Source: Verrucomicrobiota bacterium (lineage in GTDB: Bacteria; Verrucomicrobiota; Kiritimatiellia; RFP12; UBA1067). From it: 64,000 nucleotides of DNA. Both the position numbers and the translations under genes were made by a program. The number at the start of each line of letters is the position of its first letter. Position 1 is the first letter of the stretch. The stretch covers positions 1 to 64,000 of the forward strand of contig JAHFSX010000013.1 in NCBI GenBank assembly GCA_023269675.1, written 5' to 3'. The notes beneath the pieces are model-generated. The model saw only the letters and a program-made list of their open reading frames with translations, had not been told where the DNA came from and made no database searches. Positions 1-64,000 of this stretch are shown in pieces.

Positions 1-411
1 GGCGACCGAGGCCCGCGCCGCATTGATGTCCGCCTGCTGCCGCGCCGCGATCTTCTCGATGCGCCCCGCGAGATCGTCCGTGATCTCCTTCTTCAGTGTC
101 TCGCGCTCGGCGCGGACGCTCTGCACCTCGCGCCGCAGCGCGGCGAGCTCGTCCGGCGTCCGCGGAGCGGCGGTCGCCTGGGCTTCCAGCCTCGTCAAGC
201 GGGTGTCCAGCACCTCCTGGGTACGGGTCAGCGCGGAGATCTGTTCCGACAGCTGGCGGAACTCCAGATTCATCTGCTGCGTGTTCGTGGCGATGCGCGC
301 CACATCCGGGTCTTTCCGCGGGGGCTGCTCAAAAATCGACCCTTCAAACATCGGTCCCGCGCACCCCGCAACCAGCGCCGCGCCGCACAGGACACTCGCC
401 CGTATGATCAT
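1..411 (-). CDS. Coiled-coil lipoprotein, C-terminus cut by the window edge
   Basis: The first 137 codons of a lipoprotein are visible; the rest lies beyond the left edge. The ATG at 411 starts a short signal peptide ending in the lipobox LVAGC, with the lipidated cysteine at residue 17. After a short linker (about residues 20-35) the chain becomes a heptad-like, Gln/Glu/Arg/Leu-rich region (QMNLEFRQLSEQ, then DELAALRREVQSVRAER), which points to a long coiled coil in the periplasm. It is the third gene of a minus-strand set, 26 bp after the small membrane protein and downstream of the LysM lipoprotein, so a structural envelope role is plausible. The missing C-terminus could carry a recognisable domain (a CpoB/YbgF-like or LysM protein would fit). 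I do not recognise the family. Confidence 0.75.
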   Translation of the reverse strand, partial: MIIRASVLCGAALVAGCAGPMFEGSIFEQPPRKDPDVARIATNTQQMNLEFRQLSEQISALTRTQEVLDTRLTRLEAQATAAPRTPDELAALRREVQSVRAERETLKKEITDDLAGRIEKIAARQQADINAARASVA

Positions 412-437
412 ATTCACGTCCGTACCCCCCCTTGAGC

Positions 438-764
438 CTAAGCGCTGGGCAAAAAATAAAACGCCACCCAGACCGCCACCACCAGCACCAGAAAAAACAG
501 GAACGAGCGGCGGCGGTCCTCGACCAGGTCGTCAACCGACGTCCGCCGCAATTGCCGCAGCCCGCCCGCCGATATGTAGTGGAAAAGCTTGGGCCGGGCG
601 CGCTCCAGGCTCGGGCGCTTGCGCTTGCTGAAGAAATGCGGGTTGCCGCGCGCGTCCTCGCGCACATCCAGCCGCCAGGAAACCGACGCGCGGGCCGCGG
701 CGCCGCCAACGAACACGCTGGAGCTCCCCGGTTTCAGAACGTGCTTTCCCGCTTTCGGCAACAT
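438..764 (-). CDS. Small tail-anchored membrane protein
   Basis: A 108-residue protein of unknown family. Residues 1-87 are basic and polar, with many Arg and Lys. Residues 88-105 (FLFFLVLVVAVWVAFYFL) form one strong membrane helix, followed by only three residues, so it is probably tail-anchored with the N-terminal part in the cytoplasm. The start at 764 was chosen because GGGAGGGG lies just upstream and because the longer frame (to 866) would overlap the end of the LysM gene. The gap to that gene's stop is 17 bp and to the next lipoprotein 26 bp, so the three are very likely co-transcribed. The existence of the gene is well supported; its function is not known. Confidence 0.75.
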   Translation of the reverse strand: MLPKAGKHVLKPGSSSVFVGGAAARASVSWRLDVREDARGNPHFFSKRKRPSLERARPKLFHYISAGGLRQLRRTSVDDLVEDRRRSFLFFLVLVVAVWVAFYFLPSA

Positions 765-781
765 GACCCCTCCCGCCCGGC

Positions 782-1891
782 TCACGGCACCATGATGATC
801 TGCCCGGCCCGGATGCGGCCGTCCGGATCGATTCGCGTACGGTTGGCGTCGCGGATCTTCTTCCACTGCGTGGAGTCGCCGTAAAACTTCTCCGCGACCC
901 GGAACAGCGTGTCACCCGGCTGAACCACGTACGTCCGTTGCTCACCGACGGGCTTGGCGCCCTTCTCGTGCTTCTCCTCCCGGCCGAACAGCGACAGCGC
1001 CGAAAGGTTGGACTTTTCCGTCTTGCCGGTTTTTCCGGTTTTGTCGGACGCCTCCGGTTTGGCCGGGGCCGCCTGCGCCTCGGGCGTGCCTTCCAGCCGC
1101 GACTGCACCTTCTTGATCATCGCGTCCGTCGAGGGCACGTCGACCAGCGGCTTGCGGCCGGTTTCGGCGGCGCCGTTCCCGGACATGGACGAGGCCTCGT
1201 CGCGCAGCGCGCGCAAGCCCTGCGCGTCCATCTTGGCCGCCGGCGTGTCACTCTCGCCGCGCTTGATGGCGGCCTCGACCCGCTTCAGGATCGGCTGTGC
1301 CGGCTCGGAGACGGTCTCGCTGACGCGCATCTTGTTCAGGACCTCGCGCAGCCGCGCCGTGTCGCCCCGCAGCTGCTCCAGCTCCTTGTCGGCCGCCGCC
1401 TTGCCCTCCATCAGGACCGCCTTTTCGCCTTCCATGGTCGTGATGATGCGGTTGAGGCGCTCATTCTCCTTCAGCAGGTGCGCCTGCGAAATACCCTGGA
1501 CCGAGTCGCCCACCTTTTTCAGGATCTGCGGCGCTAGCAGCTGCTCGGCGATCCGGATGCGCTCCTGCGCCAAGGTGCTCTTCTTCGAGTCCGGCCGCAG
1601 GTACAGATACTGCTTATAGTGGTAAATCGCGCCGACGTAATCCTCGTCGTGATCGTGCAGCAGCGTGGCGAGCTGGAAATGCGCGGAATACGAGCGGGGC
1701 TCTTCGATCAGCACCTTGTTGAAAAGGCGGACCGCCTCCTTGATGTCCCCCGACTGCTCGGCGGAGAACGCCTGGCGGTATAACGCCGAACCGCGCTCCG
1801 CGCTCTCGGCGGCGGCGGGACCAGACCTGGAACAGCCCAACCCGCACAGCATGAGGCAGACACACGCACCTGTCAGATACACTCGAAACAT
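782..1891 (-). CDS. TPR and LysM domain lipoprotein
   Basis: A 369-residue envelope protein that probably binds peptidoglycan. The start at 1891 has GAAGGG upstream and gives a signal peptide ending LCGLGC, with the lipid-bearing Cys at residue 20; a longer frame to 1930 lacks a ribosome site. Domains in order: a TPR-like segment (about 30-110, with the phrase GDIKEAVRLFNKVL), a coiled coil (about 130-200), a charged low-complexity linker rich in Lys/Gly/Thr, and a LysM domain in the last 50 residues (YVVQPGDTLFRVAEKFYG). LysM domains bind N-acetylglucosamine-containing glycans. It heads a three-gene operon with a membrane protein and a second lipoprotein, suggesting an envelope scaffold. The domain calls are firm; the exact job is inferred. 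Confidence 0.88.
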   Translation of the reverse strand: MFRVYLTGACVCLMLCGLGCSRSGPAAAESAERGSALYRQAFSAEQSGDIKEAVRLFNKVLIEEPRSYSAHFQLATLLHDHDEDYVGAIYHYKQYLYLRPDSKKSTLAQERIRIAEQLLAPQILKKVGDSVQGISQAHLLKENERLNRIITTMEGEKAVLMEGKAAADKELEQLRGDTARLREVLNKMRVSETVSEPAQPILKRVEAAIKRGESDTPAAKMDAQGLRALRDEASSMSGNGAAETGRKPLVDVPSTDAMIKKVQSRLEGTPEAQAAPAKPEASDKTGKTGKTEKSNLSALSLFGREEKHEKGAKPVGEQRTYVVQPGDTLFRVAEKFYGDSTQWKKIRDANRTRIDPDGRIRAGQIIMVP

Positions 1892-2057
1892 CCGGAAGCC
1901 CTTCTGAAAATGAAAAGCATTTTCATTCATTTTTCGTTTGGTTTACGCGATGGGCTCGCATATCATCATCTCACGGTTCGAAATACCGGAGGCGGAAGCC
2001 GCACATCCCCAAACTGTCAGAAATGAATGACCGCATATTTTACTTAAGTCACAGCGA

Positions 2058-3866
2058 ATGACCACAGAAAATGCGAAAAATCTTTGGCGCGGCGCACAGG
2101 CGTGCCTCGGGCAATCCGGCTGCCTGAGCGTCATCATGCCGGTCTACGGGCTTGCGCCCGTGATCGAAGAGAACATCGAAACCGTCTGCGGACTGCTGCG
2201 CGGCCACATTCCCTTCGAAATCGTGCCCGTCGACGACGGCAGCCCGGACGGCTCGGCGGAGGCGCTCCGCCGCGCCGCCGCCAAAGACCCCGAGCACGTG
2301 CGGCCGGTCTTCGTGAAGGTCAACGCCGGCAAGGGCAACGCGCTGAAATGCGGCTTCGCGGCGTCGCGCGGGTCGCACATCCTGCTGCTCGACGGCGACC
2401 TCGACCTCTCCCCCTCGCGCGTCACCACGTTCTTCGACGTCATGGCCGAAAAGCGTGCCGCCATCGTCATCGGCTCCAAACGCCACCCCGATTCGGTCAT
2501 CGACTACCCCTGGCACCGCCGCCTCGCCAGCGGGGTCTACTTCACGCTCGTGCGCCTGCTGGTCGGCCTGCCGATCTCGGACACCCAGACCGGCATGAAG
2601 CTCTTCACGCGCGACGCCCTCGGCTGGGCCTTCGGCCGCATGCTGGTCAAGGCCTTCGCCTTCGACCTCGAAGTCCTCACCATCGCGCACGCCAAGGGCT
2701 TCACCGTGGCCGAAGCCCCGGTCGAGATGCACTTCGGCCAGAAAGTCGGCTGCCTGTCGTGGAACAACGTCAGGCAGGTCATGCACGACACGCTCGCCAT
2801 CTTCTACCGCCTGCGCGTCCTGCGCTACTACGACAGCGTGGAGGTCGCCCCGCCCGCCGCGACGCCCTTCCTGGTCTCGGTCGTGATCGCCTGCCCCGCG
2901 CCCAGCCCCTACCTCACCGAGTGCCTCGCCGCCCTCGCGCTCCAGACCTACCCGCACTTCGAGGTGATCGTCCTGCCCGACGCGCCCGCCGAACTCGACG
3001 CCTATCCGTTCGCGCTGCGCGTGCTGCCCACCGGCAAGACCCGTCCCGCGGAAAAGCGCAACGCCGGCATCCGGGCGGCCCGCGGCGAGATCGTCGCCTT
3101 CATCGACGACGACGCCGCCCCCGTACCCAACTGGCTGGAGCACGCCGTCAAATATTTCACCCTGCCCGACGTCGGCGGCGTGGGCGGGCCGGGCGTCACC
3201 CCCGGCAACGACCCCTTCCTCGCCCAGGCCGGCGGACTCGTCTACATCAACCGCCTGGTCTCGGGCAATTTCCGCTGGCGCTACATCGGCGACCGCGTGC
3301 GCTCGAACGTCGACGACGTGCCGAGCTGCAACCTCTTCGTGCGCACCGATGTCCTGAAGGCCATCCACGGCTACCGCACCGATTTCTGGCCGGGCGAGGA
3401 CACCATCCTCTGCTCCGACATCGTGTTCGGCCAGAAGAAGCGCATCGTTTACGACCCCTGGGTGCTGGTCCACCACCACCGCCGCCCGCTCTTCGGACCC
3501 CACCTGCGCCAGATCGGCCGCTACGCGCTGCACCGCGGCCATTTCGCGAAGCGCTTCCCCAAGACGTCGCTGCGCCTGAGTTACCTCGTGCCCTCCCTCT
3601 TCGTCATCGGCCTGGCCGTCGGCGCGCCGCTCGCCTGCCTGCACCCCTGGCTCCGCATCGCGTATCTCACCGTCCTCGCGATCTACGGCACCGCGACCCT
3701 CCTCTCGTCGTTCAACGCCAACCCCCTCATGTGGCTGACCGTCTGGCTCGGCGTCATGGCCACCCATGTCGTCTACGGCGTGCGCTTCTTCATGGGCCTC
3801 GTCACGCGCCGCATGCCGTGCGAGGTCGCCGTCTTCGACCACCCCGCCGAGAAGCCGATCGCTTAA
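2058..3866 (+). CDS. Two-domain family 2 glycosyltransferase with C-terminal membrane helices
   Basis: A 602-residue protein with two GT-A domains. The first (about 22-260) resembles polyprenol-phosphate mannosyltransferases: it starts LSVIMPVYG, has VPVDDGSPDGS for nucleotide-sugar binding and DGDLD near residue 112 for metal binding. The second (about 270-480) starts FLVSVVIA and has IDDDAAPVPNW near residue 349 and WPGEDT near 455. The last 110 residues hold three hydrophobic segments (about 505-525, 530-550 and 560-585), so it is probably anchored in the inner membrane. The likely role is transfer of sugars to a lipid carrier or surface glycan. The fusion of a DPM1-like and a second GT2 domain is less usual than either alone. 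The start has no strong ribosome site. It is divergent from the LysM operon. Confidence 0.88.
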   Translation: MTTENAKNLWRGAQACLGQSGCLSVIMPVYGLAPVIEENIETVCGLLRGHIPFEIVPVDDGSPDGSAEALRRAAAKDPEHVRPVFVKVNAGKGNALKCGFAASRGSHILLLDGDLDLSPSRVTTFFDVMAEKRAAIVIGSKRHPDSVIDYPWHRRLASGVYFTLVRLLVGLPISDTQTGMKLFTRDALGWAFGRMLVKAFAFDLEVLTIAHAKGFTVAEAPVEMHFGQKVGCLSWNNVRQVMHDTLAIFYRLRVLRYYDSVEVAPPAATPFLVSVVIACPAPSPYLTECLAALALQTYPHFEVIVLPDAPAELDAYPFALRVLPTGKTRPAEKRNAGIRAARGEIVAFIDDDAAPVPNWLEHAVKYFTLPDVGGVGGPGVTPGNDPFLAQAGGLVYINRLVSGNFRWRYIGDRVRSNVDDVPSCNLFVRTDVLKAIHGYRTDFWPGEDTILCSDIVFGQKKRIVYDPWVLVHHHRRPLFGPHLRQIGRYALHRGHFAKRFPKTSLRLSYLVPSLFVIGLAVGAPLACLHPWLRIAYLTVLAIYGTATLLSSFNANPLMWLTVWLGVMATHVVYGVRFFMGLVTRRMPCEVAVFDHPAEKPIA

Positions 3867-3871
3867 TTCTC

Positions 3872-4000
3872 AACACAAAGGCACAAAGACATAAAGTAGA
3901 GCCAAGGGGGCAGATTCGAGACGGAAAATGACGGCCAAAAGGGGTTTGGGCGGCATCCTTTCTCAATCCCGTGTCTCTTGCACATTTGTGTCTTTGTGTT
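3872..4000. repeat. CACAAAGA-word inverted repeat without a gene
   Basis: The left arm (3872-3896) is built from the word CACAAAG repeated in slightly varied form; the right arm (3981-4000) is the complementary form ending TGTGTCTTTGTGTT. About 85 bp of unrelated sequence lies between. The same arm type occurs at 18411-18485 and flanks the GxxExxY gene at 48.9-49.4 kb. It lies between the glycosyltransferase and the heparinase-like gene and could also act as a transcript-ending hairpin. Confidence 0.65.
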
Positions 4001-4014
4001 AAAAAGGAATCCCC

Positions 4015-5895
4015 ATGCGTCTGACAACCTGCCTGTGCCTCGCCTTCGCCGCCGCGCTCCTTTCCGCCCAGACGCCTCAGCCGCAGGACCCCTCCAAGGT
4101 CCCCCTCGAGACCGTGGCCGCCGCGATCCGGCAGGCCGGCAAGACCCACCCGCTGCTCTTCGCCGACGCGGCCGCGTTCAGCGCCCTGCGCGAACAGTGC
4201 GCCACCACCGAACTCGGCCAGCGGGCCCTCGGGCGCATCCTCTTCGAGGCCGACCAGATCCTCACCTTCAAGCCCAGCGCCCGCGAGATGGAGGGCCGCC
4301 GCCTGCTCGGCATCTCGCGCCGCACCCTGCACCGCGTCTCGACCCTCGCCATGGCCTACCGCCTCTCCGGCAAGCCCGCCTACCTCGAACGCTGCGCCGC
4401 CGAGATGCGCGCCGTCGCGGGCTTCACCGACTGGAACCCCTCGCACTTCCTGGACGTGGCCGAAATGACCCTCGCCATGGCCGTGGGCTACGACTGGCTC
4501 TACAACGACCTCGATCCGGCCACCCGCAAAACCGTGGCCGACGCCATCCTCGAGAAGGGCCTGCGGACCTCGCTCAAAACCACCGGCTGGGTCAAGGCCA
4601 GCAACAACTGGGGCCAGGTCTGCCACGCGGGCATGCTCGCCGGCGCCCTCGCGCTGATGGACCAGCAGGAGCCCCTGGCCGTCGAGATCGCCCACCGCGC
4701 CATCGTCAACCTGCCGCGCTCCATGCACGCCTTCGACCCCAAAGGCTGCTACCCCGAGGGCCCCGGCTACTGGTCCTACGGCACCGACTTCAACGTGCTG
4801 GCGATCGCCCTGCTCGAGGGCGTCCTGAAATCGGACTACGGCCTGACGCGCCTGCCCGGCTTCACCGCCACCGCCGAATACCCGGACCTCGTCACCGGCC
4901 CCTCCGGCCAGCCCTTCAACTACGCCGACGGCGGCATGGGCCGCGGCACCGACTGCGCCCCGTGGTGGTTCGCCAAGCGCTTCAGCCGCCCCGACATCCT
5001 CGCCTATTTCGAAAAGGCCGCCTTCGCCGAACACTGCGCCGACCGCGCCTCCATGGCCGGCGACCGCCACGCCCACCGCCTCTTCGCCTTCACCCTCTTC
5101 TGGCTCCAGCCCCTGCCCGAGGGCCTGGCTCCGAAAGCGCCGCTCACCTGGTCCTCCGGCGGCGAGGTGCCGATCACGATCCAGCGCACCTCGTGGGACA
5201 ACGCCCGGGCGCTCTTCGTGGGCCTCAAGGCCGGCTCGCCCTCGGCCCCGCACGGCCACATGGACGCGGGCTCGTTCGTGCTGGACGCGGACGGCGTGCG
5301 CTGGGCCTACGACCTCGGCATGGAGAACTACAACCGCATCGAATCGCGCAAGATGAACCTCTGGAGCTCCAGCCAGGACTCGGACCGCTGGCGCATCTTC
5401 CGCCTGAGCAGCCTCAGCCACAACACGCTCACGATCGACGGCCAGCTCCAGCTCGCCAAGGGCAAGTCCAGGGTCGTCTCGTTCAGCGAGGGCCCGGGCT
5501 CCGAGGCCGTGCTCGACCTCTCGCCCGTCTACACCAACGCCTCGCAGGTGACCCGCACCGGCACGCTGCTGCCCACCGGCGAGTACTGCCTGACCGACAC
5601 GCTCAAGGGGCTCAAGCCCGGCGCGCGCGTGCGCTGGGCCATGGTGACCAAAGCCGCGCCCGACGCCCGGCGCACCGGCACCCTCGTCCTGCGCGAGGCG
5701 GGCAAACAGCTCCGCCTCGCGCCGCTGCACGACCCCGCCACGGTCTGGCAGACCTACGAGGCCGCCAAGCCTCGGAACGAGTGGGACTCCCCCAACAAGG
5801 GCATGGTGATGGTCGGCTTCGAGACCGTCGCCCCCGCCTCGGGCGAACTCACCCTCGCGGTGCTCTTCACCCCCGGCAGCGTCATCAAGCCGTAA
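4015..5895 (+). CDS. Secreted heparinase II/III-like polysaccharide lyase
   Basis: A 626-residue exported enzyme likely to cleave uronic-acid polysaccharides by beta-elimination. A signal peptide covers about residues 1-19 (LCLAFAAALLSA). The N-terminal half is helical and fits an alpha/alpha toroid, with the family-like phrase NNWGQVCHAGMLAGA near residue 200. The C-terminal half fits the heparinase II/III beta-sandwich: HGHMDAGSFVLDADG starts near residue 413 and LSHNTLTIDGQ near 467, both hallmarks of the family. The length suits heparinase, alginate and oligo-alginate lyases, and the substrate cannot be told from sequence. AAGGA precedes the ATG. No sulfatase or transporter is adjacent. 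Confidence 0.85.
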   Translation: MRLTTCLCLAFAAALLSAQTPQPQDPSKVPLETVAAAIRQAGKTHPLLFADAAAFSALREQCATTELGQRALGRILFEADQILTFKPSAREMEGRRLLGISRRTLHRVSTLAMAYRLSGKPAYLERCAAEMRAVAGFTDWNPSHFLDVAEMTLAMAVGYDWLYNDLDPATRKTVADAILEKGLRTSLKTTGWVKASNNWGQVCHAGMLAGALALMDQQEPLAVEIAHRAIVNLPRSMHAFDPKGCYPEGPGYWSYGTDFNVLAIALLEGVLKSDYGLTRLPGFTATAEYPDLVTGPSGQPFNYADGGMGRGTDCAPWWFAKRFSRPDILAYFEKAAFAEHCADRASMAGDRHAHRLFAFTLFWLQPLPEGLAPKAPLTWSSGGEVPITIQRTSWDNARALFVGLKAGSPSAPHGHMDAGSFVLDADGVRWAYDLGMENYNRIESRKMNLWSSSQDSDRWRIFRLSSLSHNTLTIDGQLQLAKGKSRVVSFSEGPGSEAVLDLSPVYTNASQVTRTGTLLPTGEYCLTDTLKGLKPGARVRWAMVTKAAPDARRTGTLVLREAGKQLRLAPLHDPATVWQTYEAAKPRNEWDSPNKGMVMVGFETVAPASGELTLAVLFTPGSVIKP

Positions 5896-6046
5896 AACAA
5901 AACGCCCAACGCCCAACACTCCAGTCAAGAGCCGATGCGGCCCTTGAACAGGGGGAGTTGCGCGGTGCGCGTTGAGCGTATACGGTCAGCTTCTTGGTCG
6001 GCAATCCTTGTGGAATGACACCCGTTGAGTTCGCCCGGCGAACGGG

Positions 6047-6229
6047 TTACAGAGTGCTCGCCTGCTGAAGGCCGCTTTCGTACCGGGACGGGACATCATC
6101 GTCCGGCGGCGTGGCAACATTGACAGGCAGGTGACTAAAGAACCACATCAATGTTGCGGCCGAGAGGCCGCACACGACAGTCAGGACGGCTGCAATCAAC
6201 ACATTAGCGAGATGCTCGAGTTCGTTCAT
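6047..6229 (-). CDS. Small single-helix membrane protein
   Basis: A 60-residue protein of unknown family. The ATG at 6229 follows AAAGGA at good spacing; the longer frame to 6358 has no such site. Residues about 9-33 (VLIAAVLTVVCGLSAATLMW) form one membrane helix, followed by a short polar tail with DDD. The base composition is less GC-rich than in the large neighbouring genes. No operon partner is evident: the nearest minus-strand gene starts over 1 kb upstream. Confidence 0.55.
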   Translation of the reverse strand: MNELEHLANVLIAAVLTVVCGLSAATLMWFFSHLPVNVATPPDDDVPSRYESGLQQASTL

Positions 6230-6590
6230 TGCTGTTCCTTTCTTTTCGATGTCTGGTTTCCACACGCTGGACTCTGTTTCCCGGCGGCCAAAGTCGTAAA
6301 AGACCTCTTCAACTGTATGTATGATATGCGACGTCGCGGATAAATATCTATGGGGCATTATCCTACCGTCACGGCGGTTTCATTTACCCCGCACGATGCC
6401 CGTCCAGCGGGCGGGCCGCCTAGGCATACGGATGGCGCCCCTTGCGTCGGCTCAGAAGGGACGGACCGCTGGGCCGCCCGCTTGTGCAGGGCGCCTTCCG
6501 ACGTGGCGCGCCCGACTCCGGGCTTGCCGGGCTTGCGTGACACGCCTGTCGGCCGGCCGCACCGAAGGGGCGCCGTTTCCCGCTATCGCC
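6230..6590. other. Intergenic stretch, no gene supported
   Basis: About 360 bp between the small membrane protein and the end of the BspA-like gene. The half near 6300 is AT-richer and could hold the promoter of the small membrane protein. The rest (about 6380-6590) is GC-rich and has GGGCGGGCCGCC and GGGCCGCCCG about 60 bp apart, which can pair. Frames crossing it have no domain or ribosome site. Confidence 0.5.
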
Positions 6591-7721
6591 TCACGGCGCT
6601 TGGATGCGGTAGAAGCGGGCGGAATGATTCACCGCTTGAGGATCGCTGAAAGCGGATGTGCCGCCGGTCAGGGTGTTGGTGCCCACCGGGCACCAGACGG
6701 AATGGGCCAGGCTCGTGCAGGCTTCCACCACGATGACGAGATTGCTGGTGCCGGAGATGCTGAAGCCGAATTGACCCGCCCGCATACCGAAGCTGCCGCC
6801 GGCCTGCACCTGCGCATTCCATAGCACGGTGGGCCGGCCACCCATGGCGGCAGCCCACCCCGTGGTGCGCGGCAGGTAATAGACGGTCGTCTGGTTGGCG
6901 TCCAAAAAGATGTTGGCATCAACGCTCGGCGCGTTTCCTTTGAAAAAGACGCGGGCCAGCCTTCTGCAGAGTTTGAACACATCGAGATCCACGTTGGTGA
7001 CGCTGCCGGGGATCGTGACGCTGATCAGGCCGGTGCAGCCTTCGAACACCCTTTTTCCGATGACGGTCACGCTGTCGGGTATCGTGACGCGAGCGAGGCC
7101 GCTGCAGAAACCAAACGCAACGTCCCCGATACTGGTAACGCCGTTGCCGATGGCGAGGCCGGTCAGGCCACTGCAGTTTTTGAAAGCATAGCCGCCGATA
7201 CTGATGACGCTGTCGGGTATCCTGACGCTGGTCAGGGCGGTGCAGCTTTGGAACGCAGAGCTTCCGATGTTGGTCACGCCGGTGCCCATCGTGACGCCAG
7301 CCAAGCTGAAGCAGTCCTGAAACGCAGAGGGCCCGATGCGGGTGACGCCGTTGCCTAGAGTGACGCTTGTCAGCCAATCGCAGTCATAGAAAGCCCAATC
7401 CCCGATGGTGGTGACGCTGTCGGGTATCGTGACGCGAGTGAGTCCGCTGCAGGACTCGAACGCCTGCTCCCCGATGCCGGTGACCGTCAGGCCGTCGATC
7501 GTGTCGGGGATGCTTAACTCACCGCCGGAGCCTGTGTAGCCGGTGATGGTGATCGCAATTCCATCCGTCGTGTAAATGAAGTCGCCAGACTGCAAAGCCT
7601 CAACGACGGGCGCGGTGGCAGCCAGGAAAAGCGCCGACAAAAACAAAGCCCAGCCCCTTCGCGTCAGCGAGAGTCTCAGCCCCGGTCTGGCTTGCATTCG
7701 CACCGTCCACGCTTGGCTCAT
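6591..7721 (-). CDS. BspA-like leucine-rich repeat surface protein
   Basis: A 376-residue secreted protein. The start at 7721 has AAGGA upstream; a longer frame runs back into the dispersed repeat and is rejected. The N-terminus is a long signal peptide with hydrophobic core WALFLSALFLAATAPVV. From about residue 65 there are roughly eight or nine LRR_5/BspA-type repeats of about 23 residues with the phrase LTSVTIPDSVTSIG and its variants. The end (about 320-376) is a small module with SNLVIVVEAC and SARFYRIQ that, from general knowledge, recurs at the C-terminus of secreted proteins in Kiritimatiellota and Lentisphaerota. A surface adhesion or protein-binding role is usual for the family. One copy of the 250-bp repeat lies 120 bp upstream. 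Confidence 0.88.
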   Translation of the reverse strand: MSQAWTVRMQARPGLRLSLTRRGWALFLSALFLAATAPVVEALQSGDFIYTTDGIAITITGYTGSGGELSIPDTIDGLTVTGIGEQAFESCSGLTRVTIPDSVTTIGDWAFYDCDWLTSVTLGNGVTRIGPSAFQDCFSLAGVTMGTGVTNIGSSAFQSCTALTSVRIPDSVISIGGYAFKNCSGLTGLAIGNGVTSIGDVAFGFCSGLARVTIPDSVTVIGKRVFEGCTGLISVTIPGSVTNVDLDVFKLCRRLARVFFKGNAPSVDANIFLDANQTTVYYLPRTTGWAAAMGGRPTVLWNAQVQAGGSFGMRAGQFGFSISGTSNLVIVVEACTSLAHSVWCPVGTNTLTGGTSAFSDPQAVNHSARFYRIQAP

Positions 7722-7840
7722 GACATTCCTTACGGCTAGCGGGGATACAAAAAGAGGCACCCGACAATAAAGAACCGTCATTAGCGTGCGCCTGATGTCT
7801 ACCGTTTGCAAGAAAAAAACGCCGGCGCCGGGGCGCAGGG

Positions 7841-8076
7841 GGGTGCGATTCAGTTTCGTTGACACTGAGTCGCACCCAGGAGCATTCAGGAGTTAGGATT
7901 GAGGAGTTGGAAGCGCGGAAGTCCCTGAAAACAGGGCGTTCGACAAGGAGGAACCCTTCCGCGAACAACCGTTTCTTGAGGCACGACGTTTGACCTCATT
8001 TTGAAGACGCGAACACGGACTCTCGAGCAGGGCACGAACACGTTCGCTGCCACGGCATTGCAACTCCTAGCTCCTT
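7841..8076 (+). repeat. 250-bp dispersed repeat, copy 1
   Basis: This segment is near-identical over most of its length to 37607-37856 and, reversed, to 30941-31199. It begins with a hairpin of the form GGTGCGATTCAG ... CTGAGTCGCACC, continues through a small CCCTGAAAACAGGG hairpin, and contains shared blocks such as CGAACACGGACTCTCGAG. It ends in AACTCCT-like words. Similarity holds in all frames, so conservation is at the DNA or RNA level rather than of a protein. It lies upstream of the BspA-like gene. Confidence 0.8.
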
Positions 8077-8093
8077 GCCTATAACTTCAACCG

Positions 8094-8179
8094 GATTACG
8101 ATTAAGAGTACGATTACGATTAAGAGGAATCAGGGACCCTTCTTTCTCGTAATCTTAATCCTAATCTTAATCTTAATCG
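8094..8179. repeat. AT-rich inverted array of GATTAAGA-like words
   Basis: The left half (8094-8131) repeats GATTACGATTAAGA; the right half (8148-8179) repeats its complement, TCTTAATC. Together they can fold into a long AU-rich hairpin with a loop of about 16 bases. The composition contrasts strongly with the GC-rich surroundings. No coding potential is seen. Confidence 0.75.
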
Positions 8180-8246
8180 TTCAAAAAAGTTACCCCGCCG
8201 TTTGTTCCCGCTCCGCGGGCGGCGGGCTAAATCCTAACCCCTCCTT

Positions 8247-8280
8247 CGGGTGTGGATTCAACGAAGTTGAATCACACCCG
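8247..8280. repeat. Solitary hairpin related to the head of the 250-bp repeat
   Basis: CGGGTGTGGATTCAAC pairs with GTTGAATCACACCCG around a GAA loop, giving 15 pairs with one bulged G. The layout (GGTG, T-rich inner stem, loop near CGAA, CACC) matches the hairpin that heads the 250-bp repeat, which suggests the hairpin can exist on its own. Confidence 0.65.
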
Positions 8281-8499
8281 GGGCGCAGGATCCGCGCGCG
8301 TGCCTGAATCCCCAGAAACCTGGCCGCCGCCTCAACGCGGAGGAACCAAGAAGCCGGAGACGCGAAAGGCCGAGGCAGGGCGCAAAATCCCCAGCGTCGG
8401 CCGCCTGGCCGCGTGGCGTTTATGCCAGGTGCCGGAAAGGCCCCGCTTCCCGCCGTCGGCCGGCAGGGGGTCACGCAAAGAGCGGCGACCGTTGCCCCG

Positions 8500-11400
8500 T
8501 CACGGCAGGTCGATGACCCGCGCGTCGCTGCCCGGCACAAGCGCGGTGATGCGCACCGGCGCGGCCGGGTCGCTCACGGGATAGAAGCTGGCCTCATACG
8601 GGAAGCGCTCGCAGACCTGCGACACGCCGCCGCAGGTGAAGGTCACCCGGGCGCCCGGAACCGCGTCCGCCGTGAGCACCGCGTAAACCGCGTCCTTGCC
8701 CCACGGCGACCGGATCGTGAAGGCGTGCGCCTCGCCGAACGCCCCAGCGGCCGCTGTGCGGTGCGAAGACAACAGCGGCTGGCACTTCGGAAAAACGTCG
8801 CGCGGCGCGGCCGGATAGCCGACCGTCACCATCGAGAGCGGGGCGACCGTGACCGTGAGCGTGTCGTCCTTCAAGGCGGGCGCGGTGCGGGGGGTCACGC
8901 TCCTGGCGGCGCGGAAAGGGTCTGCATCGCCCTCGTAAAGCAGGCCCGCGCCCTCGGCCAGGCCGATCTTGGCGCGGTCGAGTTTCGCCACGACCGTCTT
9001 GGGCGCGCGCGTCTGGTTCATCAGCATCATCCAGAAGCGCTCGGGGCTGCGCGCCGCCAGCCAGTCGGTCTTCACGTCCGTTTCCACCACGCCGCGCTCG
9101 ATCCAGAGCACGGCCTGACTGTCGCCGTAGACGTTGCCGGGCTCGGCGGTATAGATGCGGTTGTTGAACCAGGCGTAGTTTTTCTGCTTCACCCACGGGA
9201 AGGCGACCTGCCCGCCGGAGCGCACGTCGGCGTCGGCCAGCAGGTAGTCCACCGTAAAGGCGAAATGCACGGGGATGTGATGGTAGTAGAGACACGTGAT
9301 GTCCGGCCCGGCGTAAGGATAGCGCGGGTCCTGCTCGCGGTCGGTGAAGCACGTGAGATAGTAGCCGGGATAGTTCGCGAAGCGACCGATCACGCCGTCG
9401 CGCGCGAAGGTGCGGTAGATCTCGCGTCCGGTGTAGCGGTACGCCCGCAGCAGGTGCGGAGCCCACGTCGACTGCATGATGTTGTTCATCGCCCCGCGGA
9501 AGGCCGTGTAGGTGGAGGGCTGCTCGAGGCCGAGGCCCACGGGCGAGACCTGCCACGCGGGCACCGCGTGCTCGGGCGTGTCGTTGGTCTGCCGCGGCCA
9601 GCCGAGGCGGAAGAGCTTGTCGTTCTTGTTCCACACGCGGTGGTACGTCACCTGCGAGCCGCCCGGATGGACCGTCACCTCGCCCTGCGGCACGCGCGGG
9701 TGCGACCACAGGCCCGCGATCGTGTGGAAAGCCCCCTCTTCGGCGGCGTCGAGATAACGCGGGTCGTGCGTGGCTTCGTAGAGGTCGATCACGTCCCACC
9801 AGTAGGGATAGAAATGGATATTGTAGAAATAGCGGAAGTCAACCGGCTTGAGCTGCGGCCCGTAAACCTCCTTGGCGAGCCACACGTCCGCGTTCGCGGT
9901 CACGTCCGCGAGGCTCATGACGTCCGGCGCCAGCCGGTGGGCCGCGAGCCGCTCGGTCCAGGGCCACGAGCTGTTGTAGTCGGTGGACGTGCGGACGCGC
10001 CCGCCGGGCAGCGCCAGTTCGGTCAGCCACGGGTTGAGTCCCGTGGTGAGCCGGTGGAGCCCTTCCCAGCCGCTGGTGCCGTAATAGTCGCCCGGCACGT
10101 GGAGCTGGCCCGTGACGGGCTCCCCGTCGCGGTCGACGCCGCTCTGCAGGATGGCCGAGCGCTTGCGGCTCAGCATGAACTCGAAGGCCGGCAGCGCCCG
10201 CGCCGCCCAGAAGGCCTCGCTGCGCGACAGCGTGGCCGCGGAAAGCAGCGCGAGCGGCGCGGCGTGCTTGCCCATGGTGGCGCTCTCGATGTCGTAGAAG
10301 CCCTTGAGCTCGCTGTTCCAGCCGCCGGACTCGTCGCTCATCATCAGGTCGACCATGTTGAGCGCGGCCTCGGTGAGCGAGGCGTTGACCGGCTCGCGGT
10401 AGTCGGTGACCTTCATGAGGTTGAGGCAGCAGGCTTCGAGCGTGGCCTTCCACTCGGCGGGACGGGTCATGACGCGCCAGTTGATGACCCGCGTGGCGCC
10501 GGCCTCCAGACGCGAGTGCGGGCTGCCGAGCACGGGGCTGAAAAAGGTCGGCTGCACGCGCGCGCGGCTGTTGAGCAGGCTGAAGCCGCAAACGGCGTTG
10601 GTCGCGCTGGGCCAGACGAACGGCAGGTCGGACGGTTCGGCGCAGACCACCACGCACAGCGGCGCGCCGTTCGTCTGCCACGGAATCTGCGCGAGCGCCA
10701 GCGGGTGCGGCGTCAAGGTGTTGCACAGCATGTCCGGGCTCACCGGCAGACGCTGGAACTGGTAGAGCGGCGGCAGCTGCACGAACGCGACGCGCTCGCG
10801 CGCGGTCTCCTCCAGGGCGCAGAAGCCGAGCGAGTAAAAGCCCGCGGCAGGCGCGGTCAGCCGCGCCTGGACGCGCAGCGTGAAAGGGTCGTCCGGGTCA
10901 AGGCTCCAGCGCACCGGCAGCGCCTGGCCGCCCGCGGAACGGTAGACCAGGTCGACGGAGGTTGCGTCCGAGGAAACGAGTGCGCGCGGTGCGAAACGCG
11001 CGGCGGGCGCAGCCGTGTAAGGGTCCGAGGCCGGCCCGCAGGTGGTCACGGACTGGCCGTTGAAAGCGATCTCGACCGGCACGCGCGCGCCGTTCCACGT
11101 CGCGATTTTCAGAAGGTCGGCGGTCACGGACGCCGCCTGCTGGACGAAGAGCGTCTCCTGGCCCGCGGCATCGGGGATCGGCAGCCACGTGTCGCCCGAC
11201 TTGAGGCTGACCCGGCGCACGACCCACGGCTGGCCTTCGGCGTCCTTACCGGCTAAGAAGGCGACGCGCATGGCCGACGACGCCAGCGTGGCGAGCGGCG
11301 CGGCCGCGTCGACGGTGACGCGTGCGGCGCTGAAAGCCGCGGGAGCCTCGGCGGCGAGCGGTTCGGGCTTGACGCGGCAACGCGCGAGCTGCGCCGGGGT

Positions 11401-11892
11401 GAGGTCGACCGGCGTGGCGGCGTCACGCGCGATGAAAAGCGCGTCGCAGCGCCCGAAGCCGTGCGTGGTGTCGCGCAGGTTCAGCAGATGACCGCCCGCA
11501 GCAAGCGTGCGCGTGCCCAGCGCCTGCCAAGCGAAGCCCTCCTTGCCATGGGTGCCGCCCTCTTTCTCCAACCGCGCGCCGTCCACCAGCAGGGCGAACC
11601 GGCGGGTGCCGGGACGGTCGCCGGCGAAATCGCGGGACCTTGCCCAGAAGGTGTAGTCACCGGGCTGGCCGAGCGTGACCTGCGTGACCGCATCGGCGAG
11701 CGGGTCTCTCTGGCCCGCCACGGGAAAGGCCTGCAGGAGACTCCGTCCGGAGGCGGTCGCGTCGGCCACCCTGAGCCAGCCGCCCGTGAACTGGAAATCC
11801 TCAGCCTCAATCAATCGGCTTTCCGCCGCGGCCAGCCGGAGCGCAAGAAAGCAACCCAGACACAGATACGTCAAGCGTGTAAAACCATTCAT
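8500..11892 (-). CDS. Large secreted protein, possible carbohydrate-active enzyme, family not recognised
   Basis: A 1130-residue exported protein. The start at 11892 has GGGAGGGGG upstream and gives a clean signal peptide (LTYLCLGCFLALRLAAA). Residues about 25-130 look like a carbohydrate-binding beta-sandwich: RLIEAEDF at the start, LGQPGDYTFWARSRD inside, FALLVDGARLEKEG, as in CBM6/CBM35-like modules. A large beta-rich part follows (about 150-480), then a helical stretch (about 490-830) with phrases such as GGWNSELKGFYDIES and YYGTSGWEGLHRLTTGLNP that could be an alpha/alpha barrel, then a beta-rich end. This order recalls lyases and hydrolases with toroid plus sandwich folds, but I see no diagnostic catalytic motif. 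It stands alone on its strand, next to the XylR-type regulator. Confidence 0.75.
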   Translation of the reverse strand: MNGFTRLTYLCLGCFLALRLAAAESRLIEAEDFQFTGGWLRVADATASGRSLLQAFPVAGQRDPLADAVTQVTLGQPGDYTFWARSRDFAGDRPGTRRFALLVDGARLEKEGGTHGKEGFAWQALGTRTLAAGGHLLNLRDTTHGFGRCDALFIARDAATPVDLTPAQLARCRVKPEPLAAEAPAAFSAARVTVDAAAPLATLASSAMRVAFLAGKDAEGQPWVVRRVSLKSGDTWLPIPDAAGQETLFVQQAASVTADLLKIATWNGARVPVEIAFNGQSVTTCGPASDPYTAAPAARFAPRALVSSDATSVDLVYRSAGGQALPVRWSLDPDDPFTLRVQARLTAPAAGFYSLGFCALEETARERVAFVQLPPLYQFQRLPVSPDMLCNTLTPHPLALAQIPWQTNGAPLCVVVCAEPSDLPFVWPSATNAVCGFSLLNSRARVQPTFFSPVLGSPHSRLEAGATRVINWRVMTRPAEWKATLEACCLNLMKVTDYREPVNASLTEAALNMVDLMMSDESGGWNSELKGFYDIESATMGKHAAPLALLSAATLSRSEAFWAARALPAFEFMLSRKRSAILQSGVDRDGEPVTGQLHVPGDYYGTSGWEGLHRLTTGLNPWLTELALPGGRVRTSTDYNSSWPWTERLAAHRLAPDVMSLADVTANADVWLAKEVYGPQLKPVDFRYFYNIHFYPYWWDVIDLYEATHDPRYLDAAEEGAFHTIAGLWSHPRVPQGEVTVHPGGSQVTYHRVWNKNDKLFRLGWPRQTNDTPEHAVPAWQVSPVGLGLEQPSTYTAFRGAMNNIMQSTWAPHLLRAYRYTGREIYRTFARDGVIGRFANYPGYYLTCFTDREQDPRYPYAGPDITCLYYHHIPVHFAFTVDYLLADADVRSGGQVAFPWVKQKNYAWFNNRIYTAEPGNVYGDSQAVLWIERGVVETDVKTDWLAARSPERFWMMLMNQTRAPKTVVAKLDRAKIGLAEGAGLLYEGDADPFRAARSVTPRTAPALKDDTLTVTVAPLSMVTVGYPAAPRDVFPKCQPLLSSHRTAAAGAFGEAHAFTIRSPWGKDAVYAVLTADAVPGARVTFTCGGVSQVCERFPYEASFYPVSDPAAPVRITALVPGSDARVIDLP

Positions 11893-12123
11893 CAGAGTCC
11901 CCCTCCCAAACAATGGACGCACATGATACGTCGCCTTTACCCGTCATGCCAACCTTGATTTGGGAAAGGTGCTTAGCGGCTTAGAAGGCGGCTCATACAA
12001 AACCATAGCTGCAGGGTGCGTGCTCGGAGAGCCCGCGCCACTCAGGTGGCCCGCCACCGGGCTCGGCAGGTTTGTCAAGGCTCTCAGCCTAACAGTCTAA
12101 CAGTCTATTCACCTTTTTTCCGC

Positions 12124-13308
12124 TCACCGGGTCACGCGATACTTCGTCATGGTGGTGAGGAAGGAGCGGCGGAAGACCTTGCCGAGGTAGCTCTTGCTGG
12201 TGAAGCCGCACGCCCGGGCGATGGCGGTGACCGAAAGGTTGGTTTCGGCCAGCAGCGTCCGGACGCGCTTGAGGCGCGTGCGCTGGAGCTCCTCCTGGAT
12301 CGTGCCGTTCAGGGCCTCGCGGAAGCGCAGTTCCAGCAGACGGCGCGAGACGCCCGCGTGTTTGACGATGTCGGGCACGCCGATGGGGTTCTGCGCGTTG
12401 AGCCAGATGAACTCCAGCGCGCGGGCGACCAGCGGGTCCGCGATGTGGACCGCCTCGGTCGAACGGCGCGTCACCACCGTGAGCGGCGGAAAGGTGCGGG
12501 TCAAGCGCCGGGCCTTGCTCCGCTGGCGCATGGCCTGGTCAAGCAGCCGCGCGGCCTCGTAACCCATGCGCTCCGTGTCCAGCGCGATGCTCGACAGCGG
12601 CGGCGTGGTGGCGTCGCAGATCAGCTCGTCGTTGTCCACCGCCAGCACAGCCACCGCGTGCGGCACGTCGAGGCCCGCGGTCAGACAGGCGTCCAGCACC
12701 TGGCGCCCGCGCACGTCCATGGCGGCGAACACGGCGGCCGGCTTGGGCAGCGCCTTGAGCCAGGCGCTGAGGCGGTCACGCTCGACGCCCCAGTCCCGCT
12801 TCGCGCGCACGCTGAGCGGGCCGTACGTGTGGCACTCGAAGCCCGCCTTCCGGACACAGGCCGCGAAGGCCGCGCCGCGCTCGCGCGACCAGTTGATGTC
12901 GTGGATCTCGCCCACAAAGGCGAAGTGCGTGAACCCGCGCTCCAGGAAATAGCCCGCGGCCAGCTCTCCGACGGCGCGCAGGTCGGAGGCCAGCACGCTG
13001 TGGCGCGCGAGCAGTCCGGGCGGCAGGCGCGACTCATCCATCGGATCGATCAGCACGGCGGGCACGTCGGCGGCCAGCACGGCGTTCGCGTAGGCGGAGT
13101 TCTGGATCACGCCGATGATGCCCGCGCCGCCCCGGGTTTTCAAGGCCAGCAGCCGCTGCTCGCCGGCGCGACCTTCGGCGACATGCAGGCTCCACGGCCC
13201 GTTGCCGCGCTCGTAGCGCAGCACGCCGCGCAAGATGTCGCGGTGCGCCTGCTCGTTGGTCTCGAAGAGCAGCGCGACCTGCGGGATTTTGGAAAGGTTG
13301 CGTGACAT
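12124..13308 (-). CDS. XylR-type AraC-family transcriptional regulator
   Basis: A 394-residue regulator. Residues about 8-280 form a LacI/periplasmic-binding-like sugar sensor (VALLFETNEQAHRDILRGV at the start; AVFAAMDVRGRQVLDACL and VAVLAVDNDELIC later). Residues about 290-394 are an AraC-type double helix-turn-helix ending in the family phrase ACGFTSKSYLGKVFRR. This architecture is that of XylR, which activates pentose genes when sugar is bound. It is divergent from the first Gfo/Idh/MocA gene with 121 bp between, and that gap holds two identical palindromes next to its start. It therefore probably controls the 13.4-21.7 kb cluster. The start at 13308 was chosen because the longer frame overlaps the divergent gene; its ribosome site is weak. 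Confidence 0.88.
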   Translation of the reverse strand: MSRNLSKIPQVALLFETNEQAHRDILRGVLRYERGNGPWSLHVAEGRAGEQRLLALKTRGGAGIIGVIQNSAYANAVLAADVPAVLIDPMDESRLPPGLLARHSVLASDLRAVGELAAGYFLERGFTHFAFVGEIHDINWSRERGAAFAACVRKAGFECHTYGPLSVRAKRDWGVERDRLSAWLKALPKPAAVFAAMDVRGRQVLDACLTAGLDVPHAVAVLAVDNDELICDATTPPLSSIALDTERMGYEAARLLDQAMRQRSKARRLTRTFPPLTVVTRRSTEAVHIADPLVARALEFIWLNAQNPIGVPDIVKHAGVSRRLLELRFREALNGTIQEELQRTRLKRVRTLLAETNLSVTAIARACGFTSKSYLGKVFRRSFLTTMTKYRVTR

Positions 13309-13311
13309 GGT

Positions 13312-13342
13312 GTTGCGCAAAAATACCACAGAAGTTGCGCAA
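13312..13342. promoter_or_regulatory. Paired TTGCGCAA palindromes, candidate XylR-type operator
   Basis: The 9-mer GTTGCGCAA occurs at 13312-13320 and again at 13334-13342, in the same orientation and 22 bp apart, about two helical turns. Its core TTGCGCAA is a perfect palindrome. The pair sits just upstream of the regulator start and about 90-120 bp before the divergent oxidoreductase gene, a fitting place for autoregulation and activation. Function is inferred from position and spacing. Confidence 0.5.
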
Positions 13343-13429
13343 GTGTCATCTTGAATTAACCCCGGAAGGATCGTATTGTGATAAACAGTGAATGGTGAAT
13401 GGTTACACGTCATAAGGGGAGAGTGAGCG

Positions 13430-14851
13430 ATGATGAAGCAAACAGGTTTTTCCCGCCGGGCGTTCTTGCAGGGCTCGGCGCTGGCGGCCGGCGCGGCCGC
13501 GCTGAACGGTTGCACGTCCACGCGGCCCGCGGCGCGGTTCCGCAAGCCGGGCGAGCAGCTGAACATCGGCGTGATCGGCGTGGGCGGGCGCGGCATGGGC
13601 AACTGGCCCACCCTGGTCGATTGCGGCGGCGTGCGCATCGCGGCGATGTGCGACGTGGACGCGAATTTCCTGGGCGAGGCCAAAAAGTGGCACGCGGACA
13701 AAGGCCTGAAGGCGGACTTCGCCACCTATGCCGACTACCGCAAGATGCTGGAGACCGAGAAGGGGCTGGACGCGGTGGTCGTCTCCACGCCCGACCACAC
13801 GCACGCGCGGGCGGCCATCCAGGCCATGAAGCTGGGCTGCCACGTGTACGTCGAGAAGCCGCTGGTGCGGACGATCTGGGAGGCGCGCTATTTCAAGCGG
13901 ACCGCGGCGGAGTGCGGCGTGGTGACGCAGATGGGAAACCACGGCAGCGCCAAAGACGGCGTCCGCCGCGGCGTGGAGATCCTGCGCACGGGCATCCTGG
14001 GGAACGTGCGCGAGGTGCACGTGTGGACCAACCGTCCCGAGATCTCCCCCGGAAACACCTGGGGCTGGAAGCAGCCGCTGCCGCGTCCCGAGGGGGCCGA
14101 CCCGATCCCGCCGGAACTGTCGTGGGACCTCTGGCTGGGCACCGCGCCGGCGCGGCCCTTCAAGAAGGGCGCGTACCACCGCATCGCCTGGCGGGCGTTC
14201 TACGACTTCGGCACAGGCGCGTTCGGCGACATGGGCTGCCACACCATGAACCTCGCGTTCCGCGGCCTGCAGCTGGGCGAGATCGTCGCGGGCGAGGGCG
14301 TGGAGGTCTCCGAACACTTCGACGACACCTATCCCAAGACCAGCAAGGTCTGCCTCACCTACGCCGCGCGCGGCAGCCAGCCGCAGGTGAATCTCTTCTG
14401 GTACGACGGCTACAAGAAGCCCGCGGCGGAGATCATGCCGCAGGTGGTCGCCACGCTCGGCCAGGTGCCCAACACCGGCTGCCTGATCATCGGCGACAAG
14501 GGCATGCTGGTGAACACCGACGACTACGGCGAGGTCAGCTACCTCGGACTCAAGGACGAGGCGAGGATGCGCTCGCTCGACAAGCACGAGGCGTGTCAGG
14601 CCGTGCCGGTGACGCTGCCGCGCGCCAAGGGCCAGAGCCAGCACCGCGAGTTCCTCGACGCGTGCCGCGGCGAGGGCAAGACCAGCTCGTGCACCGCGCA
14701 CTCCGTGCCGCTGGTCGAGAGCATGCTGGTCGGCTGCATGGCGCAGCGCATCCCCGGCAAGATCCGCTGGGACGCGGCCAAATGCCTCTCCGACAACGCC
14801 CAGGCCAACGCGCTCATCAAGCCCTTCATCCGCCCGGGCTGGGAGTATTAA
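13430..14851 (+). CDS. Tat-exported Gfo/Idh/MocA family oxidoreductase
   Basis: A 473-residue NAD(P)-dependent sugar or inositol dehydrogenase of the Gfo/Idh/MocA family. The N-terminus has the twin-arginine motif SRRAFLQ (about residues 8-14), followed by a hydrophobic stretch and ALNGC (Cys 28), so it may be a Tat lipoprotein. The Rossmann motif GVIGVGGRGMG spans about 47-57, and the family motif EKP is near residue 142 (HVYVEKPL). The C-terminal half is the open-faced sheet typical of the family (FGTGAFGDMGCHTMNLAF). Export implies that the cofactor is bound tightly and recycled, as in glucose-fructose oxidoreductase. It is the first gene downstream of the XylR-type regulator and has GGGGAGAG before its ATG. 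Confidence 0.9.
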   Translation: MMKQTGFSRRAFLQGSALAAGAAALNGCTSTRPAARFRKPGEQLNIGVIGVGGRGMGNWPTLVDCGGVRIAAMCDVDANFLGEAKKWHADKGLKADFATYADYRKMLETEKGLDAVVVSTPDHTHARAAIQAMKLGCHVYVEKPLVRTIWEARYFKRTAAECGVVTQMGNHGSAKDGVRRGVEILRTGILGNVREVHVWTNRPEISPGNTWGWKQPLPRPEGADPIPPELSWDLWLGTAPARPFKKGAYHRIAWRAFYDFGTGAFGDMGCHTMNLAFRGLQLGEIVAGEGVEVSEHFDDTYPKTSKVCLTYAARGSQPQVNLFWYDGYKKPAAEIMPQVVATLGQVPNTGCLIIGDKGMLVNTDDYGEVSYLGLKDEARMRSLDKHEACQAVPVTLPRAKGQSQHREFLDACRGEGKTSSCTAHSVPLVESMLVGCMAQRIPGKIRWDAAKCLSDNAQANALIKPFIRPGWEY

Positions 14852-14878
14852 GGGGAAGGCTGTTAGGTGGTGGGTGAG

Positions 14879-14942
14879 GGAGGGCGAAACTCGGTCGAGC
14901 CGTGTGGATAGACGATCCGGCCCGTGAGGACACTCGCCCTCC
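14879..14942. repeat. Palindromic intergenic element
   Basis: GGAGGGCGA (14879-14887) is matched by TCGCCCTCC (14934-14942), so the segment can form a hairpin about 64 bp across. A second weaker pair, GGTCGAGCC and GGCTCGACC, links 14893 to about 14977. It fills the 225-bp gap between two plus-strand genes of the sugar cluster and resembles the GTAG-type REP elements in plan but lacks their GTAG foot. Confidence 0.5.
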
Positions 14943-15075
14943 ATGTGCACGAATGCAGCGGGCTCGCGGCAGAAGGCAGGGCTCGACCGCCGGGCGAGCC
15001 GCAAAGCCGCGCCTCGGTCGGCCCGGCGGGCCGACTCCACCCTCAAAAAGCTTGCCCACGGAGAGAGATGACGAC

Positions 15076-15888
15076 ATGAAAAAGACACTCGCAGGATTGG
15101 GGCTCTGTCTGTTGGCGGCGGTCACGTGCGGGGCGGCGGAAGCGCCCTTCACGCTGGCGCTGCAGGCCTACACGTTCAAGGACCGCACGATGGTCGAGAC
15201 CATCGAGACGGCCAAGCGGCTGGGGTTCAAGGCCATTGAGCTGACGTCCGTGCAGCAGCTGGGCGGCGCGTTCAAGGGATCGGTCAAGTACTCCGACATG
15301 TCGCCCGAGACGGTCACGGCGGTGCGGGCCTACCTCGACGGCTGCGGGCTCCAGGTGCGGAGCTACGGCGTGGTGAACGAGAAGGACGAGGCCGGCTGGC
15401 GCAGGCAGTTCGAGTTCGCGCGGGCGCTGGGGATCGGCATGCTGCTGACCGAGCCGCCGCCCGGGCAGCTGCCGCTGATCGACCGGCTGGCGCAGGAGTA
15501 TAAGATCCGCGTCCACCTCCACAACCACGCCAAGACCAGCCCGTGGTGGGATCCGGCGTTCATGGCGGCCCAGGTCGCGGCGTGCAGCGAATGGGTCGGT
15601 GCGGGCGCGGACATCGGCCACTGGGTTCCGGCGGGCGTCGATCCCGCCGAAGGCATCCGTCAGCTGGCCGCGTCGCGCGTCTTCGCGCTGCACTTTGTGG
15701 ACGTGAACAAAGACGGCAAGCCCGTCCCTTACGGCACGGGCGTCGGCAAGCTGGACAAGGTGTTGGAAACGCTGAAGGCCAAGGGCGCTCCGGTCATGCT
15801 CACCTGCGAGTACGAGCAGTGGGACGACCAGACGGAAGCGAACGTCCGCGCCTGTGTCGCATGGTTCAACCAGCACGCGCTGAAATAG
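15076..15888 (+). CDS. Exported sugar phosphate isomerase/epimerase-like TIM barrel
   Basis: A 270-residue protein of the xylose-isomerase-like TIM-barrel superfamily. A Sec signal peptide (TLAGLGLCLLAAVTCGAAEA) covers about residues 1-22, so the mature enzyme is periplasmic. Barrel phrases include LALQAYTFKDRTMVETIETA at the start, RVHLHNHAKTS near residue 145 and MLTCEYEQWD near 240; His, Asp and Glu residues of this type normally hold a divalent metal. The family isomerises, epimerises or dehydrates sugars and inositols. It lies between two Gfo/Idh/MocA oxidoreductases, and such pairs often act on the same keto-sugar intermediates. The ATG at 15076 follows GGAGAGAG. Confidence 0.85.
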   Translation: MKKTLAGLGLCLLAAVTCGAAEAPFTLALQAYTFKDRTMVETIETAKRLGFKAIELTSVQQLGGAFKGSVKYSDMSPETVTAVRAYLDGCGLQVRSYGVVNEKDEAGWRRQFEFARALGIGMLLTEPPPGQLPLIDRLAQEYKIRVHLHNHAKTSPWWDPAFMAAQVAACSEWVGAGADIGHWVPAGVDPAEGIRQLAASRVFALHFVDVNKDGKPVPYGTGVGKLDKVLETLKAKGAPVMLTCEYEQWDDQTEANVRACVAWFNQHALK

Positions 15889-15917
15889 GTGTTCACTTGA
15901 GACTTGCAGGCCAAAGC

Positions 15918-16985
15918 GTGATCTCCAGCACCATTCCTGACCGGAGCGACATTCGCGCGCGCATCGCCGCGTTGCCGAGAAGCAAGACCAGCGGACGCCT
16001 CGGGGAGGCGTCCCTACCCCTCCGCGCGTGTGCGGCGCTCGTTTTACTGTATGTGGTTCCCTTCTGCCACGCGCAAGCCAACATGGACAAGCCGGAGGTG
16101 TGGATGATGCCGCCCGGCAACGAGGGCCGCAGTTTCCGCGAGCTGTCCGGGCAGCCGGAGGCCTGGCAGGAGACGCGGTCGCTGATCCACGTGCTGGGCT
16201 GCACCGACCTGCAGACCCAAAAACTCTTCACCGATGACGAGCTGCGGGGCTGGTTCGCGCTGATGAACGGCTGGGGGCTCAAGTTCGGCGTGGAGGTCGG
16301 CGCGATCAAGGAGTGGGGCCTGACCGGCGCGAAGACCTTCGCCGCCGAGCGCCCGCTGTGGGAGCGCGTGCAGCGCCTCGGCGGCAAGATTTACGCCGTG
16401 GCCATGGACGAGCCGCTGGTGTGCTGCCGCCAGCACATCCGGCAGACCGACGCGTACGCCGTGCAGGAGACGGCCAACTACATCGCGCTCGTGCGCCAGC
16501 ACTTTCCGGACGTGCGGGTCGGCGACATCGAGGCGTATCCCTCCATCCCCCTGCCCGATCACATCTGGTGGATCGAGGCGCTGAACAAGCGGCTGGCGGA
16601 GATGAAGGTGCGCGGGCTCGACTTCTACCGGCTCGACGTGGACTGGGCCGCGTTTGTGGTGAGAGACCAGTGCTCGTGGCGGGATGTGAAGAAGATCGAG
16701 CAGGCATGCCGGAAGCGCAACCTGCCGTTCAGCCTGATCTACTGGGCCTCCGGGCTGCCCGCGATGCAGCGCAAAGGCCTGGCCGACGATTCGACGTGGT
16801 ATACGGGCATCATGCAGCAGGGCTACGACTACGCGTTCGTGGGCGGCGCGCCCGACCAGGTTGTCATCGAAAGCTGGGTGCAGGCGCCCGCGCGCGTCCT
16901 GCCCGAGACCGGCGAGTTCACCTTCACCCGCTCGGTCCGCGACTTCGTGAAGAAGTTTGTTCAGGCGAAGCAGGCATCACCTTAA
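15918..16985 (+). CDS. Secreted protein of unknown family, possible TIM barrel
   Basis: About 355 residues. The mature part starts near QANMDKPEVWMMPPG. Phrases such as LKFGVEVGAIKEWG, YAVAMDEPLVCC and VRGLDFYRLDVDWAAF alternate strands and helices as in a TIM barrel, and conserved-looking Asp and Glu at strand ends suggest a glycosidase-like site, but I cannot name a family. The start is uncertain. A hydrophobic signal core (CAALVLLYVVPFCHA) lies in frame, yet the only nearby upstream start candidates are GTG at 15918 and a TTG near 15972, and the codons between come partly from a REP palindrome (15993-16017). The next ATG (16083) would drop the signal peptide. It lies within the sugar-oxidation cluster, 18 bp before the second Gfo/Idh/MocA gene. 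Confidence 0.65.
   Translation: MISSTIPDRSDIRARIAALPRSKTSGRLGEASLPLRACAALVLLYVVPFCHAQANMDKPEVWMMPPGNEGRSFRELSGQPEAWQETRSLIHVLGCTDLQTQKLFTDDELRGWFALMNGWGLKFGVEVGAIKEWGLTGAKTFAAERPLWERVQRLGGKIYAVAMDEPLVCCRQHIRQTDAYAVQETANYIALVRQHFPDVRVGDIEAYPSIPLPDHIWWIEALNKRLAEMKVRGLDFYRLDVDWAAFVVRDQCSWRDVKKIEQACRKRNLPFSLIYWASGLPAMQRKGLADDSTWYTGIMQQGYDYAFVGGAPDQVVIESWVQAPARVLPETGEFTFTRSVRDFVKKFVQAKQASP
15993..16017. repeat. REP palindrome inside the start region of a gene
   Basis: GGACGCCTCGGGGAGGCGTC followed by CCTAC: a 9-10 bp stem with a GTAG foot when read on the minus strand. It lies in frame in the signal-peptide region of the preceding entry and would encode GRLGEASLP there. Confidence 0.75.
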
Positions 16986-17003
16986 CCAGGAGCAAGACCC
17001 GCC

Positions 17004-18377
17004 ATGAAACCATCGCTCACGCGCAGAACCTTTCTCAGGCAGGCCGCAGTCGCGACCGCCGCGTTCCAGGTCGTGCCGGGCCACGTGCTCGGGCTCAACG
17101 GCCAGACGCCGCCGAGCCGCAAGCTGAACGTCGCCGGCATCGGCGTCGGCGGCATGGGCGGACAGAACATCAAAAACTGCTCCGACGAGAACATCGTCGC
17201 GCTGTGCGATGTCGACAGCACCTACGCCGCCCACACCTTCAAGGCGAATCCGGGCGCGAAGGTCTACACGGACTTCCGCGAGATGCTCGAAAAGCAGAAG
17301 GAGATCGACGCGGTGGTCATCGCCACGCCCGACCACTCCCACGCCGCGATCGCCATGGCCTGCATGCGGGCCGGCAAGCACGTCTACGTGCAGAAACCGA
17401 TGGCGTACTCGGTGTTCGAGGCGCGCACCATGACCGAAGCCGCCCGCGAACACAAAGTCATCACCCAGATGGGCAACCAGGGCCGCTCGGGCGACGGCGT
17501 GCGCATGGTCTGCGAGTGGCTCTGGAGCGGCGCCATCGGCAACGTGCGCGAGGTCCACGCCTGGACCAACCGCCCGGTCTGGCCGCAGGGCGTCGAAATC
17601 GGACGGCCCGCCGAGACGCCCCCCGTGCCGGCGGGCTTCGACTGGGACCAGTGGCTCGGCCCCGCGGCGTTCCGCCCCTACCATCCCGCTTACCATCCGC
17701 GCAGCTGGCGCGCGTGGTGCGACTTCGGCACGGGCTCCCTGGGCGACCTCGGCTGCCACATCCTCGACTGCGTCTACTGGGGCCTGAAGCTGAAGTACCC
17801 CGCCAGCGTCGAGGGCAACATCTCCACGTACTGGGGCGATTTCTGGAAGAAGACCGAGCCGAAGAACGAGAACTTCCCGCGCTCTTCCATCGTGCGCTAC
17901 AAGTTCCCCGAGCGCGAAGGCCTGCCGCCGCTTTCACTCACGTGGTGGGACGGCGGACTCATGCCGCCCAGGCCCGAAGAGCTGGAGGAGGGGCGCCAGA
18001 TGGGCGACTCCGACGGCGGCGTGCTCTTCATCGGCGACAAGGGCAAGCTGATGTGCGGCTGCTACGGAAGAAGCCCGCGCCTCATCCCGGAGACCAAGAT
18101 GAAGGAGTTTCAGCGGCCGCCCAAGACGCTCGAGCGCGTTCCCGGCGGCGAGAACGGCCACGAGAAAAACTGGCTGCAGGCCATCAAGGACGGGAAGCCC
18201 GCCATCTCCAACTTCGACTACGCCGGGCCGTTCGCCGAAATGGTGCTGCTGGGCAACCTCGCCGTGCGCTTCCCCGAGCGCCGCCTGCTGTGGGACGGGC
18301 CGAACATGAAGGTCACCAACGACGCCGAGGCCCAGGCGTTCGTCAAGCGCGACTACCGCGCGGGCTGGACGCTGTAG
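17004..18377 (+). CDS. Tat-exported Gfo/Idh/MocA family oxidoreductase
   Basis: A 457-residue paralogue of the 13430-14851 enzyme. The twin-arginine motif TRRTFLRQ (residues 6-13) starts a Tat signal; no lipobox follows, so it is probably soluble in the periplasm. The Rossmann motif AGIGVGGMGG is at about 44-53. The catalytic-lysine motif is QKP rather than EKP (HVYVQKPM, near residue 131), a variant known in this branch. FGTGSLGDLGCHILDCVYWG marks the substrate domain. It starts 18 bp after the previous gene, so the two are likely co-transcribed. Two differently exported members of one family in one cluster suggest two successive oxidation steps or two related substrates. Confidence 0.9.
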   Translation: MKPSLTRRTFLRQAAVATAAFQVVPGHVLGLNGQTPPSRKLNVAGIGVGGMGGQNIKNCSDENIVALCDVDSTYAAHTFKANPGAKVYTDFREMLEKQKEIDAVVIATPDHSHAAIAMACMRAGKHVYVQKPMAYSVFEARTMTEAAREHKVITQMGNQGRSGDGVRMVCEWLWSGAIGNVREVHAWTNRPVWPQGVEIGRPAETPPVPAGFDWDQWLGPAAFRPYHPAYHPRSWRAWCDFGTGSLGDLGCHILDCVYWGLKLKYPASVEGNISTYWGDFWKKTEPKNENFPRSSIVRYKFPEREGLPPLSLTWWDGGLMPPRPEELEEGRQMGDSDGGVLFIGDKGKLMCGCYGRSPRLIPETKMKEFQRPPKTLERVPGGENGHEKNWLQAIKDGKPAISNFDYAGPFAEMVLLGNLAVRFPERRLLWDGPNMKVTNDAEAQAFVKRDYRAGWTL

Positions 18378-18410
18378 AACAGTCACAACTGTTGACAGGG
18401 TCCATGTTTG

Positions 18411-18485
18411 AACACGAAGACACGAAGTCACAAAGAAGAGACATCTTAGAACACGGCGTTCTTTGTGTCTTTGAGTCTTCGTGTT
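18411..18485. repeat. CACGAAGA-word inverted repeat without a gene
   Basis: The left arm (18411-18437) begins AACACGAAGACACGAAG; the right arm (18459-18485) is its reverse complement with three mismatches in 27 bases. The loop is only 21 bp. It matches the arms around the GxxExxY gene near 49 kb. The right arm ends some 25 bp before the start of the SIS-domain gene, so a transcript across it would form a strong hairpin close to that gene's ribosome site. Confidence 0.75.
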
Positions 18486-18510
18486 GAAGAATTTAAAAAA
18501 GGAGAGAGAC

Positions 18511-19119
18511 GTGGAGAATGACATGAAGCAGGCTTTGACGGCCTACGCGGCGGACACCGGCGCGCGGCTGATGCGGACGGATTTCGGGAAACTGGCGGAG
18601 ATCGGCGGCCTGCTGCTCAAAGCCAAGGCCGAGGGCCGGACCGTCTTTCTGATGGGCAACGGCGGCAGCGCGGCCACGGCGTCGCACGTGACCAACGACC
18701 TGGTGAAGGGCTGCCGCGCGGGCGACACGCCGGGGTTCCGGGCCTTCTGCCTGAGCGACTCCAACGCGCTGGTGACCTGCCTGGCCAACGATTTCTCCTA
18801 CGAGGAGATCTACTCCATCCTGCTGCGCACCTACGCCAAGGCGGGCGACGTGGTGCTGGCGTTCAGCGGCAGCGGCAACTCGCCGAACATCCTCCACGCG
18901 CTGGCCACGGCGCGCGAGATGGGCGTGACGACCGTCGGCTTCGGCGGCCGCGACGGCGGCCTGATGAAGGCGCTGTGCGACCTGGTCCTGATCGCGCCGA
19001 CCGACTCCATGGAGATGCTGGAGGACATGCACCTGGTCTATTTCCACGACCTCGTCTGCGCGCTGCGTCCGGGACTGGCCAAGCTGGCCGGGGTGGAGGT
19101 CGCGTGCGGCAAGTGCTGA
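18511..19119 (+). CDS. SIS-domain phosphosugar isomerase, GmhA-like
   Basis: A 202-residue cytoplasmic sugar-phosphate isomerase of the SIS fold. GTG at 18511 is chosen as the start because AAGGAG lies six bases upstream; ATG at 18523 is the alternative. The sugar-phosphate loop is FLMGNGGSAATASH (about 38-51), like the NGGSA of sedoheptulose-7-phosphate isomerase, and a second binding loop is LAFSGSGNSPN (about 111-121). The length suits GmhA. I do not see all metal and catalytic residues of true GmhA, so the substrate may be another ketose phosphate. It is followed by a ROK kinase, which could supply its phosphorylated substrate. Confidence 0.82.
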   Translation: MENDMKQALTAYAADTGARLMRTDFGKLAEIGGLLLKAKAEGRTVFLMGNGGSAATASHVTNDLVKGCRAGDTPGFRAFCLSDSNALVTCLANDFSYEEIYSILLRTYAKAGDVVLAFSGSGNSPNILHALATAREMGVTTVGFGGRDGGLMKALCDLVLIAPTDSMEMLEDMHLVYFHDLVCALRPGLAKLAGVEVACGKC

Positions 19120-19121
19120 GC

Positions 19122-19208
19122 GCGGACGGTTCGGGGAACCGTCCCTACCAAATCGCGTCAGGTCACATGACGCATGTGCTGGTAGGGACGCCTCCCCGAG
19201 GCGTCCGC
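19122..19208. repeat. REP pair (BIME-like) between SIS and ROK genes
   Basis: Two palindromes in inverted order: GGACGGTTCGGGGAACCGTC ending in CCTAC (19122-19149), then GTAGGGACGCCTCCCCGAGG with its stem (19181-19208). Between them lies a third small palindrome around TCACATGACG. Both main stems have the GTAG foot at the inner side. Confidence 0.8.
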
Positions 19209-19225
19209 AGGAAGTGTGGTGAACA

Positions 19226-20146
19226 GTGCTCATTGGCGCGATAGACGGCGGCGGCACCAAGGTGCTGACCGCGGTGATGACCGGGTCCGGCGAGGTTCTG
19301 GCCCGGCGGCAGCGGTCGATCCCGACGGCCGACCACAGGGCTTATTTCGCGCAAGGCGCCGAAATGCTCGGCGAGTGCGCGGCCGAGGCGGGCGTGCGTC
19401 TCGCAGAGCTTGCGGGCGTGGGGGCGAGCCTGCCCGCGATGACCGACGGCCGCGACCGCGTGCTGGGGTCGCCCTCGGCGGGCTGGGGCGAGTTCACCGT
19501 GCGCCCCCTGCTGGTGCCGGCGCTGGGGATGGGGACCGAGCGCGTCTTCATCGAGAACGACGTGAACGCCTGCGCGCTGGCGGAGCTGCGCTTCGCGCAC
19601 GGCGGCGATAACTTTATCTGGATGACCGTCAGCACGGGGATCGGCGGCGCGGTGGTGGCTGACGGGCGGCTCGTGCGCGGCGCGGGCTTCTGCGCGGGCG
19701 AGATCGGCCACGTGAAGGTGGAGTTCGCGACGCCGCGGGCGTGCGGCTGCGGGGGCTGCGGGTGCCTGGAGGCGCATGCCTCGGGCACCGCCATCGGGCG
19801 GCTGGCGCGCGCGGCGGGGCTGGGGGATGCCGACGCGAAGCGCGTCGAGCAGCTGGCGAGGAAAGGCGACCCGGCCGCGGCGACCGTGCTGGCGCAGGCG
19901 GGACGCTACATCGGACGCGCGCTGGCGATGACGTCCAACGTGCTGAACCCGGAGCGCGTCTACATCGGCGGCGGCGTGGCGCACGCGCTGGACCTGCTGC
20001 TGCCGTCGATCCGCGAGGAATTTGAGCGCGGCGCCTTGCCGCAGTGCCGGAACGTCGTGATCGAGCAGACCCGCCTGGGATACGAGGCGGCGCTGTTCGG
20101 CGCGGCGGCGGTGTGCCTGGACGGCCTGGCTGGGAAAGGCTGCTAG
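19226..20146 (+). CDS. ROK family sugar kinase
   Basis: A 306-residue cytoplasmic kinase that uses ATP to phosphorylate a hexose or amino sugar. The phosphate loop IDGGGTK is at residues 6-12, the sugar-binding ENDVNACALAE near 111-121, a second loop STGIGGAVV near 136, and the ROK zinc motif has cysteines at 173, 175, 178 and 180 (CGCGGCGCLEAH). AGEIGHVKVE contains the conserved His that helps bind zinc. The start is GTG at 19226. The zinc motif makes it a kinase-type ROK protein rather than a repressor, and no DNA-binding domain is present. The preceding SIS isomerase and following FAD oxidoreductase suggest entry of an unusual sugar into central metabolism. The substrate is not determined. 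Confidence 0.88.
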   Translation: MLIGAIDGGGTKVLTAVMTGSGEVLARRQRSIPTADHRAYFAQGAEMLGECAAEAGVRLAELAGVGASLPAMTDGRDRVLGSPSAGWGEFTVRPLLVPALGMGTERVFIENDVNACALAELRFAHGGDNFIWMTVSTGIGGAVVADGRLVRGAGFCAGEIGHVKVEFATPRACGCGGCGCLEAHASGTAIGRLARAAGLGDADAKRVEQLARKGDPAAATVLAQAGRYIGRALAMTSNVLNPERVYIGGGVAHALDLLLPSIREEFERGALPQCRNVVIEQTRLGYEAALFGAAAVCLDGLAGKGC

Positions 20147-20197
20147 CCTTTTCGGTGATACCGAACCTGTTTGGAGTAAACGCAGCTCATTGGCAAG

Positions 20198-20263
20198 GTA
20201 GGGCGAGCACTCCGTGCCGCCGCACCCGGTCGATGCGAGGCGGCGCAGGAGCGCTCGCCCTAC
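20198..20263. repeat. REP element, GTAGGGCGAGC type
   Basis: GTAGGGCGAGCACTCCGTGC starts the left arm; the right arm ends GAGCGCTCGCCCTAC. About 15 bases separate the arms. The same type recurs at 25763-25871 and 50370-50435. It lies between the ROK kinase and the FAD oxidoreductase. Confidence 0.8.
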
Positions 20264-20316
20264 CGCGTTAAGTCTATTCAGTTCTCACGACAATGCCATA
20301 TAGGGGAGGATCGCGG

Positions 20317-21747
20317 ATGCAAGCTGAACTGAACCGTCGGGAGTGGATGAAAGCCACGGGGCTGATCGCGGGGGCCTGGGCCGCCGGCCGGGCCGGCGCG
20401 GCGGAACCGGACGCTTCCTTACCGCAGGGCAAGGGCGAGGTGGTCTTCCAGCGCAAGCTCGCGGTCAAATATGACGTGGACGTGTTTATCGCCGGCGGCG
20501 GGCCGGCGGGCACGGCCGCCGCCGTCGCGGCGCGCAGCCAAGGCGCGAGCGTTTTCCTGGCGGAGGCGCACACCTGCCTCGGAGGAATGGGCACGGCGGG
20601 CCGCGTGCCGGTCTTCATGCCCGTGAGCGACGGGGTCAACTTCCTACCCGGCGGCTACGGGCGGCAGGTGCTGGACCGCCTGTCGAAAGAGAAGGCGCTG
20701 CCGGGCCCGGCCACCGACGTCGAAGCGCTGAAACGCGTCTACGACGCGCTGGTGGGCGAGTCGGGCGCGGCCTTCAGCTTCTACACGACCCTCAGCGACG
20801 TGGAGGCGCGGGACGGCCATGTCCGCTATGTGGCCTGCTCCGCGCCGGGCGGGATGTTCGCGGTCAAGGCCAAGGTCTACGTGGACGCCACGGGCAACGG
20901 CGACCTCGCGGCGCGGGCGGGCGCGGCGTTCGAGAAGGGCGATGGCCACGGGCGTCTCATGCCGGGCACGCTCTGCAGCGTGTGGAGCGGCATCGACTGG
21001 AAGACGTGGGAGGCGAGCCGTCCCCAAGGTCCGCAGCCCGACGGCCACATGCTGGAGAAGGCCTTTGCGGACGGCGTGTTCAGCGTGCAGGACCGCCATC
21101 TGACGGGCATGCACAAGATGGGCGACGGTCTCGGCGGCGGCAACATCGGCCACACCTTCGGCGTGGACGGCACGGACGAGTCCTCGCTGACCGCGGCGCT
21201 GGTGACCGGACGCAAGAGCATGAAGGAGTACGAGCGCTATTACCGCGGGTACCTGAAAGGGTTTGAGAACGTCCGGCTCGTGCAGACCGGCTCGCTGCTG
21301 GGCGTGCGCGAGACGCGGCGCATCACGGGGGACTACGTGCTGGGGGTGGAGGATTACAAGCAGCGCGCCGTCTTTGCCGACGAGATCGGGCGCTACGCGT
21401 ATGCCATCGACATCCACCCGCAGACCACGGACAAGGCGAGCTACGAGAAGCACCGCAAGGAGTTCGACCAGGAGTTCCGCTACAACAAAGGCGAAAGCTA
21501 CGGCATCCCCTACCGCATCCTGACGCCGCGCGGGCTCGACAACGTGCTCGTGGCCGGACGGTGCGTCAGCACCGACCAGCTGGTGCACGGCTCGCTGCGC
21601 GTGATGCCCGGCTGCTTCATCACGGGACAGGCGGCCGGCGTGGCGGCGGCGATGGCCGCGCAAACCGGTGGCTCGGTCCACCGACTTGACGTGAAAGCCT
21701 TGCAGGGCAGGCTCAAAGCCTTCGGCGCGTATCTGCCGAATGCGTGA
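20317..21747 (+). CDS. Tat-exported FAD-dependent oxidoreductase
   Basis: A 476-residue flavoprotein of the FAD-dependent oxidoreductase group (PF12831-like) common in PVC bacteria. The N-terminus has a twin-arginine-like motif (NRREWMKATG) and a hydrophobic stretch, so export by Tat is likely. The dinucleotide motif VFIAGGGPAGTAAA lies at about 57-70, a second cofactor region is YVDATGNGDLAARAG near residue 190, and the C-terminus has the FAD-contacting phrase VLVAGRCVSTD followed by GQAAGVAAA. The substrate is unknown. GGGGAGGAT precedes the ATG at 20317. It closes the sugar-oxidation cluster and converges on the SMC gene across a REP pair. Confidence 0.87.
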   Translation: MQAELNRREWMKATGLIAGAWAAGRAGAAEPDASLPQGKGEVVFQRKLAVKYDVDVFIAGGGPAGTAAAVAARSQGASVFLAEAHTCLGGMGTAGRVPVFMPVSDGVNFLPGGYGRQVLDRLSKEKALPGPATDVEALKRVYDALVGESGAAFSFYTTLSDVEARDGHVRYVACSAPGGMFAVKAKVYVDATGNGDLAARAGAAFEKGDGHGRLMPGTLCSVWSGIDWKTWEASRPQGPQPDGHMLEKAFADGVFSVQDRHLTGMHKMGDGLGGGNIGHTFGVDGTDESSLTAALVTGRKSMKEYERYYRGYLKGFENVRLVQTGSLLGVRETRRITGDYVLGVEDYKQRAVFADEIGRYAYAIDIHPQTTDKASYEKHRKEFDQEFRYNKGESYGIPYRILTPRGLDNVLVAGRCVSTDQLVHGSLRVMPGCFITGQAAGVAAAMAAQTGGSVHRLDVKALQGRLKAFGAYLPNA

Positions 21748-21756
21748 GGTCTAAAG

Positions 21757-21808
21757 GTAGGGACGCCTCCCCGAGGCGTCCGCGGACGGTTCGGGGAACC
21801 GTCCCTAC
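21757..21808. repeat. Complete REP pair (BIME-like) between convergent genes
   Basis: GTAGGGACGCCTCCCCGAGG with its stem partner is followed directly by GGACGGTTCGGGGAACCGTC and CCTAC. The unit therefore starts and ends with inverted GTAG feet and holds two different palindromes. It fills most of the gap between the FAD oxidoreductase and SMC genes and may end both transcripts. Confidence 0.85.
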
Positions 21809-21824
21809 CGTACCACGCAAAAAA

Positions 21825-24800
21825 TCAATCCTGGTCCGACTCGGGGACAATCGGCAGCTCTTCTTGGGGCTCCGGCTCCACGGCGGCGGCCTTCTTCTTG
21901 CGCGAACGCTTAACCTTGCCGTCCTCCTCGACGGTCGGGGCGGCTTCGGGCGAGCCCACGGCCAGCTCTTTGACGCCGATCTCTTTCAGGCGCATCGAGA
22001 CGATCTTCGAGATGCCCTTCTCCTGCTGCGTCACGCCGTAGACGATGTCCGAGCCCGCGATGGTGTGCTGGTTGTGCGTGATGATCAGGAACTGCGAGTG
22101 CGTCAGGAAGTCCTTGAGCGCCTGCACGAAGCGGCCGATGTTGCTGTCGTCCAGCGCGGCGTCGAGCTCGTCGAGCATGCAGAACGGCGCGGGCTTGATC
22201 ATGAAGATCGCGAAGAGCAGGCTCACCGCCGTCATGGTGCGCTCGCCGCCCGAGAGCAGGGTCACCGTCTGCGGGCGCTTGCCGGGCGGGCGCGCGATGA
22301 TGTCGATGCCGCACTCGAGCGGGTCCTCGGCGTTCTCCAGCAGCACCAGCTTGGCCTGGCCGCCGTTGAACAGCTTCATGAACATCTTTTCGAAGTTGGC
22401 GTTGGCCTGCTCGAAGGTGGCCTGGAACATCTCGCCCGACTTCTTGTTGATCATCGTGATCAGCTCAAGAATCTGCGTCTTCGACTTCAGCAGGTCCTCC
22501 TCCTGCGCCTTGAGGAAGGTGTAGCGCTCCTCGAGCTCCTTGTACTCCTCGATGGCCACGAGGTTCACCGGGCCGAGCGCCACAATCTCGGAGTTGAGCT
22601 TGGCCGCGCGCGCCTCGATCTCGGGCACCGGCGGATGCTGCCCCCCCTCCCAGACCGGGTCGGCGTGAGCGACGAGCTCATCGACCGAGAGCCCGTACTC
22701 GTTGGAGATGTGGTCGATCAGATTCTGCCGCTTCATGCGCGACTCGGCGATGTCGATCTCGGCCTTGTTCTTGTCGTCGCGGGCGTTGTCGAGCGCGCGG
22801 CGGCGCTCCGAAAGCGTGGCGTCGGTCTTTTCGAGCTCGCGCTGGCGGGCGGCGCGCTCGCGGCGCGTCTCCTCGATCTTCAGGTGCAGCGTCTCGGCGG
22901 CGATGCGCATGGGGTCGAGGCCGGCCTCCAGCGTCTCGATCTCCTGCGTCAGGCGGTCGATGCTCTCGTCGTAAGACGACACCCCGCGGCTGCGGCCCTG
23001 GATCGTGCGGTCCAGCTCGTCGATGCGCGTCTGCACGGCCTCGGCCTGCGAGCCCGCGTGCTCGATCTGCTGCGAGATGCTCGACACCTGGATGCGGCAC
23101 TCGGTGAGGTTCTGGCTGAGCTCGCTGTAGACGCTCTCCAGCTCGTGCAGGAGCGTCGACTTGTCCGCGGTCTGCTCCAGCAGCTGGTTGCGCGTGTAGA
23201 TGAGCTCCTGCAGCTCCTCGGTGAGCGAAACGCGCGTCTCGTCGTCGCCCGCGGTCAGCTCCGTCAGCTCGCCCAGCTCGCCCGCCACGACGTTGAGCCG
23301 GGCGCGGGCGCGCTCCGCGTCGCGGCTGACGGACTGATACTCGCCCTCGGACTGCGCGGCCTTGCGGCGGTTGTCGTCCAGCTCCAGCCGCGTCTGGGCG
23401 ATCAGCAGCGTCAGCTCGTTCGTGCGGGCGTTCAGCGCCTCCAGGCGGCGGCGGTGCGCCGTGATCTTCTCTTCGAGCGTCGCGAGCTGCTCGGACGTGT
23501 CGGCGACCAGCATGCGGCGCGCGAGCGGGCTGGAGACCTGGTTGTCGGGCATCCAGAGTTCGACGCAGCCGTCGGGATGGAAAATCGCGCCGTCGCGGGT
23601 GACGACACAGCAGCCGGCGGGCAGCGGCTGCGGCACCGCGTCGAGCGTGTCGGCGAGAAACACGTGGCCGAGCAGGCGGCGGGCGGCTTCGGCGAAGTCG
23701 TCGGCCACCGACACCTGGTCCAGCAGCGGCACCAGGCCCTGGGGCGGCGCGCACGGCGTCCGCTCCGCGCCGGCGGCGGACACGAGGCGCGTGGCGGCGT
23801 GGCTGCCTTGGGCGAGCAGCCGCACGATCATCTGGCGCGCGGCGGCGGCGTCGCGCACGACCACGGCATCCAGCCAGGCGCGCAGCGCGGCCTCCAGCGC
23901 GAGGCGCATGTTTTGCGGCGCGTCGAACTTCTCGGCGAGCGGGCCCAGCACGGCCTGCGCCTCAAGCCCCAGCGGGTTGCCCGGGTCGAGCAGCTGCCTC
24001 GAGCCCGCGGCGTACTCGTCGGAGGCCTCGCTCTTGTCCGTCAGCAGGTCGATCTGCGCGCGCTTGGCGGCCGCCTCGGACTGCATCTTGGAGGCCTCGT
24101 CCTGCACGGTGCGCAGTTCGGAGGTGGTGTCGGCCCGCTCCTCCTCCAGCGTCTCGAAGCGCTCGAGCACGCTCTCGGCATTCGCGCGGTAGGTGTCGAG
24201 GCGCGCCTTGACCTCGGCGCGGGTCTGATCGACCCCCTCGAGGTTCTCCAGCACCTGGCGGTGCTCGGACGAAAGGCGGTCGCGCTTCATCAGCAGCTCG
24301 CGCTGGCGCGCCTCCATCTCGGAGAGCGTCTGCTGGACCTGGGCGGTGCGCCGCTCGCAGTCCACCGAGCGCTGCCGGTCCTGCTGCAGCTGCGTGCGGG
24401 TCTGGTCGATCTGGATCTTGTGCGCGTCGAAGCGGGCCTGGGCCTCCTCCAGCTTCGCGCGCTCGACCCCGGCGGCCTGCTGCATGAGCAGGCGCTTCTG
24501 GGCCAGCGACTCGATCTGCATGCGCAGCTGCTCGATCTGCGCCTGGGTCTCGGAGATCTCGCGGTTGTCGCGCTCGGCCCACGCGCGGTACTCGGCGATG
24601 CGCTGCTCGTTGACCTTGATGACCTCTTGGGCGCGGATGTAGCGGTTGTCCGCCTGCGCGGCCTGCTCGGCGAGCGCGGCGATGCGCTCCTCGGTCTCAT
24701 GGATGAGGCTGTGGATGTGCGACGATTCGGCCTCGGCCTCGGCCACGAACTCCTGGTGCGAAACCAGCTGCTCGTTCAGCGCCTGGATCGAGGTGTCCAG

Positions 24801-25529
24801 CTCGCGGACGCGGATGTCCAGCGCCGCCAGGCGCCGGCGCGTGAGGAAAATGTCGAGGCCGCGCAGCTCGTCGCGCAGCTCCTTGTACTTCTGCGCCTTG
24901 CCGGCCTGGCGCTGCAGCGTGCCGATCTGGCGCTTGACCTCGCGGATCACGTCGGCGAGGCGCAGCAGGTTGGCGTCGGTCTGCTCGATCTTGCGCAGGG
25001 CCTCCTTGCGGTCGGCCTTGAACTTGGTGATGCCGGCCGCCTCCTCGAAGACCGCGCGGCGGTCCTCGGGCTTGGACGAGAGGATCGCGTCGATCTGCCC
25101 CTGGGCCATGACCGAATACGAGGTGGTGCCGATGCCCGTGCCCATGAAGAGGCGGTGGACGTCCTTCAGGCGGCAGGGGTTCTTGTTGATGAAATACTGG
25201 CCCTCGCCCGAGCGGAAGACGCGGCGGGAGATGGTGACCTCGTTGAAGTCGTTGCCCAGGATGCCTTCGCAATCGGCGAAGGTGATGGCGACCTCGGCCA
25301 TGCCGAGCGGCTTGCGGGTGTCGGTCCCGTTGAAAACCACGTCCGGCATCTTGGCGCAGCGCAGGGCCGTCGGGCGCTGTTCGCCCAGCACCCAGCGGAT
25401 CGCGTCGGAGACATTGCTCTTGCCGCAGCCGTTGGGGCCCACGATCGCGATCATGCCCGGCTCGAACTGCAGCTTGGTCTTGTCGGCGAAACTCTTGAAG
25501 CCGGTTATTTCAATCTGTTTTAGATACAC
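21825..25529 (-). CDS. smc: Chromosome segregation protein SMC
   Basis: A 1234-residue ATPase of the SMC family that, as a dimer with ScpA and ScpB, compacts and helps separate chromosomes. The N-terminal head starts YLKQIEITGFKSFAD and has Walker A GPNGCGKS at residues 31-38. Long coiled coils flank a hinge (about 530-660, with ALLRAWLDAVVVRD-type sequence). The C-terminal head has the signature LSGGERTM near 1090 and Walker B CMLDELDAALDD near 1113. A Lys-rich then Glu/Pro-rich tail of about 40 residues follows. The start is GTG at 25529, preceded by GAGG, because the protein family begins at this point; longer frames add unrelated residues. No scpA or scpB is nearby. Confidence 0.96.
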   Translation of the reverse strand: MYLKQIEITGFKSFADKTKLQFEPGMIAIVGPNGCGKSNVSDAIRWVLGEQRPTALRCAKMPDVVFNGTDTRKPLGMAEVAITFADCEGILGNDFNEVTISRRVFRSGEGQYFINKNPCRLKDVHRLFMGTGIGTTSYSVMAQGQIDAILSSKPEDRRAVFEEAAGITKFKADRKEALRKIEQTDANLLRLADVIREVKRQIGTLQRQAGKAQKYKELRDELRGLDIFLTRRRLAALDIRVRELDTSIQALNEQLVSHQEFVAEAEAESSHIHSLIHETEERIAALAEQAAQADNRYIRAQEVIKVNEQRIAEYRAWAERDNREISETQAQIEQLRMQIESLAQKRLLMQQAAGVERAKLEEAQARFDAHKIQIDQTRTQLQQDRQRSVDCERRTAQVQQTLSEMEARQRELLMKRDRLSSEHRQVLENLEGVDQTRAEVKARLDTYRANAESVLERFETLEEERADTTSELRTVQDEASKMQSEAAAKRAQIDLLTDKSEASDEYAAGSRQLLDPGNPLGLEAQAVLGPLAEKFDAPQNMRLALEAALRAWLDAVVVRDAAAARQMIVRLLAQGSHAATRLVSAAGAERTPCAPPQGLVPLLDQVSVADDFAEAARRLLGHVFLADTLDAVPQPLPAGCCVVTRDGAIFHPDGCVELWMPDNQVSSPLARRMLVADTSEQLATLEEKITAHRRRLEALNARTNELTLLIAQTRLELDDNRRKAAQSEGEYQSVSRDAERARARLNVVAGELGELTELTAGDDETRVSLTEELQELIYTRNQLLEQTADKSTLLHELESVYSELSQNLTECRIQVSSISQQIEHAGSQAEAVQTRIDELDRTIQGRSRGVSSYDESIDRLTQEIETLEAGLDPMRIAAETLHLKIEETRRERAARQRELEKTDATLSERRRALDNARDDKNKAEIDIAESRMKRQNLIDHISNEYGLSVDELVAHADPVWEGGQHPPVPEIEARAAKLNSEIVALGPVNLVAIEEYKELEERYTFLKAQEEDLLKSKTQILELITMINKKSGEMFQATFEQANANFEKMFMKLFNGGQAKLVLLENAEDPLECGIDIIARPPGKRPQTVTLLSGGERTMTAVSLLFAIFMIKPAPFCMLDELDAALDDSNIGRFVQALKDFLTHSQFLIITHNQHTIAGSDIVYGVTQQEKGISKIVSMRLKEIGVKELAVGSPEAAPTVEEDGKVKRSRKKKAAAVEPEPQEELPIVPESDQD

Positions 25530-26133
25530 GGAAACCTCAAAAAACGGCCACGGCCGCCACAGCGTCAGAAACAGCGGGGAAAACGGCCCTTGCTCGACCT
25601 CAGAAATGACTTGTTTATTACCATAATCCAGGGTCCAGTGAAAGCCTAAACAGGGACCGCACGCGGGCCGCGGGTGCATGATCGGTTTTGTGTTAAGGGC
25701 GAGTTATTTTGTTTTTCAGGCCCCGACGGCAAGGGTACGCAGACGGCGCGTGCGAAGCACCGGTAGGGCGAGCGCTCCGCGCCGCCGTTGCGTCCGGCTT
25801 CGCTGCCGCCAGAACTGAGGGACGCGCTACGTGTAGGGCGCGCGGGCGGCGGCGCGGAGCGCTCGCCCTACCCGTTACGCATAAATCCCCGAGCAACACA
25901 GGAAATCCCCACCTCTGCCTGGACATCGCATTCCCTTCGTTGCTTCGCGCTCTTCAGTCCTTCGTGGTGATGATTCGAATGCGATCTCAAAAAAAGCCCC
26001 GTGCGCCCCGACCTCCGAGTTGGCCGCTTGACGCAGGCTGGGAGAACGGGTACGCTCACAAGGTAGTGCTGGAGTTCAAACGTGGGGGATCCGGGTGTCC
26101 GTGGCACACCTTAGTTCAAGGGGGAGTGAAAGC
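25530..26133. other. Intergenic region with nested REP
   Basis: About 600 bp between divergent smc and beta-helix genes. Besides the REP element (25763-25871) it contains an AT-richer stretch near 25610-25720 that could hold the smc promoter, a pair of partial repeats around CGCATTC and GAATGCG (25928 to 25983), and GGGGGAGTGA just before the next gene. No gene is supported. Confidence 0.55.
25763..25871. repeat. Large nested REP element
   Basis: The outer arms are GTAGGGCGAGCGCTCCGCGC (from 25763) and its complement ending CTAC at 25871. Inside lies another palindrome around CGCTACGTGTAGGGCG (about 25824-25840) with its own GTAG. The whole segment can fold as a branched hairpin of about 109 bp. 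Confidence 0.78.
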
Positions 26134-28332
26134 GTGAAGAAAATCGGGCTTTTGTCGCTGCTGGCCGGCTCCGCGTTCGGGGCGCAGACGGTTCTGTATG
26201 TCAACCCGCAGTCCGGCTGCGATGAAGACCCAGGCACGGCCGCGAAGCCGTACGCCTCGCTTGACAAGGCCCGGGACACGATCCGCGCCCTGAAGAGGGA
26301 CGGCGCGTTTCCCGGGACGGGCGTGACCGTCGAGCTGACCGGCACCTTCGCGATGCCCACCCGCGCGTTCGCGCTGGCCGCGGAGGACGGCGGCGCGGGC
26401 CCGGACGCCCCCGTGGTCTACCGGGCCTCAAAAAGCGGCGCGCTCCTCACCGGCGGGCACGTCCTGCCGGCAAGCGGCTTCCGGGCGGTGACCGACGCGG
26501 CGACGCTGGCCCGTCTGCCGGAGCCGGCGCGCGGCAAGGTTGTCGCCTTCGATCTGAAATCCGTGGGGCTGTCCGCGTTGCCGCCGCTGCCGGACAAGTT
26601 CAGCGGCTGGAGCGAGATGGAGGTCTTCAGCGGCGGCCAGGCGATGCGGCTCGCCCGCTGGCCGAACGCGGGCTGGGCGGAAATCGCCAAGGTCATCGAC
26701 CGCGGCGTCAAGCCCGTCGACAAGGCCACGGGCGAATGGGAGGTCGGCTACAAGGGCGGCACGTTCGAGTACGCCGAGGAGGCCCCCTCCCGCTGGAACG
26801 TCGCGAAGGGCATCTGGATGAACGGCTTCTGGTGCCACGACTGGGCCAACGAGACGCTCAAGATCGGCGCCATCGACACGGAGAAGAAACAGATCACGGC
26901 CGCCGCCGTCCACACCTACGGCATCGGCAACTCCTCCAAGTGGCATACGGCCAAACGCCGCTACTACGTGTTCAACCTGCTGGAAGAGCTCGACGTCCCC
27001 GGCGAGTGGTACGTCGACCGCGAGGCCGGCGTGCTGTACTTCTACCCGCCGGGCGGCGACCTGGGCAACGTCGTGCTTTCCGTCCAGAAGAAGCCGCTGA
27101 TCCAAATCGCCCAAGCCGGCAACCTCAGGCTGGACGGTCTGGCCTTCCAGTACAGCACGGGCAAAGCGGTCGCGGTCGACGGCTGCGAGAACGTCGTCCT
27201 GCAGAACCTGCGCGTGTCCAACCTCACGACTGACGGCATCAGCGTCAGCGGCGGGAAGGCCTGCGGCCTGGACCGCTGCGAGGTGTCCGGCGTCGGCGGC
27301 ACGTGCGTATCCATATCCGGCGGCGACCGCAAGTCGCTGGCCGGCTGCGGCCATTTCGTCACGAACTGCCGCCTGCACCACAGCGGCCGGCTGCAGCGGA
27401 CCCAAGGCAAATGCCTGAGCTTCAGCGGCGTGGGCATCCGCGTGGCGCACAACCTGATTTACGACTCCCCCTACATCGCGGTGGTCTACGGCGGCAACGA
27501 GAACCTCTTCGAGTACAACGAGGTCCATTCCGCGATGATGGAGAGCGGCGACGGCGGCGGACTCTACACCGGGCGGGACTGGGGCTCGCAGGGCAACATC
27601 GTCCGCTACAACTACCTTCACCACTTCGGCAAGCCGGGCGTGGAGTGGCAGAAGGCGCGGGGGCTGAACCCCGACTACGAGCCGCTGGGCGAAAACGTCA
27701 TGGTCATGGGCGTCTACCTGGACGACTGCGACAGCGGCGACACGGTCAGCGACAACCTTTTTTACCGCACGGGCTGGTCGGCCTTCGTCGGCGGCGGACG
27801 CTACAACACGATCAGCAACAACCTGTTCATCGAATGCACGTCCGCGCTGCACCTGGACGACCGCGGCCTGAAGCGTGCCCGTCCGGGCGAGGGCACCAAG
27901 GACGGCTGGGATCTGCTGGCCAAGCTGCAGGCGTTCAACTTTCAGGCGCCGCCCTGGAAGGACAAATACCCGCACCTGGTCAACATCATGCAGGACGAGC
28001 CGAAGCTGCCGCTGCACAACGTCTTCAGCGAAAACGTGGCGATCAACTGCGAGCGCTTCCTGCAGATGCACGGCAGCCTCAAAGCCACCACGCTGCCGCG
28101 CCTGGATTTCCACGGCAACCTCGTGTTCGGCCCGGTCAACAAAGGGGACGCGGAGTCTTTCCCGCAGACGGAGGACGGCCGGAAGCGCGCCGACTTCCGC
28201 TCCGAGACTCTGCCGGACAGCGCCTCCCCGGACGCGGACGGCTTCAAGGTGCAGGACAGCGCCGAGTTCAAGCGGCTGGCCCCCGGGTTCAAGCGCATCC
28301 CGCTCGAGAAGATCGGCATCGCCGGACAGTGA
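26134..28332 (+). CDS. Secreted right-handed parallel beta-helix protein
   Basis: A 732-residue exported protein with a parallel beta-helix fold, typical of polysaccharide lyases and hydrolases. The start is GTG at 26134 after GGGGAGTG, giving signal peptide KKIGLLSLLAGSAFGAQ. The mature N-terminus, TVLYVNPQSGCDEDPGTA and PYASLDKARDTIRAL, is the usual opening of PbH1-type proteins. Helix coils run from about 320 to 640, with phrases such as LDGLAFQYSTGKAVAVDGCE, NVVLQNLRVSNLTTDGISVS and GGGRYNTISNNLFIECTSAL. An inserted beta-sandwich (about 90-300) precedes the coils. The substrate is not evident. The next gene, 175 bp downstream, also encodes a large secreted protein, so both may act on the same glycan. 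Confidence 0.88.
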   Translation: MKKIGLLSLLAGSAFGAQTVLYVNPQSGCDEDPGTAAKPYASLDKARDTIRALKRDGAFPGTGVTVELTGTFAMPTRAFALAAEDGGAGPDAPVVYRASKSGALLTGGHVLPASGFRAVTDAATLARLPEPARGKVVAFDLKSVGLSALPPLPDKFSGWSEMEVFSGGQAMRLARWPNAGWAEIAKVIDRGVKPVDKATGEWEVGYKGGTFEYAEEAPSRWNVAKGIWMNGFWCHDWANETLKIGAIDTEKKQITAAAVHTYGIGNSSKWHTAKRRYYVFNLLEELDVPGEWYVDREAGVLYFYPPGGDLGNVVLSVQKKPLIQIAQAGNLRLDGLAFQYSTGKAVAVDGCENVVLQNLRVSNLTTDGISVSGGKACGLDRCEVSGVGGTCVSISGGDRKSLAGCGHFVTNCRLHHSGRLQRTQGKCLSFSGVGIRVAHNLIYDSPYIAVVYGGNENLFEYNEVHSAMMESGDGGGLYTGRDWGSQGNIVRYNYLHHFGKPGVEWQKARGLNPDYEPLGENVMVMGVYLDDCDSGDTVSDNLFYRTGWSAFVGGGRYNTISNNLFIECTSALHLDDRGLKRARPGEGTKDGWDLLAKLQAFNFQAPPWKDKYPHLVNIMQDEPKLPLHNVFSENVAINCERFLQMHGSLKATTLPRLDFHGNLVFGPVNKGDAESFPQTEDGRKRADFRSETLPDSASPDADGFKVQDSAEFKRLAPGFKRIPLEKIGIAGQ

Positions 28333-28342
28333 TCTCCGGGGC

Positions 28343-28440
28343 GGGGACGGTTCCCCGAACCGTCCGCCAGTCTCTTTGTCGATCGCCCGGCACCTGTACC
28401 CGCGCACCCCGCTGCGGACGCCTCGGGGATGGCGTCCCTG
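28343..28440. repeat. Degenerate REP pair
   Basis: GGACGGTTCCCCGAACCGTC (from 28345) and, about 70 bp on, GGACGCCTCGGGGATGGCGT. The second stem has mismatches and the GTAG foot is missing at both outer ends, so this looks like a decayed copy of the pair seen whole at 21757-21808. Confidence 0.7.
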
Positions 28441-28506
28441 CCGATGGAACAACCGTCCTCATACGGTTTCAAGCCTCAACCGATTGCAGAAAAGAAGGGG
28501 TGACGT

Positions 28507-30927
28507 ATGCGTCTGCTCGAAATGATGTGTGGCGCCGCGCTGGCTGCGGGCGTGTCTTTGGCGGCGCCGGACGGAGCCGTGGTCAAGCGGGTGATCGCCG
28601 CCGAGCGCAATGCCGCGCTCCAGCCGATGGCACCCGCACAGGCCCGGCCTTACGGCAAGGGATTCACGCGCGACGGCGAGACCTACGTGTGCGACAACGG
28701 CGCGGACGCCACGGCGCGGCGCGGCGTATCGTGGACGATCGACCTGAACCAGAGCGTGGCCGCGCCGGTGACCGCCTCGGCGTGGGCCAAGGCCGAAGGC
28801 GTGGAGGGATCACCCGACAGCGGGTTCTCGCTCTATCTCGATCTGCAGTACACGGACGGCACGCCGCTGTGGGGACAGGCCGCCGCGTTCGAGACCGACT
28901 CCGGAGCGGGCTGGCACAACCGCGAGGTGATCGTCACCCCCGACAAGCCGATCAAGCGCGTGAGCTGCTACCTGCTTTTCCGCAACCGCGCCGGCAAGGC
29001 GTTATTCAAGGAGCCGCGCTTCGGCGTCCTGGCATCGGACGGCATGACGCGCTTCGACGGGATCGTGACCGAACAGGTTCAGCCTGCCGTGGCGGGATTC
29101 CTGCTGCGCGACGTGGGCATGAACTCCGACTTTGTGGCGCTCGGCAGCGAGGCCTTGGGCATACGGCTGACAACCCGGATGCGGCGCGGGCCGGGAGCAA
29201 CCTTCTACGACGTCACGCTGGAAGACCGGACAGGCAAGGACCGCGCGCTGACGCTCGCCTACACGCTGCCGCTGGAGAGCGAGGGGCTCACGTGGTTCCA
29301 TCACCCGCGGCGGGCCGTCCCCCTGGCCGGGTCGAAAAGCGAGATCATGAACACGACGCGGCACGCCGTCGGCGCCAGCGGGCTCCTGTCGCGCTACCCC
29401 TTCGGCGCCGTGGCGGCCGCGGGACAGGGCCGCGCCATCGGCCTCGATCCCGCGACGCCGCTCGTCTTCCGCACCGGCTGCCAGCCGGTCACGCGCGAAC
29501 TCTTTCTGGCGTGCGACATCGGACTCGCGCCGGAGAAGCCCGCCGCGACGTTCAGCTTCTGCGTGTACGACTTCGAGGCCGCCGCGGGCTTCCGCGGCGC
29601 GCTGGCGCGTTACTACGCGCTCTACCCCGACGCCTTTACGACGCGCATCAAGGAGCAGGGCGTCTGGATGCCCTTCGCGGCGGTCAGCAAAGTCGCGGGC
29701 TGGGAGGATTTCGGCTTCCGCTTCAAAGAGGGCGACGGCGAGACCGCGTGGGACGACGCGCACGGCCTCCTGACCTTCCGCTACACCGAGCCGATGACGT
29801 GGTGGATGGCGCTCAAAGGCGACGGGCCGCGCACGCTGGCGCGCGGCGCGGAGGAGGCCCGGCGGCTGGCGGCGGCCGGCGACAGGGCCGCGCAGGCCTG
29901 GGCGAGCAGCGCGTTCGCCGACGAGAAGGGCCGGGCACCAGGCCGCGTGCTGGACACGCCGTGGTGCAACGGCGTGGTCTGGAGCATGAACTGCGCGCCG
30001 GGCGTGGCGGGCGCGGTGACCGACTTCACGAACAAGTGGAACGCCGCCTACATCGAGAAGCAGTATGGCGCGTCGCGCAAGGCCAGCTGCGACGGCGAGT
30101 ACATCGACTCGGCCGAGGCGTATGTGACCGAGGAGCTGAATTTCCGGCGCGAGCATTTCGCGGGCGCGGAGCGTCCGCTCTGCTTCGCGCCGGGTTCGCG
30201 CAGGGTGGGGATCTACAAAGGCACGACCGGTTTCGAATACGTGCGGGCGCTCGAGAGGGAGATGCACGCGCGCGGCCGCTTCATGATGGCCAACAGCACG
30301 CCGTCCAGCTGGTTCTGGCTCGCCCCCCTGCTGGACGTGATGGGCACGGAGACCGACTGGAACCATGGTGGCAAGTGGAGCCCCCTGTCCGACGAGGAGC
30401 TGCTCTACCGGCGCGCGCTGTGCAAAGGCAAGCCCTACTGTTTCCTGATGAACACCGACTTCTCGAAGTTCCCTTACGAGGCATCCGAGAAGTTCATGAA
30501 GCGGGCGCTGGCCTACGGCATGTTCCCCGGCTACTTCAGCGCCGACGCGTCGACCGGCCACTATTTCACGCGGCCCGAACTGTACGACCGCGACCGGCCG
30601 CTCTTCAAGAAGTACATTCCGCTGTGCAGGTTAGTCGCGGAGGCGGGCTGGGAGCCGCTCACGGGCGCGGTCTCCGACAACGATGCGGTTATTGTAGAGC
30701 GGTTCGGCTCGCCGCCGGGGCCGTGCTACCTGACCGTCTACAATCTGGCCGACACGCGGCAGAGGGCCGTGCTGACGCTGACAGAGCTGACCGCGGGCGG
30801 CCCCTGCCGCGAGCTGGCCGCCGGCGGCGCGATCGCCTGGCGGGAGAAGCGGACGCGCCTCGAGCTCGAGGCGGGCGACGTGCGGGTGATCGAGATCCGG
30901 GGTGCGCCGCCGGTTACGGCCAAATAG
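28507..30927 (+). CDS. Large secreted protein, candidate glycoside hydrolase, family not recognised
   Basis: An 806-residue exported protein. A short signal peptide (MMCGAALAAGVSLAAPDG) opens it. Residues about 60-200 look like a jelly-roll sugar-binding domain (GVSWTIDLNQSVAAPVTASA; FSLYLDLQYTDG). Residues about 200-370 are beta-rich. From about 370 the chain looks like a TIM barrel with FGFRFKEGD, GEYIDSAEAYVTEELNF and TDWNHGGKWSPLSDEELLY; the acidic residues in CDGEYIDSAEA and GTETDW sit where catalytic acids often lie. The last 70 residues form a small beta domain. The order suggests a retaining glycosidase, but no family signature is certain. GAAGGGGTGACGT precedes the ATG. The beta-helix protein is just upstream. 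Confidence 0.75.
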   Translation: MRLLEMMCGAALAAGVSLAAPDGAVVKRVIAAERNAALQPMAPAQARPYGKGFTRDGETYVCDNGADATARRGVSWTIDLNQSVAAPVTASAWAKAEGVEGSPDSGFSLYLDLQYTDGTPLWGQAAAFETDSGAGWHNREVIVTPDKPIKRVSCYLLFRNRAGKALFKEPRFGVLASDGMTRFDGIVTEQVQPAVAGFLLRDVGMNSDFVALGSEALGIRLTTRMRRGPGATFYDVTLEDRTGKDRALTLAYTLPLESEGLTWFHHPRRAVPLAGSKSEIMNTTRHAVGASGLLSRYPFGAVAAAGQGRAIGLDPATPLVFRTGCQPVTRELFLACDIGLAPEKPAATFSFCVYDFEAAAGFRGALARYYALYPDAFTTRIKEQGVWMPFAAVSKVAGWEDFGFRFKEGDGETAWDDAHGLLTFRYTEPMTWWMALKGDGPRTLARGAEEARRLAAAGDRAAQAWASSAFADEKGRAPGRVLDTPWCNGVVWSMNCAPGVAGAVTDFTNKWNAAYIEKQYGASRKASCDGEYIDSAEAYVTEELNFRREHFAGAERPLCFAPGSRRVGIYKGTTGFEYVRALEREMHARGRFMMANSTPSSWFWLAPLLDVMGTETDWNHGGKWSPLSDEELLYRRALCKGKPYCFLMNTDFSKFPYEASEKFMKRALAYGMFPGYFSADASTGHYFTRPELYDRDRPLFKKYIPLCRLVAEAGWEPLTGAVSDNDAVIVERFGSPPGPCYLTVYNLADTRQRAVLTLTELTAGGPCRELAAGGAIAWREKRTRLELEAGDVRVIEIRGAPPVTAK

Positions 30928-31295
30928 CCGACACACGAAGGAGGATTTAGGAGTGAGGATTTAGGCGTTAGGAGTTGCGATGCCGTGGCAGCGAACGTGT
31001 TCGCACCAGGCTCGAGAGTCCGTGTTCGTGTCTTCAAAGTGAGGTCAAACGTAGGGCCTCAAGAAACGGTTGCTCGCGGAAGGGTTCCTCCTTGGCGAAG
31101 GCCCTGTTTTCAGGGCCTTCTGCGCTTCCGACTCCTCAATCCCAACTCCTGAATTCTCCTGGGTGCGACTCAGTTTCAACGAAACTGAATCGCGCCCCGA
31201 AGATCCGCCGTTGAAAACACGCCTTGCCAGAAAAGGCGAACCGGCTTAACATGATGACGGTCAGAAGGAACGTTACCTTGAAAAGGAGGCGGAAC
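30928..31295. other. Intergenic region mostly filled by the dispersed repeat
   Basis: This 368-bp gap is almost entirely the second copy of the 250-bp repeat (30941-31199). The remaining roughly 95 bp leads into the stress-protein gene and has AAAAGGAGG as its ribosome site. A 79-codon frame across the repeat is treated as a by-product. Confidence 0.65.
30941..31199 (-). repeat. 250-bp dispersed repeat, copy 2 (inverted)
   Basis: This is the reverse complement of the copies at 7841-8076 and 37607-37856. It opens with AGGATTTAGGAGTGAGGATT-type words and closes with the hairpin GGGTGCGACTCAG ... CTGAATCGCGCCC. Shared blocks include CTCGAGAGTCCGTGTTCG and GAAGGGTTCCTCCTTGG. The inner CCCTG ... 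CAGGG hairpin is longer here (GGCCCTGTTTTCAGGGCC). Confidence 0.8.
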
Positions 31296-31769
31296 ATGAA
31301 TGGTCAAGTGAAGAGGATCGTCTGTCCGGTGGACTTCTCCGAGCCTTCGGAACTCGCGCTCGTCCAAGCGGCCAGGCAGGCCCAGCAAGCCGGTGCGGAA
31401 CTGCACCTGATCGCCGTCGTGCAACCGATGCCAGCCGCGCTGATCAGCGACGGCATGCCGTTCACCGACCTCAACCCCACGCCGGACATGCCCACACAGG
31501 CGGCTGAGGCGCATCTCGCCAAGCTGCGCGACAGCACCTGCGCGGCGGTCTCTGAGCGGACTTCGCTGCACGTGGCGGTCGGGGTCCCGTTCGTCGAGAT
31601 CGTCCGCTACGCGCGCGAAGTCGAGGCCGACCTCATCGTCATGGGCTCGCACGGCCGCACCGGCATCGAGCACCTGCTGATCGGCAGCGTGGCCGAGCGC
31701 GTCGTGCGCAAAGCCCCCTGCTCGGTCTTGGTGGTGCGCGACGCGAAGCGCAGTTTCGTCATGCCCTGA
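31296..31769 (+). CDS. Universal stress protein (UspA family)
   Basis: A 157-residue cytoplasmic Usp-domain protein. It starts [20 protein letters not shown], the usual first strand with an Asp that contacts the nucleotide. The ATP-binding motif typical of the ATP-binding branch, G-x2-G-x9-GS, is present as [21 protein letters not shown] near residues 113-133. The start at 31296 follows AAAAGGAGG. Such proteins bind ATP and dimerise, and aid survival in growth arrest; the specific role here is unknown. It converges with the SDR gene, with only 15 bp between stop codons. Confidence 0.92.
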
Positions 31770-31784
31770 GCCGCCGGGCCGGCT

Positions 31785-32546
31785 TCAGCGCATCAGCATG
31801 CCGCCGGTCAGGTCGAGGGTCGTGCCGGTCATATAGTCGGAGGCCGAAGAGGCCAGGAAAGTGACCGCGTTCGCGATGTCCTCGGGCTCGGCGATGCGAG
31901 CGAGGGGAATGCGGCTCAAATAATAGTCGAGCTTGGTCGCGAGGTTGGCGGCAACCATCTCGGTCCTGACCATGCCCGGCGCCACCGCGTTGACGTTGAT
32001 CCCGGCTTGGGCCACCTCGCGCGCCACGGCGCGCGTCAGCGAAACGACCGCGCCCTTGCTCGAATCGTACGGCAGGTGCCCGGACGTGGACCCCAGGAAC
32101 GCGGCCTGCGACACGATGTTCACGATCTTGCCCTTGCGCCCCGCCGCCAGCAGCCGGCGCACGTGCTCCTGGCAGGCCACGAACGTGCCGGTCACATTGA
32201 TGCGGAAGGTCTTCTCCCACTCCTCGACGCTGTAGCCCGTGAGCGGGCCGCCGGGGCAGTAGGCCGCATTGTTGACCAGAATGTCCACCGGCCCGAACTC
32301 CCGCTCCAGCGCGTCGAACAGGGCGGCGATCTCCTCGGGCTTTTCCAGATTGCCCTTGAGCGCCACCGCCGCCACGCCGAAATCGCGCGCGATGCCCGCC
32401 GCCACCTCGGCGGCCTTGTCCGGGCTCGCCGAATAGTTGACGCCCACGCGCACGCCCTCTTCGGCCAGCCCGCGGCAGATCGCGGCGCCGATGCCGCGCG
32501 AGCCGCCGGTCACCAGGGCGACCTTACCTTGCAGATTCAGTTTCAT
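31785..32546 (-). CDS. Short-chain dehydrogenase/reductase, FabG-like
   Basis: A 253-residue NAD(P)-dependent oxidoreductase. The cofactor motif GGSRGIG is at residues 14-20, NNAA at 92-95, and the catalytic residues are Ser146, Tyr160 and Lys164 (YDSSK). The end LDLTGGMLMR matches the classical SDR group. It is the last gene of a minus-strand set with a zinc dehydrogenase, a DeoC aldolase and a second SDR, so oxidation or reduction of a sugar or sugar acid is more likely than fatty-acid synthesis. It lies 39 bp after the zinc dehydrogenase gene. Confidence 0.9.
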   Translation of the reverse strand: MKLNLQGKVALVTGGSRGIGAAICRGLAEEGVRVGVNYSASPDKAAEVAAGIARDFGVAAVALKGNLEKPEEIAALFDALEREFGPVDILVNNAAYCPGGPLTGYSVEEWEKTFRINVTGTFVACQEHVRRLLAAGRKGKIVNIVSQAAFLGSTSGHLPYDSSKGAVVSLTRAVAREVAQAGINVNAVAPGMVRTEMVAANLATKLDYYLSRIPLARIAEPEDIANAVTFLASSASDYMTGTTLDLTGGMLMR

Positions 32547-32585
32547 CGTTGGTTTCCGCTTTCCGCTGATCCGTCACGAACGGCC

Positions 32586-33641
32586 TTACGGCGTCAGCAC
32601 GACGCGCAGCGCGTCGCCCTTCTCCATCAGCGCGATCGCGTCCTTGAAGCCCTCGAACGGCAGCGCGTGCGTCACCAGACGGTCGGCGGGGAAGGTGCCC
32701 GCCGCGATCAGCGCCACGGCCTTCGCCACGTGCTCCGGCGTCGAGTCGCTCGTGCCCACCACGCGCAGCTCGTTGTAGTGGATCGGACGGCTGTCGACGG
32801 CGAGCATGCTCTTGCCGGCCGGCAGCGAGGCGAAGAGGCAGACCGTGCCGCGCTTGCGCGCCAGCGTCATCGCCTGCTCCTGCGGCGCGGCGGCCGGAGC
32901 CGCCACGATCACCACGTCCGCGCCGAGGCCGCCGGTCGCGTCTTTCACGACCTGCGCCAGGTCCTCGGCCGCGGGATTGACCAGGCGGTCGAAGCCGAAC
33001 GCGGCGCACTGCGCCAGACGCGCGGGATTGATCTCGGAAAGGATGATCCGCGCCGCGCCGTACTCGCGCGCCACCACCGCGTTCAGGATGCCCATGGGCC
33101 CCGCGCCCATCACGAGCACGGTGTCGCCCTTCCGCACCTGGCTGTTCTCGCACGAGTTCACCGCGCAGCTCACCGGCTCGGCCAGCGCCGCGTGCAGCGG
33201 CCGGACGCCCGCGGGCACCTTGATCACGTGGCCGCCGCGCACCGCCAGCTCGGGAATCACGACATACTCGGCCATGCCGCCGTCGTACCCGAAGCCCATC
33301 GGGCGGACGTTCGAGCAGAGGTTGCGCCAGCCGCGCGCGCAATAGGCGCACTCGCCGCACGCGACCGAGGTCGCCATCACCACGCGTTCGCCGACGTCAA
33401 AGCCCGCGCCGGCGCGGTTCTCGACGATGACGCCCGCGAACTCATGCCCCATCACGATCGGCGGACGCATGCGGGGGTTGCCCGATTTGTAAGCCTTCAT
33501 GTCCGACCCGCACACCGCGCAGGCGTCGACCTTGACCAGCAGCGCGCCGTCCCCGCACACGGGGACCGCCACCTGCTCGACCCTCACGTCCATCGGGCCG
33601 TGATACACCACCGCACGCATCGTTTTTCCGCTCATCGTCAC
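32586..33641 (-). CDS. Zinc-dependent medium-chain dehydrogenase, polyol dehydrogenase-like
   Basis: A 351-residue NAD(P)-dependent alcohol dehydrogenase. Catalytic zinc ligands are Cys44 (VCGSD) and His66 with Glu67 (GHEFAG). The structural zinc is held by Cys95, 98, 101 and 109 (CGECAYCARGWRNLC). The Rossmann motif GAGPMG is at 179-184. The group includes sorbitol, threonine and L-iditol dehydrogenases. The annotated start is GTG (33641), six bases after GGAG; ATG six bases later is an equal alternative. It sits in a set with a DeoC aldolase and two SDRs and probably oxidises a sugar-derived alcohol. Confidence 0.9.
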   Translation of the reverse strand: MTMSGKTMRAVVYHGPMDVRVEQVAVPVCGDGALLVKVDACAVCGSDMKAYKSGNPRMRPPIVMGHEFAGVIVENRAGAGFDVGERVVMATSVACGECAYCARGWRNLCSNVRPMGFGYDGGMAEYVVIPELAVRGGHVIKVPAGVRPLHAALAEPVSCAVNSCENSQVRKGDTVLVMGAGPMGILNAVVAREYGAARIILSEINPARLAQCAAFGFDRLVNPAAEDLAQVVKDATGGLGADVVIVAAPAAAPQEQAMTLARKRGTVCLFASLPAGKSMLAVDSRPIHYNELRVVGTSDSTPEHVAKAVALIAAGTFPADRLVTHALPFEGFKDAIALMEKGDALRVVLTP

Positions 33642-33690
33642 TCACTCTCCACGCTCAAAAGATCAACTACGCCCAGAACCCGGCATCCAA

Positions 33691-33750
33691 GCACGCCCAG
33701 GAATGGGCGTGCCACATTCTCTGATGTGCCATGCGCATCCCTGCGCATGG
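33691..33750. repeat. Double hairpin between deoC and the zinc dehydrogenase gene
   Basis: GCACGCCCAGGAATGGGCGT GC (33691-33712) is a 9-bp-stem palindrome. It is followed by GCCATGCGCATCCCTGCGCA TGG (about 33728-33750), another near-perfect palindrome. Together they look like a REP pair of a different family from the GTAG type. They lie within the operon-like set and might lower expression of the genes downstream. Confidence 0.65.
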
Positions 33751-33765
33751 AGCACGCCGTCAGCC

Positions 33766-34452
33766 TCAATACCCGTCGGCCGCCGGCGCGCCGTCGAGGA
33801 TCTTGTCGGCCGAGCCCACGCCCAGACGGCCCACGCCCATCTTCAGGAACATCACGGCCCGGTCCCAATCGCGGATGCCGCCGGAGGGCTTGACCTTCGC
33901 GCGGCCCGCGCAAGTCGCGAGCATGACCTCGACCTGCTCGACCGTCGCGCCGTCGCCGTTGAAACCCGTGGAGGTCTTCACGAAATCGGCCCCTGCCGCG
34001 ATCGAGAGCTCGCAGGCATGGGCCACCTGCTCCAGCGTCAGCAGGCAGGACTCTTGAATGACTTTCACCAGCACGCCCTTGGGCTTGGCCACGGCCACGA
34101 CCGCCCCGATGTCACGCTTCACGTAGTCAAAATCGCCGGAGAGGAACTTGCCGATGTTCATCACCATGTCCAGCTCGTTCGCGCCATCCTCGATCGCCAG
34201 CTTGGCCTCCAGGGCCTTGACCTCGGAACGGCTCGCGCCGTGCGGGAACCCGACCACGACCGCCACGGTCGTGCCCGAGCCCTTCACCAGCTTCGCCGCC
34301 AGGGCCGCGTCGGTCGGGCGCACGCAGAGGTCGCCCACGCCCTTGGCCACGCACATCGCCGCGTTCTTGCGGATGTCCTCGTCGGTCATCGCGGGCTTCA
34401 GCACCGCGTGATCCATCATCTTCGCCACAAACTCTTTCGTGATCGTATTCAT
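33766..34452 (-). CDS. deoC: Deoxyribose-phosphate aldolase family protein (DeoC)
   Basis: A 228-residue class I aldolase. The Schiff-base lysine is Lys159 in FVKTSTGF; the second active-site lysine is Lys188 in KVKPSGGI, and the acid is Asp95 in NELDMVMNIG. This is the full DeoC triad. The length matches bacterial DeoC. The start is the ATG at 34452, at suitable distance from AAGGA. DeoC classically splits deoxyribose 5-phosphate into glyceraldehyde 3-phosphate and acetaldehyde. Here its neighbours are sugar dehydrogenases rather than nucleoside genes, so the true substrate may be another deoxy-aldose or deoxy-ketose. It is 24 bp after the SDR gene. Confidence 0.92.
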   Translation of the reverse strand: MNTITKEFVAKMMDHAVLKPAMTDEDIRKNAAMCVAKGVGDLCVRPTDAALAAKLVKGSGTTVAVVVGFPHGASRSEVKALEAKLAIEDGANELDMVMNIGKFLSGDFDYVKRDIGAVVAVAKPKGVLVKVIQESCLLTLEQVAHACELSIAAGADFVKTSTGFNGDGATVEQVEVMLATCAGRAKVKPSGGIRDWDRAVMFLKMGVGRLGVGSADKILDGAPAADGY

Positions 34453-34476
34453 GTCTCTCATCTTCCTTAAGGGTTG

Positions 34477-35268
34477 TTACATCAACCGGCCGCCCGAAAT
34501 GTTGATCGACTGCCCCGTCAGGTAATCCGCCGCCGAGGAACAGAGGTAGACGGTCGTCCCCACCACATCTTCAATGCTGGCCAGGCGTCCCAGCGGAATC
34601 TTGGCGGTGAAGCGCTTCACCACGTCCGCGCGCTCCTGCTTCAGGTTCTCGATGTAGTTCGAGGACATGAACGTCCACACGCCGGTGTTGTCCGTGATGC
34701 CGGGGCAGACGCAGTTCACATTGATGTTGTCCTTCGCAAACTCGTGCGCCAGCGCCTGCGTAAACGTGATGATGGCGCCCTTGGCCGCGCTGTAGTGGCT
34801 CAGCAGGGCCGACCCCATCTTGCCCGACTGCGACGAGAAGTTCACGATCTTGCCGTACTTGGCGCTCTTCATGTAAGGCACGACGTGCTTGATGAAAAAG
34901 AAGGGGCCCTTGCAGTTCACCGCGAACACGAAGTCCCACTGCTTCTCCGTGATCTCTTCGATCGGGCTCTGGCCCGCCACGCCCGCGACGTTCACGAGAA
35001 TGTCGATCACGTTGGTGAAGCGCGCGGCCGCGCCGGCCACCACCGCCTGAACCTGCGCCTCGCTGGTCACATCCGCGGCCAGTCCGGCCACATCGTATCC
35101 GGCGGCGGTGAACTCCGCGACCGTGGCGTCAACCGCGTCCTGCTTGAGATCCGTGATGTACACGCGCGCGCCGCACTGCGCCAGCCCCTGGGCGATGCTC
35201 TTGCCGATCGCGCCCGCCGCACCGTTCACCAGCGCCGTCTTGCCCTTGAAATCCAAAAAGTTCTGCAT
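34477..35268 (-). CDS. Short-chain dehydrogenase/reductase
   Basis: A 263-residue classical SDR. The cofactor motif NGAAGAIG lies at about 15-22, the catalytic residues are Ser145 or Ser146, Tyr159 and Lys163 (YSAAK), and SINISGGRLM closes the chain. The cofactor loop ends with Asp40 (YITD), which favours NAD over NADP. It is the first gene of the minus-strand set that continues with DeoC, the zinc dehydrogenase and a second SDR. A terminator lies between it and the SMP-30-like gene upstream, so it likely has its own promoter in the gap at 35269-35390. Confidence 0.9.
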   Translation of the reverse strand: MQNFLDFKGKTALVNGAAGAIGKSIAQGLAQCGARVYITDLKQDAVDATVAEFTAAGYDVAGLAADVTSEAQVQAVVAGAAARFTNVIDILVNVAGVAGQSPIEEITEKQWDFVFAVNCKGPFFFIKHVVPYMKSAKYGKIVNFSSQSGKMGSALLSHYSAAKGAIITFTQALAHEFAKDNINVNCVCPGITDNTGVWTFMSSNYIENLKQERADVVKRFTAKIPLGRLASIEDVVGTTVYLCSSAADYLTGQSINISGGRLM

Positions 35269-35302
35269 TTTCCGTTATCCTGTACTCTAGACTTTCATTC
35301 CG

Positions 35303-35378
35303 GTAGGGACGGTTCCCCGAACCGTCCGCCGGTCCTGAGCCTTGCCGAAGGGCGGACGCCTCGGGGAGGCGCCCCCAC
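35303..35378. repeat. REP pair upstream of the SDR gene
   Basis: GTAGGGACGGTTCCCCGAAC with its stem partner, then 20 bases, then GGACGCCTCGGGGAGGCG and a degenerate CCCCCAC foot. This is the same pair of palindromes as at 21757-21808, in the other order. Confidence 0.78.
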
Positions 35379-35394
35379 CCAGAATCAGACTGTT

Positions 35395-35428
35395 TAAAAA
35401 TTGGCGGGGCGGGCCCAAACCCGCCCCG
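35395..35428 (-). terminator. Rho-independent terminator of the SMP-30-like gene
   Basis: On the minus strand CGGGGCGGG pairs perfectly with CCCGCCCCG (9 bp, 35428 to 35405) and is followed by CCAATTTTT. It lies about 50 bp after the stop at 35477, so it should end that transcript before the SDR gene. Confidence 0.75.
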
Positions 35429-35476
35429 AGAAAACCCTAATGCCGGACCGTCTCACCGGCCCGGCCGCGCCGTCCC

Positions 35477-36604
35477 TTAACGGAACAGGTTCAGAAAGGA
35501 GAACCCCGACGGTTCCAGATTCATCACGCTCAGCGTGTGCATCGGGTCGTTCTTGGAGTTCTTGAGGCCCGGGAAGGACATGTCGAAGTTCACGACGAGG
35601 AGCTTGTCGCCCCATACCATCGGCTCGCAGGGCTGGTCCAGCAGGCCGTCCTTGCCGCAGGTGTCGTCGTTCATCCACAAGGTGCCCAGCTTGCCCGCCT
35701 TGATGTCCCAGCAAAGGACCGCGTTACGCTCGGAGTCGGTCATGATGACCCAGTCCTTCTTGGCGTAATAGCAGATGCCGTCGCAGCACGGGAACACCTT
35801 GGGGTCGTTGATCAGCGTGGCCATCTTGTCGTAGGAGCCGTCGCTCCTCATCTTGATCACGTAGAAGTGCCCGTCGCCGAAGTTGCCGGTGTAGATGTTC
35901 CCGTTCTTGTCGAAGCACATGCCGTCCGCGCCCGCGGTATCCTTGCGGTGCTCCAGCGGCACGGTCTCGGTGATGCCGAGGCAGTACGGGTCGTTCCCGG
36001 CCTGCTCCTTGGGCAGCAGAAGGGCCGGACGCTCCTTGAACGCGCTGAACGGCACGCGGTACACCCCGCCCTGGTTCTTGCCCGCGACATCGAAGAAGGT
36101 GTCCGTGAAGTACACCGCGTTGCCGCGGATGCGCACCGCGTTGGCCAGCTTGATGTTCTCGACCACCGGCTCGATCTTCAGCGGCTCGCCGTCCTTGCCG
36201 ATCACCACGCGCATCACGCGCGACTTGTAGTTCTTGTCGAAGAAATACTGGTTGTCGCAATAGTAGAGGTTGCCGTCCTCATCGAACTCCATGCCCATCG
36301 GCGCGCCGCGCTTGGTGTCGGGATGCAGCAGGCCCGCCACGAAGACCGACCACTTGCCGCTCTTCTTGTCCATCTTCATGATGGTGCCGGCGTACGACTG
36401 GTCCACAAAGTTGGGCGCGGCCATAAAGATGTTTCCGGCCTTGTCCTGCGCCAGGCCGTCCGGCGTGTTGACATGATCCCCGAACTGCTTGAACAGCTTC
36501 GGACGGTTCTTCTCGTCCATCTTGACCGCGGCATCCGCAGCCATCACGCCCCACGCGGCCGTCGCAGCCGCGCCGGCCAGCACCCACATCGTCGCCTTGC
36601 TCAT
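35477..36604 (-). CDS. Exported SMP-30/gluconolactonase-like beta-propeller protein
   Basis: A 375-residue secreted protein. A signal peptide covers about 1-22 (WVLAGAAATAAWGVMAADAA). Propeller blades of the SMP-30/NHL type follow, with NTPDGLAQDKAGNIFMAAPN, MGMEFDEDGNLYYCDNQYF, GADGMCFDKNGNIYTGNFGD and VFPCCDGICYYAKKDWVIMT. Members of the family hydrolyse sugar lactones using a metal held by Glu, Asn and Asp in such blades, although some are simple binders. Neighbouring sugar dehydrogenases would produce lactones, which supports that role. GAAAGGGGAATG precedes the ATG. It is divergent from the DeoR-family gene and followed by a terminator. Confidence 0.82.
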   Translation of the reverse strand: MSKATMWVLAGAAATAAWGVMAADAAVKMDEKNRPKLFKQFGDHVNTPDGLAQDKAGNIFMAAPNFVDQSYAGTIMKMDKKSGKWSVFVAGLLHPDTKRGAPMGMEFDEDGNLYYCDNQYFFDKNYKSRVMRVVIGKDGEPLKIEPVVENIKLANAVRIRGNAVYFTDTFFDVAGKNQGGVYRVPFSAFKERPALLLPKEQAGNDPYCLGITETVPLEHRKDTAGADGMCFDKNGNIYTGNFGDGHFYVIKMRSDGSYDKMATLINDPKVFPCCDGICYYAKKDWVIMTDSERNAVLCWDIKAGKLGTLWMNDDTCGKDGLLDQPCEPMVWGDKLLVVNFDMSFPGLKNSKNDPMHTLSVMNLEPSGFSFLNLFR

Positions 36605-36747
36605 CGCATTCCCCTTTCGTTACACCTGCGGGCACGTCGTCACCGACGCCGCACCCGGCTTCCGCACCGCGCCTGACGCCCAAACGCCCCGCGCCCGAAA
36701 TTGAGCCGTACGATAACACGAATGCGCCGGCCTGACAATTCGGATTT

Positions 36748-36797
36748 TACTTTTGATGTTGCATTTCTTTTCGACTTGCTTTTTATTTACTTTCGTT
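36748..36797. promoter_or_regulatory. Three TACTTTCG-like direct repeats, candidate DeoR-family operator
   Basis: TACTTTTGAT (36748), TTCTTTTCGA (36765) and TACTTTCGTT (36788) lie in the same orientation, starts 17 and 23 bases apart, in the AT-rich gap between the SMP-30-like gene and the DeoR-family gene. DeoR-type repressors often bind multiple direct repeats of about this length. The assignment is by position and pattern only. Confidence 0.4.
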
Positions 36798-36842
36798 TTA
36801 AGGTCATAGGCGTTTTACGGACCTCGAGAGGAGCCGGCCGGT

Positions 36843-37595
36843 ATGACCAAAGCACGCGAGCGAAAAGCAAGAATCCTGGAGGCGCTGATGGAGCGGCCCA
36901 CCCTTTCCGTCGCCGAGCTGAGCCTGCGCTTCAACGTCTCGGAGGTCACCATCCGCACGGACCTGAAGGACCTCGCCGCGCAGGGGCTGATCCTGCGGCA
37001 GCACGGGGGCGGGCTGCCCACCTTCCACGCCAACGTGTCGGACCGCCAGCGCACGCGCATGGAGGAGAAGATCCGGATCGCGCGCGCCGCGGCGGAGCTG
37101 ATCGCCGACCGCGACGACGTGATGATCACGGCCGGCTCCACGACCTCGCTCATTCCCCGTTTCCTGCTGGGCCGCCAGGGCGTCAACATCGTCACCAACT
37201 CCACCCTGCTGCTGCCCTACGTCCGGAATAACGCGGGCCTGCAGGTCACCCTCACCGGCGGCGAGTTCCGCCCCGCGATCGAAGCCTTGACCGGCCCCGC
37301 CACCATCCGCGAGATCGGCCAGTTCCATGTCGCCAAAGCCTTCCTCGGCTCCGACGGCCTCACGACGGACAAGGGCCTCACCGCCGACAGCGCCGAGATC
37401 GCCGACGTCTGCCGCCGCATGTCCGAGCAGGCCCGCCAGACCATCGTCCTCGCCGACGCGTCGAAGCTCGGCCGCGCGGGCTTCGCCCACATCATGCCGG
37501 TCGCGCGCATCGACATCCTGATCACCGACACACAGGCCCCGGCGTCCGAAGTTTCCCTCCTGCGCAAAAAAGGCGTGGACGTCCGCCTCGTCTGA
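36843..37595 (+). CDS. DeoR/GlpR family transcriptional regulator
   Basis: A 250-residue repressor. The N-terminal DeoR helix-turn-helix (about 6-60) reads RKARILEALMERPTLSVAEL and then VSEVTIRTDLKDLAAQGLIL, with RQHGGG after it, as is typical. The rest is the DeoRC sensor fold, which binds phosphorylated sugars: VMITAGSTTSLIPRFL near 100, IVTNSTLLL near 117 and ASKLGRAGFA near 215. It is divergent from the SMP-30-like gene and next to the SDR/DeoC set, which are its likely targets. The ATG follows GAGAGGAGCC. Confidence 0.9.
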   Translation: MTKARERKARILEALMERPTLSVAELSLRFNVSEVTIRTDLKDLAAQGLILRQHGGGLPTFHANVSDRQRTRMEEKIRIARAAAELIADRDDVMITAGSTTSLIPRFLLGRQGVNIVTNSTLLLPYVRNNAGLQVTLTGGEFRPAIEALTGPATIREIGQFHVAKAFLGSDGLTTDKGLTADSAEIADVCRRMSEQARQTIVLADASKLGRAGFAHIMPVARIDILITDTQAPASEVSLLRKKGVDVRLV

Positions 37596-37606
37596 GCCGG
37601 AGGCCA

Positions 37607-37856
37607 GGTGCGATTCAGTTTCGTTGAAACTGAGCCGCACCCAGGAGAATTCAGGAGTTGGGATTGAGGAGTCGGAAGCGCAGAAGACCCTGAAAACAGG
37701 GCGTTCGACAAGGAGGAACCCTCCCGCGAACAACCGTCTCTTGAGGCCCTACGTTTGACCTCCTTTTGAAGACGCGAACACGGACTCTCGAGCAGGGTAC
37801 GAACACGTCCGCTGCCACGGCCTTGCAACTCCTAACTCCTAAATCCTAACTCCTCC
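37607..37856 (+). repeat. 250-bp dispersed repeat, copy 3
   Basis: Same orientation as the copy at 7841-8076. It has the head hairpin GGTGCGATTCAGTTTCG ... GCACC, the CCCTGAAAACAGGG hairpin, the CGAACACGGACTCTCGAG block, and a tail of CCTAACTCCTAAATCC-type words. The tail runs into TTTTTTTT, so the element as a whole could also end transcription of the DeoR-family gene. Confidence 0.8.
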
Positions 37857-37862
37857 TTTTTT

Positions 37863-37888
37863 TTGTGACACCCCTAAAAGGTTATGCT
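37863..37888 (+). promoter_or_regulatory. Possible promoter of the small lipoprotein gene
   Basis: TATGCT (37883-37888) is a fair -10 hexamer; TTGTGA (37863-37868) is a weak -35 with a short 14-bp spacer. It lies just upstream of the gene at 37915. The spacing makes this a tentative call. Confidence 0.3.
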
Positions 37889-37914
37889 AAAGTTTCCAAT
37901 CATTAGGAGAATTT

Positions 37915-38262
37915 ATGCGCATACACTCGCTCTGGTCCCTCGCCCTGGCCTGCACCGCCCTCTTGCTGTGGAACGGGTGCATCAGCTCGCGCGTCATCGA
38001 GAAATCCCGCGTGCCTGAAATCGTCATCGATGACTCCGGCGCGATCACCTTCAACAACCGGCGGCTGGAACCCGGCAAGATCGCGAACACGCTCAGGTCC
38101 GCCGGCATCGAGCGCACCCAGGAGGTCAACATCCTGATCCCGGACAAGCCCGACCGCGCGATCATGCGCACCGTGTCCGCCGAGCTGGTCCGCAGCGGCT
38201 ACACCCGCACCGTTTTCGTCAAAAACCGCAAAGCCTCAGCGGTCGTCCCGAAACCGCAGTGA
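37915..38262 (+). CDS. Small lipoprotein with an ExbD/TolR-like periplasmic domain
   Basis: A 115-residue lipoprotein. The signal peptide ends LLLWNGC with the lipid-bearing Cys at residue 22. The mature part, EIVIDDSGAITFNNRRLEPG then EVNILIPDKPDRAIMRTVSA, resembles the periplasmic domain of ExbD/TolR proteins, but without the membrane helix that carries their essential Asp. That similarity is my reading of the pattern and needs a profile search. AGGAG precedes the ATG. The stop overlaps the GTG start of the patatin gene by four bases, so the two are translationally coupled. Confidence 0.7.
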   Translation: MRIHSLWSLALACTALLLWNGCISSRVIEKSRVPEIVIDDSGAITFNNRRLEPGKIANTLRSAGIERTQEVNILIPDKPDRAIMRTVSAELVRSGYTRTVFVKNRKASAVVPKPQ

Positions 38263-39221
38263 GTATGCCGCCTACCCGCCACCCCCCGCACATGCTCGGT
38301 CTCGCGCTCGGCAGCGGGGGCGCGCGCTGCTGGGCGCACATCGGCGTCCTGCGCCGCCTCGGCGAGCTCGGCATCCGCCCCCAGTGCATCGCCGGCACGA
38401 GCGCCGGCGCGATCGCCGCCGCCCTCTACGCCTCCGACAGCGTCGAAACCATGGAGGAGCTGGCCGCCCACCTCGACTGGAAACAGGTGGCCCAGCTCTT
38501 TCTCGAGGTGAACTTCCCGCGCTCCGGCCTCCTGACCGGCAAGAACTTCATGCAGATGCTGAAAAGCATCATCCCCGTGCATGCCGTCGCCAGCCTCCGC
38601 ATCCCCTACGCCGCCGTCGCCACCGACCTCGAAGCCGAAAAGGAGGTCGTCCTCAAGTCGGGCAACCTGTTCGACGCGATCCGCGCCAGCATCGGCATCC
38701 CCGGCATCTTCACCCCCGCCCGCCTCAACGGCAGGCACCTCGTCGACGGCGGGCTCGTCAACCCCCTGCCCGTCTCCGTCTGCCGCTCCATGGGGGCGGA
38801 TCTCGTGATCGCCGTCGACGTCAACCTGCGCTCCGCCGCCCAGAAACGCAAAACCGTCCAAAAGCCGCAACCCTCGGAGCCGCCCCCGCGCATCGCCCAG
38901 CTGGTCGCCTCCCTGAGCGGCCTGTTGTCGCAGTGGACGGGACCGGCGGCGAGCCCCTCCCGCCGCTGGATCGCTCCGCCCAAGAACGAGGCCGACCCGC
39001 TCTCGATCTTCGACGTGCTCACCCGCTCGTTCCGCCTGATCGAAAACCAGATCACCCTCCGCGAACTCGCCCTCAACCCGCCGGACATCCTCATCCAGCC
39101 CGAGGTCGGCGACATCATGACGCTCGAGTTCCACCGCGGCCCCGAGGCCATCGCCGCCGGCATCCGCGCCGTCGACGAGGCCCTGCCCCGCCTCAAGGCC
39201 CTTCTCCCCCTTGCGCGTTGA
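38259..39221 (+). CDS. Patatin-like phospholipase, RssA/NTE type
   Basis: A 320-residue serine acyl hydrolase. The oxyanion loop GSGGAR is at residues 18-23, the nucleophile Ser48 sits in GTSAG, and the catalytic Asp is in LVDGGLVNPLPV near residue 164. This Ser-Asp dyad is complete, so it should be active on lipid esters. The C-terminal 120 residues lack a clear domain. The start is GTG at 38259, overlapping the previous stop (GTGA); ATG at 38265 is the alternative. Coupling to a small lipoprotein suggests envelope lipid turnover, but the substrate is unknown. Confidence 0.92.
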   Translation: MSMPPTRHPPHMLGLALGSGGARCWAHIGVLRRLGELGIRPQCIAGTSAGAIAAALYASDSVETMEELAAHLDWKQVAQLFLEVNFPRSGLLTGKNFMQMLKSIIPVHAVASLRIPYAAVATDLEAEKEVVLKSGNLFDAIRASIGIPGIFTPARLNGRHLVDGGLVNPLPVSVCRSMGADLVIAVDVNLRSAAQKRKTVQKPQPSEPPPRIAQLVASLSGLLSQWTGPAASPSRRWIAPPKNEADPLSIFDVLTRSFRLIENQITLRELALNPPDILIQPEVGDIMTLEFHRGPEAIAAGIRAVDEALPRLKALLPLAR

Positions 39222-39277
39222 GCGTTCAGCGTTGAACGTTCAATGTTGAAAGTTGTTCTTCCCGTAAACAAAATTGA

Positions 39278-41656
<2,379 letters not shown>

Positions 41657-41663
41657 GGCGGGA

Positions 41664-41834
41664 GCGCCAAACGGCAGGGACGCCTCCCCGAGGCGTCCGC
41701 AGGGCATGGCGCGCACGGACCGGCGGACGGTTCGGGGAACCGTCCCTACCGGAAAACGGACATCCCCTGAGAAATGTCCCTCCCGTCAAAGCGCCAAACG
41801 GCAGGGACGCCTCCCCGAGGCGTCCGCAGGGCAT
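41664..41834. repeat. REP cluster with a 44-bp direct duplication
   Basis: Three palindromes lie here: GCAGGGACGCCTCCCCGAGG-type at 41674 and 41801, and GGACGGTTCGGGGAACCGTC at about 41724. The block around the first and third, starting GCGCCAAACGG and ending CGCAGGGCAT, is repeated identically at 41664-41707 and 41791-41834. The GTAG foot is GCAG in both of those copies. Confidence 0.8.
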
Positions 41835-41894
41835 CGGGCATTGACTTTTCCCCGCCATCCCCGCTACCATCCGCACCTACCAAGGAGACGCCCC

Positions 41895-42758
41895 ATGATC
41901 ATGCAGGAACAGCATACCGACAACCAGGCCGACCAAGAGGATGACAAATTCGCGCGCGCTTATCTGGCGCTTGTCCACCGCGGCCTGCAGCAGAAGCGCG
42001 CCACGCCCGTCGTCAAGCGCAAGGAGTCGGAGGCCCATTACGTCGACGCGCTCGAAGCCGCGACCGACGAGCACGCCTACGAGCTGCTCGTGCAGGCGGT
42101 CGACACCGACCCCGGCAACGCCGCCGCGCTGCGCGAGCTGAAGGACTATTTCGACCTGACGCTGGAAGAGGACCTTCTGGCCACGCGCGGGATCGTCGCG
42201 ATCGCCGAGAAAAGGCTCGGCAAAAAGGGCTTCACGGACAATGCCGGGCACTTCTGGAGCTTTCTTGAAACGCGCCCCTACATGCAGGCGCGGGCGGATC
42301 TCGCCAACCTGCTTTACGAGGCGGACATGACCGATGAGGCCATTGCCGAGTGGGAGGCCCTCCTGGCGCTCAACCCGAACGACGACCAGGGCGCCCGCCA
42401 CTTTCTGATCGCGACGTGCCTGGAGTACGGACACTTGGACAAGGCCCGCGCGCTCTTTGACCGATTCCCTAACGAAGCCGGAGAAGGCGCCCTTTTCGTG
42501 TGGTGCGGCGTGCTGGAACGCCTGCTGCTGCAGGACGATGCCGGCGCCGCAGCGGCCCTCGCCGTTGCCCGCACCGTCAACGGGTTTGCGGAGGCCTATC
42601 TGCTGGGGCACCGTCAGCTTCCCAAGGAGCTCCCGGATGCCTATACGCCGGGCAGCCGCGAGGAGGCGTCCTTTTACGCCCCGATCCTGTGTCAGACGTG
42701 GAGCGCCCACCCCGCCGCCGTCAAATGGCTCGAAGCCCAGCCCAAAGCCCGCAAGTAA
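41895..42758 (+). CDS. TPR-containing cytoplasmic protein
   Basis: A 287-residue soluble protein without signal peptide. AAGGAG at good distance supports the ATG at 41895 over the longer frame, which would run through REP sequence. After a charged N-terminus (MIMQEQHTDNQADQEDD) the chain is helical with TPR-like repeats, for example DTDPGNAAALRELKDYFDLT near 75-95 and DEAIAEWEALLALNPNDDQG near 150-170. The layout, with one compact set of repeats and an acidic N-terminus, resembles ST7-like tetratricopeptide proteins, which I suggest only loosely. It is followed after 9 bp by a sugar isomerase-like gene. Confidence 0.8.
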   Translation: MIMQEQHTDNQADQEDDKFARAYLALVHRGLQQKRATPVVKRKESEAHYVDALEAATDEHAYELLVQAVDTDPGNAAALRELKDYFDLTLEEDLLATRGIVAIAEKRLGKKGFTDNAGHFWSFLETRPYMQARADLANLLYEADMTDEAIAEWEALLALNPNDDQGARHFLIATCLEYGHLDKARALFDRFPNEAGEGALFVWCGVLERLLLQDDAGAAAALAVARTVNGFAEAYLLGHRQLPKELPDAYTPGSREEASFYAPILCQTWSAHPAAVKWLEAQPKARK

Positions 42759-42767
42759 GGTCACCCG

Positions 42768-43712
42768 ATGAGCAACCTGACGTCCCGCCGCACGTTTCTG
42801 GCGACCGCCGCCATCGGCTCCTGCGCCCTGACGCTGCCGGGCCCGGCGGCCGCCGAGCCCGCCCGGCCCGCAGCCGCCGGGGGCTTCCGCTATTCCCTCA
42901 ACACCGGCACGCTCCGCGGCTACAAGCTGCCGCTCGCCGAACAGATCGACCTTGCCGCCCAGGCGGGCTATGCCGGGATCGAGCCGTGGATCGCCGACCT
43001 CGCGAAGGCCGCGGAGTCCGGCGGCGCGCTCAAGGACCTCGGCCGGCGCTGCGCGGACGCGGGCCTCGCCGTCATCAGCGCCATCGGCTTCGCGGCCTGG
43101 GCGGTCAACGACGACGGCGCGCGCGCGAAGGGGCTCGAGCAGATGCGGCGCGACATGGATCTCGTCCTGCAGCTGGGCGGCACGCACATCGCCGCCCCGC
43201 CGGCCGGCGTGAACCAGGCCGGCGCGACGCTCGACCTCGACCGCGCGGCGGAGCGCTACCGCGCCGTGCTGGAACTCGGCCACTCCATGGGCGTGGTCCC
43301 GCAGCTCGAATTCTGGGGCGCCTCCGCCAACCTCAGCCGGCTGGACCAGTGCCTCTACGTCGCCGCCCGCGCCGGGCACCCCGACGCCTGCGTGCTGGCC
43401 GACGCCTTCCACCTGTACAAGGGCGGCAGCGACCCGGCCGCGCTGCGGCTGCTCGGGCGCTGCGGCGCCTACAGCTTCCACATGAACGACTACCCCGCCC
43501 AGCCGCCGCGCGAGACGGTCAAGGACTCCGACCGCATCTGGCCGGGCGACGGCGTCGCGCCGCTGCGCGACATCCTGCAGGCGTTCGCGGACAACCGCGC
43601 CGAGGTCTGGCTCTCCGTCGAGGTGTTCAACGCCGAGTACTGGAAACGCCCGCCCGCCGAGACCGCCCGCACCGGCCTCGCGAAAATGCGGGCCGTCGCC
43701 GCCCGCACCTGA
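42768..43712 (+). CDS. Tat-exported sugar phosphate isomerase/epimerase-like TIM barrel
   Basis: A 314-residue member of the xylose-isomerase-like TIM-barrel superfamily. The N-terminus has the twin-arginine motif SRRTFLATAA (residues 6-15), so a folded, metal-loaded enzyme is probably exported. Barrel phrases are FRYSLNTGTLRGYKLPLAEQ, GTHIAAPPAG near 145, PQLEFWGAS near 180 and LADAFHLYKGG near 210; the Glu, Asp and His in the last two normally bind the metal. It may epimerise or isomerise a keto-sugar made by the exported oxidoreductases encoded elsewhere in the window. It is 9 bp after the TPR gene and converges on the discoidin-like gene. Confidence 0.87.
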   Translation: MSNLTSRRTFLATAAIGSCALTLPGPAAAEPARPAAAGGFRYSLNTGTLRGYKLPLAEQIDLAAQAGYAGIEPWIADLAKAAESGGALKDLGRRCADAGLAVISAIGFAAWAVNDDGARAKGLEQMRRDMDLVLQLGGTHIAAPPAGVNQAGATLDLDRAAERYRAVLELGHSMGVVPQLEFWGASANLSRLDQCLYVAARAGHPDACVLADAFHLYKGGSDPAALRLLGRCGAYSFHMNDYPAQPPRETVKDSDRIWPGDGVAPLRDILQAFADNRAEVWLSVEVFNAEYWKRPPAETARTGLAKMRAVAART

Positions 43713-43750
43713 CCCCCGCGGGGGCCGGCGCGAAGCCAGCCGGCGCCGCC

Positions 43751-46006
43751 CTACAGCACCGTGAAGCGCGTGCCGCGGTCGTAGCGGAGCGCGCCGGGTC
43801 CTTCAAACACCGTTGGGCTGGTCAATGCCGAATATTTGGCCGGCGGCATCAGCACGCCCTCCTGCCAAAACTCTTTGATCAAAATGCTGCCGACATAGTC
43901 CAGCGCCAGCGGCGTCATCGAATCGGCCACAAACACCAACCCGCGGCCCTGCGGCAAGGCCTGCTCCGCCGTCATTTCAAACCGCTTGAGCTTCAGGTTG
44001 TCGATCAGCGCGCCCCAGGTCACGCCCTTGGAGTTAACGCCCTCGAACCGCAGCGTGTGCGCGCCTGCGGCGACGTTCGGCAGAAGCACCTGACGCAGCG
44101 TGTTCGTCAGTTGCGCGACCGTCACGACGGCTTTATCAACACCGTCCAGGCGGACGCGGAAATCGTACCCACCGTTTTCGGTGGTGCTGCTGATGACCGT
44201 GCTGTTCAACTGGAACTGCAGCGCATGCGTGCCGTTCGTCGCCACGCTGATCTGCGTCTCCATGCTGCCGCTGCCCATCAGCACCGCGGTCTGCTTGCCC
44301 TCCGGCGCGATATAGCGTAAATAATAACCGGTGTTGACGTAGTTCGTCGAAACCGGGCTGTTGTTGCGCTGGAAGCCCGCATAGTTCGCGCTGTTCGCAT
44401 ACGAGAAGGTCCAGCCGTTGGTCGTCCCGCCCTTGACGATCATCGTCGCGGAGTCGCCGTCCGGAATCTGCTCGGCCTCGAACCCCGCGCTCGGGATGGC
44501 GTTCGTCACCTCGACCGGCAGCGCCCCGACCACCGCGGACGGCGGGCGGTAGATGGTGAGTTCGCCCAGAATCTGCGCGGTGTTCGTCGTGGACTCCGTA
44601 TCCGTGCACCGGTAGGCATCTAAACGCAAGTAGCGCGCATAAGGCAGGTTGGTAAAGGTGACCGCATGGTGGTACGGCCAAGCTGAACTCCAGCTTGTGA
44701 TGTCAGCAACCTGCGACATGTTGTTCGTCTCAAGTCCCCCGTACACGACCACGCGCCCCGTGCCGTAAGCGCCCGCCTCCTGCGTAAACACGTTCGACCA
44801 GCAGAGCAGGTCCGTGCCCGCCACATACCGCGGCGCGCCCAGATCCGCGGTGACCGAAAAGTCCCCGTAAACGCGCACCGCGTTGCGGGTGTTCGATTCC
44901 CACGTCCCGTCCGTCAGCTTGGGGCATTCGGTTTTGTCCACATGGACCGAGGGCGCCTTGCTGAACACATAGGTGAAAGCGAGCGGGTCGCCCAGCGGCG
45001 AAGCCAGCGGGGCCTCGTAGATCTGGATCTCGCCCAGCAGTTGCCGCACGATATTCGTATTCGATATTTTCTCGCAGGCGAAGGCCAGATAGCGCGCCTC
45101 GACGTTCGGAAGGGTGAAGTCGAAACGTATCGAATTAGGCGTATAATATCCGGGAAAACTGCTCTCGTAGTTTGTCTGAACGCCCGCGCAGGTCCAAGCT
45201 ATGCCGTCGAGACTGTTGCTGAGCGTCACGCGTGTGGTCGCATAACTACCCGCACCAGTTGATCGGAAGGCATACAGGTGGGCGCGCTGCAACGTACGGA
45301 CGCTATTCAGAGTCGTCGTGACCACCACATTGCTCGCGACACATTTGCTCGGATCGGCAGTATCCACAAGCGAAGCAGTGTTCGGGCCATACTGGACGCT
45401 CTGTGTGCCCGCATTCGTCCAAGACCCATCGGACAGCTTTGACAGGGTGCCATCCGGATGCGCCGAATTATACGGCATCGACGTCGTGTACGAAAAAGCC
45501 GACAGACCGGACGCGCCGGCGGAACTGCCGGACACCACGATCTCGGCCAGCGACTGCCCCGCAACGCTGCCTTTGGCGCAGGCCAGACGCAGGTAGCGCG
45601 CGTTCGCATAGAAGGCGCTCCCCGAGAAGAGCCCGTTGCTCACCGCGGACAGCGCACCCAGCGGGATCCACGTCACGTTGTCGTTGCCGCACTCCAGCGC
45701 CACACCCAGCGTCGAGAGCGGCGAGCCGCCCGCCACCGTGAAGGTATAGACATCCACCTTGCTGAGCTGCATGCGCCGGCCCAGGTCCACGGTGACGGCC
45801 ACGTTGTCGCCGTACTTGACGCCGTCCGCGGCGCTGTTCGCCCAGTAGCCGTCGTTCAGCTTCCTGAGAAAAGGATCCGGCGTCGAAGCGTCCGCCGCCA
45901 GGCTCGTCGTGTAGGCGAACGAGAGGATGTTCGTTTCAGCGGCCAGGCTGAGTCCGGCCACAAGGGCCGCGCCTGCCATCATCAGTCTTCTCAGTATTAC
46001 CGTCAT
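43751..46006 (-). CDS. Large secreted protein with three discoidin-like repeats
   Basis: A 751-residue exported protein. The ATG at 46006 follows GGGAGG and starts the signal peptide (LMMAGAALVAGLSLAAETN). Three related domains of 130-170 residues follow, each opening with FAYTTS or FSYTTS, then a LNDGYWANSA- or LSDGSWTNAG-type phrase and KYGDNVAVTVDLG-like strands, and ending in ARYLRLACAKG or ARYLRLDAYRC. This is the F5/8 type C (discoidin) plan for binding sugars or surfaces. The last 230 residues form another beta-sandwich (ALQFQLNSTVIS, YDFRVRLDGVDKAVV). No catalytic motif is visible, so an adhesin or glycan-binding role is likely. It is divergent from the E1 genes. Confidence 0.82.
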   Translation of the reverse strand: MTVILRRLMMAGAALVAGLSLAAETNILSFAYTTSLAADASTPDPFLRKLNDGYWANSAADGVKYGDNVAVTVDLGRRMQLSKVDVYTFTVAGGSPLSTLGVALECGNDNVTWIPLGALSAVSNGLFSGSAFYANARYLRLACAKGSVAGQSLAEIVVSGSSAGASGLSAFSYTTSMPYNSAHPDGTLSKLSDGSWTNAGTQSVQYGPNTASLVDTADPSKCVASNVVVTTTLNSVRTLQRAHLYAFRSTGAGSYATTRVTLSNSLDGIAWTCAGVQTNYESSFPGYYTPNSIRFDFTLPNVEARYLAFACEKISNTNIVRQLLGEIQIYEAPLASPLGDPLAFTYVFSKAPSVHVDKTECPKLTDGTWESNTRNAVRVYGDFSVTADLGAPRYVAGTDLLCWSNVFTQEAGAYGTGRVVVYGGLETNNMSQVADITSWSSAWPYHHAVTFTNLPYARYLRLDAYRCTDTESTTNTAQILGELTIYRPPSAVVGALPVEVTNAIPSAGFEAEQIPDGDSATMIVKGGTTNGWTFSYANSANYAGFQRNNSPVSTNYVNTGYYLRYIAPEGKQTAVLMGSGSMETQISVATNGTHALQFQLNSTVISSTTENGGYDFRVRLDGVDKAVVTVAQLTNTLRQVLLPNVAAGAHTLRFEGVNSKGVTWGALIDNLKLKRFEMTAEQALPQGRGLVFVADSMTPLALDYVGSILIKEFWQEGVLMPPAKYSALTSPTVFEGPGALRYDRGTRFTVL

Positions 46007-46339
46007 AAAGCCTCCCTGCACGCACACAGATCCAAGTTGAATTACCACACAAAACCTTGAGTATAGCAGAACGGACGGCACAGCGTCCATTGTTCGCGCC
46101 TCCGAACTGAAGGCTCAGGTGCGGCGGACTCGGGCGGATGACAGGCTTGGGTCGCCGTCTGTGGTGCAGGCGCGACCTCGCGCCGCACAGAATCCCAGCC
46201 GGTGCGGGGTCGCACCGGCTCTACAGACCTCACCTGCGCCTGGGCCGGTCATAGACGCCAAGCGAACAACGCATGCATGCGCCTCGCCGCTGCCGGACCG
46301 GAATTCGGGCGCATCCCCGTTTCACTGACCGTTCGACTC

Positions 46340-46788
46340 GTTACGGTTGCGGGGCGTCCGAGACGTCCGCCCCTACCGGTGCGGCAGCAGTTGCGCGGGA
46401 CGTCCCGGACCGCGCACGGGCGGGGTGCTGAGGCACCCCTGCCCCGTTCTAGTTACGGTTGTGGGGCGTCCGAGACGTCCGCCCCTACCGGTGCGGCAGC
46501 AGTTGCGCGGGACGTCCCGGACCGCGCACGGGCGGGGTGCTGAGGCACTCCTGCCCCCGTTCTAGTTACGGTTGTGGGGCGTCCGAGACGTCCGCCCCTA
46601 CCGGTGCGGCAGCAGTTGCGCGGGACGTCCCGGACCGCGCACGGGCGGGGTGCTGAGGCACTCCTGCCCCCGTTCTAGTTACGGTTGCGGGGCGTCCGAG
46701 ACGTCCGCCCCTACCGGTGCGGCAGCAGTTGCGCGGGACGTCCCGGACCGCGCACGGGCGGGGTGCTGAGGCACTCCTGCCCCCGTTG
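46340..46788. repeat. Four-unit tandem array of a 113-bp REP-like unit
   Basis: Units begin with GTTACGGTTG at 46340, 46452, 46565 and 46678, so they are 112, 113, 113 and about 111 bp long and nearly identical. Each contains GGGGCGTCCGAGACGTCCGC CCCTACC (a palindrome with a GTAG foot on the minus strand), GGGACGTCCC, and GGGGTGCTGAGGCACCCC or a one-base variant. There are no unique spacers. The array ends about 100 bp before the E1 alpha gene. Confidence 0.9.
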
Positions 46789-46827
46789 AGGTCAATGAAA
46801 CAGAGATGCGCCCGCGGAATTCCCAAT

Positions 46828-46857
46828 TTGCCCTGCTCGCGGCGGTTGTGTTATCCT
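46828..46857 (+). promoter_or_regulatory. Possible promoter of the E1 alpha/beta genes
   Basis: TTGCCC (46828-46833) and TATCCT (46852-46857), 18 bp apart, resemble a housekeeping promoter. They lie between the tandem array and the E1 alpha start at 46890. Confidence 0.4.
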
Positions 46858-46889
46858 ACGGGCTAAAGATTTGGATCAAGGGGGGACGC

Positions 46890-47834
46890 ATGGAGACTCT
46901 GAAGGCTTATTCGCTGATGCTGACGATACGCTTCTTCGAGGAGGCGATCGAACGGCTGTTCCTCGAGGGTCGCGTCATGGGCACGGCCCACACCTGCATC
47001 GGCCAGGAGGCGGTCGCCGTCGGCGTCGCCGCCGCGCTCGACGCCCGGGACGCGATGACCACGACGCACCGCGGACACGGCCACTTCCTGGCGCGCGGGG
47101 CGGACGCCGGGCGCGCCATGGCCGAGCTCTTCGGCCGCGCGACCGGCTACTCGCGCGGGCGGGGCGGCAGCCAGATGATGATGGACCCCTCCATCGGCTT
47201 CTACGGCGCGAACGGCATCACCGGCGGCAGCATCCCCTTCGCCACCGGGCTCGCGCTCGACGCGCAGATGCGGGGCTCCGGCCGCGTCACCGCCTGCTTC
47301 TTCGGCGACGGCGCCTCCAACCAGGGCGTCTTCCACGAGTCGCTCAACATCGCCGCGCTCTGGAAGCTCCCCGTCCTTTTCATCGCCGAGAACAACGGCT
47401 ACGCCATGTCCACCGCCACCGCCCAGGGCCTCGCCAACCCGCACATCGCCGACCGCGCCGCCTCTTACGGCATCCCCGGCATCCGCGTGGACGGCAACGA
47501 CTTCTGCGCGGTCCGCGACGCGGTCGCGTCGCTCGCCGCCGACGCGCGCGACGGCAACGGCCCCGCCCTGCTGGAGTGCACCACCTACCGTCTCTCGGGC
47601 CACTCGCGCGGCGACCCGCGCGTCTACCGCACCCGCGACGAGGAGTCGGCCGCCTGGAGCAAAGACCCGATCCTCCGCTTCGAAGCGCAGCTGAAGGCCG
47701 ACGGCACGCTGGACGATGACGCGATCCTCATGCACCGCGAGAACGCCAGGTCACACATCGACGCGGCGGTGCGCTTCGCCGAGACCTCGCCCCTGCCCCC
47801 CCACACGGGCCTGACCGACGACCTCTTCGCGTAA
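46890..47834 (+). CDS. Thiamine-dependent 2-oxoacid dehydrogenase E1, alpha subunit
   Basis: A 314-residue subunit of pyruvate or acetoin dehydrogenase type. The thiamine diphosphate motif runs from GDG (139-141) to NN (168-169): GDGASNQGVFHESLNIAALW, then FIAENNG. The substrate-channel His is in TTTHRGHGH near residue 60, and the phosphorylation-loop-like region YRLSGHSRGDPRVYR is near 240. The start at 46890 follows AAGGGGGG; a longer frame is rejected. With the beta subunit 70 bp downstream it forms a heterotetrameric E1 that decarboxylates a 2-oxoacid and passes the acyl group to a lipoyl E2. No E2 or E3 gene lies next to it here. Confidence 0.93.
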   Translation: METLKAYSLMLTIRFFEEAIERLFLEGRVMGTAHTCIGQEAVAVGVAAALDARDAMTTTHRGHGHFLARGADAGRAMAELFGRATGYSRGRGGSQMMMDPSIGFYGANGITGGSIPFATGLALDAQMRGSGRVTACFFGDGASNQGVFHESLNIAALWKLPVLFIAENNGYAMSTATAQGLANPHIADRAASYGIPGIRVDGNDFCAVRDAVASLAADARDGNGPALLECTTYRLSGHSRGDPRVYRTRDEESAAWSKDPILRFEAQLKADGTLDDDAILMHRENARSHIDAAVRFAETSPLPPHTGLTDDLFA

Positions 47835-47904
47835 CGCCAAAACGACCGCACAGGGTCGCCCCTACTCCCAACTCCTAAATCCTAAATCCTAAATCCTACT
47901 TTCC

Positions 47905-48879
47905 ATGAGAACCATCACCTTCACCCAAATCATCCGCGAAACGCTCGCCGCCGAGCTGCGGCGCGACCCCTCGGTTTTTCTGATGGGCGAGGACATCGGC
48001 GTCTACGGCGGCGCGTTCGGCGTCACCCGCGGGCTCATCGAGGAGTTCGGCCCGGGCCGCGTCCGCGACACGCCGATCTCCGAGCAGGCGCTCACCGGCA
48101 TCGCCATCGGCGCGGCCGTCGCGGGGCAGCGCCCCGTGATCGAGATCATGTTCATGGACTTCATCACCCTCGCGGTGGACCAGCTCGTCAACATGGCGGC
48201 CAAGGTCCATCCGATCTACGGCCAGGCCTGCCCGCTCGTGATCCGCACGCCGCCCGGCGGCGGACGCGGCTACGGCGCGACGCACTCGCAGTCGCTCGAG
48301 CGGCTCTTCGCCGGCGTGCCCGGCATCAAGATCGCCGCGCCCTCCAACGCGGCCGACGCCTCGGGCCTGCTCCAGACCGCCATCCGCGACAACAACCCCG
48401 TGCTCTTCCTCGAGCACAAGCTGCTCTACCCGCAGCGCTTCGAGGTCGACGACGAGCTGCCGCCGCCGATCCCCTTCGGCCGCGCGAAGGTCGCGCGCGC
48501 GGGCCGCGACCTCACGATCGTGGCCTGGTCCCACATGGCCTGGGTCGCGCAGCACGCGGCCGCCAAGCTGGCCGCCGAGGACATCGAGGCCGAGGTCATC
48601 GATCTGCTCACCCTCAACCCGCTCGACATCGACACCATCGTGTCCTCGGCCAAGCGCACCGGCCGCGTGATGGTCCTCGAGGAGGGGCCCAAGACCGGCG
48701 GCTTCGCCGCGGAGATCGCCGCGCAGGTCGCCGAGCACGCCTACGAATATCTCGAGCAGCCGGTCCGCCGCCTCGCCGGCGCCGACTTCCCCGTGCCCTC
48801 GGCCAAAAACCTCGAAGCCGCCTGCCTGCCCTCGCTCAACGACATCCTCGCCCTCGCCCGCGAGCTGGTTCAAAACTGA
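47905..48879 (+). CDS. Thiamine-dependent 2-oxoacid dehydrogenase E1, beta subunit
   Basis: A 324-residue partner of the preceding E1 alpha. Family phrases are FLMGEDIGVYGGAFGVTRGL near 25-44, DTPISEQALTGIAIGAA near 58-74 with the Glu that contacts the thiamine ring, and IRTPPGGGRGYGATHSQSLE near 113-132. The C-terminal transketolase domain has TIVAWSHMAWVA and VIDLLTLNPLDIDTI. The 70-bp gap to the alpha gene contains CCTAAATCCTAAATCC-type word repeats and a half REP (GGGTCGCCCCTAC). The ribosome site is weak. After its stop comes the repeat-flanked GxxExxY gene. Confidence 0.94.
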   Translation: MRTITFTQIIRETLAAELRRDPSVFLMGEDIGVYGGAFGVTRGLIEEFGPGRVRDTPISEQALTGIAIGAAVAGQRPVIEIMFMDFITLAVDQLVNMAAKVHPIYGQACPLVIRTPPGGGRGYGATHSQSLERLFAGVPGIKIAAPSNAADASGLLQTAIRDNNPVLFLEHKLLYPQRFEVDDELPPPIPFGRAKVARAGRDLTIVAWSHMAWVAQHAAAKLAAEDIEAEVIDLLTLNPLDIDTIVSSAKRTGRVMVLEEGPKTGGFAAEIAAQVAEHAYEYLEQPVRRLAGADFPVPSAKNLEAACLPSLNDILALARELVQN

Positions 48880-49394
48880 GCACGAAGACACGAAGTCACA
48901 AAGAAGAGAGGGAGCTTAATGATGAACGACATGCGTGCGTTGCCAAAAGAACTCGAGGAAATCGGCACGCATGTTGTGGATGCGGCTTTCAAAGTTCACT
49001 CAGCGTTAGGCCCGGGACTATTGGAAAAAGTTTATGAAGCCTGCCTCACGCACGAATTGAAGAAACGAGCTCTCTTGGTTGAGTCTCAAGTTTATCTTCC
49101 CGTCCACTATGACGGGATCACCATCGATTCCGGGTTGCGTTTGGACGTGTTGGTCAACAGGCAAGTCATCATCGAACTCAAAGTTGTTGAAGCGCTCCAT
49201 CCTGTTTTTGGCATTCAACTCAAGACCTATCTGAAACTCACCGGTTTGCGCCTCGGCTATCTCATCAACTTCAACGTTCCCCTCATCAAAAGTGGTATCC
49301 ACCGCATTATCCTCTGACGCTTTCTTCGTGCCTTCGTGTTAAATCCCCCTCAATAACCTCTGATGTTTTCTTCGTATCTTCGTGTCTTTGTGTT
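48879..49394. mobile_element. Inverted-repeat cassette carrying the GxxExxY gene
   Basis: The left arm AGCACGAAGACACGAAGTCA (48879 onward to 48906) matches in reverse the right arms CTTTCTTCGTGCCTTCGTGT T (49320-49340) and a second, tandem right arm (49366-49394). The words are the same as in the gene-free inverted repeats at 3872-4000 and 18411-18485. The enclosed gene is clearly lower in GC than its neighbours: hand counts of two 60-base lines give 43% and 52%, against a visibly higher GC on either side. No transposase is encoded, so movement would need an outside enzyme or the GxxExxY protein itself. The mobile label is an inference. Confidence 0.55.
48919..49317 (+). CDS. GxxExxY family protein, PD-(D/E)xK nuclease-like
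   Basis: A 132-residue protein. The name-giving motif is present as GLLEKVY (Gly33, Glu36, Tyr39). The nuclease-like core reads RLDVLV with Asp76, then IIELKVV with Glu86 and Lys88, and GIQLKTYLK with Gln100, which is the D-ExK-Q pattern of the PD-(D/E)xK fold (PF13366/TIGR04256 families). This suggests DNA or RNA cleavage, but the biological role of the family is not established. ATG at 48919 follows GAGAGGGAG; a second ATG is the next codon. The gene is AT-richer than all others around it and lies inside CACGAAGA-type inverted repeats, which suggests it was acquired as a cassette. Confidence 0.93.
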   Translation: MMNDMRALPKELEEIGTHVVDAAFKVHSALGPGLLEKVYEACLTHELKKRALLVESQVYLPVHYDGITIDSGLRLDVLVNRQVIIELKVVEALHPVFGIQLKTYLKLTGLRLGYLINFNVPLIKSGIHRIIL

Positions 49395-49409
49395 AAATCT
49401 CTACCTCTT

Positions 49410-50276
49410 ATGACCTACTCGCTGATCACGCTCTCCTACAACAAACTCGACTGCACGCGGCGCTGCCTCTCGGCGCTGATCACCGACTCGATCGTCGACG
49501 CGCCCTGGGAGATGATCGTCGTCGACAACGGCTCCACCGACGGCAGCGGCGAATGGTGCGACACGGAGCTGGTCGCGCTCGGCGCGCGCTACGGCGTCCC
49601 CGTCACCGTGCTGCACAACCCCGGCAACATCGGCTGCTCCTACTCCCGCAACCGCGCCATCGCCGTCGCGCGCGGCGAGTACCTGGTCTTCGCCGACAAC
49701 GACATCGCGCCCCGCACGCGGCGCTGGATGCCCGGCCTGCGCAACGCGCTCGTTTCCGAGCCGCAGGCGGGCATGGTCGGCCCCAAGCTGCTCTACCCGT
49801 GGCACCCCTTTCCGATCCAGTGCGCGGGCGTCGGCATCTCGAAGCGCGGCCACGTCTGTTTCCGCGGGCGGGGCGACCCCGTCGAAGACCCGCGCTACGG
49901 CCGCCAGGAGCCCGTGCAGTGCCTGATCAGCGCCTGCCTGATGATCCCTGCCGCCCTCCTCAGGAAGCACGGCGCCTTCGACGAGGCCTTCCACCCGGTG
50001 CAGTTCGAGGATTTCGACCTGGTCTACCGCCTGCGCGAGGCCGGCCACAAGGCGCTCTACGCGCCCGCCGTGGAGATGTACCATTTCGAGAGCGTCACCA
50101 CGCAGGGCACGCCCACCGTGCGCAACGCCGCCGTGGTCGTCCGCAACGGCCTGCTCTTCCAGCAGCGCTGGCGGCACCTGTTCGAACTCGAGAACGGCCC
50201 GGACGAGGCGGCCTGCCGCTGGCGCAAGATCGAGCCCGTGCCCTTCTCCGCGATCGGCGCCCTGCCGCTGTTTTGA
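49410..50276 (+). CDS. Family 2 glycosyltransferase
   Basis: A 288-residue GT-A glycosyltransferase. It starts YSLITLSYNKLDCTRRCLSA, has IVVDNGSTDGSGEW near 36-49 for nucleotide-sugar binding, FADNDIAP near 94-101 for the metal, and FDEAFHPVQFEDFDLVYRLR near 190-209, where ED is the usual ED/ExD catalytic motif. No membrane helix is seen, so it is cytosolic or peripheral. It resembles rhamnosyl- and related surface-glycan transferases. It stands 92 bp after the GxxExxY gene, separated by the duplicated right arm of the cassette, and has no clear operon partner. Confidence 0.9.
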   Translation: MTYSLITLSYNKLDCTRRCLSALITDSIVDAPWEMIVVDNGSTDGSGEWCDTELVALGARYGVPVTVLHNPGNIGCSYSRNRAIAVARGEYLVFADNDIAPRTRRWMPGLRNALVSEPQAGMVGPKLLYPWHPFPIQCAGVGISKRGHVCFRGRGDPVEDPRYGRQEPVQCLISACLMIPAALLRKHGAFDEAFHPVQFEDFDLVYRLREAGHKALYAPAVEMYHFESVTTQGTPTVRNAAVVVRNGLLFQQRWRHLFELENGPDEAACRWRKIEPVPFSAIGALPLF

Positions 50277-50369
50277 GGGCGGGACGACCCGTTCCCGACG
50301 GAAACGGTCTGCCGTCGGGTGCTGCAAAGGGCAAGAACGATTTGGACGATAGCCGTCTAGTAATCGCGG

Positions 50370-50435
50370 GTAGGGCGAGCACTCCGTGCCGCCGTTCCCG
50401 GCCGATCGGCGGCGGCGCAGGAGCGCACGCCCTAC
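50370..50435. repeat. REP element, GTAGGGCGAGC type
   Basis: GTAGGGCGAGCACTCCGTGC starts the left arm, and the right arm ends GCGCACGCCCTAC. It is nearly the same as the copy at 20198-20263. It lies between the convergent glycosyltransferase and beta-propeller genes. Confidence 0.8.
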
Positions 50436-50532
50436 CGAGAACGGTCCGACTATCTCATCCGACGAGATGCCATCATTCAACCTTCCGCTGCGTCTTTTCC
50501 CCGCGTAAGCAAACCCGCCGCGCCCGCGCCGC

Positions 50533-51408
50533 TCACTCCAGCACCAGGACGTTCGTCACCTGCCGCGCGGCCACGTGATCCTCCCATTGCCACACCAGCT
50601 CGTTGCCGGCATTGAACTCCACGAGATGCGGGCCCGTGCCGTGTTTGCCGTGGCCCAGCCAGTTCGCAACCACCACGTCGCCGTTGTCCAACCGCTCGAA
50701 CCCGCTGAAGAAGTCCAGCCGCCACGCCGGATGCGTCCCCTTCTTCGGCTCGCCCCAGAAGCGCACCAGCCGCCCCTCGCGGTCCACCTGCACCACCTTG
50801 ACCCCGTTGCCCGTGCCGGCCAGCGTGGTGCCGTCCGCCAGACGGCACACCGCGTAGCCCTTGTCGCCGTACGCCTCCAGCGCCGCGGACCAGACGGCCT
50901 TCCCCTCCGCATCGAGCTCGACGGCGCGGAAGGGCTTGCCGGCCGCCATGAGAATGTGGCCGTTCTCCAGCACCTGCATCACGCGCAGGTAGGCGGCCTC
51001 CGGACAAAGCAGGCGGCTGCCGCACGCGGAACGCAGGTCCTTCCCGACGCAGTGGATCACGATCCCGGAAGGCGCGCTCTCCGCGAGCCACGTGCGGCCG
51101 TCCGCGAGGCGCGCCACCGCGCTGATCCGCCGATAGCCGTCCACGCGGGCGCACTCCGCCCCGCTCTTCAGGTCATACTCCGCAAAGCCGGTGGCGAGCC
51201 CCACCAGCACCCGCCCCTCGCCGACCCGCTGCAGCGAACGCGAAGCCGCGGAGACCGCCCGCGTCCAGTTGTTCGACGGGTTGAACTGGTCCACGTAGAG
51301 CAGCCGCGCGTCCTTCGCGTTGTCGATGCACACGAAGCGGTGCCGCACCTGCGCCTGACCGCATGCGGCCAGCAGGGCCAACCCCATCATCACCCCCACG
51401 CTTCGCAT
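50533..51408 (-). CDS. Secreted beta-propeller protein
   Basis: A 291-residue exported protein. The ATG at 51408 follows AGAGGGGAAAG and gives the signal peptide SVGVMMGLALLAACGQAQV; the Cys in LLAAC could be lipidated. The mature chain has repeated blade-like segments such as VLVGLATGFAEYDLKSGAE, VLENGHILMAAGKPFRAVEL and LADGTTLAGTGNGVKVVQVD, each ending in a D-x-x-G turn, in the manner of PQQ-like or NHL propellers. EFNAGNELVWQWEDH near the C-terminus is a typical last blade. No catalytic residues are evident. It is 67 bp after the HEAT/haem protein gene and may be the last gene of that operon. Confidence 0.78.
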   Translation of the reverse strand: MRSVGVMMGLALLAACGQAQVRHRFVCIDNAKDARLLYVDQFNPSNNWTRAVSAASRSLQRVGEGRVLVGLATGFAEYDLKSGAECARVDGYRRISAVARLADGRTWLAESAPSGIVIHCVGKDLRSACGSRLLCPEAAYLRVMQVLENGHILMAAGKPFRAVELDAEGKAVWSAALEAYGDKGYAVCRLADGTTLAGTGNGVKVVQVDREGRLVRFWGEPKKGTHPAWRLDFFSGFERLDNGDVVVANWLGHGKHGTGPHLVEFNAGNELVWQWEDHVAARQVTNVLVLE

Positions 51409-51475
51409 ACTTTCCCCTCTTTCACTCAACCCACTCGTCAACTAATGAACTAATGAACTAACGCACTTCCCCAAC

Positions 51476-54400
51476 CTACTCCCGCGCCAACAGCGAGGTC
51501 GAGTTTACCGTGCGCATGCGCTCCTCGTCGTGACGGCGCACCACCCCTTTGAACCAGATCTTCCCGCGGTAGCGCAACGCGCCCTCCTGCGGCAGACAGG
51601 CGACAGGCGGCTGCGTCGACGCCTGGACGTACCCGCCCCGGCTCTGCGGCGAGGCGTCGGCGTCCTCATGGCAGCCCATGCACCCGCGGTTCTCGCCGGG
51701 CCGGAGCTGCATCCAGATCAGCTGGTCGCTCAGGATCTGCCAGTCGCTGTCCAAGGCCTGCACGTGGACCAGCCGGTCCGCCGGCACGTCCACCGCGAAC
51801 GAGCCGTCCGGCGCCAAGGGCACGACGCCCAACACGCGCGCCACCGCGCCGCCGTGGTTCTTCCACGAGATGCCGCCGTCCGCGTGCGTCTGGTGGCGCG
51901 CGACCACGGGCAGCCCCTCGACGACCCGCACGTAGCGGGCGCGGGCGCCCACCAGCGGGTCGCGCGAACGGAAGACCGACTGGCAGTCGAGCCGCGCCGT
52001 GAACGCCGCGCGGTTCGCGACCTGCTCGGGCAGCACCGGCGGCCGGGCGCGCGCGACCAGCGGGCGCGCCTCGAAATCGGCGGCCGCGGGATCGTTGTAG
52101 ATCAGGGCCAGCGTGCCGCTCTTCAGGTCCAGCCGATAAAGCCCCTGGTCCACCGCCGCCACGCGGTCACGCGCCAGCCGCCCTTTTTTGTCTTTGGCCA
52201 TCGGCCGCTCCCCCGCCGCCACCAGCAGCGTGTCGTTATCCAGCGGATACGGCGTGGTCAGAGCGTAGCGCTCGTCGGGGAACAGCAGCGTCTGTTCGTT
52301 CTTGCGCGGCCCCGCGAGGAACGGGCCGTCGAAGGAGTTCAGCAGAATCCGCCCGTCCGGCATCTGCTGCGGCTGGGAGAAGGTGAGCACCCGGTGGCGC
52401 GGCGGCGTGGACGCCTCCACGCAGTACCGCTTGCTCCAGAAGGCGCGGCTCTCCGGCCCGTAGAGCGTGAGCGGCTGGGTCCCGTCCGGCAGCACCGACA
52501 GCAGGTTCCACTCGGTCTTGACGCGCGAGTAGATCACCTCGAGACGCGTGAAGAGGATGCGGCCGTCTTGCGCGACCACCGGCTCGGCGTCCCCCCCGAA
52601 ATTCATGCCGATGACGGTGATGCCGCTCCCGTCCGGCTGCATCACGGCCAGCCCCGTCGCCGCATAGCCATGGTACTCGTCGCGCAGGCCGGTGCGGCTG
52701 GTCGTGAAGACGATGCGGCCGTCCGGCAGATAGTTCGGGTGCACGTCATGATAAAACCCGCGCGTCAGCTGGCGCAGCCCCGAGCCGTCGGCGTTCATCT
52801 CGCACACGTGCCACCAGGGATCGTCCTCGCCGCCGCGCCGCGAGAAGAGCAGGCGCGTGCCGTCGTACGACACCTCCAGATCCGCCACATAGCCGTTGGT
52901 GAAAGTCGTCAAGGGCCGCATCGCCGCGCCCGGCTCCTGCGACGCGAGCCGGCAGATCGTGTGCCCCATGCGGAAGACCGGCCCCGAGTCGGTCGTGGAG
53001 TAAGACTGGCGCGTGTACGGGATCTGGAACACATTGTCCGGCTTGAGGCTGCCCTTGATGAAGACCAGCGGCGCCCGCGAAGGATCCGCCGCCGCCCCCG
53101 GCCGGTCCGGCGGCGCCGCCACGTGCCCGGCCGGCGCGACCTCCGGCAGCGGCGCCTGCCTCCGCCACAGCGCCTCTTTGGCCAGCATCCGCACCGACTG
53201 GAACGGATGCGCTTCAGCCACGCCCTGCAGCACCTGCAGCGCCTCCGGCCCGTCGCGGTCCGACAGCGCCCGCACAGCCGCGTACTGGACCTCGAGCGTT
53301 TGCCCCGGATCGTGCGCGTAACGCGTCAGCAGCGGGACCACCTCCGGTCCGCTCAGCCGCCCCGCCGCGATCAGGAAGCTCTCTTTCCAGCGCGGCGAAG
53401 GGTCGTTGAACTCGTCCTGGCCCTGACGCGGGTTCCGGTAGTCGAAAACGCCGCAGAAGCCGTACGCGCTGTCGGGCGGCGCCTGTTCGAGCGTCTTCCG
53501 CAGCGCGGGCGCGCTTCCGCGCGCGTTCAGAAAGAGCAGCGCCTTCGCGGCGTTGATGCGGACCCAGCCGTTGGAGTGCGAGAGCAGGTGCTCGAACCGC
53601 GGCGCGTCGCCCGGCTCGCGGCTGAGCGCCAGCAGGATGTTGGCGCCGTAGACCGGATACCGGACCCGCAGCTCCGCCGCGTTGTGCGAACCGATGGCGC
53701 GGAACGTCTCGTAGAGGTCGCTTCGTTTAACGGGCGGACCCGACTGGCCGAACTCGTCGAAGACCGCCTCGACCGCCTCCCGCCTCACACCCGCGCGCTC
53801 GAACAGCCAGGCCGCGAGCAGCTGGATCGGCTCGGGCTCATACACGATCGACGCGTCGTGGTCGGAGGGCAGGGTGACCATGATCTGCGGCGTCAGGCGT
53901 CGCAGCGCCTCCCGTTGCGCAGGCGTAGACAACTCCAGCCTGCTCAGCGCGAACAGAATGGCGTAGGCCGCGCGCGGCACGCGGTCCGCCGCAGGAAAGC
54001 CGGGCACGTCCATCAGCGGCAGCGAGGGAATCTCTTTCGGGCCGTAGAGGGGCCAGTCGCTCAAGAGCAGCAGGTGCTCCTTCAGCGCATGCTCCGGGAA
54101 GGCCGCCAGCAGCGCGTCGACCGCCGCCGGACCGCCGCAGTCGCCCAGCGCCTCGGCCGCGTAGCACGCCCACTCCTTGACGCCGAGCAGCGCGATCAGC
54201 GTCCGCTCGGCCTCCTCCCCGCCGAGCCGCCCCAGGGCGCGCAGCGCCGCCTGCGCGAAGAGCGCCTCCTCATCATCCCACACCTTCTTCCGATCGGTCA
54301 GATACGGGGCGAGCGCGGCCCGCAGCTGCGGCACCGCCGTTTCGCGCACGCCGACCGCGCCCAGCGCGCGGGCCGCCCGGCAACGTGCCAGCCAATTCGA

Positions 54401-54931
54401 TCCCGACACGTCAGACACCGCATCGAAGCGCAGCGTGCGGCTCTGCGCCGACGCCACGACCTGCCGCCAAGCGTTCCCCTGCCCGCGCCGCACAACCTCG
54501 GGTGCGAAAGCGCTGAAGGCCGGCTCCTGCCCGGTGAGATTGAGGAGCGCGACGGCCGAGGACTGGCGCACCCACACGTCCGTGTCATCCAACGCCGCCA
54601 GCAGCGCGGGCAGCTGCCGCACCCCGCCGCAGAGGCCCAGGCTCGCCGCCGCCGCCCGGCGCACGGCCGCGTCAGGATCAGAAAGCCGCGCGGCCAGCGT
54701 ATCGGCCGCCGCGTACGCCCGCAGGAAACCGAGGTTCTGCAAGGCGACGCCGCGCGCCGCCGGTTGCCCGGCTCCGGAGCGCTCGACCGCCTCGCGGATC
54801 TGCAGGTCATACGGGTTTGTCTGTGCCCATGCCGCAAGCCACACCGGCTCCGCACCGCAGGCGAACGCCAGCGGACAGCAGAGCAGGCCTGTGACCATGA
54901 ACCGTCTGATAAACACGCTCCGCCTTGCCAT
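51476..54931 (-). CDS. HEAT-repeat and HzsA-related protein with one c-type haem motif
   Basis: An 1151-residue exported protein. The signal peptide is about residues 1-27 (FMVTGLLCCPLAFACGAEP). Residues about 60-600 form HEAT-like repeats, for example LSDPDAAVRRAAAASLGLCG and LDDTDVWVRQSSAVALLNLT. Residues about 680-850 are TolB/PD40-like propeller blades (YLPDGRIVFTTSRTGLRDE; QMPDGRILLNSFDGP). The C-terminal part (about 900-1151) resembles the HzsA-related family and ends with one haem site, CMGCHE near residue 1084. Such proteins are common in planctomycetes and relatives and are not evidence for hydrazine synthesis. Its ATG lies 5 bp after the stop of the next HzsA-like gene, so they are co-transcribed. 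Confidence 0.82.
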   Translation of the reverse strand: MARRSVFIRRFMVTGLLCCPLAFACGAEPVWLAAWAQTNPYDLQIREAVERSGAGQPAARGVALQNLGFLRAYAAADTLAARLSDPDAAVRRAAAASLGLCGGVRQLPALLAALDDTDVWVRQSSAVALLNLTGQEPAFSAFAPEVVRRGQGNAWRQVVASAQSRTLRFDAVSDVSGSNWLARCRAARALGAVGVRETAVPQLRAALAPYLTDRKKVWDDEEALFAQAALRALGRLGGEEAERTLIALLGVKEWACYAAEALGDCGGPAAVDALLAAFPEHALKEHLLLLSDWPLYGPKEIPSLPLMDVPGFPAADRVPRAAYAILFALSRLELSTPAQREALRRLTPQIMVTLPSDHDASIVYEPEPIQLLAAWLFERAGVRREAVEAVFDEFGQSGPPVKRSDLYETFRAIGSHNAAELRVRYPVYGANILLALSREPGDAPRFEHLLSHSNGWVRINAAKALLFLNARGSAPALRKTLEQAPPDSAYGFCGVFDYRNPRQGQDEFNDPSPRWKESFLIAAGRLSGPEVVPLLTRYAHDPGQTLEVQYAAVRALSDRDGPEALQVLQGVAEAHPFQSVRMLAKEALWRRQAPLPEVAPAGHVAAPPDRPGAAADPSRAPLVFIKGSLKPDNVFQIPYTRQSYSTTDSGPVFRMGHTICRLASQEPGAAMRPLTTFTNGYVADLEVSYDGTRLLFSRRGGEDDPWWHVCEMNADGSGLRQLTRGFYHDVHPNYLPDGRIVFTTSRTGLRDEYHGYAATGLAVMQPDGSGITVIGMNFGGDAEPVVAQDGRILFTRLEVIYSRVKTEWNLLSVLPDGTQPLTLYGPESRAFWSKRYCVEASTPPRHRVLTFSQPQQMPDGRILLNSFDGPFLAGPRKNEQTLLFPDERYALTTPYPLDNDTLLVAAGERPMAKDKKGRLARDRVAAVDQGLYRLDLKSGTLALIYNDPAAADFEARPLVARARPPVLPEQVANRAAFTARLDCQSVFRSRDPLVGARARYVRVVEGLPVVARHQTHADGGISWKNHGGAVARVLGVVPLAPDGSFAVDVPADRLVHVQALDSDWQILSDQLIWMQLRPGENRGCMGCHEDADASPQSRGGYVQASTQPPVACLPQEGALRYRGKIWFKGVVRRHDEERMRTVNSTSLLARE

Positions 54932-54936
54932 GGAGT

Positions 54937-57900
54937 CTATTTCCCTTCCGCGTTCACGACGCGCCGATACAGGGCCAGTTCTCTGATCTTGCCGCTGAAC
55001 TGATACGGCTTCTCGTTCTGCGCGGAATACTGGCCGAGATAAAACGCTTGGCAGTAGGCCGCCGGCGCAGCGGGCACCGCCACCTCGGCCACAGGCTGTC
55101 CGTTCTGGTAGAGCCTCGCCGTCTGACCGTCATACGTGCCGACCACCCGCACCCACTCGCCCAAAGGCACGGTGCCGCCGTCGCAGGAGACGCCCGCCAG
55201 ATGAAAGCGCCACCGTCCGCCGAACTTCTGCAGGAACCAGCCCGCGCTGTTGAACGGCCCGAAGCCCAGCACCACCGGCATCTCTCCCGGCCCGTCGAAA
55301 AAGGCCTCGACCACAAAGCTGAAGGGCCCGTCCAGGAGCCGCTCGGCGGTCGGGCTCAGCTCCGCGCAACCGCCCGCCGGAACCTGCAGCACCTCGCCTT
55401 CGAAACGCGCGCCGCCCCGCAGGCTCAAGCCCCGGGCCGCGGCCCTCAGCATGAAGACCGGCTCCACGCGCGCCGGCAACGGCCGCGCGGACACCCACTC
55501 CTCCTCCCGCGGCAACCCCGGCTCCGCGCGGCGCGGCGCGCGCGCGAGCACCGCATAGCTCGCCTCCCGGCCCCCATGAAACGTCATGTCCGAAAAGCCC
55601 GTCTCCCTCAGCGGCGCGCCGTTGAGTTTAAGCGGCGCGCCGGCCTGGCCGTTCAGGCGTCCGAACACGTCGTAGGTCGTGACCCCGGGAACCCCCGCCG
55701 GCGTCCAGCGCAGGACAACCTGGCCTTCGCGCGGCTCCGCCTCCGGCCTCGTGACGCGCAGCGCCGGCAGCGCCTCCGGCACGTCCAGCGACGCCCGCAC
55801 CGGCGCGCTGCGCCGCGGCGCGAAGGTCGAGAGCGGACACCGCCCGCCGGGAAGCGCGGTCGTGCCTCCCTTGTCTCCTTCATGCTGATAGTCGAGCACC
55901 GCGCCGCTCCTGCACGTGCCGCAGGTCGCGGCCGGATCGGAGACGAACACCACCGCATAGTGCGCCTGTCCGGGCGGCGGGTGGGTGTCGCAATACGTGA
56001 AGCGCTCCGTGCGGCCGAGGCGCGTCGACTCGCACGGCGCGAAGTCCGCGGCCGCGCCGCGGTGGATCTCCGCAACCAGCCCGATCATGCGCGCCGAGGA
56101 CTCCCAGCCGAGCCGCACGAACCCGTTCCCGTCGAGCGCCGCACAGAGCGCGGGCAGCGGCTCCGGCAGCGCCTGCGGAAGGATCTGCCGCGACCGGCCC
56201 TCGTGAATCCCCTCGCCGACCAGATCCGCTCCCGGCATGTCCACGCGCGGGTTCGCCAGCTGCGCCGCGCGGGCGTCGCGGATGATCCCCAATATCTTCT
56301 GATAATTCGGATCCTTGACCGAAGCGAAGGGCGTCACCGGCTGACCCTCCGGCGGCCAGACCGCGGGCCACGTCTGGGTCGGGAATTTGTCCAAGTCCAT
56401 GACCGCGTGCGCGTAGCCGAAGCCGTAGATCAGGCCCTTGCGGCTGAAGCTCTGGTCCACCTGGCGCGAGCGGCAGAGCGCCAGTCCGTACCCGCCCTCG
56501 GCCGTCGGCGCGGGCGGCAGCGGCGCGCGCAGCACGCGGCTCATCTCGGGCGCGTCCAGATTGATCCACTGGTCGAACCGCCGGATCTCGCCCTTCCCGT
56601 CGGCGTGGCAGCGCGCGCAGCCCGCCTCCTTCATCACCGCTTTGACGGCCGCGACCGCATTCAGGTACGGCTTGGACGTGGGCCCGGCCGCCGTGTAGTC
56701 CCACGTGCCGAAGTACATGCCGTTGGAGTCCATCCACGCGAAGAGCTGCTCGCGCTCCCGCTGCGTCAGCCGGCTCCGGTGCGGCTCCCTGAGCAGGATG
56801 TCGGCCAGCGGCGCCTTGCCGCTGCCGTGCGTGTAGGGCTCGAACACCTTGCACGACCAGTACGCCGTGCCGTTCATGGCACAGATGCCCGCGATCAGAT
56901 CGGCCGTGTACATTTTTTCGCGGCGCGCCGTCAGATGCTCGTACGAGATGTTGAAAAACTCGGTCCAGCCGCGCGAAAGGTCGAGCCCCGCGGCCAGGCC
57001 CTTCTCCCCGCCGTGGCAGCTCACGCAGTTGGCGTCGAGGATCGGCTGGACCCGGGCCGCGTAATCGAGATACCCGCTGCCCCAGGATTCCTCGCGCAGC
57101 CGGCGCGGCGCGCGGTTGGCCAGGCGCGGCGCGCCGGCCGCTTTCGGATTGTACTCGTGGCAGCCCGCGCAGCTGCGCGTGGTGCCGGGCACGGCCTGGA
57201 TGAAGGTGCGCATGCCGCGCACCAGCCGGTAATCCTGGTCCAGCAGCTGGAAGTAGAGAGAGCGCCCGGAGGGCGCCTCGAAGTAGACCGAGCCGTCCGG
57301 CTCCACCGGCACGAGTCCGTGATAGATCTTGGCGCTCCACGCCATGGCGGCGGAGATCATGAAGGTCTGGTTCATCCACGAGCCGCCCGGGCTCTCGCTC
57401 ACGCGCGAGGTCTCCTCCAGCACGCGCAGCCATTTCACCGTCCCCCGCTTGACCGCCGGCATGGAGGCGTACACGTCGTTCACGAAGAACTGCCCCGTGG
57501 CTTGGGTGCGGTCGGTCATGTCGATGTTGGCGCGCGGCAGCGGGCGCGGCGCGAGCGGAATCGGGTTGTGCAGGTCGATCGCCGCATCGCTGTGCACGAC
57601 CACACGCGTGCCGGCGCGGTCGATCAGCATGAGCGCGTTGAGCTTCGGGTTGTTGCGCTTGCGGAACCCGGGGGTCTCCACCGGAACCGACGGCGCGTCC
57701 GGCGCCTGCGGCACGCCGCTGAAGAGCACCACCTGAGCGCTCAGCGCCCACGGGTCGCACGAGTCGCCGCGGTCGTGCGTGGGCTTTCCGGGCGACTCGA
57801 AGTTGAAGATCGCGGCCGGATCGTTCTTGCCCACGCGCGTGTCGACCATGGCGATGGCGCCGCGCGGCGGCGCGTTGTGCGGCGCAAAGGTCGCCACCAC

Positions 57901-58719
57901 CAGCGCGTCGCTGCCCGGCACAGGCTTGGCCTGCAGGACCGCCTCCGGGAAGACCATGTTGTTGGCGTAGAGCGCGGTCTCGTTGCGGCCGTCGGGCAGC
58001 ACCGTCCACAGGCTCTGGATCACCAGCGCGTTGCGGTCGACATACTCCCAGCGCCCGAACAGGATGCGGCCGTCGGGCAGCACGCAGGGATCGAACTCCG
58101 TCACGTTGTTGACCGAGATGGTGTGGATGTCGCCGCCGTCGGCGTTCATCACGTGCAGGATCGCCACGCCGTTGTTGGCGCACGGCACGAGCCCGCTGTA
58201 GCGCGTGGAGGTGAAGACGATCCGACCGTCGGGCAGGTAGCAGGGCTTCACGTCGTGGTGCCCGCCACCTTTGCCTTTGTACGGATTGCCGTTCGCGTCG
58301 AGGTGGGTGACCTGCCGCAAGCCCTTGCCGTCCGTGCCGATCTCATAGATCGCCGAGTTGCCCTGTTCCGATCCTTTGAAACAGAAGAGTAACCGCTTGG
58401 CGTCATATGAAAGTGACGGATCGAAGTAGATGCCCACCCCCAGCGTTTCCGGCGTTTGGGGATCGACCACCGCGCGCACGCGGTGTTGCTCCGGCGGGTC
58501 GGCCGGATTCTCCAGCACGTAGATGCCGCCGCCCGGACGCCACTGGTAGAAGGTGTCGTAGATGTGAAGGCCCTGATAGTTGAACCGTTTGCAAAACAGG
58601 ACCGGCCCGGACAACATCTCACGCGAAGCGACGTCCGCCTCCGCACACCCGCAACCGGCCGCCCCGAGAACCAGAGCCGCAAGCGCCGTTTTTAACCGGC
58701 GTAACTGATTTAGCCGCAT
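54937..58719 (-). CDS. HzsA-related multihaem protein with C-terminal LamG domain
   Basis: A 1260-residue exported protein. The start at 58719 follows GGAGGTG and begins a signal peptide (LKTALAALVLGAAGCGCAE). Residues about 60-330 are PD40/TolB-like blades (CYLPDGRIVFTSTRYSGL; VLPDGRILFGRWEYVDRN), the latter phrase being typical of the HzsA-related family. Three c-type haem sites follow: CAGCHE near 515, CVSCHG near 563 and CARCHA near 700. A fibronectin-type region (about 950-1040) and a LamG/concanavalin-like domain (about 1075-1255, FSFVVEAFF and GEWVRVVGTYDGQTARLYQN) end it. Electron transfer at the cell surface linked to sugar binding is one reading. Its redox partner is unknown. Confidence 0.85.
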   Translation of the reverse strand: MRLNQLRRLKTALAALVLGAAGCGCAEADVASREMLSGPVLFCKRFNYQGLHIYDTFYQWRPGGGIYVLENPADPPEQHRVRAVVDPQTPETLGVGIYFDPSLSYDAKRLLFCFKGSEQGNSAIYEIGTDGKGLRQVTHLDANGNPYKGKGGGHHDVKPCYLPDGRIVFTSTRYSGLVPCANNGVAILHVMNADGGDIHTISVNNVTEFDPCVLPDGRILFGRWEYVDRNALVIQSLWTVLPDGRNETALYANNMVFPEAVLQAKPVPGSDALVVATFAPHNAPPRGAIAMVDTRVGKNDPAAIFNFESPGKPTHDRGDSCDPWALSAQVVLFSGVPQAPDAPSVPVETPGFRKRNNPKLNALMLIDRAGTRVVVHSDAAIDLHNPIPLAPRPLPRANIDMTDRTQATGQFFVNDVYASMPAVKRGTVKWLRVLEETSRVSESPGGSWMNQTFMISAAMAWSAKIYHGLVPVEPDGSVYFEAPSGRSLYFQLLDQDYRLVRGMRTFIQAVPGTTRSCAGCHEYNPKAAGAPRLANRAPRRLREESWGSGYLDYAARVQPILDANCVSCHGGEKGLAAGLDLSRGWTEFFNISYEHLTARREKMYTADLIAGICAMNGTAYWSCKVFEPYTHGSGKAPLADILLREPHRSRLTQREREQLFAWMDSNGMYFGTWDYTAAGPTSKPYLNAVAAVKAVMKEAGCARCHADGKGEIRRFDQWINLDAPEMSRVLRAPLPPAPTAEGGYGLALCRSRQVDQSFSRKGLIYGFGYAHAVMDLDKFPTQTWPAVWPPEGQPVTPFASVKDPNYQKILGIIRDARAAQLANPRVDMPGADLVGEGIHEGRSRQILPQALPEPLPALCAALDGNGFVRLGWESSARMIGLVAEIHRGAAADFAPCESTRLGRTERFTYCDTHPPPGQAHYAVVFVSDPAATCGTCRSGAVLDYQHEGDKGGTTALPGGRCPLSTFAPRRSAPVRASLDVPEALPALRVTRPEAEPREGQVVLRWTPAGVPGVTTYDVFGRLNGQAGAPLKLNGAPLRETGFSDMTFHGGREASYAVLARAPRRAEPGLPREEEWVSARPLPARVEPVFMLRAAARGLSLRGGARFEGEVLQVPAGGCAELSPTAERLLDGPFSFVVEAFFDGPGEMPVVLGFGPFNSAGWFLQKFGGRWRFHLAGVSCDGGTVPLGEWVRVVGTYDGQTARLYQNGQPVAEVAVPAAPAAYCQAFYLGQYSAQNEKPYQFSGKIRELALYRRVVNAEGK

Positions 58720-58736
58720 TCCGCACACCTCCGCCG

Positions 58737-60857
58737 TCACTTCACGGTTTTCCGGACCGACCAGCACATACGGGTCCCTGCCCTCAGCGTCACCGGCACG
58801 CCCTCACTCAGACGCTTTCCGCTCAGGACGGTTGTCGACTCCGCAAGAACGTCCCGCACCTCGTACGTGGAGGTCTCGGCCACCGTGAACCATTCCGGAA
58901 ACTGATTGATGCGCGGATAATCGAGCGGCAGGCGCATATGCAACGTGTGCCGCGGCCGGTCGAAGACGACGTGGCCGGACCACTCCCTGTCCGCAGTGAC
59001 CGTGAGATAGACCTCGCCGTTCTGACGCACGGCGCCGAACCGGACGTCCTCACGCCACGGCCGGACCAGCATGCCCTGCGTTTTCCAAAGCGCGTACATC
59101 AGCGACGTGCGGGCCGAATTGCCGTCGCCATGCCAGCCTTCGATCACGCCGTCGGGCTGCTGTTTGCCCCACATGGTCTTGATCTCCGTATCGGCCCACT
59201 CGGCCGCCGACGCGACGGGCTCGCGGTTGAGAAGCGTGATCGCGCCCTCGATCGAATCGGCATAGCCGTCGGCTGAACCGCTCTGGCACATGCCCCCTTT
59301 TCCCGTGTAATGCTCCCTGAGATTGCCCAGCGCCTGCCGGACCGCATCGCGGTAGGCCTCCGTGCCGTCCAGCAGCCAGACCGTATAAAAACCGTCATAG
59401 TTGTAGCCCCAGTTGTCGGTCAGTTCGTCGCTGTGCGCGCCCGTGCGGGTATCGACGGTCAGATAGAAGAGCCCGTGGCTGTTGCGGCCGATCGCGAGGA
59501 TCCGGTCATACATCTCGTGCAGCGGCTTGCGATAGGCCTCGCGCTTCGCGGGCGCGGCGGCCGCGCAGGCCGCGTAAAGCTCAGACAGGCCGTTGATCAC
59601 CTCGCACGAGTGGTCGCCCAGCGAGAGCTTGGCCAGATCGCGCGTCGGATGGTTGGTGCCGCAGAGGTAGTAGTCGCCGAGCCGGATGGCCCAGTCGAGG
59701 TACTTGCGCTCGCCCGTGAACCAGAAAAGCCGCGCGCAGGCCTGCAGCAGATCGCCGTTGACCTCGAAGTTCAGCGTCGGGATCTTGCCGGACGGCGTCT
59801 CGACGGCGGCGTTCGCCCAGATGTCGTCGATGATGCCGACCGCCCGCACGCTCCAGGGACTCGGCCCCAGCCATTCGGTGATGGGCAGCAGTCCGTCCTT
59901 CACATACTCGGCGCCGTCAAAAAAGATCGCGTCCAGATCGACCTTTTCGCGGCGCCAGCCTCTCTTCGAAAACGAGTAGTCGTCCGGCAAGCGCCCCACG
60001 CGGCTAGTCAGCCGCGTCTCCGTGCGCAGCATCTCCAGCATGCGGCCCTCGAAGAGCTCCCGGTCCGTCATCGCCGCCGTCAGGACCATGAACGGGTAAT
60101 TGTCGGCCGCCGAGTCGCGCCCGTTCCAGAAGTCGCGGCTCTCGCGGAGATTGCGGGGAATCAGGCCGGTCGCCGGGTCGGCCCTGGCCAGCCAGCCGTC
60201 GACAAAGCGCCGGCTGCGGTAGAGCGCCTCGTTGGCCTGCCGCGCGTGAACCTCGCACTGGCGAAAGGCTGCGGCTTCTTGCGGCGAACCGGTCGCCGCG
60301 GCAAAAGAGGCCGAAGGGGTGTCCCAAAGCCTGCGCATCTCAGGGAAAGCCTCGCCCGTGAAACCCGCCGCCCTTGCTTTCAGCGCCGTTTTCACGCGGT
60401 GACTGGGCCGGTCGAGCGACGGACGATCCGGGTCGCCGCCCGGCAGCGTCAGCCGCACCTCCGCGAGAAAGGCCGCCTTGCCCTCGCCGGGCTTCAGCAG
60501 CACGTCATACCGCTCCCCGCGCACCGCGTCCGGCAACGGCACGCGCACCCAGCGGAAGCCGTCGTAGTCTCCGCCTCCGGTCACCGGCAGCGAGACCCCG
60601 CCGACCTGCACGACGGCCGACCGCACATCGTTCTTGGAACCCCACAGCAACTCCAGCGCCGCGCCCGGTCTCGGCTTGACGTCGAAAAGCAGCTCCCACT
60701 CCTGCTGTCCGAGAAAGGTGTAGGACGCGTTTTTGTAAGACTCGGCACCCCCCCGGATCCACGCCACCACCTGAGCCTCGTCCGGCGATGCTCCATGGGC
60801 ATGGATGGCGAACAAAAGGCTCAGCATGACGCTCGCACGTTTCAATGGGAAGATCAT
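58737..60857 (-). CDS. Secreted alpha/alpha-toroid protein of unknown family
   Basis: A 706-residue exported protein. The likely start is ATG at 60857, 10 bp after the previous stop, with signal peptide RASVMLSLLFAIHAHGASP; the ribosome site is weak. Residues about 25-150 are beta-rich. Residues about 170-590 are helical in the manner of an alpha/alpha barrel: GDYYLCGTNHPTRDLAKLSL near 410, SCEVINGLSELYAACAAAAP and WGYNYDGFYTVWLLDGTEAY near 500. The final 110 residues form a beta domain (GEVYLTVTADREWSGHVVFD). Toroid plus sandwich is common to lyases and glycosidases, so a glycan-cleaving role is possible, but no family motif is clear. It lies between a LamG protein and the HzsA-related genes. 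Confidence 0.75.
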   Translation of the reverse strand: MIFPLKRASVMLSLLFAIHAHGASPDEAQVVAWIRGGAESYKNASYTFLGQQEWELLFDVKPRPGAALELLWGSKNDVRSAVVQVGGVSLPVTGGGDYDGFRWVRVPLPDAVRGERYDVLLKPGEGKAAFLAEVRLTLPGGDPDRPSLDRPSHRVKTALKARAAGFTGEAFPEMRRLWDTPSASFAAATGSPQEAAAFRQCEVHARQANEALYRSRRFVDGWLARADPATGLIPRNLRESRDFWNGRDSAADNYPFMVLTAAMTDRELFEGRMLEMLRTETRLTSRVGRLPDDYSFSKRGWRREKVDLDAIFFDGAEYVKDGLLPITEWLGPSPWSVRAVGIIDDIWANAAVETPSGKIPTLNFEVNGDLLQACARLFWFTGERKYLDWAIRLGDYYLCGTNHPTRDLAKLSLGDHSCEVINGLSELYAACAAAAPAKREAYRKPLHEMYDRILAIGRNSHGLFYLTVDTRTGAHSDELTDNWGYNYDGFYTVWLLDGTEAYRDAVRQALGNLREHYTGKGGMCQSGSADGYADSIEGAITLLNREPVASAAEWADTEIKTMWGKQQPDGVIEGWHGDGNSARTSLMYALWKTQGMLVRPWREDVRFGAVRQNGEVYLTVTADREWSGHVVFDRPRHTLHMRLPLDYPRINQFPEWFTVAETSTYEVRDVLAESTTVLSGKRLSEGVPVTLRAGTRMCWSVRKTVK

Positions 60858-60867
60858 GGGTAATTTC

Positions 60868-63800
60868 TCATTTTCTGACCAGCCGCACCGTGTGGGGATG
60901 GCCGTCCGAGAGCGGGATGTTGAAGGTGAGCTGCCACTGCCGCGTAACAGCGACGTAGTCGGCCTGCCAGAAATCGTTGCCGTGGACGCTCTGATCCACA
61001 GGCTTTCCATCAAGCGTAAGTTCGTAGCCCGACGGTCCGGCAAGCCCGGAGAAGGTGACGGGAACGTAGCCGAGCCCGCCGGTGAGCGTGAACTCGGCCG
61101 CGCCGTTCACGGTGCGGACCTTCACGGCGGGATACAAGCCTTGCAGGTCACCGGTCCGCATGGCGACATGCCTGTCATTGCCGACAGCCTCGCGCCGGAT
61201 CATGCGCCAGGTGTTTCCGTCTTTCATCAACGCCGCACTCAGCGCCTTGTTAGGGCCGTAATAATCCTCCGCAGCCTGCGGCATGATGAGGTGCTCGAAG
61301 GTGGCCTCGACGAAGTCGCCGGGCTCGAGCCGCGCGACCCCCGGCGGCGGCACGATGTCCGCCGTCGAGGTGTCCACTCCGCCCACTTTCATGCCGTGCT
61401 CGGCCATCCACGGCGCGGCCTCTTTGCCGCCAAGACGCGCCTTCCAGGAACGGATGACGATGCCGCGGTTGGCCCAAGCACCTGGCTCACCCGGCTTCAC
61501 GCGGGCAACAGCCTCGTGCAGCGAGACCCACGGCACGCGTCCGACACATTCGAAAGGTCCGGCCCGGAGCGTGTCTCCGCCCCACCGCGTGTCCCACTCC
61601 TTCAGCAGACCCGTCTCGTTGCCGAGCGCCATCTTGCGCTCGCCGGTGTAGCTGTAGGTGTCGGCCCCGATCTGGAAGATGACGAAGCGGCTGAACGCCA
61701 CAGGCTTTGTCACGTCGAGCCGCAGGCGGTAGACGCCGCGCACGATATCGTCGGTGCGGCCCAGGCTGACGGTGGCCGCGTGTTCGAGCGCGGGACCGGT
61801 GTGGCCCGCGTAAGTCACTTCGGTCAGGCAAGGCCCCTGCCTCTCATACGCCGTGCGCATGCGGGCCGGGAACACGCGCTGGCCCTCCGCATCGAACAAC
61901 CTGAAGAAGTCGCCGCCGCCCACGTTATGCGTCCATCCCCACTCCGCGTTGCTGTTCATCGAACGGACCATCACCGGCCGCACGTCGAGGACCGCGGCGT
62001 GCGCCTGCGCCTGGTCCGGCTCGTAACAGATGCTCTCGCCCCAGGAGCCGAGCGCGCTCTGGTCCCAGAGCTGGTTACTGCCCCACCCGATCAGACAGAG
62101 CTGCGCGTGCGACGCCGCCGCCACCCCGCCCCAGTGCCCGTACGCCAGCGTTAGCTCCAATTCCACATTCGCTTTAGCAGGCAACCGGATCAACGAGAAG
62201 CCGTGGAACCACGGACCCACATAAACACCTCCGTCGGGACGCCCATGCCAGTTCTTGCTGAGCTGCACCGGGATGCCGGTCGGGTTACCTGCCGCATCGC
62301 GCAGGATGGCTGAAACGCCCGTGATGGAAATGCCGGCCTTTCGTTCGAACAACAGCCGGATGGGCTGCTCGCGGTCGGCGGGATTCGCAAGCGTGAGCCG
62401 CACGCGCTCGAGCGCGTCATTCTTGCCCCGGTTCCCGCCCGCCGGCAGGACCGGTTTGACGCCGTCGAGGTCGACCCGATGCCAGCCGCGCGCGCGGTCG
62501 AAGGTTATCGGACACTCCATGCCTTGGGTCAGCGCCTTCGCCTGAACGCCCACCGGCTGCAGAGATGGCGGCTTATCCGCAGACAGCCTGCGCAGGGAGG
62601 CGCCGAGCCCGGTCTCCGTCCACCTTCGGATGTCGCTCGCGTCCAGCGTCACCGCAACTTCCTGCCACGCGTCGTCGGAAAGCCCCTGCCGTTCGACGCG
62701 CTGCTGCGTCCGTCCCTCTCGGGCGGACAGGCCGATCTCCATCGAAGCCGCATTCCAAGTCTCGCGGGGCTGCCTCAAGGATGCCTGCCCGTCGGCGCGG
62801 AAACTCCATTCGCGGACAGGCGTCAACACGGGACTGGCTGCCTCGGGCTTGGCGAAACGACCGCGCACCTCGGCGTCCGTCAGCGCGCGGCCGTAGAACC
62901 GGATCTCGTCGACCGCACCGCGGAAATAGTATCCGTCGCCGCAGTTGTCCTGGCGCCGCCCGAAGGCCAGTCCGCCGCGGCCCGGAATCCTCCGCCGCCC
63001 GATTTTCTGTTCGCCCGCCCGGTCGCCGTTGACGTAGAACCGCAAAGCGTCGCCGTCATAGCTCAGCGCCAGATGGTTCCACGCCTCGCTCTTCAACATC
63101 CCGGGGCGCGCGTCGACCTTGAACGCGCCGTCCTTCCCGCCGCCGATATTCAGCCGCGCCTGCGGCACGCCGTTCAGAATCACGATCCCGTAGTTGCCCT
63201 CGGCCTGCTCATGAGCGTTTTTGCACACCAGCCAGGGATGGGTCCGCGCGGAAACCTGGCAGTCCGCCGGCACAAAGGCCCACAGCTCCAGCGTGAAGCG
63301 CTCCGGTTCCAACTCCGGGCTGTGAGCGATTTCAAGGTGGTTCGTGCCGTCCAGACCGAAGCCGCCGCCGACGCGGCCAAAACACGCCTCGCCTGCGGGG
63401 ATGGGCCGCAGCCCCGGACGCGCCGCAAGAATCAGCCCCAGCCGGTCCGGCCACGCCACGGTCTCGAAGCGCGCCTCGGCGTTGAGCCGCCGTCCGTCCG
63501 CGGACTCGAACACGAGATCCGTCACGTCAGCGCGCTGCACGAAACGCCCCGACTCGATCAGGCGCGGCCCGGCGAGAGGGGTCCACTTGCCGCCCGCCAC
63601 ACAGCGGTAGGCCATGCCGTTCGCGCTGATCGAGAGCGTCAGGTCGGCCGGCGGCAGACGCTGCCACGCGCGGTTATCCGCCCGGGCGCATTCGGCATAG
63701 CCCAGGCCGGCCGGCACAGAACCGAAGTGCGGCATCCGCATCGTCTCCGTGTCCAGCGCCAACGCGTAAGAACCCGTCTGGATCATGCGCCGCCACGGCG

Positions 63801-63969
63801 CTTCGGGCGTGTGCGAGGGGAAGCCCTCCGCCCACCACATGTGCGTGTAGTCCTCCACGCGCGGCATCAAGGCCTGCGCTGGCATTGGCCCCTGTTGCGC
63901 GGCGTACACGTGCGTCAAGACGCACGGGCCCAGCAGTAGGGCGATCCCCCACGCATGCGAGCGTCTCAT
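60868..63969 (-). CDS. Large secreted LamG-domain protein
   Basis: A 1033-residue exported protein. AAAGGA precedes the ATG at 63969, and the signal peptide is GIALLLGPCVLTHVYAAQ. A LamG/concanavalin-like domain occupies about 205-370 (HLEIAHSPELEPERFTLELW; NHLALSYDGDALRFYVNGDR; GAVDEIRFYGRALTDAEV), a fold that binds sugars. The remaining 650 residues are mostly beta-rich, with PAKANVELELTLAYGHWGG near 600 and GFSLIRL just before it, and no catalytic motif that I recognise. It is the first visible gene of the minus-strand operon at 51.5-64 kb; earlier genes may lie beyond the right edge, since only 31 bp remain upstream. Confidence 0.82.
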   Translation of the reverse strand: MRRSHAWGIALLLGPCVLTHVYAAQQGPMPAQALMPRVEDYTHMWWAEGFPSHTPEAPWRRMIQTGSYALALDTETMRMPHFGSVPAGLGYAECARADNRAWQRLPPADLTLSISANGMAYRCVAGGKWTPLAGPRLIESGRFVQRADVTDLVFESADGRRLNAEARFETVAWPDRLGLILAARPGLRPIPAGEACFGRVGGGFGLDGTNHLEIAHSPELEPERFTLELWAFVPADCQVSARTHPWLVCKNAHEQAEGNYGIVILNGVPQARLNIGGGKDGAFKVDARPGMLKSEAWNHLALSYDGDALRFYVNGDRAGEQKIGRRRIPGRGGLAFGRRQDNCGDGYYFRGAVDEIRFYGRALTDAEVRGRFAKPEAASPVLTPVREWSFRADGQASLRQPRETWNAASMEIGLSAREGRTQQRVERQGLSDDAWQEVAVTLDASDIRRWTETGLGASLRRLSADKPPSLQPVGVQAKALTQGMECPITFDRARGWHRVDLDGVKPVLPAGGNRGKNDALERVRLTLANPADREQPIRLLFERKAGISITGVSAILRDAAGNPTGIPVQLSKNWHGRPDGGVYVGPWFHGFSLIRLPAKANVELELTLAYGHWGGVAAASHAQLCLIGWGSNQLWDQSALGSWGESICYEPDQAQAHAAVLDVRPVMVRSMNSNAEWGWTHNVGGGDFFRLFDAEGQRVFPARMRTAYERQGPCLTEVTYAGHTGPALEHAATVSLGRTDDIVRGVYRLRLDVTKPVAFSRFVIFQIGADTYSYTGERKMALGNETGLLKEWDTRWGGDTLRAGPFECVGRVPWVSLHEAVARVKPGEPGAWANRGIVIRSWKARLGGKEAAPWMAEHGMKVGGVDTSTADIVPPPGVARLEPGDFVEATFEHLIMPQAAEDYYGPNKALSAALMKDGNTWRMIRREAVGNDRHVAMRTGDLQGLYPAVKVRTVNGAAEFTLTGGLGYVPVTFSGLAGPSGYELTLDGKPVDQSVHGNDFWQADYVAVTRQWQLTFNIPLSDGHPHTVRLVRK

Positions 63970-64000
63970 TTGGCGTCCTTTTTCTCTTGCTCGAGTGACT

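Follow-up and report, generated by a model that had tools for sequence, protein, structure and literature searches.

The repeats that most resemble those described here are the REP elements of the GTAG super-family. As presented in the text of Di Nocera et al. (2013; PMC3733652), these elements have a 5' GTAG foot, a 6-13 bp stem and a short loop, their sub-families are related by complementary stem changes, and they form head-to-head dimers 20-100 bp apart. In the REPtrons of the same account, RAYT genes are flanked by cognate repeats, and one genome can hold several families with family-specific REPtrons. The repeats of the present genome share each of these features, a likeness to the 24 families of the super-family that is one of description and not of consensus. 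Members have already been reported in the PVC bacteria O. terrae and R. baltica, and the text of that paper does not name the lineage of our host, which is probably related to Kiritimatiellae. In REPINs, an inverted pair of REPs with its linker appears to be the replicating unit, according to Bertels and Rainey (2011; PMC3116915), and the same arrangement recurs here. For the TnpAREP enzymes of other bacteria, cutting at CT and a guide role of the foot have been described (PMC8266576); the E. coli enzyme, for which 4ER8 is the structure bound to a REP hairpin, has W94, Q95, E100, H101 and R104 at the corresponding foot-contact positions (PMC6006769).

Palindrome families in the window

We analysed a window of 64,000 nucleotides at the start of contig C65, which is 154.7 kb long and belongs to a genome of 6.3 Mb in 85 contigs (G000). 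The window has a GC content of 67%; perfect-hairpin scans there returned many chance matches, and only families with a shared foot stood out. A pattern scan within set limits found three core families of GTAG-footed palindromes, with 15 intact and four degraded copies (Table 1), which bears out the initial annotation of a GTAG-footed palindrome family across this stretch. Seven intact and all four degraded copies belong to family 1 (GTAG-GGACGNNTC-CCC-GANNCGTCC, in which the 9-bp stem is perfect and the loop is CCC), four intact copies to family 2 (GTAG-GGCG-A-GCRC-TCC-GYGC-CGCC, where a single A of the stem stays unpaired) and four to a 26-nt array unit (GTAGGGGCGGACGTCTCGGACGCCCC), enclosed in a tandem array of four 113-nt repeats at 46330-46787. 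The intact copies are short palindromes with an unpaired 5' GTAG. The same annotation had counted at least four different cores, and several do exist, but as two stem variants each of families 1 and 2 plus the array unit; it had rightly seen decay near 28343, where a degraded family 1 REP lies, and had mistaken the foot at 41674 (GCAG) for GTAG, which its neighbour at 41725 has intact.

Table 1. REP elements of the window and RAYT genes of the same genome
Feature	Position	Strand	Remarks
Family 1 REP, CC/GG core, GTAG foot	15993-16017	-	pattern scan
Family 1 REP, GT/AC core, GTAG foot	19124-19148	-	pairs with 19182, feet inside
Family 1 REP, CC/GG core, GTAG foot	19182-19206	+	partner of 19124
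Family 2 REP, A/T core, GTAG foot	20198-20221	+	inverted partner at about 20240-20263
Slightly diverged inverted partner of family 2 REP 20198, GTAG foot present	20240-20263	-	
Family 1 REP, CC/GG core	21757-21781	+	heterodimer with 21784, feet outside
Family 1 REP, GT/AC core	21784-21808	-	heterodimer partner of 21757
Family 2 REP, G/C core	25763-25786	+	pattern scan
Family 2 REP, G/C core	25848-25871	-	inverted partner of 25763
Degraded family 1 REP, GT/AC core, foot GCGG	28341-28365	+	pattern scan
Family 1 REP, GT/AC core, GTAG foot	35303-35327	+	pattern scan
Degraded family 1 REP, CC/GG core, foot GTGG	35354-35378	-	pattern scan
Family 1 REP, CC/GG core, degraded foot GCAG	41674-41698	+	pattern scan
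Family 1 REP, GT/AC core, intact GTAG foot	41725-41749	-	neighbour of 41674
Family 1 REP, CC/GG core, degraded foot GCAG	41801-41825	+	pattern scan
Four GTAG-footed hairpins of the array unit (46351, 46463, 46576, 46689)	46351-46714	-	separate family
Family 2 REP, A/T core	50370-50393	+	diverged inverted partner up to 50437
RAYT-B gene	contig C85; L006 7570-8037		four family 1 dimers (GC, TT cores) upstream, one TT REP downstream
RAYT-A gene	contig C8; L005 7615-8088	-	family 2 REP about 60 nt upstream
RAYT-C gene	L004 6835-7440	-	sits in arrays of the third GTAG family of the genome

Single hairpins of families 1 and 2 fold as drawn (z -3.2 to -4.9), and that of the array unit folds more weakly (z -2.1). 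The perfect stems of family 1 differ from E. coli REPs in this respect and resemble those of group 3, and the unpaired A of family 2 recalls the bulge that E. coli y/z REPs need (PMC8266576). Several REP sites sit just beyond blocks conserved with relatives, a comparison confined to the window that bears on a possible extragenic position. A search of the window for Rfam families gave no match.

Other repeats are present in the window. A 234-nt repeat that is not of the GTAG type occurs at 7842-8075 and 37607-37840, the two copies being 93% identical. The intergenic motif TGAACACGAAGACACGAAGTCACAAAGAAGAGA is found at 3870, 18409 and 48877, and another, the simple-sequence-like CAACTCCTAAATCCTAAATCC, at 31129, 37826 and 47869.

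Copy number and the dimeric unit

Genome-wide work on G000 rested on pattern searches and on selected stretches of sequence. Exact counts were 103 for family 1, 31 for family 2 and 12 for the array unit, to which 4 near copies of the latter are added; the initial annotation had called for counts of this kind. A further GTAG family, GTAG-TA-CCGGCTTCAGCCGG, has 90 copies in the genome and gave no match in the pattern scan of the window. Reversed control patterns had 0 matches across G000. Because the copy counts stand against no control match at all, chance is excluded as a source of the palindromes.

Among the 100 family 1 copies listed, the two variable stem pairs were complementary in 192 of 200 cells, whereas 2000 shuffles averaged 94 and never exceeded 125. 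These figures, like those for heterodimers below, count copies descended from one another and not independent events. Of the 100 copies, 93 have one of four cores (CC/GG, GT/AC, GC/GC and TT/AA); all four cores have the same foot, the lower stem GGACG and the loop CCC, and differ at the two middle base pairs. Four distinct complementary cores would be hard to obtain without selection on the hairpin.

The frequent inverted pairing reported for the window extends to the genome, where the 100 listed copies form 38 close inverted pairs, 29 with their feet outside and most commonly with a spacing of 51 nt. All but one of these pairs (37 of 38) join different cores, against 27.4 expected from random pairing, and 0 of 20,000 shuffles reached as high a value. 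Mixed GC/CC dimers occur among them. Ten longer linkers, read from the GT or GC arm, begin with GCCGGTCC and end with GC, and are asymmetric; at L021, a dispersed CC/GT dimer and the RAYT-B dimers have the same linker except for a short deletion. Because nearly all pairs mix cores and linkers are shared, the unit of family 1 is a defined heterodimer, as in REPINs. It departs from the REPINs of Bertels and Rainey (PMC3116915) in that its arms carry different cores and its linker is asymmetric, with GCCGGTCC beside the GT or GC arm.

RAYT enzymes in the same genome

A profile search of G000 found three proteins over the cut-off of PF01797, each encoded within or beside GTAG palindromes of its own, and two of these REP families are those of the window. 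A flanked Y1 transposase is what the initial annotation had proposed looking for. G000 has eight matches to NF047646 (REP_Tyr_transpos, the model for REP-associated tyrosine transposases), and of the 115 genomes in its family 102 have at least one, so the absence of any Y1 or HUH enzyme that would have spoken against the idea is not observed. RAYT-A and RAYT-B both exceed the cut-off of 80 bits on this model (the two scores being 97.2 and 85.6 bits, E 8e-28 and 2.9e-24), and RAYT-C falls just below it at 79.0 bits. The enzymes are single-copy. RAYT-C belongs with the 90-copy GTAG-TA-CCGGCTTCAGCCGG family, and a search for an enzyme flanked by the array unit of the 46330-46787 type found none.

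RAYT-A and RAYT-B have the HUH motif as MPDHVH, the catalytic Y and a WQ....DH..R motif at the foot-contact positions W-Q-D-H-R. An AlphaFold model of RAYT-B (pLDDT 91) is predicted to adopt the TnpAREP fold, with 4ER8 as its first-ranked structure match (E 1.3e-9, TM 0.70). The positions W94/Q95/[E or D]100/H101/R104 of E. coli TnpAREP (PMC8266576) are kept in these enzymes, together with its HUH and its Y; compared with that protein, RAYT-A and RAYT-B are shorter and nearer the subclass 2.5 motif (DH.H, WQ, YI..NP).

The open frame of RAYT-B extends upstream through a REP dimer (L006 7441-7540), and its start is uncertain; 7570 was taken. Further RAYT-type genes of G000 have palindromes with a different foot around them: L129, whose open frame of only 93 aa is probably partial, has GGAG, L130 has TGTG, and L127 has no G-rich foot.

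Origin of the palindromes

Together, these results make it very probable that the palindromes of the window are RAYT-associated REPs. With the same high confidence, we assign them to the GTAG superfamily of REP elements, most of them being arranged as REPINs (inverted pairs of the BIME kind), and consider them the non-autonomous substrates of Y1 HUH transposases (RAYT/TnpAREP) whose single-copy genes lie elsewhere in G000. RAYT-B is most likely the enzyme for family 1 and RAYT-A the enzyme for family 2. The initial annotation had envisaged one RAYT-like enzyme spreading the repeats: enzymes do lie beside matching repeats, but there are several, each with its own REP family, and that they spread the REPs is what we infer. 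By analogy with TnpAREP of E. coli and other bacteria, from which the CT cleavage site and the foot's role as a guide would carry over, a RAYT of G000 would bind the REP as single-stranded DNA through its 5' GTAG foot and hairpin, cut beside it through a 5'-phosphotyrosine link, putatively at CT, and rejoin the unit elsewhere, thereby copying or moving it into intergenic sites.

Short, GC-rich hairpins between genes could also be intrinsic transcription terminators or RNA-stabilising hairpins, amplified by selection for that role without an enzyme, and REPs of other bacteria do affect termination and mRNA stability (PMC3733652). We consider this origin very improbable. A terminator requires neither a fixed 5' GTAG foot nor inverted pairing nor a conserved linker, and the arrays around RAYT genes would be left unexplained. 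No T-run follows the REPs, and a terminator scan of 15500-29000 lists none of them (its 11 matches are themselves close to the shuffled mean of 7.8, sd 3.2); on these grounds their identity as terminators was rejected. Still slimmer is the chance that they are MITEs of an ordinary IS200/IS605 element or another insertion sequence and not of RAYTs. The Y1 enzymes of IS200/IS605 likewise depend on a 5' tetranucleotide as a guide when they read hairpins (PMC6006769), but the enzymes found here score 14.7 and 16 bits on the IS200 model against a cut-off of 55, pass the REP_Tyr_transpos model, are single-copy and have the RAYT contact motif WQ....[DE]H..R.

A narrower doubt concerns which enzyme serves the CC and GT cores. 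These cores make up most of family 1 and adjoin no RAYT in G000, RAYT-B being flanked by GC and TT cores, so the family 1 REPs of the window could be relics of a lost RAYT, with the activity of RAYT-B limited to the GC/TT dimers beside it. G011, G013, G014 and G015 share the CC and GT cores, and the CC/GT population of G000 is therefore older than the genus; moreover, the REPs that flank the nearest RAYT of G011 have a different loop. Against such a loss, the CC and GT copies have the foot, the lower stem GGACG and the CCC loop of the RAYT-B REPs, with only two middle pairs varying among the four cores, and the common linker and the mixed GC/CC dimers tie them to the RAYT-B dimers. We therefore regard a lost enzyme as the less favoured although tenable account, and RAYT-B as the enzyme that probably serves the CC and GT cores today.

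Relatives

Comparison with the 115 genomes of the same family showed up to 19 RAYT-type genes in a genome. Family 1, searched with the loop position free, occurs in 26 of 115 genomes, including 109 copies in the other genome of G000's genus; family 2 occurs in G000 alone, also the sole genome with RAYT-A, a close counterpart of which was sought across the 115 and found nowhere else. The four genomes with the closest relatives of RAYT-B all fall within the 16 that have at least 5 family 1 REPs (P 2.6e-4). Three others (G008, G014 and G015) have 22-48 family 1 REPs and no close RAYT-B relative, which may reflect incompleteness of these MAGs (81-84%) or enzyme loss.

At one site, the junction at 19124-19206, the REP pair is filled in G011, of the same genus as G000, and empty in G010, of another genus in the family. 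In the G011 copy, a change in the stem of the second REP is compensated (GGACG/CGTCC to GGCCG/CGGCC). This distribution would fit arrival after the genera split or loss in G010. At 20198, 21757, 25763, 28341 and 15993, the neighbouring gene or contig differs in the relatives. A string resembling TGAACACGAAGACACGAAGTCACAAAGAAGAGA stands at the end of contig C34 of G011, where G000 has the REP of 20198.

Variation of the foot among RAYTs

We scanned the flanks of 123 non-redundant RAYT loci for any of the 256 tetramers followed by a hairpin. GTAG was the leading foot among the 79 enzymes that carry F-D-H (or V) (113 hairpins at 44 loci, 24-fold), and GGAG among the 22 with W-D-[T/R/V] (73 hairpins at 16 loci, 20-fold). 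A tree computed after removal of the motif columns places 17 of these 22 enzymes in a single clade (SH-aLRT 98), and in it a separate clade of 13 enzymes has mostly GTGG feet, which are already known from the RAYT/REP literature. Foot and residue 101 are associated in a 2x2 table (37, 1, 2, 14; P 5e-10), in which ancestry and function are inseparable because there are only three independent contrasts; a sign test on the tree, with 3 pairs, lacks power, and the contrasts score L216 as GGAG although its real foot is TGTA/GTAG. There is about an even chance that the RAYTs of Kiritimatiellae-like and Verrucomicrobia-like bacteria have diversified the foot they read, the 17-enzyme W-D-[T/R/V]-x-L-R clade (versus F-D-H-R-L-R) with GGAG and the 13-enzyme clade with GTGG; the guide tetranucleotide would then have switched in nature in step with residues whose counterparts in E. 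coli TnpAREP contact GTAG. The RAYT/REP papers searched, a set outside which Bertels 2017 and Messing 2012 fall, do not mention a GGAG foot in their text.

These data extend the partnership of RAYT and hairpin to a little-studied lineage and provide a natural collection of enzyme, foot and stem combinations. Should the foot have truly switched in the GGAG clade, exchanging a few residues would put to a direct test the model in which a guide tetranucleotide governs how REPs are recognised and cleaved.

Position 99 (W versus F) alone was rejected as the determinant of the foot: E. coli TnpAREP has the W99-type residue and reads GTAG. One enzyme with V at the position of residue 101 has a GTAG foot.

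Follow-up and report, generated by a model that had tools for sequence, protein, structure and literature searches.

Among the closest described systems is QMITE2 of the gammaproteobacterium Coxiella burnetii, a MITE of about 190 bp with terminal inverted repeats (TIRs), flanked by duplications of 7-9 bp (7-11 bp in the abstract), whose core of 113-145 bp has a GTAG REP inside and of which small REP-like versions without TIRs also occur (PMC5896051, PMC10969869, in the portions available). The element described in this work resembles QMITE2 in being a MITE with TIRs, in having duplications of similar length and in holding a GTAG REP in its core. It differs in having an ISKra4-like partner and a tandemly amplified core, neither of which is described in those portions of the two papers, and the shells to which it belongs enclose several cargos, whereas one core type is described there for QMITE2. 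Tandem REP arrays are also known. In Pseudomonas fluorescens SBW25, near-identical REP doublets stand in ordered tandem clusters, the largest comprising four REPINs and more than 700 bp, and in E. coli the tandem REPs of BIME-2 alternate in orientation. The array studied here is like the former in its highly ordered tandem of near-identical units and like the latter in its alternating tandem REPs; however, the sections of these reports used here describe no TIR-bounded transposon for the SBW25 clusters, which are tied to RAYT genes (PMC3116915), and no transposon shell for BIME-2 (PMC2817692). Abundant GTAG REPs are reported for a member of the Verrucomicrobia (PMC3733652, in the part available). 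Searches of the open-licence PMC literature brought up no account of a REP cargo inside an ISKra4-derived MITE.

The main finding of this work is that the tandem array in the window, by which we mean the whole analysed stretch of 64,000 nucleotides, makes up the interior, enlarged by amplification, of a single non-autonomous transposon (MITE) of 507 bp at positions 46307-46813 of the plus strand. The earlier note on this DNA had described a four-copy tandem array of REP-like units, and both parts of that description hold; absent from it was the enclosure of the array by 24-bp inverted repeats and a near-perfect 9-bp duplication. The left TIR, GGGCGCATCCCCGTTTCACTGACC, lies at 46307-46330 on the plus strand with one mismatch to the consensus, and the right TIR at 46790-46813 on the minus strand with two. 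Outside them stand the two copies of the target duplication, ccggaattc at 46298-46306 and gcggaattc at 46814-46822, identical at eight of nine positions. One-core relatives measure 165-171 bp, and the 507 bp of the window copy are due to the array. As expected of a MITE, the element is small and carries no transposase gene, since the open reading frames listed in it sit in repeats and none is transposase-sized, and its TIRs are common to other copies and to an autonomous insertion sequence, the full-size L160 of genome G008.

In the TRF output the array occupies 46340-46787 with a period of 113, 4.0 copies and 98% matches, and its score of 868 is the highest of the 13 rows for the 64-kb window. 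It consists of four core units of 112, 113, 113 and 110 bp, all on the plus strand: unit 1 at 46340-46451, unit 2 at 46452-46564, unit 3 at 46565-46677 and unit 4 at 46678-46787. Units 2 and 3 agree at every base; units 1 and 4 depart from them at a few, and unit 4 shows one difference from unit 2 over 110 bases. Each unit contains two oppositely oriented REP palindromes, REP-A with a GTAG foot on the minus strand (46351-46376, 46463-46488, 46576-46601 and 46689-46714) and REP-B on the plus strand (46390-46417, 46502-46529, 46615-46642 and 46728-46755), followed by a third, G+C-rich hairpin (46418-46444, 46530-46556, 46643-46669 and 46756-46782). In the alignment the foot of REP-B reads GTTG in all four array units and GTAG in 8 of 10 single copies, so that only one of the two REPs of each unit is GTAG-footed. 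The orientation alternates four times over, as in a BIME, and REP-A is an imperfect GTAG-footed palindrome, present in every unit and of a type dispersed elsewhere in solo pairs. The pair is not arranged as a REPIN, an inverted pair with its GTAG feet outermost, for in the MITE core the feet point inward. No Rfam family was found in the window at gathering thresholds. DNA folding gave z-scores of -2.79 and -1.92 for units, -4.03 for a one-core relative and -5.94 for the whole element, the last of which partly reflects repetition and is not main evidence.

The transposon nature of the array was supported by its relatives. A search of the window's own genome with one unit returned 14 strong places (E < 1e-30), namely the four array units and 10 single copies at as many other loci, one of them (L014) cut short on the right. 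When the single copies were aligned with their flanks, similarity extended past the unit to GGGCGCATCCCCGTTTCATTGACC, with its reverse complement on the other side, and a pattern scan of the same genome found 28 TIR ends with up to three mismatches, against none for the reversed control. Target duplications were counted in 43 paired elements with enough flank, from this and other genomes: 15 had 9/9 identical flanking bases and 25 at least 8/9, compared with a control mean of 0.015 per set for random 9-mer pairs drawn from the same flanks. Perfect repeats peaked at 9 bp, the other lengths between 4 and 12 bp giving one at 4 bp, two at 8 bp and one at 10 bp. The duplication is of constant length, and that of the window copy matches at 8/9. 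Left out of the set were L191, L195 and the second L203 element, whose flanks were too short, as well as L012, L014 and loci with a single recognisable end; the own-genome copies L008, L009, L013 and L095 showed no clear duplication. A degenerate 141-bp variant of the shell, with a 7/9 duplication and a different interior, was also seen in the own genome (L119:3657-3797, contig C2).

When each species was represented by a single genome, exact scanning returned 52 stretches with shell ends; the majority come from MAGs titled Kiritimatiellae, Lentisphaerae or Verrucomicrobia, and one MAG titled Akkermansia muciniphila also has such ends. Among the paired elements, L160 (1759 bp) and L193 (1749 bp) are of full size, and both contain a long ORF; the former, in G008, encodes 495 amino acids and has a perfect 8-bp duplication, and no target duplication was found for the latter. 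Members of the ISKra4 family likewise have 8-9 bp duplications and GGG ends. The L160 protein is homologous to the family model NF033572 (transpos_ISKra4) over 365 residues (E 1.1e-49), but its score of 169.7 bits lies below the curated NCBI cut-off of 205, and the partner is therefore called only ISKra4-like. Both ORFs exceed the gathering cut-off of PF06782 (UPF0236; 42.7 and 35.1 bits against 24.3), and that of L160 has weaker matches to the ISLre2 and ISH6 models as well. The L160 protein was matched in 19 of 114 genomes of the window genome's own family (E <= 1e-5). In the own genome it met only a 306-base remnant, 56% identical and with two stops, and neither an intact partner nor a full-size TIR pair was found in that assembly (94.8% complete); mobility of the element in its own genome may therefore be past. 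An element of the type found in genome G126, 96% identical to a G126 copy, was observed on a contig classed as viral in IMG/VR (L207:2872-3089), where it could reflect either phage carriage or host DNA.

Regarding the cargo, solo REP pairs of the window's REP type exist elsewhere in the own genome (L229, L230, L233), with different stems and with their GTAG feet outward. In a second set of own-genome elements, the same ends enclose an unrelated dispersed repeat that is also present without a shell. Similarity to its solo copies starts no further out than the inner end of the left TIR, and among those copies the five that were aligned show no recognisable TIR. A perfect duplication flanks a 482-bp element of G008, whose REP pair recurs at dozens of further sites in that genome, and cargo matching the genome's own solo REPs was found in G000, G008 and G126. 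The cargo REP of the G126 elements resembles REP-B, and an ORF of that genome (L278:388-1239, minus strand, contig C9) is surrounded by REPs of this type and appears to hold several of them in frame within its coding sequence. This RAYT-like ORF matched the REP-associated tyrosine transposase model NF047646 (REP_Tyr_transpos) with E 9.7e-16 and 58 bits against a cut-off of 80; no Pfam match was obtained for it. A 108-bp shell of G006 encloses one REP-A copy, a 144-bp shell of G011 a different GTAG hairpin, and several shell groups a palindromic cargo without a GTAG hairpin. In a search for a RAYT next to the same REP, the own genome gave three PF01797 matches; a hairpin scan showed different REPs adjoining two of these and no REP adjoining the remaining one.

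GTAG hairpins in shell interiors were counted three times, the definition being altered after the first two had missed the known REPs of the own genome. The first definition gave 6 in 5 of 46 elements (flanks 3), including the hairpin of L202, which was counted under this definition only; the second gave 5 in 4 of 46 (flanks 5), and the third 31 in 18 of 46 (8,669 bp), compared with 10 in flanks totalling 109,739 bp. Since this enrichment is post hoc and many of the copies are related, the claim is limited to the presence of several different GTAG REPs inside shells. Among the 11 other permutations of the foot, under the third definition, GGTA had 24 core matches, presumably GTAG hairpins in shifted register, and the rest had 0-7.

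The earlier note had also proposed that the units arose by recent amplification, and this can now be placed within the element: GTTACGGTTG and CAGCAGTTGCGCGGG are common to all four array units and occur in none of the 10 single copies, which indicates that the array grew from one core of the line of the window element. The variants among the units are not simply nested, as a C at position 11 links units 1 and 4, and towards the 3' end units 2-4 have in common a T and a fifth C, a pattern that fits unequal recombination. In G126, the 13 paired elements among the examined loci, truncated and contig-end copies excluded, have one core in 10 cases, two in 2 and three in 1, so expansion inside the shell also happened independently. 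The variable copy number that had been suggested thus stands for this kind of element, between sister elements within G126, and to that extent only. Arrays were also observed outside shells. In the own genome, a 130-bp, 3.7-copy array of another REP family (L122:253-729; contig C85, about 215052-215528) directly precedes and overlaps the start of a RAYT-like ORF, and in G012 a 102-bp, 3.0-copy array of a REP related to REP-A (L280:313-623, contig C112) has no TIR shell nearby. Amplification, therefore, does not need the shell.

The array had been placed about 40 bp before a putative promoter of 2-oxoacid dehydrogenase genes, and the distance proved correct, with 40 bp from its end to the putative -35 hexamer TTGCCC (46828-46833). 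The putative E1 promoter as read from the sequence, TTGCCC-18-TATCCT (46828-46857, plus strand), begins 14 bp after the element and did not appear in the output of a stricter consensus scan. Its counterparts in two genomes without the element at this place, G011 of the same genus and G012, read TTGCCC-17-TATCAT and TTGCCC-17-TATTTT, and in G011, compared by eye, there is a single CCGGAAAATTC at the place of the window's two duplication copies. Further upstream, G011 seems to have another gene than the window, which limits this comparison to the promoter side of the site. The putative promoter is intact downstream of the insertion, and any effect of the array on expression must therefore act through upstream DNA; a consensus scan of both strands found no promoter-like site inside the element. 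The promoter is followed by the dehydrogenase E1 alpha gene (46893-47834, plus strand; PF00676, 9.8e-84) and, downstream of it, an E1-beta-like gene (47905-48879). On the other side lies a divergent ORF of 779 amino acids from its first ATG (43751-46090, minus strand), for which no Pfam family passed its cut-off. Two further tandem repeats were noted in the window, one of TCCTAAA (3.7 copies, 100% matches) at 47873-47898, just before the E1-beta-like gene, and one of 207 bp (2.1 copies, 73% matches) at 6998-7435.

Taken together, these observations favor, with a probability of roughly 0.88, a MITE that owed its movement to an ISKra4-like (UPF0236) transposase and within which a REP cargo was amplified upstream of the putative E1 promoter. 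Its insertion, 14 bp before the putative promoter of the 2-oxoacid dehydrogenase E1 genes, would have duplicated about 9 bp of target; this reading is supported by the anatomy of the element, by the uninterrupted promoter region of G011 and by the full-size relative that has these ends. Inside, the MITE would hold not transposase debris but a cargo of two opposed REPs and a third hairpin, whose core was duplicated in the element's own line, probably by slippage or template switching at the hairpins, and then may have reached four units through spread and mixing by unequal recombination. The presence of other dispersed palindromes in the same shell, in this and other genomes, suggests that the shell could move REP-type repeats without the help of their RAYT transposase. 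The effect on the neighboring genes is likely modest: the insertion would replace the DNA just upstream of the putative promoter and part the two divergent genes, and the number of cores might conceivably alter supercoiling or protein binding at the site. Imperfect or absent duplications, the lack of an intact partner in the own genome, the sub-cut-off ISKra4 score, cargo without GTAG and shell-free arrays count against this explanation.

Those shell-free arrays are what an ordinary BIME-2 or tandem REPIN cluster, formed by REP/RAYT biology alone and flanked by incidental inverted repeats, would lead one to expect: the own genome has its 3.7-copy array beside a RAYT, G012 its three copies of a related REP, and tandem REPIN clusters are known in Pseudomonas (PMC3116915, in the part available). 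We consider this explanation improbable, because the array lies exactly between TIRs that recur around single cores elsewhere, with 9-bp duplications, and because its REP feet point inward, the reverse of the solo pairs of the own genome. As a full account it is largely refuted by the TIR and duplication statistics, although it is still true of the interior. The closeness of the array to the putative promoter (14 bp) and the variable core number of related elements would suit a candidate cis-regulatory array under selection, its unit number tuning the E1 promoter, as had also been suggested. Single-core relatives at 10 other loci of the own genome speak against such a role, as does the promoter motif of relatives without the insertion, a comparison in which the window species is represented by one genome, and from sequence we judge it very improbable. 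Because assembling short tandem repeats is difficult and no base distinguishes unit 2 from unit 3, the core number might also be an assembly artefact, the true value being one or another number. This appears the most remote of the three, given that the outer units, 1 and 4, are not the same as the middle two, that private variants occur in all four and that an independent MAG (G126) has one, two and three cores.

As far as the literature was searched, the combination of constant ISKra4-like ends, several unrelated palindromic cargos and one to four cores is new. We tentatively hypothesize, holding it to be possible rather than probable, that in Kiritimatiellota and relatives the ISKra4-like shell with its near-constant 24-bp ends is a general vehicle, which repeatedly takes up common REPs or other dispersed palindromes of its host, moves them by its own transposase and not by a RAYT, and lets the cargo amplify in tandem to between one and four cores. 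How REP palindromes spread, and how REP families without an adjoining RAYT come about, is the open question that this addresses, and a shell with constant ends around different host REPs would offer a second, testable route of REP spread. The series from one to four cores would be natural material for studying the growth of BIME-like arrays. The case also shows that what looks like a regulatory repeat before a gene may be nothing more than a mobile element grown by internal expansion.

Follow-up and report, generated by a model that had tools for sequence, protein, structure and literature searches.

Four intact open reading frames, here called A, B, C and D, lie on the minus strand of the window (the whole stretch of 64,000 nucleotides that was analysed, from an uncultured Kiritimatiellota-type bacterium) and encode proteins of 1033, 706, 1260 and 1151 residues, separated by gaps of 10 bp (A-B), 17 bp (B-C) and 5 bp (C-D). 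Coordinates, lengths and gaps confirm those of the original prediction, which had described these genes as a four-gene operon for large secreted proteins. Co-direction and short gaps bear the operon out, but its extent is larger than supposed. The window edge lies 31 bp upstream of the start of A, and the adjoining stretch of the same contig (L074, C65:60001-80000), from which the upstream part was read, holds three further co-directional genes, H, S2 and S1. At least eight genes in the order S1-S2-H-A-B-C-D-E run on the same strand from C65:69337 to 50533, beginning 5.3 kb past the window edge, with A to D forming the middle of the operon. S1, S2 and H had been missed because of the window edge, and E because of a slightly larger gap. 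E starts 67 bp downstream of D, its ATG is preceded by a GA-rich, SD-like sequence, and it is probably the last gene of the operon. The genes of the locus are as follows.

S1, C65:67631-69337 (outside the window), minus strand: SASA carbohydrate esterase, 568 aa
S2, C65:66029-67579 (outside the window), minus strand: SASA carbohydrate esterase, 516 aa
H, C65:63966-65972 (3' end at 63966..64000 in the window), minus strand: alpha/beta hydrolase, AXE1/DLH-like esterase, 668 aa
A, 60868..63969, minus strand: 1033 aa, predicted exported, LamG inserted in an unnamed core
B, 58737..60857, minus strand: 706 aa, predicted exported, weak GH76 resemblance
C, 54937..58719, minus strand: 1260 aa, propeller and middle domain of HzsA type, with three motifs for c-haem
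D, 51476..54931, minus strand: 1151 aa, HEAT repeats at the N terminus, propeller and middle domain of HzsA type, with a single motif for c-haem
E, 50533..51408, minus strand: about 291 aa, beta-propeller-like, with a lipobox (LAAC)
GH97 gene, C65:69492-71360 (L074:9492-11360): divergent from S1

H and A overlap by 4 bp, at the 3' end of H and the start of A. A promoter scan of the in-window part of the operon predicted no internal promoter-like site (weak evidence), and Rfam and tRNA scans gave no matches. The tight spacing, the overlap, the lack of a predicted internal promoter and the presence of esterases all count for the operon reading. Signal-peptide-like N termini were found on all eight proteins, in agreement with the export that had been predicted for A to D. 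H matches BAAT_C (7.9e-6), DLH (2.3e-5) and AXE1 (5.3e-5), and E has a sub-threshold match to Arylsulfotran_2 (0.033). The polysaccharide context proposed originally is upheld by the two SASA esterases, the AXE1-like esterase, the divergent GH97 gene, which is separated from S1 by an intergenic space of about 150 bp, and the fusions of A-type cores described below. At the level of sequence, S1 to E constitute an esterase-rich operon whose predicted exported products are glycan-directed.

Proteins A and B

Two of the four proteins had been expected to carry LamG domains, and Pfam places these in A and C. In A the match is to Laminin_G_3 (4.4e-23).

LamG (Laminin_G_3) of A, 62866..63351, minus strand: residues 207-368

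This domain was matched in 5 of the 14 A-type relatives scanned and is an optional module. A has a core, about residues 30-190 and 470-1033, that represents a family of its own without a Pfam name, and neither A nor B falls into a curated Pfam enzyme family at threshold. A-type cores are fused to a sulfatase in three genomes (L247, L248 and L249), to an AXE1-like esterase and an alginate lyase in L236, to an AXE1-like domain within a repeat-rich protein in L243, and to SASA together with a sugar-binding domain of GH2 type in L250. Since these fusion partners match the operon neighbours of A, namely H and the SASA esterases, they provide the best evidence for a decorated polysaccharide as the target. 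The A-type core of these proteins is an unnamed module of putative polysaccharide enzymes.

B had been described as a toroid protein. Its single Pfam match, GH76 (PF03663), is sub-threshold (E 0.012) and reaches 15.6 bits against a gathering score of 25.9. Relatives of B show 49-77% identity and come from few genomes; sub-threshold GH76 matches occur in 6 of 10 of them, with a best E of 0.0037. The structural model of B, based on a two-sequence alignment and of low confidence (pLDDT 42), consists of a beta-sandwich, a helical middle and a second beta-sandwich. The helical middle of this model and the sub-threshold GH76 matches are weak evidence for a toroid, and B is toroid-like at most.

The haem proteins C and D

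The two HzsA-related proteins of the original prediction, with three and one CxxCH motifs, are C and D, respectively. HZS_alpha is found in both and the relationship is distant. C measures 1260 aa from its ATG and would reach 1276 aa from a GTG start. It matches HZS_alpha (3.9e-19), Laminin_G_3 (6.5e-14) and cytochrome c (3.6e-8), while D matches HZS_alpha (8.5e-18), PD40 (1.8e-4) and, as foreseen for the HEAT domain, HEAT_2 (2.6e-33).

HZS_alpha middle domain of C, 57154..57444, minus strand: residues 426-522, with haem motif 1 at its end
Haem motif 1 of C, 57157-57171, minus strand: CAGCH at residues 517-521, at the place of HzsA haem alpha-I
Haem motif 2 of C, 57013..57027, minus strand: CVSCH at residues 565-569, equivalent of HzsA haem alpha-II
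Haem motif 3 of C, 56605..56619, minus strand: CARCH at residues 701-705, in a region with no equivalent in HzsA
LamG of C, 54946..55242, minus strand: residues 1160-1258, C-terminal
HZS_alpha middle domain of D, 51665..51937, minus strand: residues 999-1089, with the haem motif CMGCH

H647 of C aligns with the distal His772 of HzsA and is nearly invariant in the C family. H771 and M828 are invariant in this family and are candidate distal ligands for haem motif 3. In D, which has a single CxxCH, the HzsA-like part stops after the first haem and no alpha-II domain follows.

A scan of public genomes revealed relatives of C at 53 loci elsewhere, in Verrucomicrobiota/Kiritimatiellota, Lentisphaerae, Planctomycetota and others. 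The orthologous set (47-84% identity) extends across PVC phyla and forms one clade that excludes the remaining HzsA-like proteins encoded in this genome (tree support 0.84). Every full-length orthologue contains exactly three CxxCH motifs, and this constancy, together with the number of loci, argues that the observation is not due to chance. In 11 relatives the match does not reach the LamG tail but stops at about residue 925-942, and LamG is apparently missing; the conserved unit is therefore a three-haem core of about 920 residues, to which LamG is an add-on. By these comparisons, C belongs to a conserved, uncharacterised family of predicted three-haem proteins that is common to many related bacteria. 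We found no published description of this family.

LamG, HEAT repeats and propellers serve as binding or scaffold modules, and D does without a second haem domain. These features would fit an alternative in which C and D are non-catalytic surface glycan-binding or scaffold proteins and the haems are structural or vestigial. We regard this as unlikely, since the three haem motifs are invariant in all full-length C orthologues from several phyla, unlike vestigial sites.

The genome possesses one cytochrome c assembly gene (CcsA-type, PF01578). With an export signal, CxxCH and this haem attachment gene in the genome, C and D have the sequence hallmarks of c-type cytochromes. HZS_alpha genes number 36 in this genome (contigs C1-C85) and 35 in a same-genus relative, and are missing from 40 of the 95 genomes compared. 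HZS_alpha and PF01578 are both present in 54 of these genomes and both absent in 32, with 1 and 8 discordant genomes when relatedness is ignored; the co-occurrence also holds by genus (p 1.3e-4). Such a correlation is expected of any c-type cytochrome. Elsewhere in this genome, C85 (L075:5103-15802, about 163-174 kb) carries three different HzsA-like genes in tandem, with two haem motifs each, C50 carries a pair of HzsA-like genes, and C36 (L079:3497-12832) encodes an HzsA-like protein of 3111 residues that contains four CxxCH and a short MauG-like stretch.

At 10 of 42 loci, another HzsA-like gene, not orthologous to C, was found at most two genes away from C. HzsA-like genes made up 12 of the 146 near genes of C versus 1 of the 190 farther genes (p = 2.8e-4). 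HzsA-like genes tend to pair, and D is probably the one-haem partner of C. D is deeply diverged from C and is therefore not a recent duplicate of it; its closest relatives are found in L030, also with one haem, in G005, as two contig fragments, and as a more distant paralogue in its own genome.

Gene neighbourhoods and proposed function

Synteny across genomes revealed that A, B, C and D rarely occur together. In the same-genus genome, B is missing and A (75%) lies on another contig than C (84%); nor is C constantly accompanied by true orthologues of A, B and D. Consequently, the fixed four-protein complex that had been envisaged is not supported, the more so as LamG is an optional module of A as well as of C. 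In G005, a two-haem HzsA-like gene is followed by B and then C. On a Puniceicoccales contig (L030:7118-15277), a D-type gene is followed directly by a 3-keto-disaccharide hydrolase gene (2.4e-77) and then by C.

We tallied the neighbours of C using other genes of the same loci as controls. No enrichment was observed for sugar-isomerase genes (6/84 near C versus 2/84 in the control, p 0.28), for Gfo/Idh/MocA genes (4 versus 5) or for sulfatase genes (3 versus 4), and no conserved neighbour family emerged around C, the largest cluster comprising 3 loci. On these tallies we rejected a general link of C to 3-keto-sugar or sulfatase genes; L030 is the only case seen in which a 3-keto-disaccharide hydrolase gene separates D from C. 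Carbohydrate genes near C are common, yet not above control, and hence the glycan reading of C rests on its LamG, on this operon and on L030.

We tentatively favour the reading that S1 to E form an eight-gene exported glycan-processing operon with C and D as haem redox partners. The esterases would strip acyl groups off a decorated, perhaps uronate-containing, polysaccharide, which A would bind via its LamG and help to trim, while B would attack the chain. C, which its own LamG would anchor to the glycan, would act as the redox partner, either taking electrons from sugar oxidation or itself performing it at the HzsA-type first haem, from where electrons might travel along the second and third haems; D would be its one-haem partner. 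That C and D in fact oxidise glycans, or accept electrons from glycan oxidation, is conceivable although rather unlikely.

No haem-copper oxidase was found in the 95 genomes compared, this one included, and the terminal acceptor can therefore not be such an oxidase, unless its gene falls into the few percent that the assembly lacks. A cytochrome bd oxidase is present in 5 of the 95 genomes, among them this one (one gene). Cytochrome bd oxidase takes electrons from quinol, not from cytochrome c.

The locus could also be glycan-processing while C and D are general exported haem proteins that were inserted by chance, be they peroxidase-like, NO/ROS-handling or carriers between periplasmic oxidoreductases. 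This explanation is doubtful but has to be taken seriously, as HzsA-like genes occur in 36 places of this genome beside very different genes, carbohydrate genes are not enriched around C over background, and C is not steadily accompanied by orthologues of A, B and D. However, the C-terminal LamG on many C orthologues points to glycan binding, and both the row of D, 3-keto-disaccharide hydrolase and C in L030 and the tight spacing inside this operon are at odds with chance insertion.

The locus gives one HzsA-like subfamily a concrete and testable setting, a three-haem protein among glycan-processing genes. HzsA relatives outside anammox bacteria are known, to our knowledge without an assigned function. 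The substrate of C would show what role relatives of hydrazine synthase play outside anammox, and how fermentative PVC bacteria put such a large number of cytochromes to use. On a broader scale, the three-haem C family and a second HzsA-like protein might represent a widespread PVC system that oxidises poly- or oligosaccharides and leads the electrons out via a c-haem chain without haem-copper oxidase, the products being, for example, keto-sugars cleaved by a 3-keto-glycoside hydrolase. We give this extension little credence. If it were true, hydrazine synthase would be a specialised branch within a haem superfamily that oxidises sugars.

Comparison with hydrazine synthase and other known systems

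C and D share with HzsA of Kuenenia (PDB 5C2V) the propeller and the HZS_alpha middle domain with its c-haem. In C alone an alpha-II c-haem domain with the His772 equivalent follows, which is missing in D. C differs from HzsA by its third haem region and LamG, and D by its HEAT repeats and the lack of alpha-II. The model of C (residues 61-1260, pLDDT 75) has hydrazine synthase alpha, 5C2V, as its best structural match (E 4.2e-18). Together with the HZS_alpha domain and the retained distal histidine, this match would speak for enzymes of the hydrazine synthase type, which combine two nitrogen compounds as in anammox. The ligand of the alpha-I haem in HzsA is Tyr591, located 4 residues past the CxxCH histidine (PMC12607021, PMC12758564). 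A profile alignment to 5C2V, which took in Tyr591 and His772 while the Cys303 zinc-site stretch lay outside it, revealed that Tyr591 is replaced by Pro in C (CHEYNP) and by Asp in D (CHEDAD). A tyrosine at this +4 position is sporadic, being present in some C orthologues (e.g. L046, L051) and in one paralogue of this genome (L076_3), and is therefore not a conserved feature. Furthermore, C and D score 48-51 bits against the NCBIfam model hydrazine_alpha (NF052339), far from its cut-off of 800, and a whole-genome search for an HzsC-type partner with the CCP_MauG profile matched only a 67-position stretch inside another HzsA-like protein of ~3100 residues. The same loss of key residues has been published for non-anammox HZS-alpha homologues (PMC12758564). 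Given the loss of Tyr591, the NCBIfam scores and the lack of an HzsC-type gene, hydrazine synthase activity of C and D was rejected as highly improbable. Judging by these residues and scores, C and D are distantly related to HzsA but are not hydrazine synthase.

Non-anammox HZS-alpha clades I-III from Planctomycetota/Desulfobacterota (PMC12758564) and hzs-like genes (PMC10732223) resemble C and D in their distant homology, the canonical first haem motif and the absence of the Tyr591 ligand. These homologues are paired with beta-gamma (propeller/MauG-like) genes, whereas we found no MauG-like partner for C and D. In addition, C retains the alpha-II distal histidine, which clade I (PMC12758564) lacks, and lies in a glycan-related operon.

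The operon resembles polysaccharide utilisation loci with SASA/AXE1-type esterases in that co-directional exported esterases and binding proteins are encoded beside a glycoside hydrolase, here the divergent GH97. It differs from them by the haem proteins inside the operon and by A and B, which lie outside the curated Pfam enzyme families at threshold. PSCyt proteins with carbohydrate-binding modules, for which a role in carbohydrate metabolism has been proposed (PMC5615132), are likewise PVC c-type haem proteins of expanded number, with some Laminin_G_3 fusions and a location near sulfatases and glycoside hydrolases. In contrast, the haem family of C and D is HZS_alpha, neither protein containing a PSCyt or PSD Pfam domain, and their host lineage is devoid of haem-copper oxidase. 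The closest published idea for this locus is that of PVC cytochromes with carbohydrate-binding modules (PMC5615132), which concerns a different cytochrome family.
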